Origin: Prinia subflava
Taxonomy: Eukaryota; Chordata; Aves; Passeriformes; Cisticolidae
Length of the DNA: 64,000 bases
Reading direction: 5' to 3'
NCBI RefSeq assembly: GCF_021018805.1
Contig: NW_026960612.1
Coordinates: 496,001-560,000 of the forward strand
Positions 1 to 64,000 of this stretch are shown here, one piece after another. Within the stretch, counting starts at the first letter, position 1; each line of letters begins with the position of its first letter. The translations under genes and the position numbers were made by a program. The notes under the pieces were generated by a model, which was not told the origin of the DNA, made no database searches, and worked only from the letters and a program-made list of their open reading frames with translations.

Positions 1-1978
1 TGTCTCTTCCCTTCTCATGTAGACTTTCTGTGCCTCTCTAAGTAGTTCCTGCAACCCCTTTGCTTGCCAATCCTCTATTTTCTCTAATTTCCTCCTGATA
101 TTTTCCCATGATCTGGCCACGAATTGTGTCTTTAACAACACCTCTCCTATCGGGGAGCTGGGGTCTGTTCCCGAATACATTTGTAGACTCTTTCTTAATT
201 GATCTAGCCACTCCGAGGGGGTCCTATCCCTCCCTTGACACTCATTGAATGCCTTGCTGATGTTCTGGCCCTTTGGTACTGCCTCCCTGATGTGGCAGTG
301 TGTTAATTTAATCGGTGATGCTTTGTATACTTTTGTACTTGTTGGGTTCTCTGTACCCCACCCCTCGATTGTTCCTTTGTTTAACTCACATGACTCCTGC
401 ACCTGTCATGCGACACACGGTTAGCTGCCTGTCATTTTTCCCGCCTTTGTAAATCCCTCCTATTTTCCCCTGATTGGTCCAAGTGATGTTCTAGTACACC
501 CATATCCCCTGGCAACCTGCCCCGGTTGGCTGGCAGTGGCTGGCCACCCCCTTTGCCCCCCCTCCGAATCCTTCGGACAAAAACCCCCCTGCACCCCTCT
601 CCCCCCGAAGAGTTTCGGGCTGAGGAGGTGTTTGCAATAAACCCTCTGTTCGTCTGGAATTGTTTCCTCCTTTCTTTCCACTGCCTGTCGAATCTCCATC
701 GCTCGCATAAGCCTCTGCCAGGCAAAGAACCCACAGGGTCAGTACTGCCTGCGTTGCTCGCAGACTGACCCCCCTACGACGCCTGTCGCTGTGTCTGGGC
801 CAGCGGCGACAGAGCCCGTTGGCTCTCTGTGAGCACACCGACACCCTGATACCTTGTATCACCAAATTTCTTAAATCAGTCATGCTCCAACGGTCATTAT
901 CGGATTGAGCACTCCACCCCGGGTTTTGACTGGGCCACTTTACGTTACCGGGTGAACCTTGGGGATTTCTGTGCTCCCATTCCCTCATTCCAGCCTGCCT
1001 GATTAATTCTCTTTCCTCATGATTAAACAGCAACCTCAAAATTGCTGTTATATCCTCATATGTATAGATACTAGTCGCCAAGAACTCGTCAAGCCTTTCC
1101 GCCACGCCTATCGGGTCATCCACGAGTCTTCCCACATCCTTCTTAAATGCCCTCCCGTCTGTGGTATTAATGGGAACGTTTACGTATCCAATAACACCGG
1201 GAGCAGTGGGCACTTCCCTTAAGGGGAGTAAGTTATGCCCATCTTCGTAATTTTCGCTTTCTTCCTCACTAGTTTTTCTCCCCTTTCGCCGAGTTCCCCT
1301 AACCAGGGGTGTGGCCGCCGGCCGGGATGTGCGCTAACTGGGGCCGGGAAGGGGGGCCAACTCTCCCCCTGGAGGGGTTTCCTCGGAGGGCAGGAGAATC
1401 TGGGGCTGTGGAGAAGGCATTTGCAGAATTTGAAATTCCGCTTGCGGAATCTAGGTCTCAAGTGGTGGGGCCGAAGCTACCACTGGAGAAGCCTGGGCTG
1501 GCTGTGGTGACTGGGATGGTTCTCCCGCAGGCACCGGGGGAGGGACGGGGGCTTGTGCAGGCAGGGGCGTATGTACTGAATAAGGAGGGGGGAGGTTATC
1601 TAAGGGTTCCCATTCGTCCCTCCGAGTAGCTCTCATCGGATACAACCTAATGCTTGCTCGTTCCCACAGCTGGGCATAGTCATATTCCTCAAATTCCCTT
1701 CTTTCCTTACTTTTCACATAATCACACAGAGCCTGACAAGTCCACTGCTCAAACGTATCAAACACCAGCCAAGTTACATGCTTTCTGATCTCCTTCCCTC
1801 CCCAAACCTCCATACAAAAATATATCATCTTTTCCTTAGATTTTGTTCTCCTTATTGGACACTCCTGCCAACACTCCAACAGCCATCCCAATGGACTTCC
1901 CCATGGGATCTCAGGAATATTCTCATTGGCAATCTCTCCCGAGAGGCTTTCCTGAACTCTGCTAAGATAGGACCCCAT
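1..1978 (-). pseudogene. gag: gamma-like ERV gag (MA to CA), broken
   Basis: Reading leftward from 1978, the protein starts MGSYLSRVQ (glycine 2 suits myristoylation), then an MA-like block, a PPPY late-domain motif and a proline-rich p12-like stretch. CA follows near 1140-850 (FKKDVGRLVDDPIGVAERLDE). The CA C-terminus with the major homology region (GQNISKAFNECQGRD) is at 284-1. Gag is the structural polyprotein that assembles the particle at the membrane. The frame is constant from 1978 to 850, but a stop follows residue 175 (1451-1453), another lies near 1320, and a 553-bp solo LTR splits CA. The 3' end runs off the window. Domain order and motifs match gammaretroviral Gag; the plus-strand gag at 40402 is a close relative. 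Non-functional. Confidence 0.88.
291..843 (+). mobile_element. class II (ERVK-like) solo LTR inside gag
   Basis: Begins TGTGGCAG and ends CCGACA, with AATAAA at 636-641, so its orientation is plus, opposite to the host ERV. Identical 6-bp duplications CCCTGA flank it at 285-290 and 844-849. Removing the insert and one duplication rejoins the CA reading frame. The 6-bp TSD points to class II integrase. No internal region remains, so this is the product of LTR-LTR recombination. Confidence 0.9.
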
Positions 1979-2642
1979 CTCTCCTACACCAAATTCTCTC
2001 TGTTCTGAATATAACTAGATTATATTCAGTATCCTCTTTCCCAAGTCTTAACTTGGTATCGCCAGACTACTTGCTCAGCAGGGGACTGTCCAGTGAGGTT
2101 TCGTCTGGCGATGGGCTCTCAATTCTTCTTTTTTGTTTGGACCTTCCCTGGTCGCAGGCTAAAAGGTTTACTAGTCCCAAACTCCTAAGGACATACCCTT
2201 CCCAACCCACTGAGGTTCAGGGGTTACACAGACAGATGACACTCGCTTCCCCATTGGCCGACCACACTCCTCGCGGAACAATGGAACTGCGACCTCAGGG
2301 TCCTCACTCGCCTCGTGATAATATCACTTCTCATTCACACCCAGTCACCACCACCCAACCACGCACTACTTACGGTGCCCTGTTCCTGTGTGGATTCTTC
2401 GTGCACATAGAGTTTTATGAGTGAAAATTACCACGGTTCTGAACACCCCATTCCCTGGGTCTCCACTGAGTTCCTGAGAGCCCCTCCCAAGCTAGCTTTT
2501 ACCCTAACCCTTTCGATTGCGGCTTTAGGTTTGATTGGTTTGGTGGCCAGATGGTTCTGCAAAATCTCCCCGTTCTGCCGAGCTGCTAAATTAGCGGGGC
2601 GCCTCTGGGACGAAAAAGGGGGACTGCAGACCCCAAAAACTG
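1979..2642 (-). other. 5' leader of the minus-strand gamma-like ERV
   Basis: Untranslated leader between the primer binding site and the gag start. It is alignable by eye to the leader at 39722-40401: both carry CCTTAGGAGTT-GGGACT and GACCAGGGAAGGT blocks. No coding signal is visible; ORFs on either strand here are short and unrelated to known domains. Confidence 0.7.
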
Positions 2643-2660
2643 GCCCCACGTTGGGCACCA
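2643..2660 (-). promoter_or_regulatory. primer binding site, tRNA-Lys-like
   Basis: On the minus strand this reads TGGTGCCCAACGTGGGGC, four bases after the LTR end. It resembles primer sites complementary to tRNA-Lys(1,2) 3' ends. The same site, more diverged, occurs at 44458-44475. Confidence 0.7.
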
Positions 2661-2664
2661 AAAC

Positions 2665-3296
2665 TGTCATAAATACTCAGCCAATTCCCAATTAATAAAA
2701 TAAATTTTATTAATTAAAGAATCAACAAACAGAAATTTTGGACAAGCCAGCAATCGGAAGTTCGGTGTCGAGTCCCAGGATCGGCACTGGGTGAACTTTT
2801 AACTACGGCCTCTATTGCACTGTAGTTCCCCCTGTTAACAAAATTCAGCCCTTTTTGGGGTCCCCTTATATACAGTTTATTTTGCCTGTGGCCCCTATAG
2901 TTCTTTGTCTTCTTTCTTTTCCTTATGAGTTTCTTTCTGCTGTCCCATCTGCTGAATGGGGCTTTCCGAGGGAAAGATGAATAATAATTTAGTTTCTCAA
3001 AAAGCCTGAATAAGGAAATGGAATGGTGAGTAGAGGGGCGTCTTCCCCAATATTGCTGCTAGATCAATATCATTCTTGATGGCTGGGCACATCACAGTCC
3101 CATCGCCCAGAAGGGCTAGTCCACCCTCTTTTCTGTTGTTGATGTCGGTGTTTCTCGCGTTTCCAGCTCCACCTTGGATTTCCAGCAGCAGCTTTTGTTT
3201 GTCCTAAAGTGCGTTTACTACAAGCCTGGACTTGCTTGTTTCATTTATTCTTACAGACATATCTTATATCAAAAAATATACATACACTATAACACA
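2665..3296 (-). mobile_element. gamma-like LTR (5' LTR of the 1-2664 element)
   Basis: On the plus strand it runs from TGTCATAAATAC to ATAACACA. The end next to the PBS shares the TATAACA-type terminus of the LTRs at 16817, 23757, 41136 and 44479. The AATAAA-type signal and U3 lie to the right. A purine-rich tract (rc AACATGGGAGAATT) sits directly outside the right end, as at the LTR 23757-24437; an upstream polypurine tract is expected for a 3' LTR, not a 5' LTR (see findings). The right end is inferred from that tract. Confidence 0.65.
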
Positions 3297-3659
3297 AATT
3301 CTCCCATGTTATTTATCACATTAATGCAAGACTGCTTCTCTCCTTCTCTTGTTTAGTTTGTCATCAAACCTAAGTTGAATGCAAATGTGTTAGATGTGAC
3401 ACTACTGTAGTACTGTGCATCTCATAAAAGACGAGGTATTTGCTGTCAATGTGATCCATCAAGACGCATCAGAAATAATGCACAAATTCAACGATTAATG
3501 TGTGTATATGTTTGATCTACCTGAACAATTAGAGCACAGTGGCTTACTGCCACTGAGAATAAGGATATATGATGATTTCCTGACTATCATGATATTTACT
3601 GAGAGTTGTTTCTGGTGCTCAGACATAGCCTGTTAAACTTACATGCTTTTGACAAAGAT

Positions 3660-3934
3660 TTTGATAACCAGTTTGATTTTTAGTTCAAAGGAGATCCCCA
3701 TAGAAATATCTAGACTGGTGCATAAGAATGCATTCTATTTCGGCACAACCTTTGCGAATTTTAACTGAAATCAAAACTTTACATGATGCACAAAAAAGTT
3801 TGGGGAACAAGCTCCCTATTAGAAATCCCAAAGGCAGAACTAAGTCCTTTGTTTGGACTGCTAAAGAGATTCAAACCTTTTATCAGCTAAACGACTTAAT
3901 TTACAAGTTCAACATGCACTGCAGAGCTTGGTAA
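3660..3934 (+). pseudogene. pol: possible class II RT/thumb fragment
   Basis: A 68-codon open stretch at 3728-3934 contains LTEIKTLHDAQKSLGN, which resembles the LYDAQRLFGDLQW and LADLHSLCGSLNW segments after the RT active site in the elements at 32800 and 56670. The match is short and the rest of the stretch is not recognisable. It would fit as the upstream continuation of the RNase H remnant at 4220. Low certainty. Confidence 0.35.
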
Positions 3935-4219
3935 ACTGGCAAGCTGCACGCTAGGCACCTAAACTGCCTTTCCTTTTAATAATTTTGCATCTAGCAAAAC
4001 AGCCCCACACTTCGATATTTCTATGAGACTCCAAAGCACCAGACCATGTGCTTATCATTGATTTTTTTACCTCACCAAGTGACCAAAACCATCAGTACCC
4101 AACACAAAATGATCGCCCAACTAATTGTTAAAGCCTGACGGAGACTAACTTCTCTTGCAAGAGTGAAATTTTCCATTGTTTTGCTGCTTCTTATCACCCT
4201 TATTTGAATTAGATATTTC

Positions 4220-4640
4220 AAGAATCTGAGGCTATTCAAATGGCTTTTGCTGAATTCAGCAGACAAATCTCAGTACATCCTCCAAAACATAAGCTTTTAA
4301 CACCTTTATTTCAGTTAACAGAAAAATCAAAGAGAAGTGAGGTTCCACTTCAAGTCTTAACAGTATTCACGGATGGTTCTAGTCGCTCTCATAAATCAGT
4401 AACAGTATAAAGAGACTCTTTTTCTAGTGCCTAAAGATCAGATGTATCCACATTTGGGAGAGCCCCTCAAATTACTGACCTTGCTACTGTGGTCAGAGCT
4501 TTTCAAATTTTTTTTGTTCCTTTTAATCTAGTAACAGATTCAGGTTATGTTTCAAGAATCATGATGAGAGCTGAAGCCTCAGCTCTGAAAAAGGATGTAA
4601 AAAAACCTGCAAACAGATGATTGATTTGAATGGTTGAATA
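4220..4640 (+). pseudogene. pol: class II ERV RNase H remnant
   Basis: Conceptual translation with stops gives VLTVFTDGSSRSHKSVTV, then ITDLATVVRAF and NLVTDSGYVSR. These are the first catalytic Asp, the Glu helix and the third catalytic Asp blocks of RNase H. They match the same blocks at 57290-57500 and 60420-60640. Several stops (for example after SVTV) and probable frameshifts make it dead. The element lacks everything upstream except the doubtful RT piece at 3660. Confidence 0.75.
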
Positions 4641-4733
4641 AACTCCTAAGAAGTTGGAGAGTCCATAAGTAGCTTAGAAATTTAGTTAAAATAAGCTTAT
4701 ATGTATTAGGCATTATATTATGTATTGTTATAA

Positions 4734-4942
4734 TTGTTCCTTATATTTTATAGTGTGTTTAAACTAAAGGTAGAATCTGTATCTTGGCTAGATAACCTGT
4801 TTATTGGCTGGAGTTTGACACCTTGGCCAAAAGATTTTCCTAGGATAGGAATGCATGTAATGATTTTAATAATGATTGTATTAGTTATGATACCTTGCTT
4901 GCTTCAATGTGTACAGAGATTAATAAGGCCATCAAAGGAGTG
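4734..4942 (+). pseudogene. env: class II ERV env transmembrane subunit, C-terminal part
   Basis: The 75-codon stretch 4734-4961 has a membrane-proximal WLDNLFIGW block, then a hydrophobic span (MILIMIVLVMIPCLLQCVQ) and a basic tail. This layout matches the env end at 29590-29720 (DNWLKSWNLTGW, then VLTIVPCLIQCM). It is cut at 4942 by the solo LTR. After the LTR about 25 bases of env-like tail remain before a polypurine tract. RNase H directly followed by TM means integrase and SU were lost by deletion. Confidence 0.7.
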
Positions 4943-5269
4943 TATCACCGTGGAGGCCTAACCAGGAAAAACAGACTGGGGACACAGATCTGGGTGCGAC
5001 AGAGCTGCAGGGCAGAAGACCCGGTTTATTTACCAAAACCTACTTTTATACTTTTACCATGAGGCCTGTGGATTGGAGGAAGGAATTCCCACCTCAACAC
5101 CACATTGGTGGAGGGGACTGTCACACAGTCTTGTTTGTCCCAGCAGAGAATGTAAAAACAATGGCTATGTTTATAGAACATAGCTGATGTTTACATTAAA
5201 AGAGCGTGAGAAGGTACGAACTTCTTTAATATGAGCGCTCAGCAAAACTGGGAAAAACTCATGGCAACA
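4943..5269 (-). mobile_element. class II solo LTR inserted in env remnant
   Basis: Minus-oriented LTR reading TGTTGCCATGAG on the minus strand, with AATAAA (plus 5035-5040 tttatt). Identical 6-bp duplications GGAGTG lie at 4937-4942 and 5270-5275. The far terminus is TA on the plus strand where TG is expected, consistent with one G-to-A change. The R region (GGGTCTTCTGCC) is of the same general kind as in the ERVK-like LTRs at 29148 and 36863. Confidence 0.8.
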
Positions 5270-5301
5270 GGAGTGTTCTTGGTTGATACAGGAGGGGGAG
5301 A

Positions 5302-5959
5302 TGTGAGATTACACAAGACAGAGAGTCAAACAGACTTGATTAGCATAGCTGGATTGATAACCAAGATGCCATGGCAGGAACAAACAGAACTTTGAAGATT
5401 ACAGAAGATGGGATTCAACCTGTTTACGGGAAGAGAGAAGATTCAATGAAGACTTCTGCAAGCAAAAGATGTTGTAAAATGTGAGTTGTTGTTGTTATGG
5501 TTTTCGGACGGCACAGAAATGACAACATGACTCTCCACGATGGTAAAGATGAGAGCAAACTTTACTCTTCCAAATTCTACTTTTATAGAGTAGTTCGGTA
5601 CAAAGAACATGATTGGTTATTCAGTGTCTACACCCTTTTGTAAACATTTCTTTCCAGTAAACATGTTGGAAAAAACACCACCTGCGGATGGCTTCTCACT
5701 TCCCAAGGTTTGTTTGAATTCCTCCTTTAGATTTCTCTGGCTAACATGAGAAAGTTGCTCATCTGCCTTTCACACAGACACTGGCATAGCCTGAAGCCTA
5801 AGTTCAGACTAATGTCAGGCCCACAAGTTGTCTGTATGATCTTTAACCTGATTGCTGTAGTAAAAAACTACTAACCTTTCTGAAATGGTATATAAGCCTT
5901 TGGAAAATATGTGTAAAATTGAATTCTGATCACCGAATCAGTCTTCCTGTCTCTCTAAC
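5302..5959 (+). mobile_element. 3' LTR of the plus-strand class II remnant, interrupted
   Basis: A polypurine tract (AGGAGGGGGAGA, ending 5301) precedes TGTGAGATTACAC. The right end has a TATA-like TATATAAG (5889-5896) and ends TCTCTAACA at 5959. Between roughly 5490 and 5760 lies foreign sequence starting TGTTATGGTTTTCGG that looks like another, minus-oriented LTR; I could not define its TSD. Boundaries of the interruption are approximate. Confidence 0.5.
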
Positions 5960-8900
5960 AATCGCCCATATTCAGTCAAGCTTTCTTGACATTTTGGATC
6001 TTAATTTTTTTATAAACAAAGGTTAGTTTGTTCTTTCTGTCTTTGTGTACCCCAGTTCCCCAATTTTTATTTTTTTTTTCATTAAATACATGCATTTTGC
6101 ACTTCTGTGTGTTTTTAACTGTGGGATGAAGATCGTAGTCACAGCTGATTCTCACTTGTAGGATGCAAGTAGAACATATGGCAGAGATTATCAATGTTGA
6201 ACTCCCATTTGAGCCGCAAGGTCAGAAATTTTATATAAAGTTGGTAGGTTGTTTGAATGACAGTGGGGCTGAAAATCACAGGAGTAACTTCTGCAAAACA
6301 TGGTAGTTGCTTTTAGATTGCACTTTGCCTTGGTTTGTGTCACATTCAAAATATGGGGGTTTAGGTGGACACACTTGTTCATGATTGTGCTGTCAGAAAG
6401 ATGAGCAGATTTTATGGTATATTTTTTCCAGAAAGTCCTGCAGGATAAATTAATCTTGAATAATTAGGTAGTACCTCATATCTAGTTCAAGACTCTTAAA
6501 GAATGTAGAGCTTTTTTTGAATAAGTTGTGGATAATGTTAATAAATATGGAAATAGTTGCTTAGAAACCATCTGTTTCTTAAGCTAGCAAAACAGATATA
6601 AGGAAGCTTCCTTTTGACGTTGTTTCCATTTAGTAAATTTCATTTTTGCAGTAGCTTGTAGAGCTTACTCTTCCTCACTGCAACCATATGTGTACTTTGT
6701 TTCAGAGTAGGAATAGTCCTGCTGAGCTCATGTAAAAACTGAGCAACAAGAGCTTCAGTAGAATCACAACTGTTTAATTTTATGTTGTTCAGTAAGGTGA
6801 CTCAGATTTGCTGGTGTGCACTATACACAATGCTGAAGAAATAAGCATTAAGACTAGTTATTTCTTTCAGTTTTGTATCACAGATATGGTGCATAGGTGA
6901 GTGCTCCCTACTGCAAGAATTTATATTTCATTTATTTTGTTGTGTGTCAGAGAGGGACAGAGCACAGTGCTCAACTAAATTATCTGAAGTATTTTCAGTA
7001 CTAATTATTCAATTAAAAGAAAAACCTTAGCGCTGTAATATTTTAGTTAACTCACAACAGCTTTATGGAGAAATCAAATCTGATAGAATGTGGTCTGTTG
7101 TCCATTTGTAAGACATCCAGTGGCTGCTGCATGAGTAAAATTAGAAGCATACTTTGTTACTATTTTTTTGTATAAAGCTGCAGTACAAGAGAAGAAATGG
7201 GCTTTACAGACTTTGATTTACCAAAGAATCTTGAATTCATTTGTACTTAAGAGGGGGAATTGAATGGAAAGCCATTGATTTTCTTCCATCCTCAAATATC
7301 AGTGCCTGTAGACTATCTTGCATTTTTCTGCCAATATTTGCATTATGCAGGTACACAATGGAGGTTGTGTTTACTATTTTGCAGCTTAGGTTTTCATGGA
7401 TTTTTGAATTAAAAATAACTCTTAAAATAACTGAAAACTCAATTAAGGTTTCTTCTGTAGTCCCATATAGTCTTTTTACTCCCATTGTAATAAACACTTT
7501 TCCATGTAATTGCAATATAATTTTTAGTATAGATATGCTTGTTCTGGCTTTGGGTCTTCTCAGCTTGGTTTACTCCAGAAGTGTTTTAACCTAAGTAAAA
7601 TAATCCCATCAAATTCCCTCAAAATAATCCCACTCTTAAAGCAGAAACACTCATTTTAAGGATTTTATTTGTATAACGCTATTGATTTGACTGATGACCC
7701 TTCTCGCTGTGGGTTAGGCTTTGTGCTGTGCTGCATTAGGTACTGTCAGAACATTTTTTTGCCTTTGGCTTGAGGAGAATTTGCACACAACATCCATACC
7801 CCATTAGCTTACTCTTCTCCAAATGCTTCCGTTGCTCTCTGGGTAAATAAGGGCTCAAGCATCAGCAGAACATCTGTCTTAGAGCTCCCAACAGGAGTGT
7901 GGATATGCCCTGCTCTCAAAGGTGGGGTCCATGCAAAGGTGAAGGATCCCTGTGTTTCTCAGTTCCTTTTGCCTGCTTAGGGGAGCTTTGATTTCCTTGA
8001 GACCAGTGTTACTGGCATCTTCCCTTCTCCTTTCCCCGCACAGTTCTAAGTCCAGAGAAGGCATGCTGGCTGTCAGTGTGTACATTGTACGTAGAATGGG
8101 ATGCAGGAGGAATCTTGCAGATTCTTCTGTGTGGAGTTTGTGAATAGGAAGACTTAGGACAGTAGGGTAACAGAACATGCAAACTATTACCCCCACTCTG
8201 AAGAAGGCGACTCTATTGCTGTCTGAGCTTCATATGTATTTGCTTAAGCCCAATTTGTGTGTGTACACGTGGCAGGCCAAATTTTTTCAAATATACCAAA
8301 CAATCGTTGCAGTGTAGAGGTTTCATTTTCCTCCTTGTGTAGTGATTTTAGAATGTCCTCATTTACAAATCATGCAAAGCATTCCTATAGTAATTTATAA
8401 AAAATATGTGCTTATATATAGCAGAACAGATTTTATGTTTAAGAACTGCTAGCTGAGGCACTGCCTAGCAGATGCACTGAGGCATGTCTTTGACAGGTAC
8501 TGCTATAAGGTCTACAAACTATTCATTTGTTTCAATGCTAGACATTCCCTCTTACAATTTATTAGGTGATGGCGGGATCTGTAGCCACAGATACTTGGTG
8601 ACCTATTAGATCAATTTCTGCATCAGCATTAAAAGATGACAGAGTAAATGTGTCTGTATGACCTCCAGGACCACAGCTCTTTATCCACATTTGGTGATGG
8701 TGGAGGAAAAAGAGTTCTGAGATGGTTTTTGCACTGGAAGGGTAGTAAAGCCTCCAGAGGTCTTATCCATAAAAACATTGCTGTGATGACTTTTTGTGCT
8801 GTTTTTGTTTGTTTGTTTGTTTTCCAGCTTTTGGCTCCTTTGACATTATACTGGCACATGAGGTTTGTGTCAAAGCCCATTTGCTACACAACACGCTACA

Positions 8901-9744
8901 AACCATTGTCTGTTGTTTGAATATCTTAGGTTTATAAATCTATGTGTAGTCGTGTATTTTTTCATTAAGGCAGATGTTTCATTGTTGCCATGAGGTTTTT
9001 CCTGTGTGTCCAGTGCTCATATTGAAAGAGAATGTGCAGCTTCTCTCACGCCTGTTAATGTAAACACTGGCCGTGTTTTGCTAACTCTTTCTTTGTTTAC
9101 ATATTTCTAGATGGGAGGAGAAAGGTGATGGACAGTTAGTTTGACCAGTGGGATTGAAAGGTGGGAATTTAATCCTCCAATGGGTGGACATTATAGGAGA
9201 TGTATATAAGTTACTTTGTAAATAAACTGCAGGAGTTCCTGCCTCCTGCTCTGATCTGCTCACAACCCAGAAAATGTCTCCTGAGTCCCTCTCTTATCGT
9301 CAGGATCAGCTGCGGCATTTCATGAACATGCCTTCTGGCAGTTAGTGGGAGATACATTTTCTTTTTAAGTTTCTGAAGGCAGATATTTGTTTAGTCTGAG
9401 TCTTTGTTTAGTTGACGGAGCTGATTAATTTCTGTTGGAAAAGAGTTCATCATTTTTCATTTCTGTTGGCTTCAATTTACAGAAATTCAGCAAGCTGTTC
9501 GAATTGACTTTGGTTCATGCTGCACAGCTTTTCTGTCTCTCTCCATTCCCTCAAAACTGTTTGTCTAATTTTGTTCACATATTATAAAGTAACAAAATGA
9601 GGACATGAAAAGGAAGAGGATACTCTTGTACATTTTCTCCTCTAAACTAATTAGCACAGAGTTTCTATGGGGGACATAAGTTTATGGATGACCTTTCTGT
9701 TTAGTTAGGTGGCCTTTAAGTGTGCTGGCAGTTTGCAGAATAAA

Positions 9745-9792
9745 CAGAAGTGATGTGTAAAGCAGAAACAGAAATGATGTGTAAAGCAGAAA
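9745..9792. repeat. 24-bp tandem duplication within a dispersed repeat
   Basis: Two adjacent 24-bp units (cagaaRtgatgtgtaaag plus cagaaa) differ at one base. The surrounding 9740-9860 sequence is similar to 12278-12380: both read ATGTGTAAAG, then TGCAGCCAG, then a GGCCAA-TGAAG block. The second copy lacks the duplication. Probably an old dispersed repeat; family not recognised. Confidence 0.6.
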
Positions 9793-11272
9793 GTGCTGCT
9801 CTTTGTCTGCAGCCAGCTGCTCCGAGTTGCTTGCTGTAGAAGGGCCAAATGAAGTCATGACTTTGTGTCCTAATGCTCCTACTTGTAGAGCCTGGGGAAC
9901 TGGAGTGCAGTACTGGACTGGTGCCTACAGTTTCATTAGCTTTTTTTCCTCATTTAAATCCAGGTCTCTGTTTCAAAAGTGGTTGAAGGGATTTATGGAT
10001 TTGCTTGATTATTTGCTTTCATAAACTATGTAAGAATAATATGAAAGGCCGCCTGGCACAAAGCTGCTTAAGACACAAGATAAGGAACCCTTTTATTATT
10101 AGAACCACTGGTCAACAAGTGCCAATTTAATGTATTTGTTGTCTTGGAAACTCACTTTTGCCTCTGCTTTGGATTTCGGCAAAATGAGTTAACTTGTGAC
10201 AATATTTTCAAGCTTGGGTACTTTTATTCCTTATAATAGCAGAACGCCCTCTTCTGCTCTTTTGTCGAGCATGTATGTAGGTAGTGCAGAACTGTGTGCA
10301 CAAATGGCTTTTCGTCAGTGTTTCTGATGTTATCTTACATTGGATTAGCCAGAATTTAAAAAAAAAAAAAAATCCATCATTAGGCAGCTTTTGAATTGAT
10401 ATAATCAACTTGTCTCTTAACTGGTATTTTGTACATGCTCTGAAAACCTAGGAATGTATTTGTGTATCATAAGCTGACAGGTCTGTGTTGAGAGGCATTT
10501 CCCCTTTTTTTTAGTGTAGATCTTCAGAAATGCATTAAAACACATTGAAATTTTATTTAATTTTCATCTTCTAAACTTGATGTAAAATGTTACATGGAGG
10601 AATTGCCTGGTTTTGACTTGTCATGAAGAATTTCTATTGATGGCAGGATTGTTTAACTTCACAATCTTTCTGACACAAAGTGTGCAATAAAGTAGCATTA
10701 GTTGGTAATGGGTGATTATTGCTATGTAATATGATCCAGATGACCACACCATTATTTTTATATATTGAAAGGAAAGGAGTGGATATTTATTCTGTTTGTG
10801 TCATTGTTTTGTCTTCCACTGCATCGTAATTTGTTTGTGCTGATTATAGTCCGTTTGTGTTTACCTAACTTGGCAGGATTTGAATGGGTGGCTTGGATTA
10901 CTGACAACAATGAAAAGGAGCACTTTGAACAGAAGCTTTCTGCAAAATGCCCTGGTTCTGTTAGTGTGGATGAATATCTGTGCAACTTTAGAGTTGGTGG
11001 GGGTACCAATGGACTGGCTGTCTTTAGGAATACATTTGTTACAAAGCCTGGGTTTTTTTCTCTTATAGTAAATGCCAGTCTTGGTTAGCAAGTGGTCTGG
11101 TTCTTTCTGCATAGTTACAGAACCTCTTCAAGCTGAGAATGCTGAGGTACATGTTGGTTTCAACCCAAACTGGTTACTAAGAGCACCATAGGCATACTAC
11201 AGGACCATTTAGTAACTGTACATGGCCGTGGCATGACAGCAGGCATTCTGTAACAGGCGCTTAATTATGGGA

Positions 11273-11370
11273 CTTTCTCAGACTATGAAGGCATAATGAG
11301 TAAGCCACATGAGGCACTGCCATCTCAGCAACTTGCGGCTTACTCATTTGTCCTTCATAGTCTGAGAAAG
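11273..11370. repeat. 34-bp inverted repeat with 30-bp loop
   Basis: Left arm 11273-11306 and right arm 11337-11370 are reverse complements at about 31-32 of 34 positions, the differences clustering around one spot (CATAAT versus the complement of TTTGTC). The loop is 30 bases. No terminal TSD is obvious. It could be a microRNA-like precursor, a short palindromic element or a chance product of local duplication and inversion; nothing else in the area suggests a gene. Confidence 0.75.
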
Positions 11371-14300
11371 CTCTGGAGGGAAAAGACTGTGGAAAGAGAA
11401 GTGCTGACTGAAATGTTTTGTTAGCGGTGGTTTTGTTTGTTTGCTCTTCTAAAAATCTGTCATATGAAATACTAATGGCAAAAGTTTATTTATTCCAGAG
11501 TGCAACTCTGGATGTTAAACAAACTTTAATGTTGATCATCAGCATTTACAGTGGTAAACTGGTAACCTGGCACAAGCAGATACTGATGTTCAACATCAGA
11601 GATTAAAAGAATGCTTATCCAAAGCTGGCGACTCACTTAAATTGTATAAAAAATATCCTACTTAGCTATGTACTCAAAGGAAATAGTTGTGTTTACTATC
11701 TAAACTACAGTTAATTTTGATTCCACTCTGCCCCAACTTTGCTTCAAAAATGAATTAGAAAAAAAAAGAAATGAAAGGAAAAAAGTTGAGTGGTCAAGCA
11801 GTTACTATTACTGAATTAAAAAGTTATGATAGAGTTCTGTAATTCCTGTATTTTCTCTGAACTCCTGAATGTTTTTTCAGCCCTTTTAGCTAACATAAAC
11901 CACATGAATACCAAAGACATTCATTTCATACAGCAAATTTGATTGAATTTCCTAAAATTTTCATAAACTCCAGATTTATACAGGATTAAGCTAGAAGTGC
12001 TGTGATAATTGCAGTGTGTAGATCAGACAGAATTCAGAGAATGGAGAAATGTGTAACCTTGGCCTTTCCATGTGCAACTTGGATGCCTTTGTTTGGAAGT
12101 TATATACAGCCATTGTGAAATGATGTTATTTGCATATTGAAATGTCAGTCATCAAACCTTTGCAGTGTGGGACTTAATTTTTGTAATGACCGAAATTCAG
12201 GATGAAATTTCAAGGATGAAATTCCTTTTCATCAGGATGTTCTGGACGAATTCCTCCAGCCCTTCATCTTTGTAAAGTAAACAGGAATAATGTGTAAAGT
12301 TAAGCTGAAAGGCCTGCTGTTTGTCCTGCAGCCAGTTGTCCAATTGCTTGACACGTAAAGGCCAAGTGAAGCATGTCAGTCTTCCAAGCAGCTTTTTTTT
12401 TTGTTTCTGGTTTATTATTTCAGGTGGTCTCACTCTTACTGATAAGCAAATCAAAGGCAGGAATCATCCAAATTATTAATATAGCTAATATGTATTTTTT
12501 TTTTCCTTAATTAGAGGTGATGATGGGAATTAATGAGTTGGTGTATATATAATATATCAGAAAGGTTCTTTCTGGCTTTCCTTTAATTCTTTGCAGTTCA
12601 CAACTTCCCGTACAGAGGCAATTCAGTCCTTACCTTTTCCTTAACAACCAGTTGTAAACAATTCAGCATAAGGAGCTCAGAAAGGGAAATCTCTGTTCCT
12701 CTTAACTGCCGAGAGCTGGTTCCCTGCAGGCAAGCTGCGGCTGGCCAGCTGTGAGTGTGAATGGCAGGAGCTTCTGGCCCTTGCTCTGACCTCAGCAGCA
12801 GCCTCTGGTTCCTGCTGGGGAACGAGTTCTTCCGTTTTCACAAGGACAAGCACTCTTAGTCTCTGGTGAGAACTGACTTCAATTCCGCTTTCTCAGCAAG
12901 ACAGTAGCTGTTAATCAGTATATTAGGCTTGTGAGAGGTAAACAAAACATTTGATTTTGGTTTCCTTGTCAGGTAGCGACATCTTCATTTGAAGATATTT
13001 TGCAGAAAGTGAGCAACTCCTGCCTCCCAAGCCTGGATGTTCCTGACATTTGGTATAATATTGAGTGTAGGTAGAACAGCACTCCTTTTGGGGTTAGAGA
13101 GCTTTTCCCACATTTAGTACAGCAGAGGCTGCTTTTCCTTTTACTTTATTCTTCCCCAAATGTTTTATCATCTTTCACTTTTTAAGTTTTGTATTGCGGT
13201 GCTTTCTTCCTCACATCTTGAACACTTCACCGTAACTGATAGGTGCATTAGGGCACTTAAGGAGCATAAGATACAGGCAAAATAGCTGATTTGATGGAAT
13301 CTTGACCCTAAAGGAGTGAAGGTAAGGCAGAAAGGTGAAGAAAAGTGTGGAAGAGAGGCAGTGTATGAATACATGTGCAAAGAAGTGAAAGAAGGGTGAT
13401 TGCAGAGTCTTTTTTTTTCTGTCCATAATTCTATCATGACATTTTGAAACAAAATAATTCCCTAATCTTTGGGATTCTAGAAAAATAGCTTCAAAGTATG
13501 AATCTCAAAGGCTTCAGAATGAGAAGAAGGGTGAACAGATATTGTCAGTTAGCTTAAATGTGTAGGAGCTGAGAACTTTGGAACTAATGTTTTGGGAAAG
13601 GTGCTGACACATGATTTTTGTGAAGATTGCTGTTAGCAATATTGTAATGTGAAAAACTTGGAAGAGCATGGCTAGCAAATACATACTAGTGTGGATAGCA
13701 CTCATTAATTTAAGTACATTTAGAGGCTTCATAATCTAGCACAAAGTAGTTTAAAATAGTAGATTAATGTATTAACATTATGTTAAGTGTTTGTTTTCTA
13801 GTTTGCTTTTTGCTGAATATTTAGAAGAAAAGTTTTGAAGGTAAGCAATTGGGAAAAAAAACAAACAACAAATCTTTTTAAAGTAGAACATAGTTACATT
13901 CAGGGAGACCTCAACATTAATTTTGATTTCTTTTTACTATCTGTATGTCTTTATGGCTTTTAAAGGTGCCTTACTTTTTTCTTGCTTAAAATACTTTAAT
14001 GCAAAAAAAAAAAAAAAAAAAAAAAAAGAAAGACCAAGTCCCTGCTTAGGCAGTCAAGGGTCAGTTTTCATAGTTGTCTGACCTTTTTAGACTACACCAA
14101 GATAGTGTATGTGAGATGTAGGGGTTTTTTTGTGCCCAGAGTTATAAAACTATTTTGCACAGCTTGCTTTAATAAAGAGCAGATTGGTTAGTAACATCAG
14201 GAGGGACTTCTATCTAAAAAAAAACAACAATAAAATGCTCTCTTGGTGTGCAGTTGGCTTTCCTGTCCTTTTGATTATTGGCCAATATATTTTAAATCAT

Positions 14301-14913
14301 GCATTGTAGCATTCTCTTCTCTTACTCCCTTGACTGTAGCTAAAACATCATCACATTTCATGATAAAAAACTTTATGTAATAAAAAATTATGTGGCCGCT
14401 GGGATTTTCTTTTCTGGCCTTACCTGTTGACTCAAGGTGCATGCTGTACATTCTCCAGAGGGGTAGTTTATAGGCTTCATAGGTTTTGTTTGTTTGTTTT
14501 CCCCCAGCCCAGTGAATGCTAAGGCCATTTTTACAATACGTTCACATGAGTAACTTTAGGAATGCTGCTCATTCTCTGAGGCTTCTCAGGAACATTCAAG
14601 TGTTCAAAGTGTGGTCTTTGCAGAATGGAGACTGATGCCTTCTGAACTGGCAAGTGCAGAGCAGCCATGTGTTCTCAGCTGTAACGAGGCTCCAGGCAAA
14701 AGGTGTTGGCCTTTATCTAGCCATTTGTTAGTCCCAGGTTCTCAGAGGTTAATTAAAAAATAAAATACAACTTTCCTGAAAATCTAATAATTGTTGGGAT
14801 GAACTAAATTAATGCAGTGCTCAGATAGGAAATGGTGAATAGACATCCCAACTATGCCAAGACAACGTAATAGCAACTTTGTTCATTTAATAGAGATTGC
14901 TGCTTTTAGAAAT

Positions 14914-15305
14914 TGTGGATGCATGGCTGGAAAAGCAGGGACATGTGCACAATCCTGCTTTTAGCCTAAAGGATGAGTAGAAGCTGAAACGTCCTTGAAC
15001 CGTTCCTTAGATGGGATAAGGAGGAAGTAAAGTTTGGAGCAATAGCTGTAACAGGATGCTAGACAGGATGCGCTGACCATAAGTTGGAGAAGGCTCACAG
15101 CATCCAGCCGCGTGGACAGAGCTTCTAAGCCAATTATGTATACTGCAAGGACGCGTGAACACTATGGTTTAACCAATGATGTTCAGAGTTAGGTGCATTA
15201 TATGTTTAGCACAGTATAAATGTAAGCCAAATAGCTGAATAAACGAGCAAGATTTTTAACTCATATTGAGTGCTGTCTTGACTCTGGCTGATTCCCCGGC
15301 CAACA
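14914..15305 (+). mobile_element. class II (ERVK-like) solo LTR
   Basis: Starts TGTGGATGCATGG and ends GGCCAACA, flanked by perfect 6-bp duplications AGAAAT (14908-14913 and 15306-15311). TATAAA at 15215-15220 and AATAAA at 15238-15243 are in the order and spacing of a U3-R boundary, so the LTR is plus-oriented. Termini, promoter, poly(A) signal and TSD are all intact. Confidence 0.92.
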
Positions 15306-15311
15306 AGAAAT

Positions 15312-16812
15312 ATGTGAAGCTGCAGAGTTGGCATATGTGTCTGTTACCTCTTAAAAAAGTAAGCATTTACATGCCCTTTTACTAACTAGTAATGGCATGT
15401 GGGGTGTTTCCAAACCTCATAGTTCCAGAATATGTTTGATAAACATCCAGTCAGAGTAGAAAAAAGCTTACAAAAACAACAACAAAAAACCCCCCAATGA
15501 CTGGGGTTTCCCATACATCCCAGGGTCCAGCCTTGCAGAGAAACAGCTTAATTATAGCGAGACGACTTCTCTGGACATGCTTTGTAAAATAAAAGGGTTT
15601 CATATTAACGAAAATAATAAACATTATTGAACAAAGAAATACAAGCCGAACACAGTGTAGAAAACACTCTTACACTGGCTAAGGCAGTCCAAAAAAGCCC
15701 CGAGCACCTCTGTGTTGTCCTTTTAGTGCTCAATTGTTTAGGTGGGCTATTTGGCACCTTGCCCAATGAAATTGGCAACAGGCTTTGAGGTGCACTTCCA
15801 AAGCCCAATTAGGGCTTTTGTGCTGGCACTGAGCCAATTACAATGAGAAGGCTATAGAAAATTCTAGTTTAACTTCCTTACATGTTCCAAGGTAAGCTGA
15901 AACTTTTTCCCTTATACAGAGACACCTGCTTGCGTGTGGAAATGCACTGCTACACCCAACCACCTACATCTGAACTGTGCGGATAAATGTGACTGCTGAT
16001 TGCTTTTATTCATAAAAAGACACTCTGGCCTTCAGGATATGTTTGCTTCTGCTTAAAACAGGCATATTATAAAACAAGTTATTCCATAAAAAGTTAGTAT
16101 TAAAAAGAAAATTAGGTTTTCTGCATTGCAACCTCATCTATAAAAATGTTTTCACTGAATCTCTAGCTCATATATTATTTCTCCAAGAGGGAAGAGAGAG
16201 AGACAACTTAAAAATGGGAGGTGATGAGGTCTGGAGGACAGTAATAAAAGCACAGCCCTTGGGTTAGTGTTGCTGGGTGTTTTTGCAATGTCTGTGATAA
16301 AGTGGTATATTTTGTGATAGGACTAACACATTAAAACTGATGCATAAGTAAGGAAATTACTGATACAATCAGAACTAGATGGTTTGGGGTTTTTTAATTT
16401 GCCCCGACTCCATTACTTTTGAACTTAAATCAGAAAAAGGTTTTAAGAGGAAATTGATATTTTCATATCCACTGTGTTAAAAGAGAGATCAGAATAGCAA
16501 TTTTCAAATGCAAAGAAAGAGCAAATGAATCAATAATAACCCTAAGCTATCTGATTGAACAAGTGTTTTAGCCTTTGTAAACAAACACAAGTTATATTGT
16601 AATGGACTTCTTTTTCATTGAGAACTAAAAGCTAATGATAGATTGTTGTGAGTCATATGTGTTAGCAGAGTTAGGAAGCAGGCAATTGCCATAGATGCTG
16701 TTCTGCTTTACACTATGTTTTCTCTTGAGAATTGTTCAGTGAGCAAGCTTCCTTTTGTACCTTGCAATTCTTTTAATATTATATACAAATTTGGGGAAAA
16801 ATAAAAGTTTGA
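15312..16812. other. no gene seen
   Basis: AT-rich sequence without recognisable coding or RNA genes. The 67-codon minus ORF at 15605-15808 lies in a stretch with two ATTGG (CCAAT) boxes on the minus strand and could be part of an old LTR, but no termini or TSD could be placed. Confidence 0.5.
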
Positions 16813-16816
16813 TAAA

Positions 16817-17496
16817 TGTGGTAAATATGGTATATTAATTCATGTTCTTATGGATTATAGTATGTTAAATCATAAATATAACAGTAAATATGTTATGTGG
16901 AATGTAACCTTAGTTCCATCCAGCCACAGAATTGACGAATTCCAAGGCTGGAAACACCCAAAACCACCATTTAGGAGGACACAATGAAATGTCGGGAAGC
17001 AGAGGCACCGTCATTGGCATTAGAAAGGAGGACACCTTAAGATAAGCAATCAGTTCTCCTCCCAAAGGCAGCAGAGTCATCAGAGCTTCACCATCTCGCT
17101 GATCACTGGAGGAGAACATCCGTCCATTCAAAATTTCATCTTCCATTCACTCACTGGAGGACCGAAATTGACACTTCTCCCTCCCATAGGAGACCCCATT
17201 CAGCAGACCAACAACGGCAATGCATTTGAATAACTATTCCAAGGAGACAAAGAACTGTGGGGAAATCTTATGCCAGGGCAAAATAAAATGTATAAAGCTT
17301 GGACCCCAAACGGGGCCAATTCGTGAACACTGGGGGACTGCAGTGTGATAGAGGCTGCTTTCCGGTTCACCCTCTGACCATCCCGGGTTATCGTCACCGT
17401 AACTCCGCTTGTTGGTTTTACCGAAATTCTGTAATTTGATTTTTTTAATAAACCAAATTATATTTCAATTGGCAAAGGGGATTGGCATTTATAACA
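16817..17496 (+). mobile_element. gamma-like solo LTR
   Basis: Begins TGTGGTAAATATGG and ends GGCATTTATAACA. The start matches the LTR at 41136 (TGTGGGAAATATGG, then TTAATTCATGTTC) and the end is shared with the LTRs at 23757, 41136 and 44479. TATAAA lies at 17291-17296 and AATAAA at 17448-17453. A 4-bp duplication TAAA flanks it (16813-16816, 17497-17500), consistent with a class I integrase. Confidence 0.85.
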
Positions 17497-17500
17497 TAAA

Positions 17501-18231
17501 TGTTGACTCTTGGTGACACAAATGATAAAGCATATCTTTGAGTCTTTCCATAGGAATTCATACCTGGTTAAAGTGAAGTAGTGAGTTGCACTCTGAGGGC
17601 TTCACTCATGACTTTGTGCATTAAAAAACCTACAAGAATTATTGCAATCTCTCTTTGTAAATACAAAACAATTCTGTTAGCTGTTAAAAGCTGTTTGGCT
17701 TTCTAGCCAGCTTCACAGTGCCTTGAGAAGGCCTATGAGGAAGCTGAACTGTACATATGCTGTGTACATGTGGAGTGCAGCACTGGGACATAGCTCAAGA
17801 AGCAGTGAGAGACCCACGCCATATGGAGTGGTGTAGCACCCCACAGAGAACCTTGGCATCCCTAGAAGTAGCGGTACGGACAAGGGGATGGTAGAGAAAG
17901 GAATTTTTTGTTTACTTCTGCAGTAACAGGGTTCAAACTGCTCAGAAAGCCAGCACAGTTGCCGAATCATCTGGTGTTAACTTCATCTTTCTGCTTCAGC
18001 TTGTAGATGTGCCTTTTGAAAAGGCATGAGCATTTAGTTCTCCTGGTGGTATTCAGAGGTCTCTGGCATCTCTGTCTTCATAGCACATTGTAACTCTGTG
18101 AGGTTCTCTGCAGAGCCAGAAAGCATATACTTTCCCACCTACAAGTTCCTGTTTGGTATACCTTGAGACTAAAGTCTTGCTAAAGCAACAAGATACGGAG
18201 AATGAAAAAATTAAAGTTTGCTGTAGTTTTC

Positions 18232-18273
<42 letters not shown>

Positions 18274-18807
18274 TAGAGCTTTGGTTTCTAGGATAGTTGA
18301 TATTTTGTGATGCTTCAAAGAGGGTTTATTTTTTCTTTCTGATGATTCTTTTCCCTGGCCTTCCAAAATGTGAATTAGACTTTTACATTGCTGAAGGCAG
18401 GATAACACAGAAATATCTCAATATAATGAAAATGCTGATTAAACACCTACTTTAAAATTTCATGAAGCTGTTCAGGGTTAAATGTTTCCATGTACTTTTC
18501 AATGAGAGTGATTTTTGAAAATTCATCTATTGTTTAAGTTAGTTGCATTAGGTTTTAAAGGGTTCTGATGGAGTGGAAAATGTAAAAGCAGTGAAACTTT
18601 TTTTATAATTTGACGATGTTTTCTTTGTGAATTCCAGCAGATTTGGTATCCCACATTATAAGAAATATTGTAATGACCAAATTCAACAGTTTTTTTAAAA
18701 CTGCTCTGTTAGAGCCCAGACTTTGAATTCTGCATTCAGGTCAAGTCTGACCCTTAGGCTTAACACACATAGTAAAGAAGTATATTCGTAACTAAGAGGC
18801 AGACTTC
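17501..18807. other. no gene seen; long poly(A) run
   Basis: AT-rich, no coding signal. A 31-base A run at 18235-18265 could mark the 3' end of an old retroposed copy, but no recognisable source sequence or TSD precedes it. Confidence 0.5.
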
Positions 18808-19021
18808 CAGTGTGTTGGGGGTTAGATTTGTTTCTTTTTCACTTACAGAATTTTTTCCCATAAGTTGCTGGGAGACTAATGACTGAGTGCTTGACTAAAA
18901 CAAAGAAGTGGCCAAAGGAGATGGCAGCACCGGGCTACACCTATTGTTTCTGGGTCTCTGGGAGTTTCCCTCAGAGGGGGGAGATAACGTGAGTTTTGGG
19001 GGAGGTAAAAGGGTTGGGGGC

Positions 19022-19435
19022 TGTTGTTGTTTAAATTTATGGGGGGCTCCCAGGGAGGGTCCCCCGGGAGACCCCCGGGGTCCTTGGGGTCGTGGGTATT
19101 CCTGTGCTGGCAGGCAAAGAGACTTCAGACGGCTGCTGAGGTGCTGATGAGGTGAGGGTTTATTCAGTGAGGGAGAGGGGAAGGGAAGGGGAGAGGGCGA
19201 AAGGGGGCAAAGAGGGAAAGGGAGCGTCCGGACGCCTCCAGGGGAAGAGGGGCAAGAGGGAGAGACCCCTTGCCTTAGCATTCTTATCACAGAGGTTCAA
19301 AGGGGCGCGGTAACATTCTCCAGCCAATGAGGTTGCAGATACACGATACTGCAGGGAGGGTACAGACTTGGGATAAACCATACATTTTCCAGGGGTGAGC
19401 TAGAGCAAACCATTTCCATAAAATGCAATCCCACA
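19022..19435 (-). repeat. 3' LTR of the compact provirus
   Basis: 414 bp, plus-strand start TGTTGTTGTTTAAATTT and end CAATCCCACA. AATAAA on the minus strand corresponds to 19159-19164. Estimated 5% or more diverged from its partner at 21284-21694, including small indels in the purine-rich part. The same LTR family occurs as a solo copy at 61947-62388. Confidence 0.88.
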
Positions 19436-20759
19436 AGTCACCCTTTTTTTCTTTAAAATGTGAGAAGAGAAATATGACATATGATAATAAACAATTTAAA
19501 AATGAAACAGTAATTACACAGTTTTGCAGCATGAAACCAAATACAATTGCAGTAAGGATTATGTTATACTGTGAACAGTTTATCTGACCTTGTAATTGCA
19601 GTTAACGGGTTATGTGAGTTTATATTGCAAGATTTGAAACAAGTTAACAAATTTGGTAGAGCCTTTCCAGCGTGACTGGCCTAATAGTGTCTAGCCTTTT
19701 CCAACTGGCTTTTCAGACCACCACAGTGCCCAGTTTAGGCTAAGGCGCTGACCTCTGCTCCCACTCTAGGAACAGGAAAATCATGTGGAGTTCCCCGGGC
19801 TCCACACACGGCCTCAGATTCTCACCCACGGATCTGAGCCAAATCACTCCTTTCACTTTCCATCTGGTTCAACCGAAAGGACCTACACTCTGCATGCAAT
19901 TGTTTACATTTGTCCATATGTACCCACTGGGGTTTTTTTTCGTCCATACTTGCACCAGAAGTATCAGAGACCTAACAAAAGACCCCCAGTTTTAGGTCAT
20001 CAAAAGAAAAACAAAAGAAAAAAACTACAAAAACCGCCAAATACTTTCTCAGACACCAATTTAGGTTATCAATCACCCTCAGAACTAACTGAGGACAGCA
20101 TAAACCCAAAAAGCGTTACTGATTCAGTAGTCTACCACTGAATCGCGCCTTACAAGAAGACAATTCAAAAACTGCTTCCCATGGATCTACCCTTGTGACC
20201 TGAAAAGGCCTCTGCTTTCTAAAACAGAAAACAGGGGAATCTGCAATATTCACACACACAAAACTAGAAAGGCATAATTGTAAAACTACTTCATGGGGAT
20301 GGGAAGGAAACGGAGGGGTTTGGGACACCCTGCTGTTTGGCCAGAACAGCAAGGGACAGGGGCAGAAAAACAGGGAAAGGGAATCAAAGTAGCATTAACA
20401 ATTATACAAGGCTGTAAAACTGGTATTACAAATTCACTTTAGCTTTGGGTTTGGTTTCTTAGCGTTTACCTTGTGGCACTTGGAAAGCGGAAGATGGGAC
20501 TGAGGGCACGTGGCCATGGTGGCCATGCGGTCACAGCACACATGGCACTAGCCATGCCGTGCCGGGTTTAGCAGGAAGGTGTTAACTCTCGGGGCTTTGT
20601 TAAGGGAAATAGGGTTAGGGAGAAGGAGCAGCGAGGGGAGGAGGGGGTAAGGGTAAGGAAGGAGGTTACATAATTTACAGAACCGAGTTTTGAAAGGTGC
20701 GAGGCTTGGGCACAGTTGAAGACTGCTTTTTCCTTCTCTGATTGCTGTCTCGCTGAGTT

Positions 20760-21200
20760 CTTTTCGCTGCTGTCCAGGGGCGTTGGCTGCTCGGGCTCGC
20801 TTGACGGTGTGCGGGGCTCTTCTTGCCGCTGTTGCCAGGCGGGGGGAGGGGCACCTGTTCTCCGCGCGGCTTCTCCCGGTGCTGGGGCCTGCGCGCACGC
20901 CGCGGCAGGGCCGGGGCCACGTGTCCGCTCGTGCCGGGACTGCCCCGCGCCGCGGTCCCGCTGGGCCGGGGCCGCTCCGCCGCCGGGGCCGCACTGGAGC
21001 CCCGCCGGAGCCCCACCACGCTGACACCCGGGCCCGCGCTGGGCCAGGGCTGCGCTGCCGCTTTGCCGAGGCGGGCCGGGGCCCCAAGGGGCCAGGACCC
21101 GGGCCCGCGCCGGGCTGGTCGGCGGTGGTGGGACGCGAGGTCTCTGCGCGGTGGGGGAGGGGCTGCCCTGGGCCGCGGTGGCCCAGAATGACTGCTCCAC
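20760..21200 (-). other. GC-rich internal block of the compact provirus
   Basis: Strongly GC- and CpG-rich against AT-rich surroundings, open in several frames on both strands. Minus-strand frames give Pro/Arg/Ala/Gly-rich peptides of 179-222 codons without a recognisable domain; openness is expected from composition. It may be a remnant of gag leader or p12-like sequence, or captured cellular DNA. No function is assigned. Confidence 0.5.
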
Positions 21201-21283
21201 CGGAGACGGCACCGAAACGGAGTTACCATGGTCCATCTTGTCTCAGGGTCGTTGGTGCTGTTGCCTGACATTGGTGCGTCATC

Positions 21284-21694
21284 TGTTGTTGTTTAAATTT
21301 GTGGGGGGCTCCCAGGGAGGGTCCCCTGGGAGACCCCCGGGGTCCTTGGGGTTGTGGGTGTTCCCGTGCTGGCAGGCAAAGAGACTTCAGACGCCGGTGG
21401 GGTGCTGATGATGTGAGGGTTTATTCACAGAGATAGGGGGGAAGGGAAGGGGAGAGGGGGAAAGGGGAAGAGGGAAGGGGAGCGTCCGGACGCCTCCAGG
21501 GGAAGGGGGGCAAAGTAGGCGAGACCCCTTGCCTTAGCATTCTTATCACAGAGGTTCAAAGGGGCGCGGTAACATTCTCCAGCCAATGAGGTTACAGATA
21601 CACGATACTGCAGGGAAGATACAGACTTGGGATAAACCATACATTTTCCAGGGGTGAGCTAGAGCAAACCATTTCCATAAAATGCAATCCCACA
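21284..21694 (-). repeat. 5' LTR of the compact provirus
   Basis: 411 bp, same termini as 19022-19435 (TGTTGTTGTTTAAATTT to CAATCCCACA on the plus strand). AATAAA on the minus strand corresponds to 21420-21425. Followed on the minus strand by GATGACGCACC, where a primer site would be expected. Confidence 0.88.
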
Positions 21695-22314
21695 GGGGGC
21701 AGCTTCACTCTCCTGCTCTGGGCATCAGAGAGAGAATTGCCAGGCTGCTGCTTGCTGCACGAGTTTGCTGTTACCACCCCGTTCGGTCTTGGAAAATTGA
21801 CCACCATCTGGTTGTGTGCGCCAGAACCCTGAGCTCGCCTCTTCCTGCCCTGCCGCGCTGGCCCTGTCCCACTGCCGCCCTTTCTTCGGTGCTGCTCTGA
21901 GGCTTTCCACCACTCTGTGGCCCTGCACTGCCCTGCCCTGCCGGGACATCCCTGCCGCTCCAGCTACCACCGACAGAGCTTCTGATACATCTCATCCACC
22001 AGCCTGGGACTTTCCACCCTTCCAGCTTGGTGCTCTCGGAGTCCCAAGAGATCAGACTGCCCCAGGCTTTGTGAAACCAAAGCCCCTCAACGTTCTTGGT
22101 TCTGTTTATTATTAATGCTGTAGTTGCTATTGTTTACTTGCCTTGTTAGGCACACTAGTAAAGGACTGCTATTCCTATCCCCATACCTCTGCCTGAAAGC
22201 CCCTTTAATTTTCTAAATTAGAATAATTTGGAAGGAGAGGATTTGAATTCTCCATCCCAAGGGGGGTCCTGCCCCTCCCTAGCAGACAGCTGTCTTTCAA
22301 ACCAAGACACAGTG

Positions 22315-23751
22315 AAAGATACTTTTTAGCCCAGTATCACTCAAACAGCCAGACTGAGTTATTTCACAACTATAAGGAAGTTGAACATAAGGAAAACAAT
22401 TTATACTGAGCCTGACAAGTGGAGAGCCAAGGTCAGTGTCATTCTACATTGAGGAATTGGTTAGAGACATTTTGTGGTGTTAATAGTTTTATAACTACTC
22501 TGGAGTGAAAGTCTGCTTTATTCCCAATGCTGAAACCAAAGGAATGAAACTTGGCTTTTAAATGGACAGATTTATATCAATGAGGAGGTATTCAACTCTC
22601 AATACAGGATGTGGTCCGACTTCTCTCTCAACAGCCATGCTTGCTGGGTCCCCTACTTTGAGTTATGCCCAAGTGAACAAGCCACAGACACACTATTTGC
22701 TGTATTGAATCCAGTAGTGCTCAAAAAATAGTATCATCCTTTTTGCCCAATCAAAGTTGTCTCCCTCCACTATTATAAAAGATAGAGGAGAATTGAGACA
22801 CATTTGCCTCCAGCATGCCTCTTTGCCTTTTGATGTAGTGTGTATTTCAGATTGATTCCCCTGGATCTTTGCCAGGACATACTTGGAGATGATGCTGAGA
22901 CAATCTGGCCCATCTCCTGATACATCCCCTCTCTCCTCTGGTGTGGTCATGCAACAAGTAGGAAACAGATGTTGCTGAAAGCTAGCAGGTTGCTGCTTGG
23001 GAGGGAGGGGAAGGGAGAAAGGGCAGTGCAGTGAAAGAGGACAACTGGAAGGTGATCCCAGGCTGGAGAAGGGGAGGGCAGATCTTCAACTTTCAGCACT
23101 GGCCCACACAGATTTAATAAAAGCAGCTGAAGTTGAAGAACATTGTTCAAGTAACCAAGGTGACCAATGGGCCTCAGCAGTTATTGGCTTTGCTAATTGT
23201 ATTTATTGCAAGGTTGTGCAGAGTTTGTCAGAACAAGGTGGTATTATTTTTGACTGTTGAGAGTATTTCTTTGTAAATAAATGTTGGCTGAGCTGGATTC
23301 CTTACATCTTTTTGAATTCTGCTTTTTTTAGTAGTTGCATGGGAACCACTGTACCACTGTATTAATGTGACTAATACTCTGTAAACACAAAATACCAGCC
23401 CATAACACAAAAGTACAACCCCCACAACAAAGAAGAAAATAACACTCCTTACCTGCCAAGAGGTATCAAAAAGAGTTTAACAGAAGATATTGTGGGTGTT
23501 AGGAAATAATTAGAATATCCTGAATTATCATAAGGATCTACCATTAAAAAAAAAGCATTGGTTTCAGAAAAACTTGTTCAGCTTAGTATAAAACAGTAAA
23601 ACTGATTCTGTTGTTTTGTAGTCACTGAGCCTTTTTTGCTGTACTTAAACAGTATAGCAATGAATACATTTACCCTGAATTTCCATGAAAAGTACTCGTC
23701 ATTTGAATTAATTAACCAAGGCTTATGTAAAGTAAAAAAAGATACTTGTGC
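22315..23751. other. no gene seen
   Basis: Mixed-composition sequence without retroviral motifs. Short ORFs at 22693-22950 and 22997-23260 overlap on opposite strands and show no domain. Nothing supportable beyond the absence of features. Confidence 0.5.
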
Positions 23752-23756
23752 TAAAA

Positions 23757-24437
23757 TGTTATAAATGCTAATACGATATTCCAATTAAAATAATAATTTG
23801 TTTTATTAATAAAGATCGAATTACAGAATTTCGATTAACTTACGAACAGCGGAGATACTTGACAGTCTTTTTCCCGGGAAAATGCCAAGGGTGAACCGTG
23901 AGATACAGAACCTGGCAGTCTGCTATCTCCCCCAACGGTTCACAAATTTGCCCAGTTCGGGGCTTGGTTTTTATACACTTTTTTCTGCTCTCGGCAATAT
24001 TTCTCCATATGTCTTTTTGTTTCCCGGCTAGCTATTCAAATTTAAGGGTTTCTCTGACCAGGCTGGAAAGAGTTCTTTTCTCAGTTCATATGTTAATGTC
24101 CAGTTTCTATAGATCTTTATGGCTGATGAATGGTTGAGATATGGATGACGGTGCCTGATGATCTGTGAGGGTGTCAGCTGAGGTGCGGATCACTTGGCTA
24201 CCTTATCTTGATGGGTCTCCTCCCGGTGCTCGAGAAGGCTGCCGGTTTTCCCGTAAACCTTTTGTCTCTTTCTGAATGGGAGTTTCTAGGGTGGCGCCTG
24301 CTGTTTCAACATTTTTAATTTCACCAACTGCTACAAGGTCTCCTGAAACATATACTTTATACAATACACATTTATACAGTTTTATAGTTTTTCAATTAAC
24401 TATAAGAACATGAATTAATCATTTCACATTTTTCACA
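23757..24437 (-). mobile_element. gamma-like 3' LTR
   Basis: On the plus strand it runs from TGTTATAAATGC to TTTTTCACA. The left terminus is the reverse complement of the GCATTTATAACA end shared by this family; the right terminus matches the 41136 LTR start region (GAACATGAATTAA block). AATAAA on the minus strand is at plus 23802-23807. A polypurine tract (rc AAAAGAAATGGGAGAAT, plus 24438-24454) abuts the U3 end. No primer site follows on the left, so this is the 3' LTR of a minus-strand element whose interior lies to the right. Confidence 0.8.
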
Positions 24438-24454
24438 ATTCTCCCATTTCTTTT

Positions 24455-26709
24455 ATTAACTATTTAATTCATGTTCCCATACTTGGCATATTTTCTCCTT
24501 CTCCCTTTAGAAGGCAGTCTACCCTTTCTGATTGCATATTTACCCAACTTTCAATTTTAGACTAAATTTCAATTCTTTTGTTTTCCCAGGTGCTATTTCT
24601 CACAAATTCTATCATTAGCTTTTTCAATTCTATCTATATATTAATTGGAAATTCGTGGGTCTTTATCCCTGTTTCCGTTATATGGATTGGACTGCGTGAT
24701 GTTAAACCCCCCTCAGAGGTCCCTTTCAGTGGGATTTCTGAGGATGAAGAGAGCATTTGTGACTACTGATCTTTAGGTAGGGTCTGTCAGTTGAAATCCT
24801 TTTTGACTAATTTCATCCCCTGGTCTAAATTTCCTTTTTGAGGGTGCTCCAAGGTGGACTGAATTTTAGCTTCAGGGCCGTCTATGTTGGGAAACCTTGG
24901 GCTAAATTCAGTTTCATTATGCTGACCCTTTATTTGGCTTATAGTTAGGCTTATGATTATTAGAGTGATCTACAAACTGATTCCTCTGTTTATGCTAGCG
25001 CCCATTGGGTTGCATCCAATGGCGAGGTTTTTGTTTCTTCTCAAACAGCAGGTAAAGGTTGCCCAGACCCTCTTTCTGGTTTCTGCCTCATATCTACTAG
25101 GTGATTTCTCTTAGACGGCTTTAGCTGTTCTGTCGCGGCAGGAGCCTTTTGGACCAAAATTTTGGTTTCTATGTTTTTGCTTTTTCTCCCTCTGCCTGAT
25201 GAATTTTAGGTGTTATCTAATTGATTCCCGTTTTCTCTACCGATCACACGGTCAAAAATGTCTCTCTTAATATTACTCGCTCCCTTCTGGATTTTCTTTA
25301 AGGTGGATACAAAGGTTTTCCCTCTGGACTTCTCTAAGTCATAGCTCTGTGCTCCTTTAGGCTGTTATGTCCTCGATGTAAACGGATCTTCAAATCTCTT
25401 GGGGAAGAAATGACTCTGGATTTTCTTTAAGGTGGATACAAAGGTTTTCCCTCTGGACTTCTCTAAGTCATAGCTCTGTGCTCCTTTAGGCTGTTATGTC
25501 CTCGATGTAAACGGATCTTCAAATCTCTTGGGGAAGAAACGACTCTGGATTTTCTTTAAGGTGGATACAAAGGTTTTCCCTCTGGACTTCTCTAAGTCAT
25601 AGCTCTGTGCTCCTTTAGGCTGTTATGTCCTCGATGTAAACGGATCTTCAAATCTCTTGGGGAAGAAACGACTCGGGATTTTCTTTTGGGGCCTCCTGGG
25701 GATGTAGTTCCTCCTTAATTTTGGGGGCACGGGTTCACTTCTTCTTATGTCTCTTCACAGTGGCACCTGTTGTAAAAGGAACACAACAGGGGAACCCTCT
25801 AACTGAGGGGTTAGAAAAGACTATACTTTTGTTATATGGGGGTAACCTCTTACTAAAATTTATCTAATCATATGTAAATCAAAATCTTGCAATTTTATCT
25901 AACAATTAACAATCTATGCACAATGTAAATTTAAATAAGCACAGTACTTTTGAACAATCTACAGAAATGCTTTTCAGGAAGAGTGCTTGCTATGGCTATT
26001 ATTCAGACTATTTGAATATTTGAATGAGCTTTTCTAGTTCATAATTCCCACATCATCTCTATACAAAAAATAATCTATCACACAATTCTACACACAACTC
26101 ACAATCTCTGTTCTGTACAAAAACAATTCAGCACACAATTTAAAATACAATTTAAAACACAATCTAGAATCTCCTTTTTGTACTAATAGAAAGGGAATTT
26201 TACTTCTTATTAAATGAGATTTATAATAATAATATTGACAAACAACACTTATGTATATATTTCTGATACATCCAAAAGTGCTTATCTACGCTTGGGTGTT
26301 ATACAATATGTAAATAAGCATTAAGACAACTTATAATCCCACAGACTAGCTTTAGGTAATACGCTTGTAATGAAGAAGAGCTACTTAAGTAAAATCAGTA
26401 TTTAAACAAGATAACATTTAAGATCTCAATTATAATCTTGGGTAATATTTTAACAAGGCATAGAAAAGCTAAAGAATTGTTTCTACAAATGACAGATCTT
26501 AATCTTTTATAACATATGTAGTATCTCAATTTCTCAAAATAAACTAAGCATACAGAAGCAATAAAAACAAAAGGTACACATAACACTAGCAGCAATGTCT
26601 TGCTTTACACATATTACATGATTATTATAGAAATGGCATCACCTCAGACACTTCTCATAGCTTGTTGAGAATCTGAGTTCTTTAGCTTTTATATATATAG
26701 GACATATAT
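24455..26709 (-). pseudogene. decayed interior (probably env region) of the minus-strand gamma-like ERV
   Basis: Lies between the polypurine tract/3' LTR at 24454 and the integrase C-terminus at 26917 on the minus strand, where env would be expected. No env motif could be identified; the longest open stretch (26395-26595) encodes a short hydrophobic peptide. A 129-bp unit is repeated three times at 25287-25673. The assignment is by position only. Confidence 0.4.
25287..25673. repeat. three tandem copies of a 129-bp unit
   Basis: Units start at 25287, 25416 and 25545 (ctggattttctttaagg, later copies nearly identical) and a partial fourth begins at 25674 (cgggattttctttt). Copies differ at only one or two positions, so the expansion is much younger than the decayed ERV interior it sits in, or it has been homogenised. 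Confidence 0.92.
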
Positions 26710-26778
26710 ATATAGGCTAGGACAGGGACAGCCCAGCCCCTTTTTTTTTTTTTTTTTGACCGGGAAACTTGTTCATAA
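26710..26778 (-). mobile_element. truncated LTR3-family fragment
   Basis: On the minus strand it starts TGTTATGAACAAGTTTCCC, then an A run and GGGCTGGGCTGTCC, ending at CCTAGCC where an AT dinucleotide-rich tract begins. The first 69 bases match the LTRs at 39237-39721 (minus) and 44091-44433 (plus). The rest of the LTR is missing. Confidence 0.8.
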
Positions 26779-26916
26779 CAAATCCCTCCTCTATGTCTTT
26801 GATCGGGCTGAAGCCCGCATCAATTTACAGTCTCTTACTGGGGGTTCTCTTAGTAGATAATGCTTCGGTCTTTCCTTGACAGTTAATTTTTGGTCTCCTG
26901 GTCTCTCAATTGCGTT

Positions 26917-27076
26917 CTACGTAGAAGAGCTGGCAGGTGGTCCTGTTGTGTCTGATGCGGCATTAGGGGGCGGTTCTGGTCCTTTAATTCTGGTAACGTG
27001 GGTCCAACTTCTTTCTGGAGTTCGCACTGCGGTACGTGTGGAAAGCAGCACCTGGAAGGGACTTTCACATTTGGGG
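26917..27076 (-). pseudogene. pol: gamma-like integrase C-terminus
   Basis: The minus-strand frame reads SPFQVLLSTRTAVRTPERSW and THVTRIKGPEPPP before a stop at 26917-26919. This is the end of a gammaretroviral integrase; the matching segment at 42925-43010 reads GPFLVLLTTDTAIGTAEKSW and IHTSRVKK. Upstream pol is cut off by the CR1 insertion at about 27190. Confidence 0.75.
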
Positions 27077-27191
27077 TTACTTAATTAATATTCAATCTCT
27101 GGGACTGTAATTATGGGCACTGGTATCCAGGGGGGAAATTCAGACTTTCTTTTTGAGACTTTCTAGTGTTTTCTTTCAACTTTCAGATTTG

Positions 27192-28800
27192 CAGAATTAC
27201 TGAATCATTAGGCTGGAAGGGACCTCTAGGATCAAGTCTAACTCTAATTAAACTATGGCACTAAGTGTCACATCTAGTCCCTTCTTACACACATCTAGGG
27301 ATGGTGACTTTACTACTTCTCTAGGCAGAAAAAATTTTGGCACCGCTTAAGACTGTGTTCTCGTTCTATCAGTTTCTGCTTGAAGAACCAGACTAACTCT
27401 CACCTTATCATAACTACCTTTCAGGGAGTTGTAGAGTGATAAGGTTACTTCTGAATCTCTTTTTCTCTAGGCTAAACAACTTCAGCTCTTCCAGCTAGTA
27501 TTTATAGGGCTAGTATTCTAAGCTTCTCACTAGCTTTTTTGCTTTCTTTTGACATGCTCAAGCATCTTAACATCTTTCTTAAACTGAGGGGCTCAGAATT
27601 GGGCACAATACTCAAGGCGTGGCCTCACCAATGCTATGCACAAGGAAAGAATGACCTTTCTGCTCCCGCTGGCCACACTATTCTCGATACAGCCCACGAT
27701 ACTGTTGGCTTTGGCCATCAGGGCATATTGCTGGCTCATATTTAGTTGGTTATCAACTAGCACTTTCAGGTCTCTTTCTGCTTGGGTACTGTCCAGCCAC
27801 ACTACCTTCAGCTTGTAATGTTACAGGGGGTTATTGTGGCTAAAATGCAACACCTGGGATTTGGACTTATTAAACGTTATTGGATTTTGCTTATCTAATC
27901 ATTTTAGGTTTCTCTACAGAGTCTTCTTACTCTCTAACAGATGGACACGTGCTCTCAGCTTAGTGTCGTCTGTAAATTTACTAATGAAGGACTCAACACT
28001 TTCATCTGTGTTATTAATAAATATAATAAATAGAACTGGCTTCAGCACAGACTTTTGAGGGACACCACTGGTGGCTGGTTGCCTGCTGGATGCAGCACTA
28101 TTCATTACTACTCTTTGGGCTTGGGTATCTAGCCAGTTCTTAACTTATCAAAGAGTGTTCTTGTATAAGCTGTGGGAAACAGTGTCAAAGACTTCGCTGA
28201 AGTCTAAACAGACAACACAAACAACTTTTCTTGTATTTACCAGGCGGGTCACCTGGTCATAAAAGGAGGCTAGTGGGGTCAAACACAACTTACTTCTCTT
28301 AAGCTCATGCTGGTTGGGTCTGATACTCTGTCTATCTCATCAGTGCTGCACAATAGCTCTCAGTATAAACTGCTTTATTATCTTACTCGGTACTTTGGTC
28401 AGGCTAACTGGCATATAATTACTAGGCTCTTCTCTACTTTTTATGAATGGGAATTACATCAGCCAGCTCTCAGTCATCAAGAACTTCACTAGTGAGTTGG
28501 GACTGTTGGTAGATGATGGAGAGTGGCTTTGCAAACTTATCTGTCAGCTCTCTTATCTCTTTGGGATGGATTTCATGTGAGTGGGCATTCAAGCAAATTA
28601 CTACTTCTCTGACTACTTTGTTTTTGATTACAGGAGGACTATTCTGTTCTTTAACACTATCTACTGACTCAGTATGACAACTGTCTTGAAGACAAACTGT
28701 CTTCTCACTAAAGACGGCAGCAAAACAAAGCATGAAGCACTTCTGCTTTCTCTCCATCTGCAGTTACTAAATTTCTTCTTACTTTGAATCGTGTTCTAGA
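27192..28800 (-). mobile_element. CR1 LINE, 5'-truncated, inserted in ERV pol
   Basis: The minus strand carries the CR1 3' end (GGTCCCTTCCAGCC near 27215) and degraded ORF2 reverse transcriptase blocks: KVLVDNQLNMSQQ then VRPRLEYCAQF (27802-27593), TSGVPQKSVLKPVLF and SKFTDDTKL (28105-27914), and SEVLDD with PLSIIYQQSQLT (28757-28470). Several stops and frameshifts separate them. The 3' terminus appears complete and the 5' end is undefined; similar sequence may run on to 29141. It is antisense on the plus strand, in the same orientation as the ERV it interrupts. Confidence 0.9.
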
Positions 28801-29141
28801 TTGGCTAGGGGTTCTCTAGTGAGAAACTGCATAGGGTGATGAATTCTAAGTCACTTGTGTTCATTATTCTAGAGTCAGCCAACTACTGTTAAGCCTTCTG
28901 GCTTAGCAATTTTTCTTTTGCACGATCAACCTTTGGACTTTTTTTATTAGGGTAGCTGTTACTGCAACTGTTTGCAGGCAAGTTGGCCATCTCTTAACTG
29001 TTGGGTCTAGTAGTTTTGAGAGGTAGACTATAGACTTTGATTCTCACTCTCAGGGGTCTATAGTCTCTCATGCTTTGCTTTCTTCTTGGTTTGGATTTTA
29101 GCAGGTATCTACTAAGGGCATCTTATGGTCTTTTGGGGGCT
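28801..29141. other. unassigned flank of the ERVK-like provirus
   Basis: Between the last recognisable CR1 block and the provirus TSD. It may be further CR1 ORF2 sequence (a weak match just above 28760) or ERV interior; no feature is supportable. Confidence 0.4.
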
Positions 29142-29147
29142 ACAGTC

Positions 29148-29547
29148 TGTTGTCGAACCCTGGAAAGACTGGGGACTAGAGTAACGGGAGACCAAACCAG
29201 TATGGTTTCCAGCACGAACTCCCCTTTATTCCGCGAGATGGCCGGTTAAGTACAGAGCAGATAGTTTACAGTAGCAGGTGCATTGTGATAGGCGGTGAGC
29301 ATACAGAAGTATGTAAGCAATCTAGGATTAAGGTGGCTACGGAGATCTAGTGCCATTACCTCCATGCTGCGAGTGGCCATACCTTAACACATACCTAGCA
29401 GGAGATAAGTTTATCTGCTACTACGTATGCTGAACGTTCTGCGGCCTACTAGGCCCAGGCCTGAGGCCTAGTTTGGCCTAGTCTGGAATAGCTCAAATGG
29501 TATCTGTGAGCATATCATGCCCACGATACCTGAGAAACTCGGCCACA
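29148..29547 (-). repeat. 3' LTR of the ERVK-like provirus
   Basis: 400 bp; on the minus strand TGTGGCCGAG to CGACAACA. AATAAA corresponds to plus 29225-29230. Differs from the 5' LTR at four sites (three on the CTAGAGTAACG-to-GATGG stretch, one at CATACC[T/G]TAAC). The env reading frame ends inside it. Confidence 0.95.
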
Positions 29548-30836
29548 GTTCCCCCTTTTTCTTTTTGGGCTATCCAAACTGACGTTAAGGCACGGTCAGC
29601 TAATTTGCGCATGCATTGTATCAAGCAAGGCACTATTGTCAAAACTACTATGACAGCAATAAAGATCATTATACCAAAACGAATTAAATCCACAATCCAC
29701 CCGGTGAGATTCCAAGACTTCAGCCAATTGTCAAACGGAGTGTTCTCAACTACAAGGTGTTTCATGTTGTCCCTCAACTGCGCTAACTGCTGATGTATCG
29801 ACCGTGAGTGGTCTGATAAATTCATGCAGCACATGCCTTCAAACTCTTCGCATCCATGCCCCTGAGCCAAAAGAAGGAAGTCAATCGCGGCTCGGTTCTG
29901 GAGCACTGAATGGCGAATGCCACTAACATCTTCAGCAAGCTCACTCAACAACTTCATCGTTATGTTAATCTGTTTCCCTGTCCAGCAGGCTAAATGTTTC
30001 AGTTGTGTGAGGGCTTGTGCTGAAGCAACTCCTGGGGCAAAAATGGATGCTGAGATCACGGCTGGAGGCTGCCATAGGGTAACTTGATCTTTGCAGTTGG
30101 GACCTAGTTGAGACATACTGCGCTTGACTCGTTGAGCCTTCCTTGGCAAGCCTAGAACCTGGTGAATACTAGGTGCGAACAGAGTTAGTTTACCAAAATA
30201 ACACGGTCCTCCGACACTGTTTGGAGGTACTGTGGACCATGCTCTATCTCCGCAAACTAAAAAGATTCCTGGTGGCAATCTCTTAGCAGCTGTTGTCAAT
30301 TGCGTGACAGATCTGACCCAACTATTACAATACTCAGAGTAATTGTAATACAATGGTGAATGAGGGGACAGCCACGTATCGTGGCCTTTCAATTGCTGCT
30401 CATCTATGATTAATAGACTTGAATTCACTGCAAAGCGCCCAAAGACAAGACAATAGTTTCCTGGCACAGAACCTAAAAGATTAAGCTCCTGAGGTTCTGG
30501 ACCAGCAGTTCGAAGGTTTCGCGCTATGGCAGCAGCTTGTGGCCCTAAAGCACCTTTTGGGTCAATGCTGACAGGGGTTAAAGACTTGAACTCTGCCATG
30601 GAGGTCAGTGGAACTCCAATCAAGCAGGTTCTAAAAGGATTGGATGGCGTCGCTAGAGATAAACAAAAGGAATCCTGCTTAGTTTGTTTGGCCCAAGTAA
30701 CCCACATGTTCTCCCTTGTGTCAATGTCAAACATCCCTGCTCTTATTTTTACTACCACACTGATTAAAACCAACACCCTCATGCTTAACATTTCACCCAT
30801 TGTGACAAGCACACAGTGTAGCACACAGGCTATCAA
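29493..30836 (-). CDS. env: ERVK-like provirus Env glycoprotein
   Basis: 447 codons, open. An N-terminal hydrophobic signal region (residues about 8-33) is followed by an SU with several N-glycosylation sequons. A furin-type RVKR site near residue 240 separates SU from TM. TM has a fusion-peptide-like stretch, a conserved LQNRAAIDFLLLAQGHGC block with a CX6CC-type loop (GCEEFEGMCC), and a membrane span (FIAVIVVLTIVPCLIQCM). The TM most resembles alpharetroviral-type Env. The frame reads through the polypurine tract and about 55 bases into the LTR. Env would mediate entry; whether this copy is expressed or functional is unknown. The annotated ATG is the first in frame; MGEML or MRVLV a few residues on are alternatives. 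Confidence 0.88.
   Translation of the reverse strand: MIACVLHCVLVTMGEMLSMRVLVLISVVVKIRAGMFDIDTRENMWVTWAKQTKQDSFCLSLATPSNPFRTCLIGVPLTSMAEFKSLTPVSIDPKGALGPQAAAIARNLRTAGPEPQELNLLGSVPGNYCLVFGRFAVNSSLLIIDEQQLKGHDTWLSPHSPLYYNYSEYCNSWVRSVTQLTTAAKRLPPGIFLVCGDRAWSTVPPNSVGGPCYFGKLTLFAPSIHQVLGLPRKAQRVKRSMSQLGPNCKDQVTLWQPPAVISASIFAPGVASAQALTQLKHLACWTGKQINITMKLLSELAEDVSGIRHSVLQNRAAIDFLLLAQGHGCEEFEGMCCMNLSDHSRSIHQQLAQLRDNMKHLVVENTPFDNWLKSWNLTGWIVDLIRFGIMIFIAVIVVLTIVPCLIQCMRKLADRALTSVWIAQKEKGGTVAEFLRYRGHDMLTDTI
29548..29562 (-). promoter_or_regulatory. polypurine tract of the ERVK-like provirus
   Basis: The minus strand reads AAAAAGGGGGAAC directly before the 3' LTR, the expected plus-strand primer. It lies inside the env frame. 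Confidence 0.85.
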
Positions 30837-30913
30837 CCTAAAACCCTAACCAATAACTTATCGTGCCTCTAAGTGTCACACAATAACAGTGCAATGATAT
30901 AGTATTAAAACAG

Positions 30914-32908
30914 TCAATTTTCAGCACTCTCCGCGTCTTCTTGAGGTGCTTCAGGTAAGTCGTCGCTGTCTCTGTGAGTGTCACCGCCGGTTGGTATCTT
31001 TTCTTGTGGACACGCACGGGTAAAGCGACTCGGCACCCAGACAGGTCCTGCTTCTCCTGCAGAAACACACATATAACCGCGACCATTAAACAAGACTGGA
31101 CTGGGTCCCTGCCATTCACCCATTCGCATGTCCTTATGATATACGTAAAGTCCTGGAATTGCTTGTGGTCTCCCTTCTTTCACAGCCTGGTGGTGGATGA
31201 CAACTGCAGGCTCTTCTCGCCCTTCTGCTAGGCATAAGTAATTTAAAGTGAACAGTACTTTAGATAAACGATTGGTCACATCTAGATCATTGCTTTGCTT
31301 CTGTTTTGTGAGATACTCTTTCAGCGTCCGATGAGCCCGTTCCACAATGGCTTGGCCAGTAGGAGAGTGAGGAATCCCGGTAGTATGTTTGACTCCCCAC
31401 TTTTGCAGAAACCTAGCAACTCGTTGTCCCACATAAGCTGGACCATTGTCAGTTTTGATTTCTGCAGGCACTCCCATCACCGAAAAGCAAACAGTCAAAT
31501 GTCTCTCAACGTGCAGAGCTCTTTCCCCAGTTTGTGCTGTGGCCCAAATGAATTTGGAGTAGGTGTCAATAGTGACATGAACATATTTCAACCTTCCAAA
31601 CTCTGGGATGTGTGTTACATCCATTTGCCACAGTTCCAGGGCTTTCATTCCTCGAGGATTCGTGCCTAGGCCAAGACCTGGCCCGTGATGACTGCATTGA
31701 GGGCAGGCACGCACGATCCCCTGTGCATCGTTCATAGATATTTGAAACTGACGACGCAAGGCTCTAGCATTCTGATGGAAGTTCTCGTGGCTGTTGCGAG
31801 CTCTGACAAATTTGCTTTCAGGAGGGACATGGGCAACGCAACTGACTGCAGCATCTGCCCGTGCATTGCCTTCTCCCAAACCATTGTTGCACTGATGACT
31901 ACGAATGTGCATCACGCAAAAGGCATGCTGACGCTGTCTGAGTATACTCCTCAGTCGCAGAAATAGTTCTCTGAGGCGCTGATTCTGAGTGGTCTTAATG
32001 AGTGCATCTTCGATTCTTTGTACCACTCCAACCACATACAAAGAATCTGACACCACATTAAGAGGTTCCTTGTTCCAGGTTTGCAAAGCCCAACACACTG
32101 CTCCCAGTTCCATGGTCTGCAAGCTGTCTCCGGCTTCACTGTGGATTAAATGCTGCTTCCATTCTCCTTGCTGTTTCCAGACACACACAGCTCTTTGTGT
32201 CTTTCGGCCAGCATCCGTATAAACTGTTCTGCCTTCCACAGGTGTCATGGAACACAAAGGCTTCTCCAGCCACTGATGGCGTGCAATCAGAGTCCACATC
32301 GGACCCTTTGGCTGTCGGTTGTGAACCACACCTGTAAAACCTAACAATGCTTCTTGCAGCTCCACAGAATGTCTCAGCTTCCAGTCCAGATCTTCATTTC
32401 TGATCGGAACACTGATATCTGCTGGTTCTTCCCCATCGATCTCTAAAATCCTATCTCTCCCTTTCCTGATGAGCATGGCAAGGGCTTCTGTTCTTGTCAT
32501 AACACGACTCTTCGGCTGCACCGGCAAGAACACCCATTCAATCACCCCAGCTGTCGATTTTAACCCAGACTGGTGTTCCCCCTTTTTCTTTTGCCATTGA
32601 AAGATGATGGCAAACGGACAGGCATCTGCGTTGGAGAGGAACAGTGACAGTGGCAGGTGTTCTATGCGGCGAATGCTCCAACCCCGTTGCAGCTTCTCTG
32701 ACACCTTGACTAAGGCTCGTTGCTGTTCAGGGGTACATTGTCGAAGGCTACTGGCATCACTACTGTGTAGCCATGGTAGAAACGGTTGCAAGTCCTCATT
32801 GGTGATTCCTACAATGGGACGAACCCATTGCAGGTCTCCAAAAAGTCTCTGAGCATCATATAACGTTGAAATGTTGGTATGTAATTTTCTGTGGCCGGAT
32901 TTGTGCAC
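30914..32908 (-). pseudogene. pol: ERVK-like pol, C-terminal part (RT connection, RNase H, integrase)
   Basis: 664 codons open, entered from the RT frame only by a one-base shift. Order: RT thumb/connection (LYDAQRLFGDLQWVRP), RNase H with catalytic blocks TVYTDAG, LGAVCWAL and VVSDSLY, then integrase with the HENFHQN...CPQC zinc motif, LWQMDVTHIPEF, KTDNGPAYVG and VERAHRTLKE for the DDE triad. Removes viral RNA from the hybrid and joins cDNA to the chromosome. Internally intact; inactive only because the upstream RT is out of frame. The start given is just where the frame opens. Confidence 0.9.
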
Positions 32909-33602
32909 TCGTGATCAGCCATCCTAAGTACTTCCACGGGGCTGATCGTTGTATTTTTTCCGGGGCCATAGTCAGACCACGATGTTTTAATTGCGTGATC
33001 AGCCAGTCCAAGTCCTCTGTGGGCAGAGGCTCCTTAGTAGCAACAAGGATGTCATCGACGTAGTGATAAATCATTGCATTGGAAAAACGCTGACGAATCG
33101 GCTGCAAAGCCCAATTGACGAATATCTGGCACATGGTAGGCGAGGTACGACTTCCCTGAGGAAGAGTTACCCATTCATACCGTTGTGCTGGCGCTGCTCT
33201 GTTAATAGATGGCACAGTGAAGGCAAAGCGCGGAGTATCTTGAGGGTGGAGTGGGATCGTGAAAAAACAATCCTTCAAATCGATGATCACAGTGTCCCAA
33301 CCTTGAGGAATCATGGTCGGTGCTGGCAAGCCTGGTTGCAGAGCACCCATCGCTTGCATCTGCTCATTAACCTTACGAAGGTCATGTAGCAGTCTCCATT
33401 TCCCTGATTTTTTAGGGATGACAAAAATCGGTGTGTTCCATGGACTCACTGAGGGTCGAATGTGACCTGCTTCTAATTGTTCCTGCACCATTTGCTTGGT
33501 AATTCGCAGCCTCTTCTCTGTCATTGGCCACTGCTCAACCCACACAGGGGTATCAGTTAACCAGGTGATTTTTAAAATGGGTGGCTGCTCTGCAGTGGCC
33601 AC
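32856..33602 (-). pseudogene. pol: ERVK-like pol, reverse transcriptase fingers/palm
   Basis: 248 codons, opening in the -1 frame relative to protease. Contains SPWNTPIFVIPKKSGKWRLL, the DLKDCFFTIPLHP block, the LPQGSRTSP block and the catalytic IYHYVDDILVA. The frame ends at 32856 shortly after PWKYLGW; the true continuation is in another frame (30914-32908). A single-base indel in the A/T-rich CAGAAAATTAC stretch around 32880 would explain the break. Otherwise RT active-site residues are intact. Confidence 0.9.
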
Positions 33603-34492
33603 TAAGGAAAATGCCAGTCAGTAGTCAAAACCATCCCTATTTGGGAAAGCACATCTCTTCCTAGCAGCCCCAGAATCTCTTCATGCATTGGCACAACATA
33701 TAGATGAGCCACAACCACTTGTCCATCTTCAAAGATGATCCGAATAGGATCTGCACTTATTGAGGGAACAGTCAGGCCTCCTACGCCCACAACGCGGGTA
33801 TAGGGGGATGTCAAAGGCCAATGAGAAGGCCAATGTAATTTGTTAATTAAAGATATGTCTGCGCCGGTGTCTGGAAGTGGTTCCACGCCAATAATTTCAT
33901 CGCCTCGTTGCAGCTTCACTGCAATCCGTGGCCGCTCGTGTAAATCCACTGTAAGGAAAACACTGTGTCCCATAGATCCAAAGCTCCCAGCTCCGCCTTC
34001 AGCTTTCGCAGGCTGCTTTTGGGACTGACGACGTGGCAGGATGTTCTCAAAGGGGATGATCTGAGCAATCTTGCTCCCCTTTGGGATTGTCACAGGAGGC
34101 TGCAGGGCATAAACCATTACTTTTAACTGTCCAGTGTAATTAGCATTGATGACTCCTGGCACCACCATAATACCCTGTTTGCTCGTGGAGGCTCCTCCCA
34201 ATATCAAACCTCCAGCTGAGGAAACTGTATTATAGATGGGTTCAGAGACATCAGTTGGGATTAGAGTGACTTCCTTATCTTGCAAGGTGACTTCTTCTGC
34301 TGCTGTTATGTCCACACCAACACTTCTCCACGCAGCAGGTCTGGTCCGGTTTAATGAGTCGTTTTTGGGGTCTGGTGGGCTGAGGCATTGATTTGTGTCT
34401 TGGCGCGCTGCCTCGGCGCGCTGGCCGTGAAGTTTCCCTGTTTCCTGCAGATCTCTGTGGCATGGGTGTCCACATTGCAGTGGTGACACCAA
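33602..34492 (-). CDS. pro: ERVK-like dUTPase-protease (pro)
   Basis: 296 codons open in the -1 frame relative to gag; translated as a Gag-Pro frameshift product, so the first ATG shown is not a real start. Residues about 55-150 form a dUTPase domain (WRSVGVDI, GLILGGASTSKQG, VPGVINANYTG), which would hydrolyse dUTP. The aspartic protease follows, with LPDTGADISLI as active site and LLGRDVL near the end. It would cleave the polyproteins during maturation. Pol overlaps its end by a further -1 frame. Confidence 0.9.
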   Translation of the reverse strand: MVSPLQCGHPCHRDLQETGKLHGQRAEAARQDTNQCLSPPDPKNDSLNRTRPAAWRSVGVDITAAEEVTLQDKEVTLIPTDVSEPIYNTVSSAGGLILGGASTSKQGIMVVPGVINANYTGQLKVMVYALQPPVTIPKGSKIAQIIPFENILPRRQSQKQPAKAEGGAGSFGSMGHSVFLTVDLHERPRIAVKLQRGDEIIGVEPLPDTGADISLINKLHWPSHWPLTSPYTRVVGVGGLTVPSISADPIRIIFEDGQVVVAHLYVVPMHEEILGLLGRDVLSQIGMVLTTDWHFP

Positions 34493-36624
34493 ACAGGCTT
34501 TTGGCAGGTCCGCCTGAAATGACCCATTTCACCACAGCGGTTGCACTGGGACTTTGCCGCTGATTTTTTGTTATTAGTAAAACGGTTAAAGGGCTTTCCC
34601 GTCAATGCAGCTGCGATAACATGTCCCTGTTGCTGCATTGCGTTTTGCATTGCCGCTGTGAAAGCTGCTGTTTGGTTGGACTGTTCTGCTCTTGCTGCTC
34701 TCACCAACATTTCGTCCACGCCACAGCCTTGAGGGAGGGAGGCCAGGATGGTTTTCATGCGTGCGTTGGCGTTCTCAAATGCCAGAGAACGAAACAGATG
34801 GTCTCGCACCTCGTCAGGCAGATCTGGGGCATCCCTCAATGCCGTAGAAAGACGATCAATAAATTGAGCAAACGATTCAGTGGCTCCCTGTTTGACGTTG
34901 GCATAGGATGGAGGCTTCTTTTTGTCTGGCACCAACAGCAAAGCTCTGTAGGCTAGTGACTGGGAGAGTTGATGGATTTCGATGGGAAAAGTCAGCTGTA
35001 CATTCGTCGTGGCATAGGCTCCTTGGCCCGTCAGCATGTCCGGCTGAATCCCATAAAATGGATCTCCCACTATTTGATGCCTGTTGGCTTCCTCGGTTGC
35101 CAGGCGTCTCCACTCTCTTTCAAAAATGAGAAACTGAGATGGCGTGAGCAGAAGTGCTGCAATGTTAGAACTGTCAGCAGGGCACAAGAGGTCAGCAGTG
35201 AAGATGTATTGGATAATACTTTTAGAAGCTTCCGCACGAATTCCATACTGGCTAACTGTCTGCTTTGCAGATTGCAGTACTTTCCATTCATGCGGTTGCC
35301 ATCTGGCAACGTTCTGCTCAATCACCACAGGGCACGCTATAACATTGGCTGCTTCAAAATCCTTATCGAGGATGGCATGTTTTTTAACTTCGGCCCAGCG
35401 GTTCAGCAGCGGATCAGTTTGGTTGGCAGGCAGCGCCATCTGCTGGGCATTGGATGGCAATGCCTGCTGGCTCTGTATTGATGACAGAGGTTGTATGGTA
35501 CATGGTTTCTGCGGGAATGTTTTGGATAATTCAAATGTCCTTTGTTCCAGCTGACTTTGCCGGTTAGAGAGCTTAGCAAGCTCTGCTATAATTTGCTGCA
35601 GCTCCGTTGACCTCTGCGGCTTTTCCGGCGCTTGCGTTGCACAGCTGTTATCTGATTCCAAAACTTCCTCGTCCGAGTCAGATTCTGGCAGAGGACAGTG
35701 AGATGCTCGTGGATGGGTGGCGGGTCCCACTGATGCAGGCTGTGGGGGCGCAGGGATCTCAGGTTGAATCGAATTCGCGTTGTCCGATCCGGTCATGGGC
35801 GCCGCCATGTTCTCTGTTTTTGTTTTTGTCATGTGGGCAGCTGACGTCAGCTCCCGTTCCGGTGGGGAGGGGTTTGGCTCCGCTCCGCCGGTGGCACCGC
35901 CTCTGAGTCCACCTCCTTGCTGCGTCACGTGTGCCCGCCCTGCGCCGCTGCCGGTCCCGCCTGCCTCCTCTTTCGCCACGCCCCTCGGGTCTGGCGGCTG
36001 GCTCGTCTCCTCCCCCACGCCATTCTCGCCGAACCGCGGCAAGGACACTTCCGGCCTCTTGCTCGGTCTCTCAACCGCATGGTTGGCTACGTCTACCACA
36101 TCACGGAGGGAGGAACAGAGAGGGGCCGCATTCCCTTTCACCGGATGCGTGGAATTAATTCCGAAAAATCTCGCAACCCTGGATACTTTTTTCCGCTCTT
36201 CCGCTTGGGAAGGAACGGTCTCCGGTTCAGGAGAGCAAGGGGCCGTTCTCTCCAATGCGGAAATCGCGGCTTGGGCAGCTCTGCGCTCCGCGGCAAAGGT
36301 TTGTAGCGTATTTATAATTTTCTTCCACGTGACGCCTAACTCTGAACAGAGTTTTGCGTCTTTTCCCTGTGAAACTACCGAGTCCCACAGTAAATCTCCG
36401 ATCTCCTTCCATTCTGTCTCGCTGAACAAAAGCGAGGGCTGCTGTAACTTTCCTTTCTTTTTAGCCCATTGGGCCAGCTGATTTATATCAGAATCCCTGA
36501 TCTTTTCGCCCCGTTTCGAGACAATGGACGCTAACAGCTGCGTGGCAGCTATATAATCGCGTTCCGTGAGTGAATCCATCCGCGCCGCTGCTCTTACCTT
36601 CTTTCCACTGACAGCAGGTGGCAC
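34351..36624 (-). CDS. gag: ERVK-like Gag polyprotein
   Basis: 757 codons, open. The likely start is the first ATG or MDSLTERDY at residue 16. MA-like N-terminus, then a long acidic/proline-rich middle, a CA with the major homology region (QGATESFAQFIDRL), and NC with two CCHC zinc knuckles (CNRCGEMGHFRRTC and CHHCNVDTHATEIC). Structural protein of the particle. The 3' end overlaps pro by 142 nt, and a -1 frameshift heptamer lies inside the overlap. No internal lesion seen. Confidence 0.92.
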   Translation of the reverse strand: MPPAVSGKKVRAAARMDSLTERDYIAATQLLASIVSKRGEKIRDSDINQLAQWAKKKGKLQQPSLLFSETEWKEIGDLLWDSVVSQGKDAKLCSELGVTWKKIINTLQTFAAERRAAQAAISALERTAPCSPEPETVPSQAEERKKVSRVARFFGINSTHPVKGNAAPLCSSLRDVVDVANHAVERPSKRPEVSLPRFGENGVGEETSQPPDPRGVAKEEAGGTGSGAGRAHVTQQGGGLRGGATGGAEPNPSPPERELTSAAHMTKTKTENMAAPMTGSDNANSIQPEIPAPPQPASVGPATHPRASHCPLPESDSDEEVLESDNSCATQAPEKPQRSTELQQIIAELAKLSNRQSQLEQRTFELSKTFPQKPCTIQPLSSIQSQQALPSNAQQMALPANQTDPLLNRWAEVKKHAILDKDFEAANVIACPVVIEQNVARWQPHEWKVLQSAKQTVSQYGIRAEASKSIIQYIFTADLLCPADSSNIAALLLTPSQFLIFEREWRRLATEEANRHQIVGDPFYGIQPDMLTGQGAYATTNVQLTFPIEIHQLSQSLAYRALLLVPDKKKPPSYANVKQGATESFAQFIDRLSTALRDAPDLPDEVRDHLFRSLAFENANARMKTILASLPQGCGVDEMLVRAARAEQSNQTAAFTAAMQNAMQQQGHVIAAALTGKPFNRFTNNKKSAAKSQCNRCGEMGHFRRTCQKPVWCHHCNVDTHATEICRKQGNFTASAPRQRAKTQINASAHQTPKTTH
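34432..34438 (-). promoter_or_regulatory. gag-pro -1 ribosomal frameshift heptamer
   Basis: The minus strand reads G GGA AAC in the gag frame (codons for Gly-Asn in QGNFTAS). A -1 slip gives GGG AAA CTT, which is exactly the GKL found in the pro frame (ETGKLHGQ). GGGAAAC is a classical retroviral slippery sequence. A downstream RNA structure was not modelled. Confidence 0.88.
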
Positions 36625-36843
36625 TGTCGCCTTCTAAGCAATCCAATCAGCCGACGCTCCCCAGCCTGCCTCGGAATTCCGGACTGTAGTTCGCGAGCGC
36701 ACACACACGTCCGAAATCAAGCGAGGACTTCCAGCATTTAAGCTAAATCATACACAGCATTGAAGCCAAATAATCCACAGCATTGAAGCTAAATAACACA
36801 CAGCATCGAAGCCTTATATTTCAATAAAATCCAGGGCTCTGTC

Positions 36844-36861
36844 TCTAAGTTTCGGGCGCCA
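36844..36861 (-). promoter_or_regulatory. primer binding site of the ERVK-like provirus
   Basis: The minus strand reads TGGCGCCCGAAACTTAGA, one base from the 5' LTR end. The first 11 bases match a tRNA-Lys3-type site; the remainder does not, so the priming tRNA is uncertain. Confidence 0.65.
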
Positions 36862-36862
36862 C

Positions 36863-37262
36863 TGTTGTCGAACCCTGGAAAGACTGGGGACTAGAGTAAC
36901 GTGAGACCAAATCAGTATGGTTTCCAGCACGAACTCCCCTTTATTCCGCGAGATGGCTGGTTAAGTACAGAGCAGATAGTTTACAGTAGCAGGTGCATTG
37001 TGATAGGCGGTGAGCATACAGAAGTATGTAAGCAATCTAGGATTAAGGTGGCTACGGAGATCTAGTGCCATTACCTCCATGCTGCGAGTGGCCATACCGT
37101 AACACATACCTAGCAGGAGATAAGTTTATCTGCTACTACGTATGCTGAACGTTCTGCGGCCTACTAGGCCCAGGCCTGAGGCCTAGTTTGGCCTAGTCTG
37201 GAATAGCTCAAATGGTATCTGTGAGCATATCATGCCCACGATACCTGAGAAACTCGGCCACA
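36863..37262 (-). repeat. 5' LTR of the ERVK-like provirus
   Basis: 400 bp, same termini as 29148-29547, AATAAA on the minus strand at plus 36940-36945. 396 of 400 positions are identical to the 3' LTR. Confidence 0.95.
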
Positions 37263-37268
37263 ACAGTC

Positions 37269-38199
37269 TATTTTTATTTATTTATTTTTTTCCCCTTTAT
37301 ATCTTTATCTTTGCCATCTGGATCATCTGGACTTCTTCTGGAGTGAACAGAATTATTAGAATAGTGCATATTTTCACATTTTCATTACTTAGAGTTTTCT
37401 AGCTAGCTGGTTGCATAAGATAGTTGTTTTCCATCAGGATCTTCTTGGGCTTAGAGATGTTGGTTTAACTGGTTACACATTTACTGAATTCGGGTCTTAC
37501 ACTATGACTACTCTCTTTGTAATTTTAATCTCAGCTATATTCTTTTACTATAATGTATCATCTTAACTTTATCTGAACTCTTCGTGGTCTTTTAAGGATC
37601 TTATTGGTCTGACAATTGCTCCAGGGGGATGGTAGGGAGAATCTTCTTTACTGTCTATTTGGAGGGGCCTGCTTGTTTCTTATAACACTATCCCAGTTTT
37701 TAGGCCTTAAAATAAAAGGAAAAATGAAGTACCCTAACAGTGCTTCAATCTGAACTGGAATATTCTGATGGGCAATCTAAACTTTAAGATAACTAATGCT
37801 TGTCTGATCTGTCACAACTAAACATTCTGAATCTCTTCACTGAACTTTAAATGGTCAGAATCTAATTTCTTGGCACTCCACTCCTGACACTTTTTCTTCT
37901 GTCTCTTTTAAAACTCTCTTGGCTATGACTTACTACTATGATTCACAACCATTGTTTTCTGCTAAGGGTATCTCTCCCTTCCTTTTTGACTTAAGTCTGA
38001 ACTTCTTGCTAGGCTTTCTAGGCTTGGACCCCTGCTGAGTCTTGTTTGAACTCTAACTTCACTAGGCTTACGAGGCTTGAATTCCCTGCCTGGGTGAGGT
38101 TGAACATCCTGCCGAACCTTACACCTGAACTCCGGCCAAGCCTCCTTTGCCTCCCTTTTTGTTTATCTGGCCGCTCTTTTTGCCTGCTTTTTTTGCTCA
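37269..38199. other. unassigned interior between ERVK provirus and tandem-repeat region
   Basis: T-rich on the plus strand, no recognisable coding block in any frame. By position it belongs to the older ERV/CR1 mixture that the ERVK provirus split; it could be gag/pol interior of the LTR3-family provirus or more CR1. Confidence 0.35.
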
Positions 38200-38820
38200 T
38201 CAATCTTGCCTGCCTGCTGGGACATATTTAAACTCTCTCGGGGACAGCCCGCCTGCCTGCTGGGGCATCGTGCCCTATCCTGCCAGGGACGTCCCACTTG
38301 CCCTATCAGGCATCTTCCTTGCCTGCCTGTCGGGGCATCCTGCCCTGCCCGGGACTTTCTACCTGCCCTGCAGGGGACTTTTTCTCACCTGCCTACTGGG
38401 GCATCTTGCCCTGCCATGCCGGGGACATTACCTTGCACCTGCTCTGCTGAGGATCTTCCCTTGTCTGCCTGATGGGGCATCTTGCCGTTACAGGGATCCT
38501 CTTTCAATTGCCTTCTGGAGCAGCCCTGCCAGGGACCTCTCACCTGCCCTGCTGGGGATCTCCTCTCATCTGCTTTCTGGAGTAACCCTGCCAGGGACCT
38601 CTCACTTGCCCTGCTGGAGATATCCTCTCATCTGCCTTCTGGAGCATCTTGTCTTGCCATGCCAGGGACATTACCTTGCAACTGCTCTGCCGGGGATCAT
38701 CCCTCGCCTGCCTGATGGGGCATCCTGCCATGCCAGGGATCTTCTTTCACTTGCCTTCTGGGGCAGCCCTGCCAGGGACCTCTCACCTGCCCTGCTGGGG
38801 ATCTCCTCTCACACCTCAAG
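38200..38820. repeat. degenerate tandem repeat array in LTR3-provirus leader
   Basis: Irregular units of roughly 60 bp built from CTGCCTGATGGGGCATC, TGCCAGGGAC and CACCTGCCCTGCTGGGG blocks, with a higher-order period of about 243 bp (compare ACATTACCTTGCA at 38425 and 38668). It lies 0.4-1 kb downstream, on the minus strand, of a tRNA-Pro-like primer site, so it is probably retroviral leader sequence. Its openness in one plus frame (38147-38878) follows from the repeat. Confidence 0.8.
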
Positions 38821-39216
38821 AACCTTTGCATGCTTGAAGGGGCCCTCCCCCAAGGAGGAGCCTCAGTCACTCTTCTAGGCCATTCGCTTCCCTCCGTTCT
38901 TGGCCGGCACCCTCTCGGGAGACTGGAAACGCCATACTTGGAGGTCCAGTTTCGCTCTGGGTGTCCGAGCTGCCAGCCCTCATCTCACTCAAGCACTCAT
39001 TCACTCACCTCCCATTTCTGCCACAAATTTATCTCACCCATGCGGCGTTCTTCTGCGTTGCTTGGTCCCATGCTGATCCCAGGGCCGATCCAGTGTTCTT
39101 CTGCGTCACTTGGTCCCACGCTGATCCTTCAGGGTCTGGGGGTAGCCAGCGATTCCCAAGGATCCCTCTAAGCAGATGATTGTCCTCTTCGGGGGTGGTC
39201 CTTTGTGGGCGTGGCT

Positions 39217-39234
39217 ATCCCAGACGAGTCCCCA
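39217..39234 (-). promoter_or_regulatory. primer binding site, tRNA-Pro-like
   Basis: The minus strand reads TGGGGACTCGTCTGGGAT, two bases after the LTR3 end. It differs at two positions from the common tRNA-Pro site used by many gammaretroviruses. It shows that this LTR3 copy is a 5' LTR with proviral interior to its left. Confidence 0.8.
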
Positions 39235-39236
39235 AT

Positions 39237-39721
39237 TGAAAGGAACAGGGCATGTACCTTTATTAATATTCAGCTCTTTATTAAAGTGATCAGCTCATTA
39301 TTAAAGTCATCAGCAGGATTGCAGAGTCCGATCAGTTTTCCACGCTGCTGCAGCCATCCAAATGAGCAGGTGCTGTCCCAGTTCATCGTTCTGCTGGAAA
39401 CAGTAGATGCCGAGTCCTTGTTCCCATAGGAACAGCTGGGAGTTCTCTCTGGTCAACCATCAGAAGGCAGAGGAGTGGCAGTCAGCTCTTTGCCCTCAGG
39501 GAAAAACTTCGAAAGTTTCCCGTTGTCTGAATCAATCAGCTCACCTGGCCAGTTCCCAGGGAGGAGGGGGGCCACACTCCCAGAGCTCTCCCAACGTGCC
39601 AATGCGTGCTCTGTGTTCTCCCTCGGGGGGGACGGAGCTGTCCCGCAATGGGGCTAGGACAGGGACAGCCCAGCCCTTTTTTTTTTTTTTTTTTTTTTTA
39701 CCGGGAAACTTGTTCATAACA
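39237..39721 (-). mobile_element. LTR3-family 5' LTR (left arm of an inverted pair)
   Basis: 485 bp; on the minus strand TGTTATGAACAAGTTTCCC to GTTCCTTTCA. AATAAA at plus 39259-39264. A homopolymer A run of about 23 lies near the U3 start. It is adjacent on the right (39722) to the leader of a gamma-like ERV in the opposite orientation. Shares sequence with 26710-26778 and 44091-44433. Confidence 0.88.
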
Positions 39722-40401
39722 CCTCTGTTTCTGCTGGGAGGAGCCCTGATATTTTTGCGGCCTGGAGGAGCAGAGAGAGTTTTGCAGAACCGAACTGGCC
39801 AAGATGAACCGACCAAATTCTAGACCGCAATTAAAAGGGGTTGAGATAAAAGGCTAGCTAGCCGGGGAGGGCTCTCGGGAACTCGGGGGACACCCAGGGA
39901 AGGGTCTCCGGGACCACAGTATTTTTTTCACTTGTAAAAATCTCCTTGCACTAAGAATCCATGCAAGAACAGGAGGCCGTGAGTATTGCGTGGTTGAGTG
40001 GGTGGGCGACCAAATGTGTGAATGAGACTTGATTAATCATGAGGCGAGTAAGGACTCTAAGGCCGCAGTTCCACTGCTCCCACGAGGGACGTGGTCGTCC
40101 GCAGAGGAAGTGAGTGTCGTCTTTTTCTGTGTTACCCCGAACCTTGGTGGGACAGGGGAACAGGGTTTGGTCGCAGGGGCTAGAGGGAAAGGATACATCC
40201 TTAGGAGTTCGGGACTGGTAAGCCCTTCTAGCCGGGACCAGGGAAGGTTCACCTTAAGGGAGCTGAGAGCTCACTGCCAGGTGAACACTCACGGGACGGT
40301 CCCCCATGGGTTAGTAACTTGGTGGTACCGAGCCGAGGCTTGGAAAAGTACTGAGTATAACGGCATTATATTCAGGGTTGGGAGGACATGAAGCAGGGAA
40401 G
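39722..40401 (+). other. gamma-like ERV leader (in inverted segment)
   Basis: Aligns by eye to the leader at 1979-2642: TTTTGCAGAACC, AAAAGGCTAGCTAG, GGGAACTC, and CCTTAGGAGTTCGGGACT blocks in the same order. It starts abruptly at the LTR3 boundary without its own LTR or primer site; those are at 44458-44995 in the opposite orientation (see inversion finding). Confidence 0.75.
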
Positions 40402-41135
40402 ATGGGATCCTACCTGAGCAAGAGTCAAGGGGATTCTGACAGAGGAAAGACTAGTGTCCCTGAAATCCCGTGGGGAAACCCATTGGGATGGATGTTGGAG
40501 ACTTGGCACATGTGTATGATGAGAAGAAGAAAGTCAAAGGAAAAGATGGTGTATTTCTGTATGGAGGTCTGGGGAGGGAAGGAGATCAGAGAGCATGTAA
40601 TTTGGCCAGTGTTTAGCACGTTTGAGCAGTGGACTTGTCAGGCTTTGAGTGATTATGTGAAGAGCAAGGATAAGAGGGAGTTTGAAGAGTATGATTATGC
40701 CTTGTTATGGGAGCGGGCGCGAGTTAAGTTGTACCCTGTAAGGGCTGTGGGAAGAGAAGATTGGGAACCTTTAGATTACCTTCCCCCTCCCTACACAGCA
40801 CAACCACCCCCGCCTGCCCCAGCCCCTGTCCCTTCTCCGGCGCAAGCGGGAGCAGCGGCTCCTCAGCCATTGTCTGCTCAGGCACCTCCTGTGGTGGCTT
40901 CTGCACCACCTCTTGAGGACCAGGCCCCACAAGCAGAGAGGTTCAAACACCGCAGGCACCCCCTCCACACCCCTAGACCTCCTCTGTTTCCTAGGAATCC
41001 TCCTCTGAACATGGAGGGGCTCCCCTTTCTGGCCCCAGACAGAGCGCATTGCGTCCAGCGGTTACTCCCTCAGTCAGGAGAACTAGGCGGAAAGGGAGAA
41101 AGATTGGCGATGTAAACATTCCTATTAATACCTCA
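40402..41135 (+). pseudogene. gag: gamma-like gag, N-terminal part
   Basis: Starts MGSYLSKSQ (myristoylation glycine) and is nearly parallel to the gag at 1978: MA block with KEKMVYFCMEVWGGKE and EFEEYDYALLWERA, PPPY late motif (LPPPYTAQPP), then a proline-rich p12-like region. The frame ends at 41113-41115 (GERLAM, stop), while the CA start (VNIPINTS) is in another frame, so a small indel lies just before. It is interrupted at 41136 by a solo LTR. Structural polyprotein; non-functional. Confidence 0.88.
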
Positions 41136-41820
41136 TGTGGGAAATATGGTTATTTAATTCATGTTCTATAAATAATTATAGATTGGGAACTGTGATATAT
41201 ATTATATAAAGGTATGTGTGTGTCTGCTCAACCCGCACGTTTCACGAACTTCTGGAAAGCACCTCCCTGATCTTCCGGGTTCCAAAAATGGAAGGTGAGA
41301 ACGACTTGCCCCTGCCTACGTGCAGCTCAACTCATCGGGACTCGCAACGGTCAAACGCTACGTGCCAGCAAAGACGTGCCAGCGAGGACTTACATCGGTC
41401 ATCACACACCTCTATGGCAGTTACTCAAAGCAAGGACTAACTCTGGACATTAGCATTTGAATGTGCCCGGGGACCCTTTCGGGATTTAATGTAAATAAAG
41501 TTAATGGTCGATGATTAGAGAAACAATGGGAGGAAAGTTGCCGAGAGGGAAACTAAGTGTATTTAAGTTGGGCCTTTAGGTGGGCAAGTTTGTGAACCCA
41601 GCTAGAGACACCGGCTGCCAGGTCCTGTGTCTCTGGGGTCACCCTTGGCTCTACTTTTCCCGGGAGAACTTCGGTCAAGTAAGTTTGCTGTTCGTGGGGT
41701 TCGTATTGTTTTGTTTTTATTGTTTGAAATTGTTATAATTTGATTCTAAATTTTGTGATTTGGATGTTAATAAACCAAACTATTGAATTTGGCAATAAAT
41801 TTGTCCTGGCGTTTATAACA
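41136..41820 (+). mobile_element. gamma-like solo LTR inside gag
   Basis: 685 bp, TGTGGGAAATATGG to GCGTTTATAACA, with perfect 5-bp duplications CCTCA at 41131-41135 and 41821-41825. TATTTAAG at 41560 and AATAAA at 41769-41774 set the plus orientation. Same family as 16817-17496. Removing it restores the PINTSDVRIFKKD stretch of CA. Confidence 0.93.
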
Positions 41821-41825
41821 CCTCA

Positions 41826-43075
41826 GATGTGAGAATATTTAAGAAAGATATGGGAAGGTTGATGGATGATTTGATCGGGGTGGCAGAGCGGCTCGATGAG
41901 TTTCTGGAGACCAAGCCTTTGCAGTACGTGGATGACTTATTAGTTGTTGGACCTAGGGAAGAAGAGGTGAGGGCAAGCATCACAGAACTGTTGAATTTCT
42001 TAGGGAGGAAGGGATTGAAAGTGTCCAAGTCAAAATTACAATTTGCAGAGCCAGACGTGAAATATTTGGGACACTGGCTCACAAAAGGGAAAAAGAAATT
42101 AGATTCAGATTGAATTGGAGGAATCATTTCACTACCACCCCCGAGATCGAAGAGGGAAGTCAGACAATTGTTAGGGCTTTTGGGTTACTGTAGACAGTGG
42201 ATGGAAAGTTATAGTGAGAAGGTGAAGTTCTTGTATGAAAAGCTGACCACGGATAGAGTAAAGTGGTCAGAGCAGGATGAGAATAGGTTTGAGGAATTGA
42301 AAGGGACTCTGGTTAGCACTCCTGTTCTAAGCCTTCCTGATATAAGAAAGCAATTCCAGCTGTTTGTAGATGCAAGCAATCACACGGCACATGGAGTGTT
42401 AACGCAAGAGTGGGCAGGATCAGAAAGCCCATGGGGTATGTGTCAAAACTTTTGGACCCTGTGAGCCGAGGCTGGCCGAATTGTCTGCAGGCAGTGGTGG
42501 CTGTGGCATTGATGGTGGAGGAAGCAAAAAAGATTACCTTGGGGGCACCTCTGGTGGTATATACCCTGCATAATGTTAGGGGTATACTCCAACAAAAGGC
42601 AGACAAGTGGCTCACAGATGCGAGACTGTTGAAATATGAAGCTATTTTGATACATTCTCCTGAGTTGGAGTTGCAGACTGCAGCAGTCCGAAACCCCGCC
42701 CAGTTCTTGTTCGGGGAAGTAGCGGAGGAATGCAATCATGATTGTCTGGAGGTAGCGGAATTGCAAACAAAAATAAGACCAGACTTAGAGGATGAGGAGC
42801 TGGAAGAAGGTGAGAAGTGGTTTGTAGAAATGCAAAGCACTCCTTTGGGGTTTGCAATTCACAACATACAGCCAGGTGACAGAGTGTTAATAAAAACCTG
42901 GAAAGAAATACCACTAACTCCGCACTGGGAAGGTCCTTTTCTTGTGCTTTTAACAACAGACACAGCTATCGGGACTGCAGAAAAAAGTTGGATCCACACT
43001 TCGCGAGTGAAAAAAAATCACAGCTTGGAAGGAGAGAACCGCAGTGGAGGATCGCTTCTTCCCCAGGGGACTTGA
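41826..43075 (+). pseudogene. pol: gamma-like gag-CA/pol remnant with internal deletions
   Basis: CA continues (FKKDMGRLMDDLIGVAERLD), then within one codon becomes RT at LQYVDDLLVVGPREEE: the rest of gag, protease and RT fingers are deleted. RT thumb and connection follow (DVKYLGHWLTKG, LLGYCRQW, FVDASNHTAHGVLTQEW), with frame changes near 42113 and 42450. A second deletion removes most of RNase H and integrase; 42830-43010 is the integrase C-terminus (GDRVLIKTWKEIPLTPHWEG, SWIHTSRVKK). All segments match gammaretroviral Pol order. Dead. Confidence 0.88.
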
Positions 43076-43534
43076 ACACCCAGACTGCAGATGACTGAGG
43101 GAGGAGCAATTGCATGTACTGAGCTAGATTGTCAATGTAACCCTTTCATTCACCTTGCGAATACTGTCGTGAGATTTGGGTTGTGCATTGTAAGTGGGGG
43201 TGGAAACCTTCAGGACTGTATAGGAAGTGTTTTGAGGAGGAACAGGACTGGACCATTCAAGTTTTAAGGGGTGTAACTTGGTTGGGGGCTTTAGAACCTG
43301 ATTTGGCTGATACTTAAACTGGTTAAGGGGAAAACTTGGTTTTAAAGCTCGAGTATTGGCCACTGAGTGTTGCAAAACTAACAAAGCGCCCTGCATTGCT
43401 GACCCTGTAAAGCTGTCAAAGACAGTTTGCTGTTCAGACTAGGCTGAGTTTCCTAGTGGAAAATCCCTGCTGACCGAGAAGATTAGAACCACGCTACTGG
43501 AAGCAACCCAGTAGGCGGAGGCATAGGCAGAGGG

Positions 43535-44090
43535 ATGTACCCGTGGATAATTCTCCTGGTCCTGAGCTTAACCGTGGACCCGGGAATGGGTCGTCCTAAT
43601 AAAATTTGGCTATGCACATGAAAGCAGGTAGGAGACTTTCCTATTAAGGACACTCAGTGCTGGGAATGTTCAAATGTGAGGGAAAAGAAATGGTTTCAGA
43701 ACAAAACATCCCCTAAAAACAATTGGTCGGTCCTGATTCCAAATCAAAGAAAGGAAATACATAAAAAAGAATTCCTGATACAGAGTGGGACTTGTAACCC
43801 TCAAGATTATTTAAAAGAGGAACTTCTAGGAATGCAACAAGCCCTAGAAATAATGGGAAGTATAACATTGGCTATCCTAACCTTTATCGTTTATAACCAA
43901 CCAGAAGTAAAAGATGATGTATGCCAACATCAGGAGAAAGTAATAGGCTTGTTAAAAAGTGAGAAAATAATTCCCTGGAGTAAACATCACTGTTTGGAAG
44001 AGAAAACACTAACAATCAAAAAAGTTTGGAATATAAATATCTCATGGTGGGGATTAATGTTAAGGGAAGGGAGGACAGAAGGTTTGACAG
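43535..44090 (+). pseudogene. env: gamma-like env, N-terminal part, truncated
   Basis: ATG at 43535 opens a signal-peptide-like MYPWIILLVLSLTV segment; an in-frame stop follows about 25 codons later (LCT, stop), after which the same frame is open to 44098 (CWECSNVREKKW onward). No CWLC motif, cleavage site or fusion peptide remains; the sequence is cut at 44091 by an LTR3 copy. It follows the integrase end as env should. Confidence 0.6.
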
Positions 44091-44433
44091 TGTTATGAAC
44101 AAGTTTCCCAGTCAAAAAAAAAAAAAAAAAGGGCTGGGCTGTCCCTGTCCTAGCCCCGTGGCGAGACAGCTCCGTCCCCCCTGGAGGAGAACACGGAGCA
44201 CACATTGGCATGTTGGGAGAGCTCTGGGAGTGCGGCCCCCCTCCTCCCGGTTTGCGACGTCGCCCAGCCTTTTGGAGGAATGGGGGTTTTTCCTGTTTAA
44301 CCCCCACACTCCAGCCAGTTTGAGTGGGGAAGGAAGCTGCCCTGAAGAGGAGCTGCCTGGCAACACTTTCCTACCTCATTAAAAAGTGAAAAGGAGCTGA
44401 ATATTAATAAAGGCATATGCTCCGTTCCTTTCA
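44091..44433 (+). mobile_element. LTR3-family solo LTR (right arm of an inverted pair)
   Basis: 343 bp, TGTTATGAACAAG to GTTCCTTTCA, AATAAA at 44406-44411. About 140 bp shorter than the copy at 39237-39721 through internal loss. Direct flanks do not match (GACAG left, GAGG right), but GAGG matches the reverse complement of CCTC at 39722-39725. Confidence 0.88.
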
Positions 44434-44457
44434 GAGGGGTTGCCGGTCCAAAAACTG

Positions 44458-44475
44458 GCCCCACATTGGGAACCA
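44458..44475 (-). promoter_or_regulatory. primer binding site, tRNA-Lys-like (diverged)
   Basis: The minus strand reads TGGTTCCCAATGTGGGGC, three bases from the LTR end at 44479, then CAGTTTTTGG as in the leader at 2630. Diverged from the site at 2643-2660 at three positions. Confidence 0.7.
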
Positions 44476-44478
44476 AAT

Positions 44479-44995
44479 TGTTATAAATGCTCAACCAATT
44501 TCAATAGACCCAGGATCGGCATTAGGTGAACACCTGTCACAGTCAGTCTAAATGTGACCCCCCCCTCTGTTCACAAAATCCCGCCTGCTTCAAGTCCCCT
44601 TATATGTTCCTTCAATATGTTGTCTGAGAGATGTGTCTTCCTCCGATGTGGTGTCTGAGGTTCCTGTAAACATCCAATGATTGACCCCCCAGTAGTCCTT
44701 GTCGCCAGACAAAGAGATGGCTCCTTCCTTAATGGCGGTGATTAGTGTCATCCCTCCACCCAGCTACACCTTTGTCCTTTCTGAAAAGTAACTTTACAAG
44801 CCTGGGCTTGCCCATTTCCAGGGCAAAACCCTTGCTTATAAGTTAACTGTATTTTACACCCATATTCTTAACAAAACATAATAAAAAAGCATGAATTATC
44901 CCTGGTCATCTATAACAATCTTCATCTCAAAAACTAAAAATCCCCTTTTCCTTAGGAGCAAAGAGCTTCATATCACTTTTAACTAAATCTTTACA
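44479..44995 (-). mobile_element. gamma-like 5' LTR
   Basis: On the plus strand TGTTATAAATGC to CTTTACA, with blocks shared with the LTR at 2665 (GATCGGCA-T-GGTGAAC, GTCCCCTTATAT, ACAAGCCTGG-CTTG). A purine tract (rc GTTGGGGGAGA) abuts the U3 end. The primer site and start of leader follow on the left. Confidence 0.7.
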
Positions 44996-45006
44996 TCTCC
45001 CCCAAC

Positions 45007-45878
45007 AGCATTCATATGTTACAGCAAAAATAGTCCATTATCCTTAGTTTACTAGAGACGTCCAGCCAGTTTAGGCAACTCCTTCTCCTTTGTTCCAAAG
45101 TCTTCTCACTCACACTTCACTGACTTCAGGGTCATGCTATGTCTCTTTATAGTTCCATCATGTTATCTGTCCTCACTTTCGGGAAGGGCCAATGCTCTGG
45201 GAGTTCCATTTGCTGGCAGGAGAGTTAAAACTTGCCCAGGCCTGTGGCGGTCATGTGGTCTCAGCTGAGCAGCAGCTGCAAAGATCTCAAAGACATGCCA
45301 GCAGAGGAGGCTGGTGGATGCTTTCTTTTCCACCCCTCGATCTGAGATAGCTCAGCTCAGGGATGCCATCAGAGTTTTCCAGCTCCCCTTCCTCGGTGCC
45401 GGCTGCTACCGGGCCCGGCCATGGCCAGGCTCCCTCTGCCGCGGCCTCCAGCAGGTGGTCAGCCCTGACGAGCCGGAGCCTTCCGTCTCCCCCGCCGGCA
45501 GCCGGGGAGAAAAGGGGCTCAGCCGGCTGGGCCGCTTCCCACAGCAGCGGCTCCCAGAGACTTGGCCGGGCCCAGCCCAGCCACCCAAGGCAGAGCGGGC
45601 CTAAGCTGGGCCCCACTGCTGCCCGTGATGTTACCTGGTGCCTCACCGGGAGGAGAGAGAGGGAGGGCTTGCCCAAAGCCTCAGTTTTATATGGGTATTA
45701 CCAAAAGTTGCATTCTGTTTTCTCAGTGGTCAAACTACATACCAATAGTCAAGAACTGGCCCTTGATAGGTTGTTGTCTTTTCTAAAGAAATCTAAGGTC
45801 CTAACAGGGCAATAGTCCATATTCTTCTTTAACTAAAACCCAAACTGTGTTAACCCATAACATTAGCTCATACCTTTG
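45007..45878. other. unassigned; GC-rich patch
   Basis: No recognisable gene. 45350-45640 is GC-rich and open on both strands (129-150 codons) but shows no domain or splice context; openness follows composition. It lies just outside the young provirus and is flanked by AT-richer DNA. Confidence 0.4.
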
Positions 45879-45884
45879 GGATCC

Positions 45885-46209
45885 TGTGTGGGTGATAGCT
45901 AGGGACAGGCGCTCGGAAGATCACGTGATGTCACGGGAAGATAAGGACCCTCCCCCCGTCCCTTCGGTGGTGGCCCCTCCTAGCCCCATTAGCTTCCCAC
46001 CAACCACTGACCTTTAGATCCTTTGCCCTCCCACTGACATAGTAGAAGACCCTTTAGACTATTTAACCCCATGTGTAATACAATAAACCGCCATTTGCCG
46101 TCCACCACATTGGTGTCAGCGTGTTAGTGGCCCGAGTAGCTCGAGGACGTCGAGCTGCCGTGCTGACTCTTTGAAACCAGGTCGCCATTGCCTCATATCG
46201 AAGGCAACA
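45885..46209 (+). repeat. 5' LTR of the gag-env provirus
   Basis: 325 bp, TGTGTGGGTGATAGC to GAAGGCAACA. U3 has a CACGTG E-box (45922-45927) overlapping a CRE-like TGATGTCA, TATTTAA at 46060-46066 and AATAAA at 46082-46087. These suggest an intact pol II promoter and poly(A) signal. Confidence 0.95.
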
Positions 46210-46212
46210 TTC

Positions 46213-46231
46213 TGGTGCCGAAAGCCCGGGA
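46213..46231 (+). promoter_or_regulatory. primer binding site, tRNA-Phe-like
   Basis: TGGTGCCGAAAGCCCGGGA, three bases after the LTR. From general knowledge this is a tRNA-Phe type site with one extra G. Confidence 0.6.
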
Positions 46232-46343
46232 ACAAGAAAAACGCTCGGGAGTCGGGATTTTTCGCCTGGACAGGAGCAGCGGCCGGGGCAGGCCAAAGGA
46301 ACTGACCCTCGGCGGGGGAGACGTCCCCGGACCAGCGAGACTC

Positions 46344-49300
46344 ATGGAGGCAATCGCGAAGGTCGTAAGTGTAATTCACAGACAGTGGGAGATTGAGTGC
46401 AAGCCCAGAGATTTACAACTTGCTTTGGCAAGATTACTGGAGCTTGGGGTGATAGAGCGCCCAGTAGAAATCCTCCATTCGGAGGTATGGGGGAGGTGTA
46501 CACTCGCGCTGGCCGAAGATACGGAATCCACAGGGAGCGGGAAACACCTTAAAGCATGGGGGAGGGTCAAGCAAAGTTTACGGAAAGCGCTGGAAGAACA
46601 AGAGACCTGGAGTGCCGCCCGTGTGTGTTTGCTGGCCACTCCTAAGCTGGGAGTGGGGGCCACCACGCAAACGGCGTTTGAAAATGATTTATCCGAGTGC
46701 GAGAAGCCGCGGGAGCCAAGCACGCTTCCCCCCTCCCGGAGCCCGAGCCCAAAGTCCCCGGTGCCCTCAGGGAACCCCCCGACCCCCACCCCGAGCCCGT
46801 CGGCTTCCCCCCCGCCCGCGGAGCCTTCCCGGGCATCCGGAGGTCCCTCCTCAGTCCCCTTGCCGTCGATCGGTGGTTCGGTACCCGAGGCGCGGCAGCG
46901 CGGGCGATTTTTCTGGCAAGGACTGGCCGAAGAGGCCAGAGACGCCGAGCACGTGGCTCAGGAGAGCACGCGGCCGGCACCGCCACCGTACGGGTTTGAA
47001 AATGGCGCCGGCGGCAGCGGGGAGGGGCGGGGTCTGAACGTTTGTGGTGGGGAGAGCCCGGAGCCGTGGGTGTGCGCCAGTGCGCATGCGCAGGGGAAAG
47101 CCGGGGAAGAGGGAGAGAAGTGCGTGCTCGGACAGGAGCCGCGGGCTTCTGCTGGCGCGTGCGCGCAGCAGGAGGGGAGGGGGTGCATGTTCGGAGCGGC
47201 GCCGCGAGTCCCCGCAGGCGCGTGCGCGCCGGGAAGCGGCGGGGAAAGCGCGCCCGGCCCGGCGCCGTGGGCTTCCGCGGGCGCGTGCGCGCCGGGAGGC
47301 GGTGGGGAAGGCGCGTTCGGGGAGGCGCCGCCGTTCCCCGCGGACGTGCACACGCGGGAAAGCCGCGGAGAGCGCCCGCGTAGTTCGGAGCCGTGGTTTT
47401 CCGCGGACCCGCATGCACGGGACAGCGGCGAGGAGCGCGTGCGCGCCTCGGGGCCGCGGTTTCCCGCAGGCACGCACGTGCGGGAGGGGCGCGAGGAGCA
47501 CGTGTCCCGTCGGGAGCTGCGCTCAGCACTGCCAGCATTTAGGGGAGAGACCTCGCCCCGCAAGAGGCAGGGCAAGCCCAGGGGGCGAGAGCAGAGCCAC
47601 CCCCGAGAGGGGGGGCGAGAGCGGAGCCACCCCCGAGAGGGGGGGCGGGAGCGGAGCCACCCCCGAGAGGGGGGGCGGGAGCGGAGCCACCCCCGAGAGG
47701 GGGGGCGGGAGTGGAGCCACCCCCGAGAGGGGGGGCGGGAGTGGAGCCACCCCCGAGAGGAGGGGCGAGGCCGGAGCCGCACTGAACGACACTCAAACCC
47801 AGAAGTGAGCTGGCAGTGTGTCTCTGACTCCTTATCAGACAGTACCGGCGGCAGCAGCTCCGGAGAGCAGACAGAGAGTGATTGGGATTCAGAAACAAAG
47901 AGAGCAGAACCAACACGATTTAAAATGAAACCTAATAAAGCTTTCAGCCACTCCAAAAAGAGTTTACAACATGAGCCAGCCCAGGTCACTGACTGGGGAA
48001 AAATAAAAATAGCCTGTGCTGAGTGGACACCGGCTTCCACAGTGAAAGCATTCCCAGTAAGGGTTGCTAGAATAGAGGACAACCAACAAAAAATATACAC
48101 GCCAGTAAATCCCAAAGACATACAAACAATTGTAAAAGCGATTCCAGAGAAAAGGAACGAACCGAGAGCACCCAAGTGTCCCACGCCGGTGAGACCCAGG
48201 CAACAACGATGCTTTTGTATGATTTTGCTATTGGGGCTGGTTGCCAGAATGCAAGCCAGCCCAGACTATTATCCTCATCAACCATTCAGGTGGGTCATGA
48301 AACACCTTTCAAATGACAAGGTGCTCAAAGAAATCACCACACCGGGCACCCCATCCTTTGTGTTTCACATCACTGATCTGTTCCCGGGGCGACCAAAGAT
48401 AGACCGCCACGCCCCACACCTCATGCACATGTACATGGCCTACTGGTGCCCAGCCTCTAACCCAGGGAAAAGGTACTGCAACTACCCGGGGTGGGGCCAC
48501 TGTGGTTACTGGGGCTGTGAAACCATTGTTACAGATGCCAGACCATCAGGATATGGGTGGGACCCACAGGAACCCGATAAATTCTTACAGTTCTCCTGGG
48601 CACCCACCGGCTGTAACAAACCCTTCTTCAGGTCAGGGTTCTATCGAAACTATTATCAGGACCCTACACGCCGGACATGCACTGATTATAACATGACTGT
48701 TTTACAACCAGATCACCCTAGCTGGGCCACAGGCAGGACGTGGACAGTAGTCCTCCAGTCACCAAAAGAATGGGTGAATGTACAGATTATCAGGCTCCAG
48801 CCGCCAGTGCCCCGAGCGGTCGGACCCAAAGAAATTATTAGAGACTCACAAAAAGGGAAAAGCACAATCCACCCCAAATCTTTGCCCACAAAGGTCACCA
48901 ATACCCCGACCAGCTATGCAGATGCCTTTCAGATAGACCACTTAGCCGTGTCTGACCCGAATCCCATTTTCCGCATGCTAGAAGCTACCTTTTCATCTCT
49001 GAATGAATCCAACCCAAACCTAACCAATCCATGCTGGCTCTGTTACGATGTTAAACCTCCTTTCTATGAAGGAGTTGCTCTAAACATCCCATTCAGTTAT
49101 TCCACAGCAGATGTCCCCCACCAGTGCAGGTGGGACACTCCCCGCAGAGGAATCACCTTGAGTCAAGTCACGGGTCAGGGAAAATGCTTTGGCAGTGCAA
49201 CTTTAGCCAAGCAGAAGGGAAATGTTTGCACCGAAGTTGTCAAACCTGACAAGAAGATCAATAAGTGGGTGATCCCAGCTGCATCCGGAATGTGGGTTTG

Positions 49301-50012
49301 TCAACGGTCTGGGGTGAGTCCTTGTGTGTCCCTGGCCAAATTCAATGACTCTGATGATTTTTGTATCCAAGTTCTGATTGTTCCTAGGGTCTTGTACCGC
49401 TCAGACGAGGAGGTGTGTCAACTTTCCGAGGAACCGGGCCGGCTCCACAAGCGAGAGATAATAACAGGGGTAACCATCGCGATGCTGCTCGGCCTGGGAG
49501 CAGCCGGTACAGCCACAGGTGTCTCAGCCCTCGTGACCCAACACCAAGGACTTTCTCAATTACAAGTGACTATCGACGAGGACTTGCAGAGGATCGAGAA
49601 ATCCATCTCCTTCCTGGAGAAATCGGTTTCCTCACTTTCAGAAGTCGTCCTGCAGAACAGGCGGGGACTGGACCTCCTGTTCATGCAACAAGGAGGCTTG
49701 TGTGCCGCCTTGAAAGAAGAATGCTGTTTTTATGCTGATCATACAGGAGTCGTTAGAGACTCCATGGCAGAGCTCCGAGATAGACTGGCTCAGAAAAAGA
49801 AAGACAGGGAAGCCCAACAGGGCTGGTTCGAGTCCTGGTTCAATCAATCGCCATGGCTCACCACCCTAATTTCCACATTGATAGGTCCATTGGCAATGTT
49901 ACTCTTAGCTCTCGCCATTGGACCATGCCTGTTAAACAAGCTGGTCACATTTATTCAAACACGCCTAGAACGGGCCAACATTCTATTTGTAGGACAGCAA
50001 CAATTGTTGTAA
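46344..50012 (+). CDS. Gag-Env fusion polyprotein of the young provirus
   Basis: The frame opens at 46188 in the LTR, but ATG 46344 (MEAIAKVVSVIH) is the likely Gag start: 1222 residues. Residues about 1-110 resemble a class II/alpharetro-type MA. Then a long proline/glycine/arginine-rich region with a PPPY late motif (RPAPPPYGF), six GGRERSHPRE repeats, and a CA N-terminal fragment (TVKAFPVRVARI, YTPVNPKDIQTIVKAIPEK). This joins directly, in frame, to a gamma-type Env: signal-like MILLLGLVARMQA, SU with a CWLC motif (NPCWLCYD), cleavage region RLHKR before the fusion-like IITGVTIAMLLGLGAAG, LQNRRGLDLLF block, CX6CC (CAALKEECC), membrane span and short tail. Cleavage site lacks Arg at P4. Env would normally be made from a spliced mRNA. 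No stop or frameshift seen; expression unknown. Confidence 0.9.
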   Translation: MEAIAKVVSVIHRQWEIECKPRDLQLALARLLELGVIERPVEILHSEVWGRCTLALAEDTESTGSGKHLKAWGRVKQSLRKALEEQETWSAARVCLLATPKLGVGATTQTAFENDLSECEKPREPSTLPPSRSPSPKSPVPSGNPPTPTPSPSASPPPAEPSRASGGPSSVPLPSIGGSVPEARQRGRFFWQGLAEEARDAEHVAQESTRPAPPPYGFENGAGGSGEGRGLNVCGGESPEPWVCASAHAQGKAGEEGEKCVLGQEPRASAGACAQQEGRGCMFGAAPRVPAGACAPGSGGESAPGPAPWASAGACAPGGGGEGAFGEAPPFPADVHTRESRGERPRSSEPWFSADPHARDSGEERVRASGPRFPAGTHVREGREEHVSRRELRSALPAFRGETSPRKRQGKPRGREQSHPREGGRERSHPREGGRERSHPREGGRERSHPREGGREWSHPREGGREWSHPREEGRGRSRTERHSNPEVSWQCVSDSLSDSTGGSSSGEQTESDWDSETKRAEPTRFKMKPNKAFSHSKKSLQHEPAQVTDWGKIKIACAEWTPASTVKAFPVRVARIEDNQQKIYTPVNPKDIQTIVKAIPEKRNEPRAPKCPTPVRPRQQRCFCMILLLGLVARMQASPDYYPHQPFRWVMKHLSNDKVLKEITTPGTPSFVFHITDLFPGRPKIDRHAPHLMHMYMAYWCPASNPGKRYCNYPGWGHCGYWGCETIVTDARPSGYGWDPQEPDKFLQFSWAPTGCNKPFFRSGFYRNYYQDPTRRTCTDYNMTVLQPDHPSWATGRTWTVVLQSPKEWVNVQIIRLQPPVPRAVGPKEIIRDSQKGKSTIHPKSLPTKVTNTPTSYADAFQIDHLAVSDPNPIFRMLEATFSSLNESNPNLTNPCWLCYDVKPPFYEGVALNIPFSYSTADVPHQCRWDTPRRGITLSQVTGQGKCFGSATLAKQKGNVCTEVVKPDKKINKWVIPAASGMWVCQRSGVSPCVSLAKFNDSDDFCIQVLIVPRVLYRSDEEVCQLSEEPGRLHKREIITGVTIAMLLGLGAAGTATGVSALVTQHQGLSQLQVTIDEDLQRIEKSISFLEKSVSSLSEVVLQNRRGLDLLFMQQGGLCAALKEECCFYADHTGVVRDSMAELRDRLAQKKKDREAQQGWFESWFNQSPWLTTLISTLIGPLAMLLLALAIGPCLLNKLVTFIQTRLERANILFVGQQQLL
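46359..46370 (+). promoter_or_regulatory. candidate splice donor six to seven codons into gag
   Basis: AAG|GTC|GTAAGT: either AAG|GT at 46361/46362 or C|GTAAGT at 46364/46365. A donor just inside gag is the arrangement known for alpharetroviruses, in which env mRNA borrows the gag start. An acceptor upstream of the env signal region (about 48190-48215) would be needed; none is proved. Confidence 0.5.
47585..47764 (+). repeat. six tandem 30-bp repeats within gag
   Basis: Units start at 47585, 47615, 47645, 47675, 47705 and 47735 (gcgRgagYRgagccaccccc) and encode GGRERSHPRE with small changes. The array is in frame, so copy number changes by ten residues at a time. A decayed unit follows at 47765. 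Confidence 0.95.
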
Positions 50013-50168
50013 ACCAAACTGTGAACACTGCCAGTTGCAAAGTTCTGCCTAGTCAGCCTCACAGAATTTACTCAAGTTTTCCAAACCCCTTCTTTTTTTT
50101 TTTATCAAGTTACTACCTTGTACCCCTTTTCTCCAATGCCTCTAACTACCTCATTTTTTTTTTTTGTG

Positions 50169-50184
50169 AAAAGGGGGGGGGAGA
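50169..50184 (+). promoter_or_regulatory. polypurine tract of the gag-env provirus
   Basis: AAAAGGGGGGGGGAGA directly before the 3' LTR TGTGTGG. T runs at 50093 and 50155 lie between env and this tract. Confidence 0.9.
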
Positions 50185-50509
50185 TGTGTGGGTGATAGCT
50201 AGGGACAGGCGCTCGGAAGATCACGTGATGTCACGGGAAGATAAGGACCCTCCCCCCGTCCCTTCGGTGGTGGCCCCTCCTAGCCCCATTAGCTTCCCAC
50301 CAACCACTGACCTTTAGATCCTTTGCCCTCCCACTGACATAGTAGAAGACCCTTTAGACTATTTAACCCCATGTGTAATACAATAAACCGCCATTTGCCG
50401 TCCACCACATTGGTGTCAGCGTGTTAGTGGCCCGAGTAGCTCGAGGACGTCGAGCTGCCGTGCTGACTCTTTGAAACCAGGTCGCCATTGCCTCATATCG
50501 AAGGCAACA
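50185..50509 (+). repeat. 3' LTR of the gag-env provirus
   Basis: 325 bp, identical to 45885-46209 as far as can be read. Followed by the GGATCC duplication at 50510-50515. Confidence 0.95.
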
Positions 50510-50515
50510 GGATCC

Positions 50516-51769
50516 TAGATCAAAATTACTGCAAATAAGGCAGTTTCATTTTTCTGAGCATGTTTATGTGATTGCATCATTTGCAAAGAATTGTAAAAAG
50601 TAAACAGAGAGAGATGTGAGCTGCAGCTGACTCTGAGGGAGAGAAATATTAATGAACTTGGTGTTATGGTCTGTGAGCACCACAGGAGAAAGGCAGCCAG
50701 GTTCAGGTGAAGGAGGCAGCTTAGAGGAAAGCTTCTTTCACCAAAATGCAAGTCTTGTTAGAAAGCTGGCACTGGGGGGAATGTTAGAAACAGTCTGAAG
50801 ATGGGAAATGTGTCCTGCAGTCATCAGCGTAAGAGGATCCAATAAAGGTTTGTGAATCTGAATACATTATGTAATCATTTCTGGGCTGCTGCACAAACTA
50901 CTTGCTGTGCCTGAGCAAATTGAATTTTAAGGAGCTGGGATCTGGAGTCAGAATAAATAGAGGACTGAATGTTACTTGGGAAGAGAGGGCAGAAACACTG
51001 CCGTGCAGGCAGATGGTTAGCATAGTTTGTTTCAGATGCAGGTATTTCTGTGCATAATTTTAGACTTCAGAGAGATGAAAAAAAAATTCAGAAATTGGGA
51101 GGCAAAGCAGACAAAAAGAATGTATGAATTATACTCAAAGCTGTTTTAATGAAAAAACATAGCTAGGAGTGTTGGAAAACCAAAGAGAATTTTAATTGCT
51201 AGAGACAGTCCATTAAGAAAGCTCAGGGATTTCTCATTGTTGGCCACAAATGAAGAGGAAATAGACAGGTAGGAACCAGGCAGTGAAATCTTCTGGTTAG
51301 GACTCCACCAAACAGTGTTTGGTAGTCAACAAATAGATCATTAATGGTTAAATTCTAGAAAAGGAATAGAGGGGACAGTATGTGGTAGTCACGATGCCCT
51401 CAAAAGTGAGCCGCTTAGTGCAGAGGAACTGATCTAGTCTGAGGAGTACTTCCAAAGCAGTTCTGAGGGAACTGTGTGCAGTGAGAAAATACAGATAAAA
51501 TGAAAAAAAACCCCCAGCATTACAGACCCATAATGAATTTGTTGAATGTGTTTTTTATTTGTTGTATTTTTGCAACAATTAAAAAACAGTAAGTCAGAAT
51601 GATTGAGTCATGCTTGGATACCACCAACAGCAAGCAGTGGCTCGCAAGATTGGTGGCTTCTGGCTTTTGCACATGCTAACAGCATGTGCATTTCACCAGA
51701 AATTCTTTCTTCCACTCTCCCACAACTGAAGAACAGAAAAAACAAACAACAAATCATAAACCCAAACTA
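50516..51769. other. no gene seen
   Basis: Purine-rich, AT-leaning flank without coding or retroviral motifs. Confidence 0.5.
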
Positions 51770-51774
51770 CCCAT

Positions 51775-52330
51775 TGTCTTGGTTTGGAAAGAGGTATCTG
51801 TCAGGGAAAACTGGGGTTCCCCTTGGAATGGAGAATGTAAAAACTCCCTCCCTCCAAATTATTACAATTTTGCAATTAGGAGCTTTCAGGCAAAAATATG
51901 GGAATAGGAATAATAGTTGTTTACTAGGAATATTAAAAAGAAAAAAATACAAATGCAGTAGTCCAAAAAACAAACAAGCAAACAAACAAAAGTCCTAGAA
52001 AACCCTGACAGAGGTATGACCTGACACCCTGTTGTTAGGGTTGGAAGCAGTCCAAATAAGTCCTCCTGGAGTAACAGATGCTGTTCTGTGAAGTAGAGAT
52101 GATTCTGTAGAAAAAAGAAAAGGGTCCAGTGCTGGCGAGATGGGTCCAGTCTTTCCTCCAAGGATTCAGTGGAAAAACCAGCTGCTTTAGTGTTTGGAAT
52201 TGCAGGTTTTATGCTGGTAGAAAGGCTTTGGCTCCTCCCACTGAGTGGAGCATCTCACAATTAATGAAGTAATGTTGTCAGTCATGTGAGAGGCCTTGAA
52301 TGGCCCATTCACAGGTGATGTCCTGTTACA
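51775..52330 (+). mobile_element. ERVL-like LTR, right end uncertain
   Basis: Starts TGTCTTGGTTTGGAAAG and shares with the LTR at 22309 (minus) the blocks GGAGAAT, CTCC-TCCAAATTATT, CTTTCAGGCA-A-ATATGGG and ATAGGAATA. A plausible end is CCTGTTACA at 52330. No matching TSD for CCCAT (51770-51774) was found, so it may be truncated by the next element. Confidence 0.6.
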
Positions 52331-52336
52331 TTCCCC

Positions 52337-52651
52337 TGTGGGAATGGTTTCTCCCCCCTCAGGGACCCCTAGAGCGTGTAACCATGTAGTTTAACCCTTC
52401 CTCCCCTTTCTGACCCTATTGGCTGTTTCCCAAACTGCCCCTCCCTGGCAAGAGCTGAGAAAAGACCCTCTCCCTCTATGCACGCCCTCTTTCCCTCCGG
52501 ACACCACCTGGCATAAACATCTTGAACTGCAGCTGGGGGTCAGAGCCTCTTTTGGAGTCCTTTATCCTGTCCATGAAATATTCCTCCAAAGCCTTCTAAG
52601 GCCTGAGCTAGCATTGGAACCTCGGAGGGGTTAAAAGGAGGATTTATTTCA
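52337..52651 (+). mobile_element. possible 5' LTR of the tandem class II ERV
   Basis: TGTGGGAATGG to TTATTTCA, directly before a primer-site-like sequence. It has CCAAT (rc of ATTGG) and a CATAAA poly(A)-like signal but no clear TATA box. The boundaries are inferred from the primer site and the TG...CA rule; the true LTR could begin at 51775. Confidence 0.35.
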
Positions 52652-52653
52652 GT

Positions 52654-52671
52654 TGGCACCCAAGTGGATTT
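52654..52671 (+). promoter_or_regulatory. possible primer binding site, tRNA-Lys-like
   Basis: TGGCACCCAAGTGGATTT, a diverged version of a tRNA-Lys(1,2)-type site. Downstream, CAGGTAAGT at 52891-52899 is a consensus splice donor in the leader before gag, supporting the position. Confidence 0.5.
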
Positions 52672-53268
52672 TTATGAATTTCTAGAAACCCACGTGTGAG
52701 CTGGAGACCCCCAACTAGGGTCTCAGAAGTTTTTTTGGGAAGATCAACTCCCCTACAGCATTTTTGGCCACATTCTGTAGATATAAGTGTTTAGGGATTA
52801 AGCTCGTAGCTCATGTTTTCCGCCCAATCATGCGTGGGCTTACGACAGGAACTTTGGATGACCGTGGCTTGGCACCACACTCTCTCAGGACAGGTAAGTC
52901 CCTCCGTTTGGCTGTTATCCCTGGTATAACCTCCAAACTGGGAGGGAGTAATTTCTTACCATCAGGATTGTGGTAGATGGGCTCTAGGACCCTGTGGCTG
53001 AAACCCCCTGCAGCTGAAACCACTTTTTTTTTTTTTTTTTTCTGCCCGTCAGAGCCCTGTCAGCCCTGGAGCCGCCCCGCCCCAGGGAGCCTTGTTTTTG
53101 TCACGTCCCCCACAAGCCAGGCAAGGCTGCAGGCCCCCTCCCCAGTGCCACCGGAGCTAGAAAAAAAAGCAGTGTGAAAAGCGATCTCAACCCCGGCCTT
53201 TGCCCCGCCTGTACCCTCTGTATATCAGAGACACAGGACTGTAGAGCCAGCCTTACTGCATCCAAAGG

Positions 53269-55049
53269 ATGGATTTTGAACAAATAGCTTTCAGAAATAT
53301 CGAAAAATGTGCTTTCAGTTACCTGTTCACCAAAAGAGTATATTAAAACAGCTTCAAGATCTTTTAATTAATGTTAGAATTTCCAAAAAGCTGCAAAAAA
53401 AATTTGTGCGCTGGCTAGCAACTGAGTTGCCAGAGGCTGACCTCCTGCAAATAGATACTGTATCATTTTGGGATAACAGTGATCGTGTACTTACAGAGAA
53501 AGTGCAGGATAATGATCAAACTGCTTCTCTATTCCCATATTTTTGCAAGCGCGTAAACAGCTTCTAGAGTTACAAAAAAACAGCCAGCCACAGAAAACTT
53601 CCCCATGTAACCCCCTCTCCGACCCCCCGACCCTCCCTTATACCCTGGTTTACCATCCTCCCAGTACCTCTATAACACAGCAGGTTTTTCTCGGGCAGAC
53701 TCCTCCAGGTGTGGGATGCCTCTCCAGGGCTCTGGCCATGCTGCAGGTCCCCAGGGAGCCACACTCCCCGTGCCAGACAATAATGGCGCTGACCAGGTGC
53801 TGATTCCTTCTTCCCATAACCCCTTCTCCCCCCCGATCTCCACCCCCACTCCATACTCCTTCCCCAATCCCTTTGTCCCTTTGGCAGCCCCACCCCACCC
53901 CTCCTCCCCTTGCCTCCCTCCCAGCTGCCGCTGCAGCAGTGAACGGGGCGGGCCCGTTTCGCCTTACAGCCACAGTGGGGGCCATGATTGCCTCATAGTG
54001 GGGGGACGGGAGCAGTCTATTCTGCAGACCCAGGACAGAGGGAGAGAGCCTCTACTTCCCAACCCCCAAGGGATTGCAAACACTGTACCTCCTATGTCCC
54101 CAGACACTGGGAGACCAGCAGAAATTTTAAGACCTTTGGCAAATGTAGGTGAAAGCATTTTCTCTGTTTCTCCTGTCACATATGTGGGTAAAAAGCATGG
54201 AACCAGACAATACCAGCAACTTTCCTACTAGGACAAGAAAGAACTTGGCAAAATACAATGTGAATTTGGTAGATCTAGTGCAATCTTTAAGGGCATGTTT
54301 CCAGCCACATTTAATTCTAATGAAATGGTGCCCAGTGACATCAAAGACTTTTTTAGATGTCTGTTATCTCCCTCAGAGTATGATCTGTGGGAAGGTATGT
54401 GGAAAAGAGCTTTAAAACATTATTACATGAGATTCATCAACCCCCTAATGCAGCTAAAGGCACTGAAGGACATGATATTACACTGGAACACCTGTGTGGT
54501 GAAGGTGTCTGGCATTGTCCTGAAAAACAAACTCGAGTGTTATCCAAGCCAATTTTACTTAGGATTAGTGGTGTTGCAGAGAAAATGTTTTATCAGCTAC
54601 CAACAATGGAAGGGAAGGGCAGCTATGTCAATATTAAACAATTTGCTACAGAGAATTTCTTGCAGTTTGTTGATCGTCTGAGGACACAGGTGGAACAAGT
54701 ACAAGACCCCGTGGTGCAGACAGAACTGATTAAGGAGATGGCTCAAAGGAATGCTAATGAGACCTGTCGTAGAATTATTCTTAGCCTTCCCCTAGAACTT
54801 CCGCCTAATCTGTCCCAGATGATAGAGGCTTGTTCAAGGAGGGCGGAAATGTTCTACGCATCTGAAAGAAATCCTGGACCTGCACACCCACAACCTACAG
54901 CACTTGCAGTACCAAACCCAAACAGTCAACCAATGTCAACAGACCAAATGAAACGTATCATCTGCCTCTGCTGCAAGAAACCAGGACACTTTGCCAGAAC
55001 TTGCCCTCAGAACCAGAAGCAGAAGAAATTCAACAAACAAAAAAACTGA
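53269..55049 (+). pseudogene. gag: class II ERV gag, broken
   Basis: ATG 53269 (MDFEQIAFRNIEK) opens MA, with a frameshift within about 25 codons; MA continues in the frame of 53307 (KLQKKFVRWLATELPEAD). A proline-rich p-region (53600-54150) follows, then CA (SPSEYDLWEGMWKRALKHY at 54320-54420), another frameshift, the major homology region (QFATENFLQFVDRL) and NC with a single zinc knuckle CLCCKKPGHFARTC. Structural polyprotein, dead through at least three frame changes. Confidence 0.82.
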
Positions 55050-55165
55050 ATTTACAGCGCGTACCCGCTGGTGATACTACAACGCGCAAAGATATAAATG
55101 TAGTGGGACTCACATTGGCAAAAGCCTCTCTTTAAAATAAAAGGGGGGAGGGCAGGTAACACGGT

Positions 55166-55890
55166 GTGGGGGTGCAGAAAAATGTAAATGTTAAATGTTC
55201 AACTCACAAGGTTTGGCAGCCACCAGGCCGATTCAGGCTTGTGACTACCAAAGGTTTTCATTTCAGATCTACTGAGTGGATGGTCATAAAAGTGGACTTG
55301 TCAAACATCTCACAGGACCTGACGGTTTATCACATGGGATTGGACAGTGAGTATTTTGTTATTGGGGACACAGCACACACACCCTTGGAGATTGAGATAG
55401 CTCCCATGACCATTAAGGGAAAGATAATAGGCCTCATGTTGTTGGAACGCTGCACGCACCCACCCTTTTATCTCGTAGAGGGGCAAATTCTTGCCCAAGC
55501 CATTCCGGTTCCAGCAGAGATCACAGCAGGTGGAAAATCACCACAAGTCTACTGGGCAGAGGTGGTGGGAGAACCTAAACCCTCTATGGCATGCAACATT
55601 GCTTGTGGGTAACAGCGCCTCCTGGTGGCAGGGGTGTTAGACACAGGTGCAGACATTACTGTAGTCCCGCAAAGCATGTGGCCATCAAACTGGGAATTAC
55701 AACCTGTGGCTGGCAAACTTCAGGGCATAGGAATAATCACATTGGTAAGGATTTCAAAAAACGTCATGCAAATTGAGGGACCTGACAGAAAGGTGTCCAT
55801 CCTTTCGTAGCAGATTATAAGGCCCCAGTGTGGGGAAGAGACACCATGTCTCAGTGGGGAGTCCAATTGGTCATTCCTAAGACACCCCAG
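55166..55890 (+). pseudogene. pro: class II ERV pro region, broken
   Basis: The first 148 codons (55166-55612) sit where a dUTPase-like N-terminus is expected, but no diagnostic dUTPase motif is clear. After a stop, the aspartic protease core GVLDTGADITVVP follows at 55630, then a stop near 55808, with the C-terminal PVWGRDTMSQWGVQL in another frame at about 55830-55880. Confidence 0.75.
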
Positions 55891-55895
55891 GATTT

Positions 55896-58650
55896 TTGCA
55901 AATAGCCACTGTGGAGCGCCCTACCCAGAAGTTAAAGTGGTTGGAAAACACCCCAAGGTGGGTAGCACAGTGGCCTTTGAGTAAAGAAAAACTCAAGGCG
56001 CTTGAGGAGCTCATGGAAGAGCAATTGGCTCAGGGACACATTGTAGAGACAGCAAGCCCTTGGAATTCCCCAGTCTTTGTAATAAAGAAACCGGGGAAGG
56101 ACAAGTGGAGGTTGCTCCATGATTTACGAGAAATTAACAAAATTGTAGAAGACATGGGACCTCTCCAACCAGGGATGCCCACTCCAACAATGCTCCCTCG
56201 AGATTGGCCATTGGCTGTCTTAGACATCAAGGACTAGTTTCTTCCAAATTCCGTTGAAACCCTGAAGATGCCCCATGGTTTGCATTCTCGGTTCCCACTG
56301 TTAATAGACAAGCCCCAATGAAGTGTTACCACTGGAGAGTTCTTCCACAGGGTGTGAAATAGTCTCCTTTCATATGCCAATATGTAACCTCATTACTGTC
56401 TCCGATATGCGCCAAGAGAAAAGAAGCCATCATCCTTCACTACATGTATGATGTGCTAGTGTGTGCCCCAAATGACTCTATACTCCAACACACGCTTGAC
56501 CTAGTGGTTAAAGTTTTAACCTCTGCTGGATTTCAATTACAGGAGGACAAGGTTCAAAGGATGCCACCTTGGAAGTACCTGGGTTTGCAAATCAGTGCAA
56601 GGACTGTTGTTCCACAGAGCTTAGAAATTGGTTGCAATCCAAAAACTCTAGCAGATCTCCACTCCCTGTGTGGGTCTTTGAATTGGGTAAGACCCTGGCT
56701 AGGCCTCACAAATCAAGATCGAGAACCCCTCTTCAATTTATTGAAGGGGGAGAAGGAGCTGATGTCTCCCAGGGAGCTGACCCCAGAGGCGAAGACAGCA
56801 ATTGAAAAGGTACAAAAAGCCTTGTCAGAGAGACAAGCTCACCGATGTGAGCCAAAGGTGCCTTTCCAGTTCATTGTTCTAGGAAAATTACCACATCTGC
56901 ATGGTTTGATTTTTCAATGGATCGAGGAAGAGAGAGATTCACTCTTGATCATAGAGTGGGTCTTCATTGCTCACCAAAGGTCCAAGACCATCACAGAGCC
57001 ACAGGAGTTAATAGCTCAGCTGATTCGGAAGGCCAGGGTAAGAATGTGTGAATTGGCTGGTTGTTACTTTTCATGTATTCACCTCCCGGTCAGACTTTCA
57101 GAGGAAGGAAAGAACTCTCCTGAGAGACTGACCAAAGAGATGTTTGAGCATTTGCTGCAGAGTAATGCCAGTCTCCAATTATCTCTGGACAGCTACAGGG
57201 GACAAATATCAGTTCATGCCCCGTCCCACAAGTTGTTCAGTGAGGAATTCCACCTCATTCCTCATGAGAAAAGGAGTCGGAGACCACTCAAAGCTCTCAC
57301 AGTCTTCACAGACGCATCTGGGGCTTCCAGCAAGTCGGTGATGACTTGGAGGAACCCACGGACTCAGCACTGGGAAGCTGATGTTGAGTTTGTGGAGGGA
57401 TCCCCCCAAGTGGCTGAACTGGCCGCAGTGGTAAGAGCTTTTGAGAAGTTCTCAGAACCAATCAATTTGTTAACCGACTCTGCCTATGTGGCGGGAGTAG
57501 GTTCCAGAGCGGAGCAGGCTGTGCTCAAAGAAATAGAGAATGAACATCTCTTCAGGTTGCTTTCAAAGCTAATTTATTTGGTTTCTCATCGACAGCACCC
57601 GTTTTACGTGATGCATGTGAGGTCACACACTGATTTGCCAGGTGAGATCGCAGAGGGGAATCGCCAGGCAGACTCCCTTGCAGCACCAGTTGAAAAGGCA
57701 CATCTCCCTGATGTCTTCCAGCAGGCAAAACTGAGTCACCAACATTACCATCAAAATGTGCCAGCCCTGATCCGACAATTCCAGCTAACATGGAGCCAGG
57801 CTCGAGCCATTGTAGGTACCTGTCCCAACTGCCAGCTCCAGGCCATGCCATCGATGGGCATGGGGGTTAACCCCAGGGGCCTGGGCAGCTGTGAGGTATG
57901 GCAGACAGACATCACACACATTCCTGGTTTCGGTCACCTCAAATATGTTCATGTGAGCATTGACACATATTCGGGTGCAGTGTATGCCTCTGCCCACGCA
58001 GGAGAAAAATCCATACATGCCAAGCAGCACCTAGTGCAAGCCTTTGCAGTGTTGGGAATTCCAAAAACAGTCAAAACTGATAACGGCCCAGTGTATGTGT
58101 CCAAGCAGTTCCTAGAATTTATCCATCAGTGGGGAGTGGAGCATAAAACTGGCATCCCCCACTCCCCCACAGGTCAAGCTGTGATTGAACGTGCACACCA
58201 GACGCTGAGACAGGTTTTGGCTAGGCAGAATACCTCGGCTTTGTGGATGACTCCACAGCAGAAGCTCTGCAAGGCCATGTTCACCATCAATTTTCTGAAC
58301 TGTTCATTTGAAAACATGAGCCCACCTGTGGTACGTCATTTTAACAGGGGTAATCATTTTAAATTGTCTCAGCATCCACCGGTTTTGATTAGGGATCCTG
58401 AAACTTGGGAAACCATAGGTCCCTATGAGCTTGTGACCTGGGGTCGTGGCTATGCATGTGTGGCTACTCCCTCAGGCCCTTGGTGGATTCCCCAGAAGTG
58501 GGTGAAACCTTTTGTCCCCAAAAATCCAGCTCCGGCAGAAGGGGATGAGAAACAGGTGACTGATGCTTCGAAGAGAAGACGCCGCCGGATGGAAGAGAAA
58601 GAACCTCCCCAGGTGTGGATTCCTTCTGGCAGAAACAGGAACCTTTTAAC
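55896..58650 (+). pseudogene. pol: class II ERV pol, copy 1
   Basis: RT starts at 55896 (KLKWLENTPRWVAQWP, SPWNSPVFVIKKPGKDKW); a stop at 56235-56237 and a frameshift follow in the palm. From 56444 the frame is open to the end: YLGLQIS, RNase H blocks (TVFTDASG, ELAAVVRAFE, LLTDSAYVAG), integrase zinc motif (HQHYHQN...CPNC), VWQTDITHIPG, KTDNGPVYVS, VIERAHQTL and a basic C-terminus. The RT catalytic motif reads YMYD instead of YMDD (codon TAT at 56447-56449). Integrase looks intact; RT is dead. Confidence 0.9.
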
Positions 58651-58708
58651 ATGTTTTAAAAATGTTTATTTTTCCCTTCTAGAGAAAACCTACCTCCCAC
58701 TCAACCCT

Positions 58709-58945
58709 ATGATGAACCCCATCCAAGTTGTCATCCTGCTAATGTTGAACAGTCTGGTAGCTGCATGGATCATCCCTCAGCCGGGTCAGAACGTCTGGGT
58801 GACCCTGGCACAGACACTTCAGCAAGAAAACATATGTTTGTCCACTGCAGCAGCTAAGAACCCTATGTCCACCTGTCTGGTAGGAATTCCATTGCAGGCT
58901 GGAGAATTTCCAGCAAGTTTGGACAAATACAAGTCCAACGAACGT
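58709..58945 (+). pseudogene. env: class II ERV env N-terminus, fused to protease C-terminus
   Basis: The env start (MNPIQVVILLMLNSLVAAW, signal-like) and early SU (GQNVWVTLAQTLQQENICLS) are in the same open frame as pol. Near 58945 the protein switches to PFVVDSGYTIWGRDV, the protease C-terminus of a second element. The env block parallels NMWVTWAKQTKQDSFCLS at the start of the env at 30836. The rest of env is missing. Confidence 0.8.
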
Positions 58946-61810
58946 CCATTTGTTGTCGATTCTGGTTATACCATCTGGGGAAGAGATGTCATGTCCCAAT
59001 GGGGGGTTGAGTTACAAATTCAAAAAAAAAAACCCCAGGATTTTTAGTTGCAGCCACTGAAGAGCGCCCCATCTAAAAACTGAATTGGCTGACAGATACT
59101 CCACTCTGGCTGGACCAGTGGCCACTGAACAAGCAAAAATTGAAGGCGCTCAACGAGCTTGTAGAGGAGCAACTAGCAAGAAGCCACATTGTCAAAACTA
59201 ACAGCCCATGGAATTGTCCCGTGTTTGTCATCAAAAAACCACGGAAAGACAAGTGGCGTCTCCTCCACAATCTATGAAAAATCAATGAAGTCATTGAGGA
59301 CATGGGGTCCCTTCAACCGGGTATGCCACCCCCTTCCATGCTCCCCCAAAATGGGGATCTAGTCATCATCGATATAAAAGATTGTTTCTTTCAAATTCCC
59401 CTAGACCCAGCCGATGCTCCGCAGTTTGCTTTCTCTGTTCCTTCAATCAATAGGGAAGCTCCGTGGAAGCACTATCACTGGATGGTTTTACTGCAAGGGA
59501 TGCAAAACCGTCCAACTATTTGTCAGTGGTACGTTGCCAAAATACTGTTCCCAGTGTGTGCCAAAGCAGAAGCAGCTGTCATTCTTCACTATATGGATGA
59601 CGTGCTAGTGTGTGCTCCTAACAGTGACATGCTTACAGAAGTACTTGATGAAACTATCACTGCTCTGACCGCTGCGGGATTTGAGTTGCAGCAAGAAAAA
59701 GTGCAGAGGCTGCCTCCTTGGAAGTACTTAGGGCTTGAGATTGCCAACCGAACAATAACACCCCAAAAGGTGGTGATCAATGATCGGCCTAAGACTTTGA
59801 GAGACCTCCAACAGCTTTGTGGGTCCTTGAATTGGGTCAGGCCCTGGCTAGGCCTCACTATAGAAGACTTAACCTCCCTCTTCAATTTGTTAAAGGGGGG
59901 AGAAGAGTTAGATTGTCCGGGGGCTCTGACTCAGGAGGCCCAGCAAGCATTAGAGAAGGTACAGTCAGTAATGTCAAGTCACCAAGCCTATCGTTGCTGG
60001 CCAGACCTCCCATTCAATTTCATCATCCTGGGGAAATTACCACACTTCCATGGGCTCATTTTTCAGTGGGACAAAAACCAGAAGGACCCTCTCTTGATCA
60101 TAGAGTGGGTGTTCCTTGGTCACCAAGCGTCCAAAAGGATCGCCAAACCACAAGAGTTGCTGGCCCAGCTGATCAGCAAAGCTAGGCTCAAAATGTGACT
60201 GCTAGTGGGGTGTGAGTTTACATGCATTCATGTACCAATTAAATTGTCAACCGGATCATTCACAAATGAAGCTTTAGAGCAATTGCTCCTTGAAAATGAA
60301 ATGTTACAGTTTGCTCTAGACAGCTACCCAGGGAAAATTTCAAATCATTGTCCTGGCCACAAATTGTTCAACTCTGAATTTAATTTGATCCCAAAAGAAA
60401 AGCAAAGTAGTAAGCTTCTCAAAGCCTTGACAATTTTCACAGATGCGTCCAGAAAGTCTCACAAGTCTGTAATGACTTGGAAAGATCCTCAGACTCAGCA
60501 GTGGGAAACAGATGTAGAGACAGTTGAGGGTTTCCCTTAAGTTGCTGAGTTGGCCGCAGTAGTCAGGGTCTTTGAGAAGTTCTCTGCACCAATTAATATT
60601 GCTACTGATTTGGCCTATGTAGCAAGGTTAGTGTGAAGAGCTGAAAATGCAGTTCTCAAAGAAGTTTCAAATCCAGTCATTTTTAACTTGCTCTCAAAAC
60701 TAATCCATCTAGTCTCCCACCGAGAGCAACTGTATTACCTAATGCATGTAAGATCACACACAGATCTTCCAGGTTTCATCGCAGAGGGCAACCGCAGAGC
60801 AGATGCCCTGGCCACTCCTGTGCAGCTAGTTGGCCTTCCTAACATCTTCCAACAGGCCAAGTTAAGCCATCAACAGTTCCATCAAAATGTTCCAGGTCTG
60901 ATCCGCCAATTCCGTCTAAGGCGAGATCAAGCCTAAGCAATCATAGATACTTGTCCAAACTGCCAAAAGTTCTCCCTGCCATCGTTAGGATCAGGAGTTA
61001 ATCTGAGATGGCTTGGCAGTTGTGAGGTGTGGCAAACAGATGTCACCCACATACCCCAGTTTGGAAAGTTTAAAAACGTCCACGTTTCAGTTGATACCTT
61101 CTCTGGTGCAGTTTATGCCTCAGCCCACACAGGGGAGAAGACCACAGATGCACAGAAACACCTTGTGCAGGGCTTCTCCATGTTGGGTATCCCCAAAATG
61201 ACCAAAACTGATAATGGTCCAATTTATGCCTCCAAGGAGTTCAGTAAACTCCTGCAAGAGTGGGGGGTTGAACATTGCAAGGGTATCCATTACTCCCCCA
61301 CCGGTCAGGCAGTAATAGAAAGAACCCATCACACTCTCAAAGAAAACCCTAAAACAACAGAGGGGAGATGTCAAAATCAACAGTCTACACCGACTTTGTA
61401 AAGCTCTCTTTACAATGAACTTTCTCAACTGTTCATTTGAAAATCTCAACCCTCCTGTTGTCAGGCATTTCAACCAGAGTCAGTGGTTGAAGTTTGAAGA
61501 GAGACCACCAGTCCTGGTGAAAGACCCTGAGACCTGAAAGGTCCAGGGGCTCTTTGATTTGGTCACTTGCGGTCGAGGATACGCCTGTGTGTCCACCCCC
61601 TCAGGTTTGAAATGGGTCCTGCAAAAATGGGTCAAACCTTATGTTCCACCTAAAGGAAAAGACACCCTAAATGCAGATACACCTTCACCTTCCCTACCCA
61701 ATGATGTAGCCGTTGCTTCCTCTCGAAGACGACGCAAAATAAGTAGAGAACTCGAATCCTGTGTTTTCCCTGATCCAGAGTGTTTAATAAGTTCTCTGAT
61801 GAGTGTTTAA
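58946..61810 (+). pseudogene. pol: class II ERV pro end and pol, copy 2
   Basis: Protease C-terminus (WGRDVMSQWGVELQI, stop at 59047), then RT from about 59052. The palm is open at 59302-60198 with intact HYMDDVLVCAPN. Stops occur at 59073-59076, 59275-59278, 60196, 60538, 60634, 60934 and 61399 by translation; one or more frame changes lie near 61340-61430. RNase H (TIFTDAS), integrase (HQQFHQN...CPNC, VWQTDVTHIPQ, KTDNGPIYAS, VIERTHHTL) and the basic end (SRRRRKIS) follow in order. Clearly decayed, and more so than copy 1. Confidence 0.88.
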
Positions 61811-61869
61811 TGTTATTTTCCTACTTACATGTATAAGTTGTTTTTAGACATCCTCCTATTCTCCCAAAT

Positions 61870-62710
61870 GAAGCCACAACTCCTGTGGTTTTTGTTCCTG
61901 CTAATGCTGTCAGCAGAGCATGAACAAGAGCATGATGACTTCAGAGTTGTTGCATTTCTGTGAAATGGTATGTTCTGTGTCACCCCTCAAAAGTATATGG
62001 TTTATTCCAAATCTGTACTCCTCCCCTGAAGTATCATGTATCTGTAATTCCATTGGCCCAAGTCCTTTTCCACGCCCATTTTGAATCTCCCTCTTAAGCT
62101 GTGCAGGGAGACGAGAAGTCTCACTCTACTGCTCTCTCTGGCTCTACGCTGCTTGCTCCTGCTCCCCTGGTCCCTACCCTCTCCCTCCCTCCCCCTCCCT
62201 TCCCCTTTCCCCTCCCCCCCCTTTTCCCCTCAGAAACCATGCTGTTCCCTGGCGTGGGACCCCCAATAAATCCTCCTCTAATTGGCATTCCCAGTAGCCA
62301 TGTAGAGTCTCGTTGCCTGCCTGCTGCTACCAAAGAATCCACAGCCTAGGGGGCCCCCCCAGGGGACCCCCCAAAATGCACTGCAACACAGAGTGATGCC
62401 TTGCCTCAATTTATCCAGTGGAGGCCAAAGCATCTTCGATTCCAACCAAGAAATGAAGAACGAGATTGAAGAAATTAAGCAAGAATCAGGAGACTGGCTG
62501 AAAAACATCTTTAGAGACTGGGGGTTGCCAGGGTGGATGTCATCAGTTGTAAAAGATATTCTAATAATTTTTCTCATTATTCTTTTTATTTCCCTAACCT
62601 TTAAAGTGCTAAAACGAGTTCTATCTAAAAGAGCCAAAAAATCGGCTTCTTCCAAATTCACTGTGGCTGTCGTTAAAAGATGGTGGGAAGAGCCACAGAC
62701 AAGAGTTTGA
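61870..62710 (+). pseudogene. env: class II ERV env remnant, split by a solo LTR
   Basis: ATG 61870 gives a signal-like MKPQLLWFLFLLMLSAEHEQ, interrupted at 61946 by the LTR 61947-62388. After the LTR, TM remains: MPCLNLSSGGQSIF, then a heptad-like charged stretch, DWGLPGWMSSVVKDIL, a membrane span (IIFLIILFISLTF) and a basic tail to 62710. Nearly all of SU is lost. Polypurine tract and LTR follow. Confidence 0.75.
61947..62388 (+). mobile_element. class II solo LTR in env
   Basis: Same family as the LTRs at 19022 and 21284: it shares TATGGTTTAT-CC, AGTAT-ATGTATCTG-AA, the pyrimidine-rich tract, AATAAA and the ACC CCC-rich end, in plus orientation. Flanked by CAGAG at 61942-61946 and 62389-62393 (five bases perfect, sixth mismatched). 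Ends CTGCAACA. Confidence 0.85.
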
Positions 62711-62743
62711 AGAGTTAGTTCTCTCCTTTCATTTCAAATTAAA

Positions 62744-62758
62744 CAAAAAAGGAGGAAT
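62744..62758 (+). promoter_or_regulatory. polypurine tract before 3' LTR
   Basis: AAAAAAGGAGGAAT directly before TGTGGTGGTGGG. Confidence 0.8.
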
Positions 62759-63160
62759 TGTGGTGGTGGGTTTTTGTTAAGCTGTTTTGAGTTCTGTATC
62801 TCAATGGTTCTTCCCTATTTCCCCCTGCTTGATGTGTCGGGTGCTGTCCAGGCATGTCCCCCTTTTTGTCTCTTTGTCTACCTCTCCTACCCCTGCCCTG
62901 TCCCTAGAAGCTTCGGTCAGCTGTCCATCTTTCCCCTGACCCTGCCCTATGTTATGGAAAAACCCCTGTCCATCTGTCCTGGGACCAATCACCTGCTTGT
63001 TCCACACCCCCCACCCCTCGGTTTTAAAAGCGGGCTCGGGCTTTGTTCCTTGCTCCTTTTCGTGCCCCTCCTCTTGGGGAATACAGGTCTCTGAGAAATA
63101 GTATGAAAAGGAGTCTTCTCTAGTCCTTGCTCCGAAGTCTAGACACCGCAAAACCTGTTG
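62759..63160 (+). mobile_element. 3' LTR of the tandem class II ERV, right end approximate
   Basis: TGTGGTGGTGGG start after the polypurine tract; TTTTAAAAG TATA-like box near 63023; AATACA as a possible decayed poly(A) signal near 63080. The end is probably GGAGAACA near 63170, unconfirmed for lack of a partner. It does not obviously match 52337-52651, so the two ends of this array derive from different subfamilies. Confidence 0.6.
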
Positions 63161-63170
63161 CCATAGGAGA

Positions 63171-64000
63171 ACAACTTGGTTCTGCACCATTACCTGAATC
63201 TGCTGGCAGATTTGGGATCGGTCCTTGGCACAGCCGGGATTCAGAGCTAGCTTGGATTCTTTCATCTGTGTCACTTGGGCAGCCATGAGACAAGCAAGTA
63301 CATCAGACACTGATGAATTCACCACACTCTCTGGGCTATTTTTATGGGATTTATCTCAGCCTCTAATTAATTTTTAACAGGCCCCTGTCCCTTGCCAAGC
63401 AGTTTGGAAACTCATTGCAAGTTCTCCAGAAACAAACATCCAAGCTGCAGTTCAAAGCAGATGGTGTAAATGGTGTTTTTACTCAAAGTAAGAAATATTG
63501 GTTTAAATCCTATTTTTTCTGTATCTGAAAATGAACAATCTCTTTTGCCCACATCAAAGAATTTAAATGTAACATCCCTCCCCTCTCTGTCACATTCTAC
63601 CATGCACCACAGCTGCTTTTCTTCCTACCTAGGTACAACATGTCATTCATATCTCATATGCAGACCACTGTAAGGGCTCCAGAGTAGATTCTTCAATTTA
63701 ACAAAGCTACCAACATTTAAAGACTTAGACACTGCATTTGCACCAACACAAACCAGGGCAGCATGAGGACAAGACAAAGGGAGAGCTCTTGCAGCCTCAC
63801 ATTTCATAACACTACTACTTTGCTGCAGAGATTCCAGTCTAGCCCACAGTGACACCAACCTATCAAAAGTTCTTCAACAGGGCTGCCAGCAATTGTATAA
63901 ACCCTACACTTGAAATACTCTCACCTGTAAAATGCCTCCTCAAGCTCCCTCCTCTAGTTCCAGTCATTTGAACTCTTTGGGCTGGTGGAGAAGTTGTCCT
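63171..64000. other. no gene seen
   Basis: Mixed sequence to the window end; no retroviral or coding motif recognised. Confidence 0.45.

What the first reader, a model, noticed from the sequence alone, without database searches (positions are those of the whole stretch)
45885..50509. Very young pol-less provirus with a single gag-env open frame
Both 325-bp LTRs appear identical, the 6-bp TSD (GGATCC) is perfect, and one frame of about 1222 codons joins a class II-type MA/p-region/CA start to a gamma-type Env (CWLC, CX6CC, membrane span). Protease, RT and integrase are absent, yet the junction is in frame and no stop has accumulated. This looks like a recently mobilised, possibly still mobile, non-autonomous ERV lineage that keeps an intact Env. 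Selection, a trans-mobilisation partner, or a host-coopted Env are all possible.
Basis: partly seen in the sequence, partly recalled or inferred. Interest (0 to 1): 0.9.

Follow-up and report, generated by a model that had tools for sequence, protein, structure and literature searches.

The report
Hitchhiking bird retrovirus that keeps envelope
The genome of a songbird, the tawny-flanked prinia, holds at least 19 copies of a short endogenous retrovirus that all share the same deletion of the copying-enzyme genes, are likely copied by longer relatives with similar or identical ends in the same genome, and carry an envelope gene with far fewer protein-changing than silent differences, which makes it a case where one can ask why a viral hitchhiker keeps an envelope.

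Summary
In detail: identical 325-bp LTRs, a 6-bp target duplication, no pol, and one 1222-codon frame from an alpharetrovirus-like Gag start to a gamma-type Env. The host is Prinia subflava. All 19 cross over at the same point of a 15-base imperfect repeat shared by gag and the env leader, which favours one origin. Pol-bearing relatives with 94.8-100% identical LTRs are the likely helpers. Among six copies with an open frame, env pN/pS is 0.21 (0.11-0.37). The deletion removes the env splice acceptor seen in the relatives, so Env is predicted to be made as part of a Gag-Env polyprotein. Unexpectedly, 5 of 12 relatives with continuous pol (6 of 13 in all) have lost the envelope surface unit, five of the six by what looks like removal of an intron; none of the 19 pol-less copies has. 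Pol-less gag-env proviruses are known (chicken EAV-HP), so this is a new variant of a known kind. Mobilisation, expression and a role for Env were not tested.

The parts
45879..45884 (.). target-site duplication, left copy (GGATCC)
45885..46209 (+). 5' LTR, 325 bp; TATTTAA at 46060, AATAAA at 46082
46213..46230 (+). primer binding site, 15 of 18 bases to a tRNA-Phe site (tRNA letters recalled)
46344..50012 (+). single gag-env open frame, 1222 codons
46344..46631 (+). matrix domain, alpharetrovirus-like
46365..46370 (+). GTAAGT after gag codon 7, the likely env splice donor; present in 18 of 18 other pol-less copies
46980..46991 (+). PPPY late-domain motif
47129..47506 (+). six 63-nt repeats in gag
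47581..47778 (+). 30-nt repeats, 6.6 copies, in gag
47982..48152 (+). capsid N-terminal stub; capsid homology stops here
48142..48156 (+). gag/env junction inside a 15-nt imperfect repeat, same crossing point in 19 of 19 copies
48210..48260 (+). hydrophobic Env signal-peptide core, now internal
48261..49454 (+). Env surface unit (CWLC at 49032-49043)
48290..49129 (+). likely intron inside env: absent from annotated isoform X2; missing exactly in one relative and with an acceptor 5 nt upstream in four
49455..50009 (+). Env transmembrane unit (CX6CC at 49701-49727; membrane span 49854-49955)
50169..50184 (+). polypurine tract
50185..50509 (+). 3' LTR, identical to 5' LTR
50510..50515 (.). target-site duplication, right copy

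Best explanation
This provirus is one of at least 19 copies in the Prinia subflava genome of a pol-less gag-env element that share one deletion junction, and the family is likely packaged, reverse transcribed and integrated in trans by pol-bearing relatives with 94.8-100% identical LTRs. Shown: the LTRs, primer-site match, polypurine tract, target duplications, multiple insertion sites and the pol-bearing relatives. Inferred: in one ancestral element, reverse transcriptase switched templates at a 15-nt imperfect repeat between the capsid gene and the env leader, removing the rest of gag, pro, pol and the env splice acceptor while keeping the frame; copies then spread with enzymes supplied in trans. 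Inferred: Env is made as the C-terminal part of a Gag-Env polyprotein with an internal signal peptide, and its sequence is kept because Env helps the family spread, for example by reinfecting germ cells.
For: 19 places match the 221-base junction query over its whole length or all but its first base at 96-100% (40 of 201 candidates scored). Of the 18 other copies, 11 have flush 5-6 bp target duplications, all different, one has an offset one, five none found, one no 3' LTR found. The crossing point is the same in 19 of 19, while the gag and env parents differ there at two sites. Of 13 pol-bearing copies examined, 12 have a continuous stretch of pol next to env and 12 have both LTRs. Env pN/pS 0.21 (0.11-0.37) in six open copies and 0.22 (0.14-0.36) in ten little-edited ones; matrix part 0.34 (0.15-0.73) in those ten. 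Env pN 0.6% against 1.7% LTR difference in the same six copies. 19 of 19 conserved Env cysteine columns kept in the window copy.
Against: Single origin is not proven: the env tree mixes pol-less and pol-bearing copies (AU p 0.144), the gag tree puts one pol-bearing copy (L033, which has a pol deletion) among them (AU p 0.054), and in the gag pieces only the two junction bases are fixed differences, in env none. Recombination with pol-bearing copies could lend the env its signal of constraint. pN/pS of the capsid stub, and of the matrix part in the six open copies, is not distinguishable from 1. 13 of 19 copies no longer have the whole frame. No expression data were available; the annotated isoforms are database models.
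Confidence: 0.8

Rival explanations
1. Recurrent deletion: the 15-nt repeat is a hot spot, and pol-less copies arise again and again from pol-bearing ones during reverse transcription, without forming a lineage.
For: The env tree mixes the two kinds (6 changes of state); no fixed difference in env; other gag-env joins at other points are annotated in Lonchura and Passer.
Against: All 19 copies cross at the same few bases although the repeat is imperfect; in the gag tree the 13 pol-less copies kept fall together with one pol-bearing exception of 10, support 87/89, 2 changes.
Confidence: 0.15
2. Host-coopted Env or restriction gene: the bird uses the Gag-Env protein, for instance to block related viruses, and selection acts on the host.
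For: Env constrained; a 1222-residue gene model and an isoform X2 exist at the locus.
Against: At least 19 copies, 13 of them without the whole frame; the window copy is too young to show selection at its own site.
Confidence: 0.08
3. Assembly artefact: the deletion or the LTR identity comes from collapse of reads.
For: The region is ERV-rich.
Against: The same junction is found on many contigs with different flanks and target duplications.
Confidence: 0.01

Closest known systems
EAV-HP blue-egg provirus of the chicken (PMC3747184, passages read)
   Same: Pol-less, identical LTRs (313 bp), 6-bp target duplication, a single predicted protein with gag and env domains, helper thought to be needed
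   Different: Galliform family; here the Env is the gamma TLV_coat type, and a 19-copy family with pol-bearing relatives is seen in one assembly, with a measure of constraint
TgERV-F of songbirds (alpharetrovirus with gamma-type env; Henzy 2014, known here only through the review PMC10536682, passages read)
   Same: Alpha-like gag with gamma-type env; Env groups with zebra finch Env proteins, support 99/94
   Different: This copy lacks pol; no direct comparison with the TgERV-F sequence was made
ERVK[2-1-LTR] competent/defective pair of cattle (PMC10924933, passages read)
   Same: Non-autonomous copies spread alongside competent copies of the same LTR clade
   Different: Cattle D-type copies have no intact genes; here six copies keep an open frame with a constrained Env
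Ptarmigan and prairie-chicken LTR-gag-env-LTR elements, 3.9-5.1 kb (PMC10820513, passages read)
   Same: Pol-less gag-env layout in birds
   Different: ALV-like elements of Galliformes; I saw no family or selection analysis in the passages read

Membership tests
Non-autonomous ERV with a partner in trans | lacks pol, keeps LTRs, primer site, polypurine tract | tested here: met
Non-autonomous ERV with a partner in trans | several independent insertions of the same defective form | tested here: met
   19 places, distinct target duplications
Non-autonomous ERV with a partner in trans | pol-bearing relative with the same LTR in the genome | tested here: met
Non-autonomous ERV with a partner in trans | partner actually mobilises it | not testable with these tools
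   no reads or expression data
TgERV-F-like (alpha gag, gamma env) | alpharetrovirus-like matrix | tested here: met
   5kz9 E 7e-5; Pfam Retro_M only 13.6 bits, below its cut-off
TgERV-F-like (alpha gag, gamma env) | gamma-type Env grouping with songbird copies | tested here: met
TgERV-F-like (alpha gag, gamma env) | tRNA-Phe primer site (recalled as the source of the F) | tested here: inconclusive
   15 of 18 bases against recalled letters
TgERV-F-like (alpha gag, gamma env) | identity to the published TgERV-F sequence | not tested
   paper not held
EAV-HP | Env of the avian gp85 (ALV-J-like) kind (recalled) | tested here: not met
   TLV_coat, no Avian_gp85 at E 0.1
Co-opted Env gene (syncytin-like) | single conserved locus | tested here: not met
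   19 copies; orthologues in other birds not tested

The most novel reading that the evidence does not exclude
A two-part endogenous retrovirus: in this genome the genes of one virus have been split between two kinds of defective provirus that need each other. Pol-bearing copies shed the envelope surface unit when spliced RNA is reverse transcribed (6 of 13), and pol-less copies, none of which has shed it (0 of 19), carry the envelope as a Gag-Env polyprotein under purifying selection; 19 of the 27 surface-unit places at 95% identity or more are pol-less.
Probability: 0.2. Interest if true: 0.85.

Novelty: new variant of a known kind. Interest (0 to 1): 0.62.

Why it matters
In the cattle case read here, defective ERVs that spread with a partner's enzymes have no intact genes. 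This family keeps an Env with few protein changes while lacking pol, and its pol-bearing relatives lose the surface unit by what looks like a traceable splicing event. That lets one test, with ordinary sequence data, whether selection can hold a gene on a hitchhiking element, and whether defective proviruses can divide the work of one virus. It also points to reverse transcription of spliced RNA as a route by which an ERV loses its envelope.

Tried and rejected
One-off deletion: rejected by the genome search. Open frame as evidence of selection: rejected, 0.17-0.74 stops expected. LTR age for edited copies: rejected, because editing distorts it; 19 of the 20 LTR differences of L027 are C/T changes. 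Structure prediction of the matrix: pLDDT 55, not used. Viral contigs: no relatives. Rfam: one match far below its gathering score, taken as chance. Splice-site scores use a recalled matrix and serve only as ranks. A strict two-part system was kept only as the novel case, because pol-bearing copies with the surface unit and identical LTR pairs exist (L031, L032), each with one stop in the pol alignment.

Rows dropped: of 18 places that match only the env side of the junction, 13 were examined; C26:183596 was looked at only for env and LTR, four at 90-91% not at all. Of the 13, L033 has an internal pol deletion, so the surface-unit loss is 5 of 12 against 0 of 19 without it (p 0.0047) and 6 of 13 with it (p 0.0019). 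Edited copies, chosen by eye, were left out of the trees and of the ten-copy pN/pS; with all 19 copies env pN/pS is 0.42 (0.33-0.57). In the gag search for pol-bearing copies two of 13 gave no match in the capsid part or only part of it (L080 none, L076 partial).

Full report
The element. The provirus lies at 45885-50509 with two identical 325-bp LTRs and a perfect 6-bp target duplication. Between them are a primer site with 15 of 18 bases of a tRNA-Phe site (recalled letters), a polypurine tract, and one frame of 1222 codons. The frame begins with a matrix domain related to the alpharetroviral one (5kz9, E 7e-5; the Pfam Retro_M match is below its cut-off), holds a PPPY motif and two sets of tandem repeats, reaches about 60 residues into capsid, and then passes into the Env leader, signal peptide, surface and transmembrane units. 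Env matches TLV_coat at E 4e-115, keeps 19 of 19 conserved cysteine columns and departs from 9 of 202 invariant columns of 13 relatives.

The host. Protein P0017, annotated in Prinia subflava as 'serine/arginine repetitive matrix protein 2-like isoform X2', is identical to the gag part and lies on a contig of 2,811,026 bases, which is the length of the contig that holds the window. A 1222-residue protein on a contig of that length is identical to both pieces. The 'SRRM2-like' name is therefore a misannotated provirus.

Relatives. The Env groups with zebra finch Env proteins (99/94) inside a songbird clade. This fits TgERV-F, described in a review as a songbird alpharetrovirus with a gamma-type env (PMC10536682, passages read); the original paper was not held. 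The zebra finch Env model P0003 begins MDAMARI, like the Gag start MDAIARV of zebra finch P0124, and then runs into the env exon; in Sylvia P0128 MEALAK stands right before that exon. This is the env splicing of avian leukosis virus (recalled). The window keeps a matching donor, GTAAGT at 46365, as do 18 of 18 other pol-less copies. Eleven of 11 relatives printed show the acceptor before the env exon (ttacag|GACATG); the window and its kin lack it because the deletion removes it.

A family, not an accident. A 221-base query across the junction matches 19 places over its whole length (or all but the first base) at 96-100%, 18 places on the env side only and 3 on the gag side only (40 of 201 candidates scored, so these are lower bounds). 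Of the 18 other copies, 17 have LTRs on both sides, two of them with a partial 5' LTR; 11 have flush 5-6 bp target duplications, all different, one more an offset one, five none found, and one has no 3' LTR found. LTR-LTR differences are 0 in five copies counting the window, leaving aside one with a partial LTR, and 1-20 in the others. The window's copy is younger than about 1.4-2.4 My (95% bound, recalled rates).

Origin of the junction. In 10 of 11 pol-bearing copies that could be read, gag has GCGATTTCAGAGAAAGGGATGC; the env leader has GTTCCAGAGAAAAGGAACG in five of 11, with small variants in the others. All 19 pol-less copies join them at the same point. The only fixed differences between the two kinds in the gag pieces are the two junction bases. 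After edited copies were dropped, the gag tree holds 13 pol-less copies together with one of 10 pol-bearing ones (87/89; AU p 0.054); the env tree mixes them (AU p 0.144), as recombination between co-packaged RNAs would do. One origin followed by spread is favoured but not proven.

Helpers. A Hirundo pol protein finds 44 scored pol regions (of 5640 candidates), 20 without a stop in the aligned part. Twelve of 13 pol-bearing copies examined have a continuous stretch of pol beside env; for these 12, LTRs were found on both sides in 11 and are 94.8-100% identical to the window's. That such copies mobilise the pol-less ones is inference. The pattern is known from cattle ERVK[2-1-LTR], where defective copies dominate new insertions (PMC10924933, passages read), and chicken EAV-HP is a pol-less provirus with a single predicted gag-env protein thought to need a helper (PMC3747184, passages read).

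Constraint. Six of 19 copies, the window among them, keep the frame from start to stop; in the other five the start, middle and stop are in one frame, with lengths that differ from the window's by multiples of 30 bases, the repeat unit. Among these six, env pN/pS over 480 codons is 0.21 (0.11-0.37); in ten little-edited pol-less copies 0.22 (0.14-0.36); in four pol-bearing copies with the surface unit 0.42 (0.25-0.71). The matrix part gives 0.34 (0.15-0.73) in the ten and 0.60 (0.20-3.04) in the six; the capsid stub 0.81 (0.27-2.71) and 0.72 (0.25-2.98). As a yardstick, the 3' LTRs of the six copies differ by 1.7%, against env pN 0.6% and pS 2.8%. Env has been constrained in the history of these copies; part of that history may lie in pol-bearing parents.

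An intron in env. Isoform X2 leaves Env at HQPFR and re-enters at WDTPRR, which is removal of 48290-49129; that donor ranks first of 178 (recalled matrix). Of 24 proteins with this motif, two leave Env there, isoform X2 and a Passer gene model. In the genome, one relative lacks exactly this stretch, four lack it with an acceptor 5 nt upstream, and a sixth has a longer join that was not resolved. Copies that match spliced RNA at two alternative acceptors are best explained by reverse transcription of spliced genomes. The loss is 6 of 13 in pol-bearing and 0 of 19 in pol-less copies (p 0.0019; 5 of 12 and p 0.0047 without L033, which has a pol deletion). At 95% identity or more, 19 of 27 places with the surface unit are the pol-less copies (40 of 79 candidates scored).

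How it would work. Shown: structure, copies, relatives, constraint. Inferred: full-length RNA from the LTR is packaged by a partner's Gag through shared 5' sequences, copied by its enzymes and integrated with the 6-bp duplication. Predicted: translation from the gag start gives a polyprotein whose internal signal peptide sends Env into the membrane and leaves matrix and PPPY on the cytosolic side. That this Env serves reinfection, or incorporation into partner particles, is the most likely reason for its constraint, and is untested.

Novelty. The layout is known from EAV-HP and from ptarmigan elements (PMC10820513, passages read). In the listings and passages seen in the seven of ten library searches that bear on it I found no description of a songbird family with a shared gag-env junction, of a constrained Env on a pol-less lineage, or of a spliced-out surface unit in its partners. 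Most subscription papers are not in that library.

Noticed in passing
L017, L023-L027 (pol-less) and L038 (pol-bearing), env part: G>A hypermutation, mostly in a GG context, in 7 of 30 copies (for example 41 of 49 differences in L024, 36 of them GG), with stops in the env frame. It looks like APOBEC editing; a paper read in passages (PMC6523648) cites earlier work by others that found strong editing of zebra finch LTR elements.
   Followed up: partly
L114-L119: A second pol-less class with the same LTR family: gag through capsid joined to little more than the transmembrane unit, six copies examined, three with an env part at about 86% and three at about 98% identity.
   Followed up: partly
window 29493-36624 (-): A class II provirus with gag, dUTPase-protease, RT and integrase frames and an env with an avian gp85 match.
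   Followed up: no
window 54387-61341 (+): Two further class II pol stretches and a gag piece, close together: an ERV-rich region.
   Followed up: no
P0017, P0123, P0130, P0132: Proviral Gag proteins carry host-like database names such as SRRM2-like, skin secretory protein xP2-like and RBBP6-like.
   Followed up: no
P0127, P0131, P0129, P0024, P0051: Gag-env joined gene models in Sylvia, Grus, Passer and Lonchura with other junctions; the first two sit at the env exon start and look spliced, the others may be deletions.
   Followed up: partly
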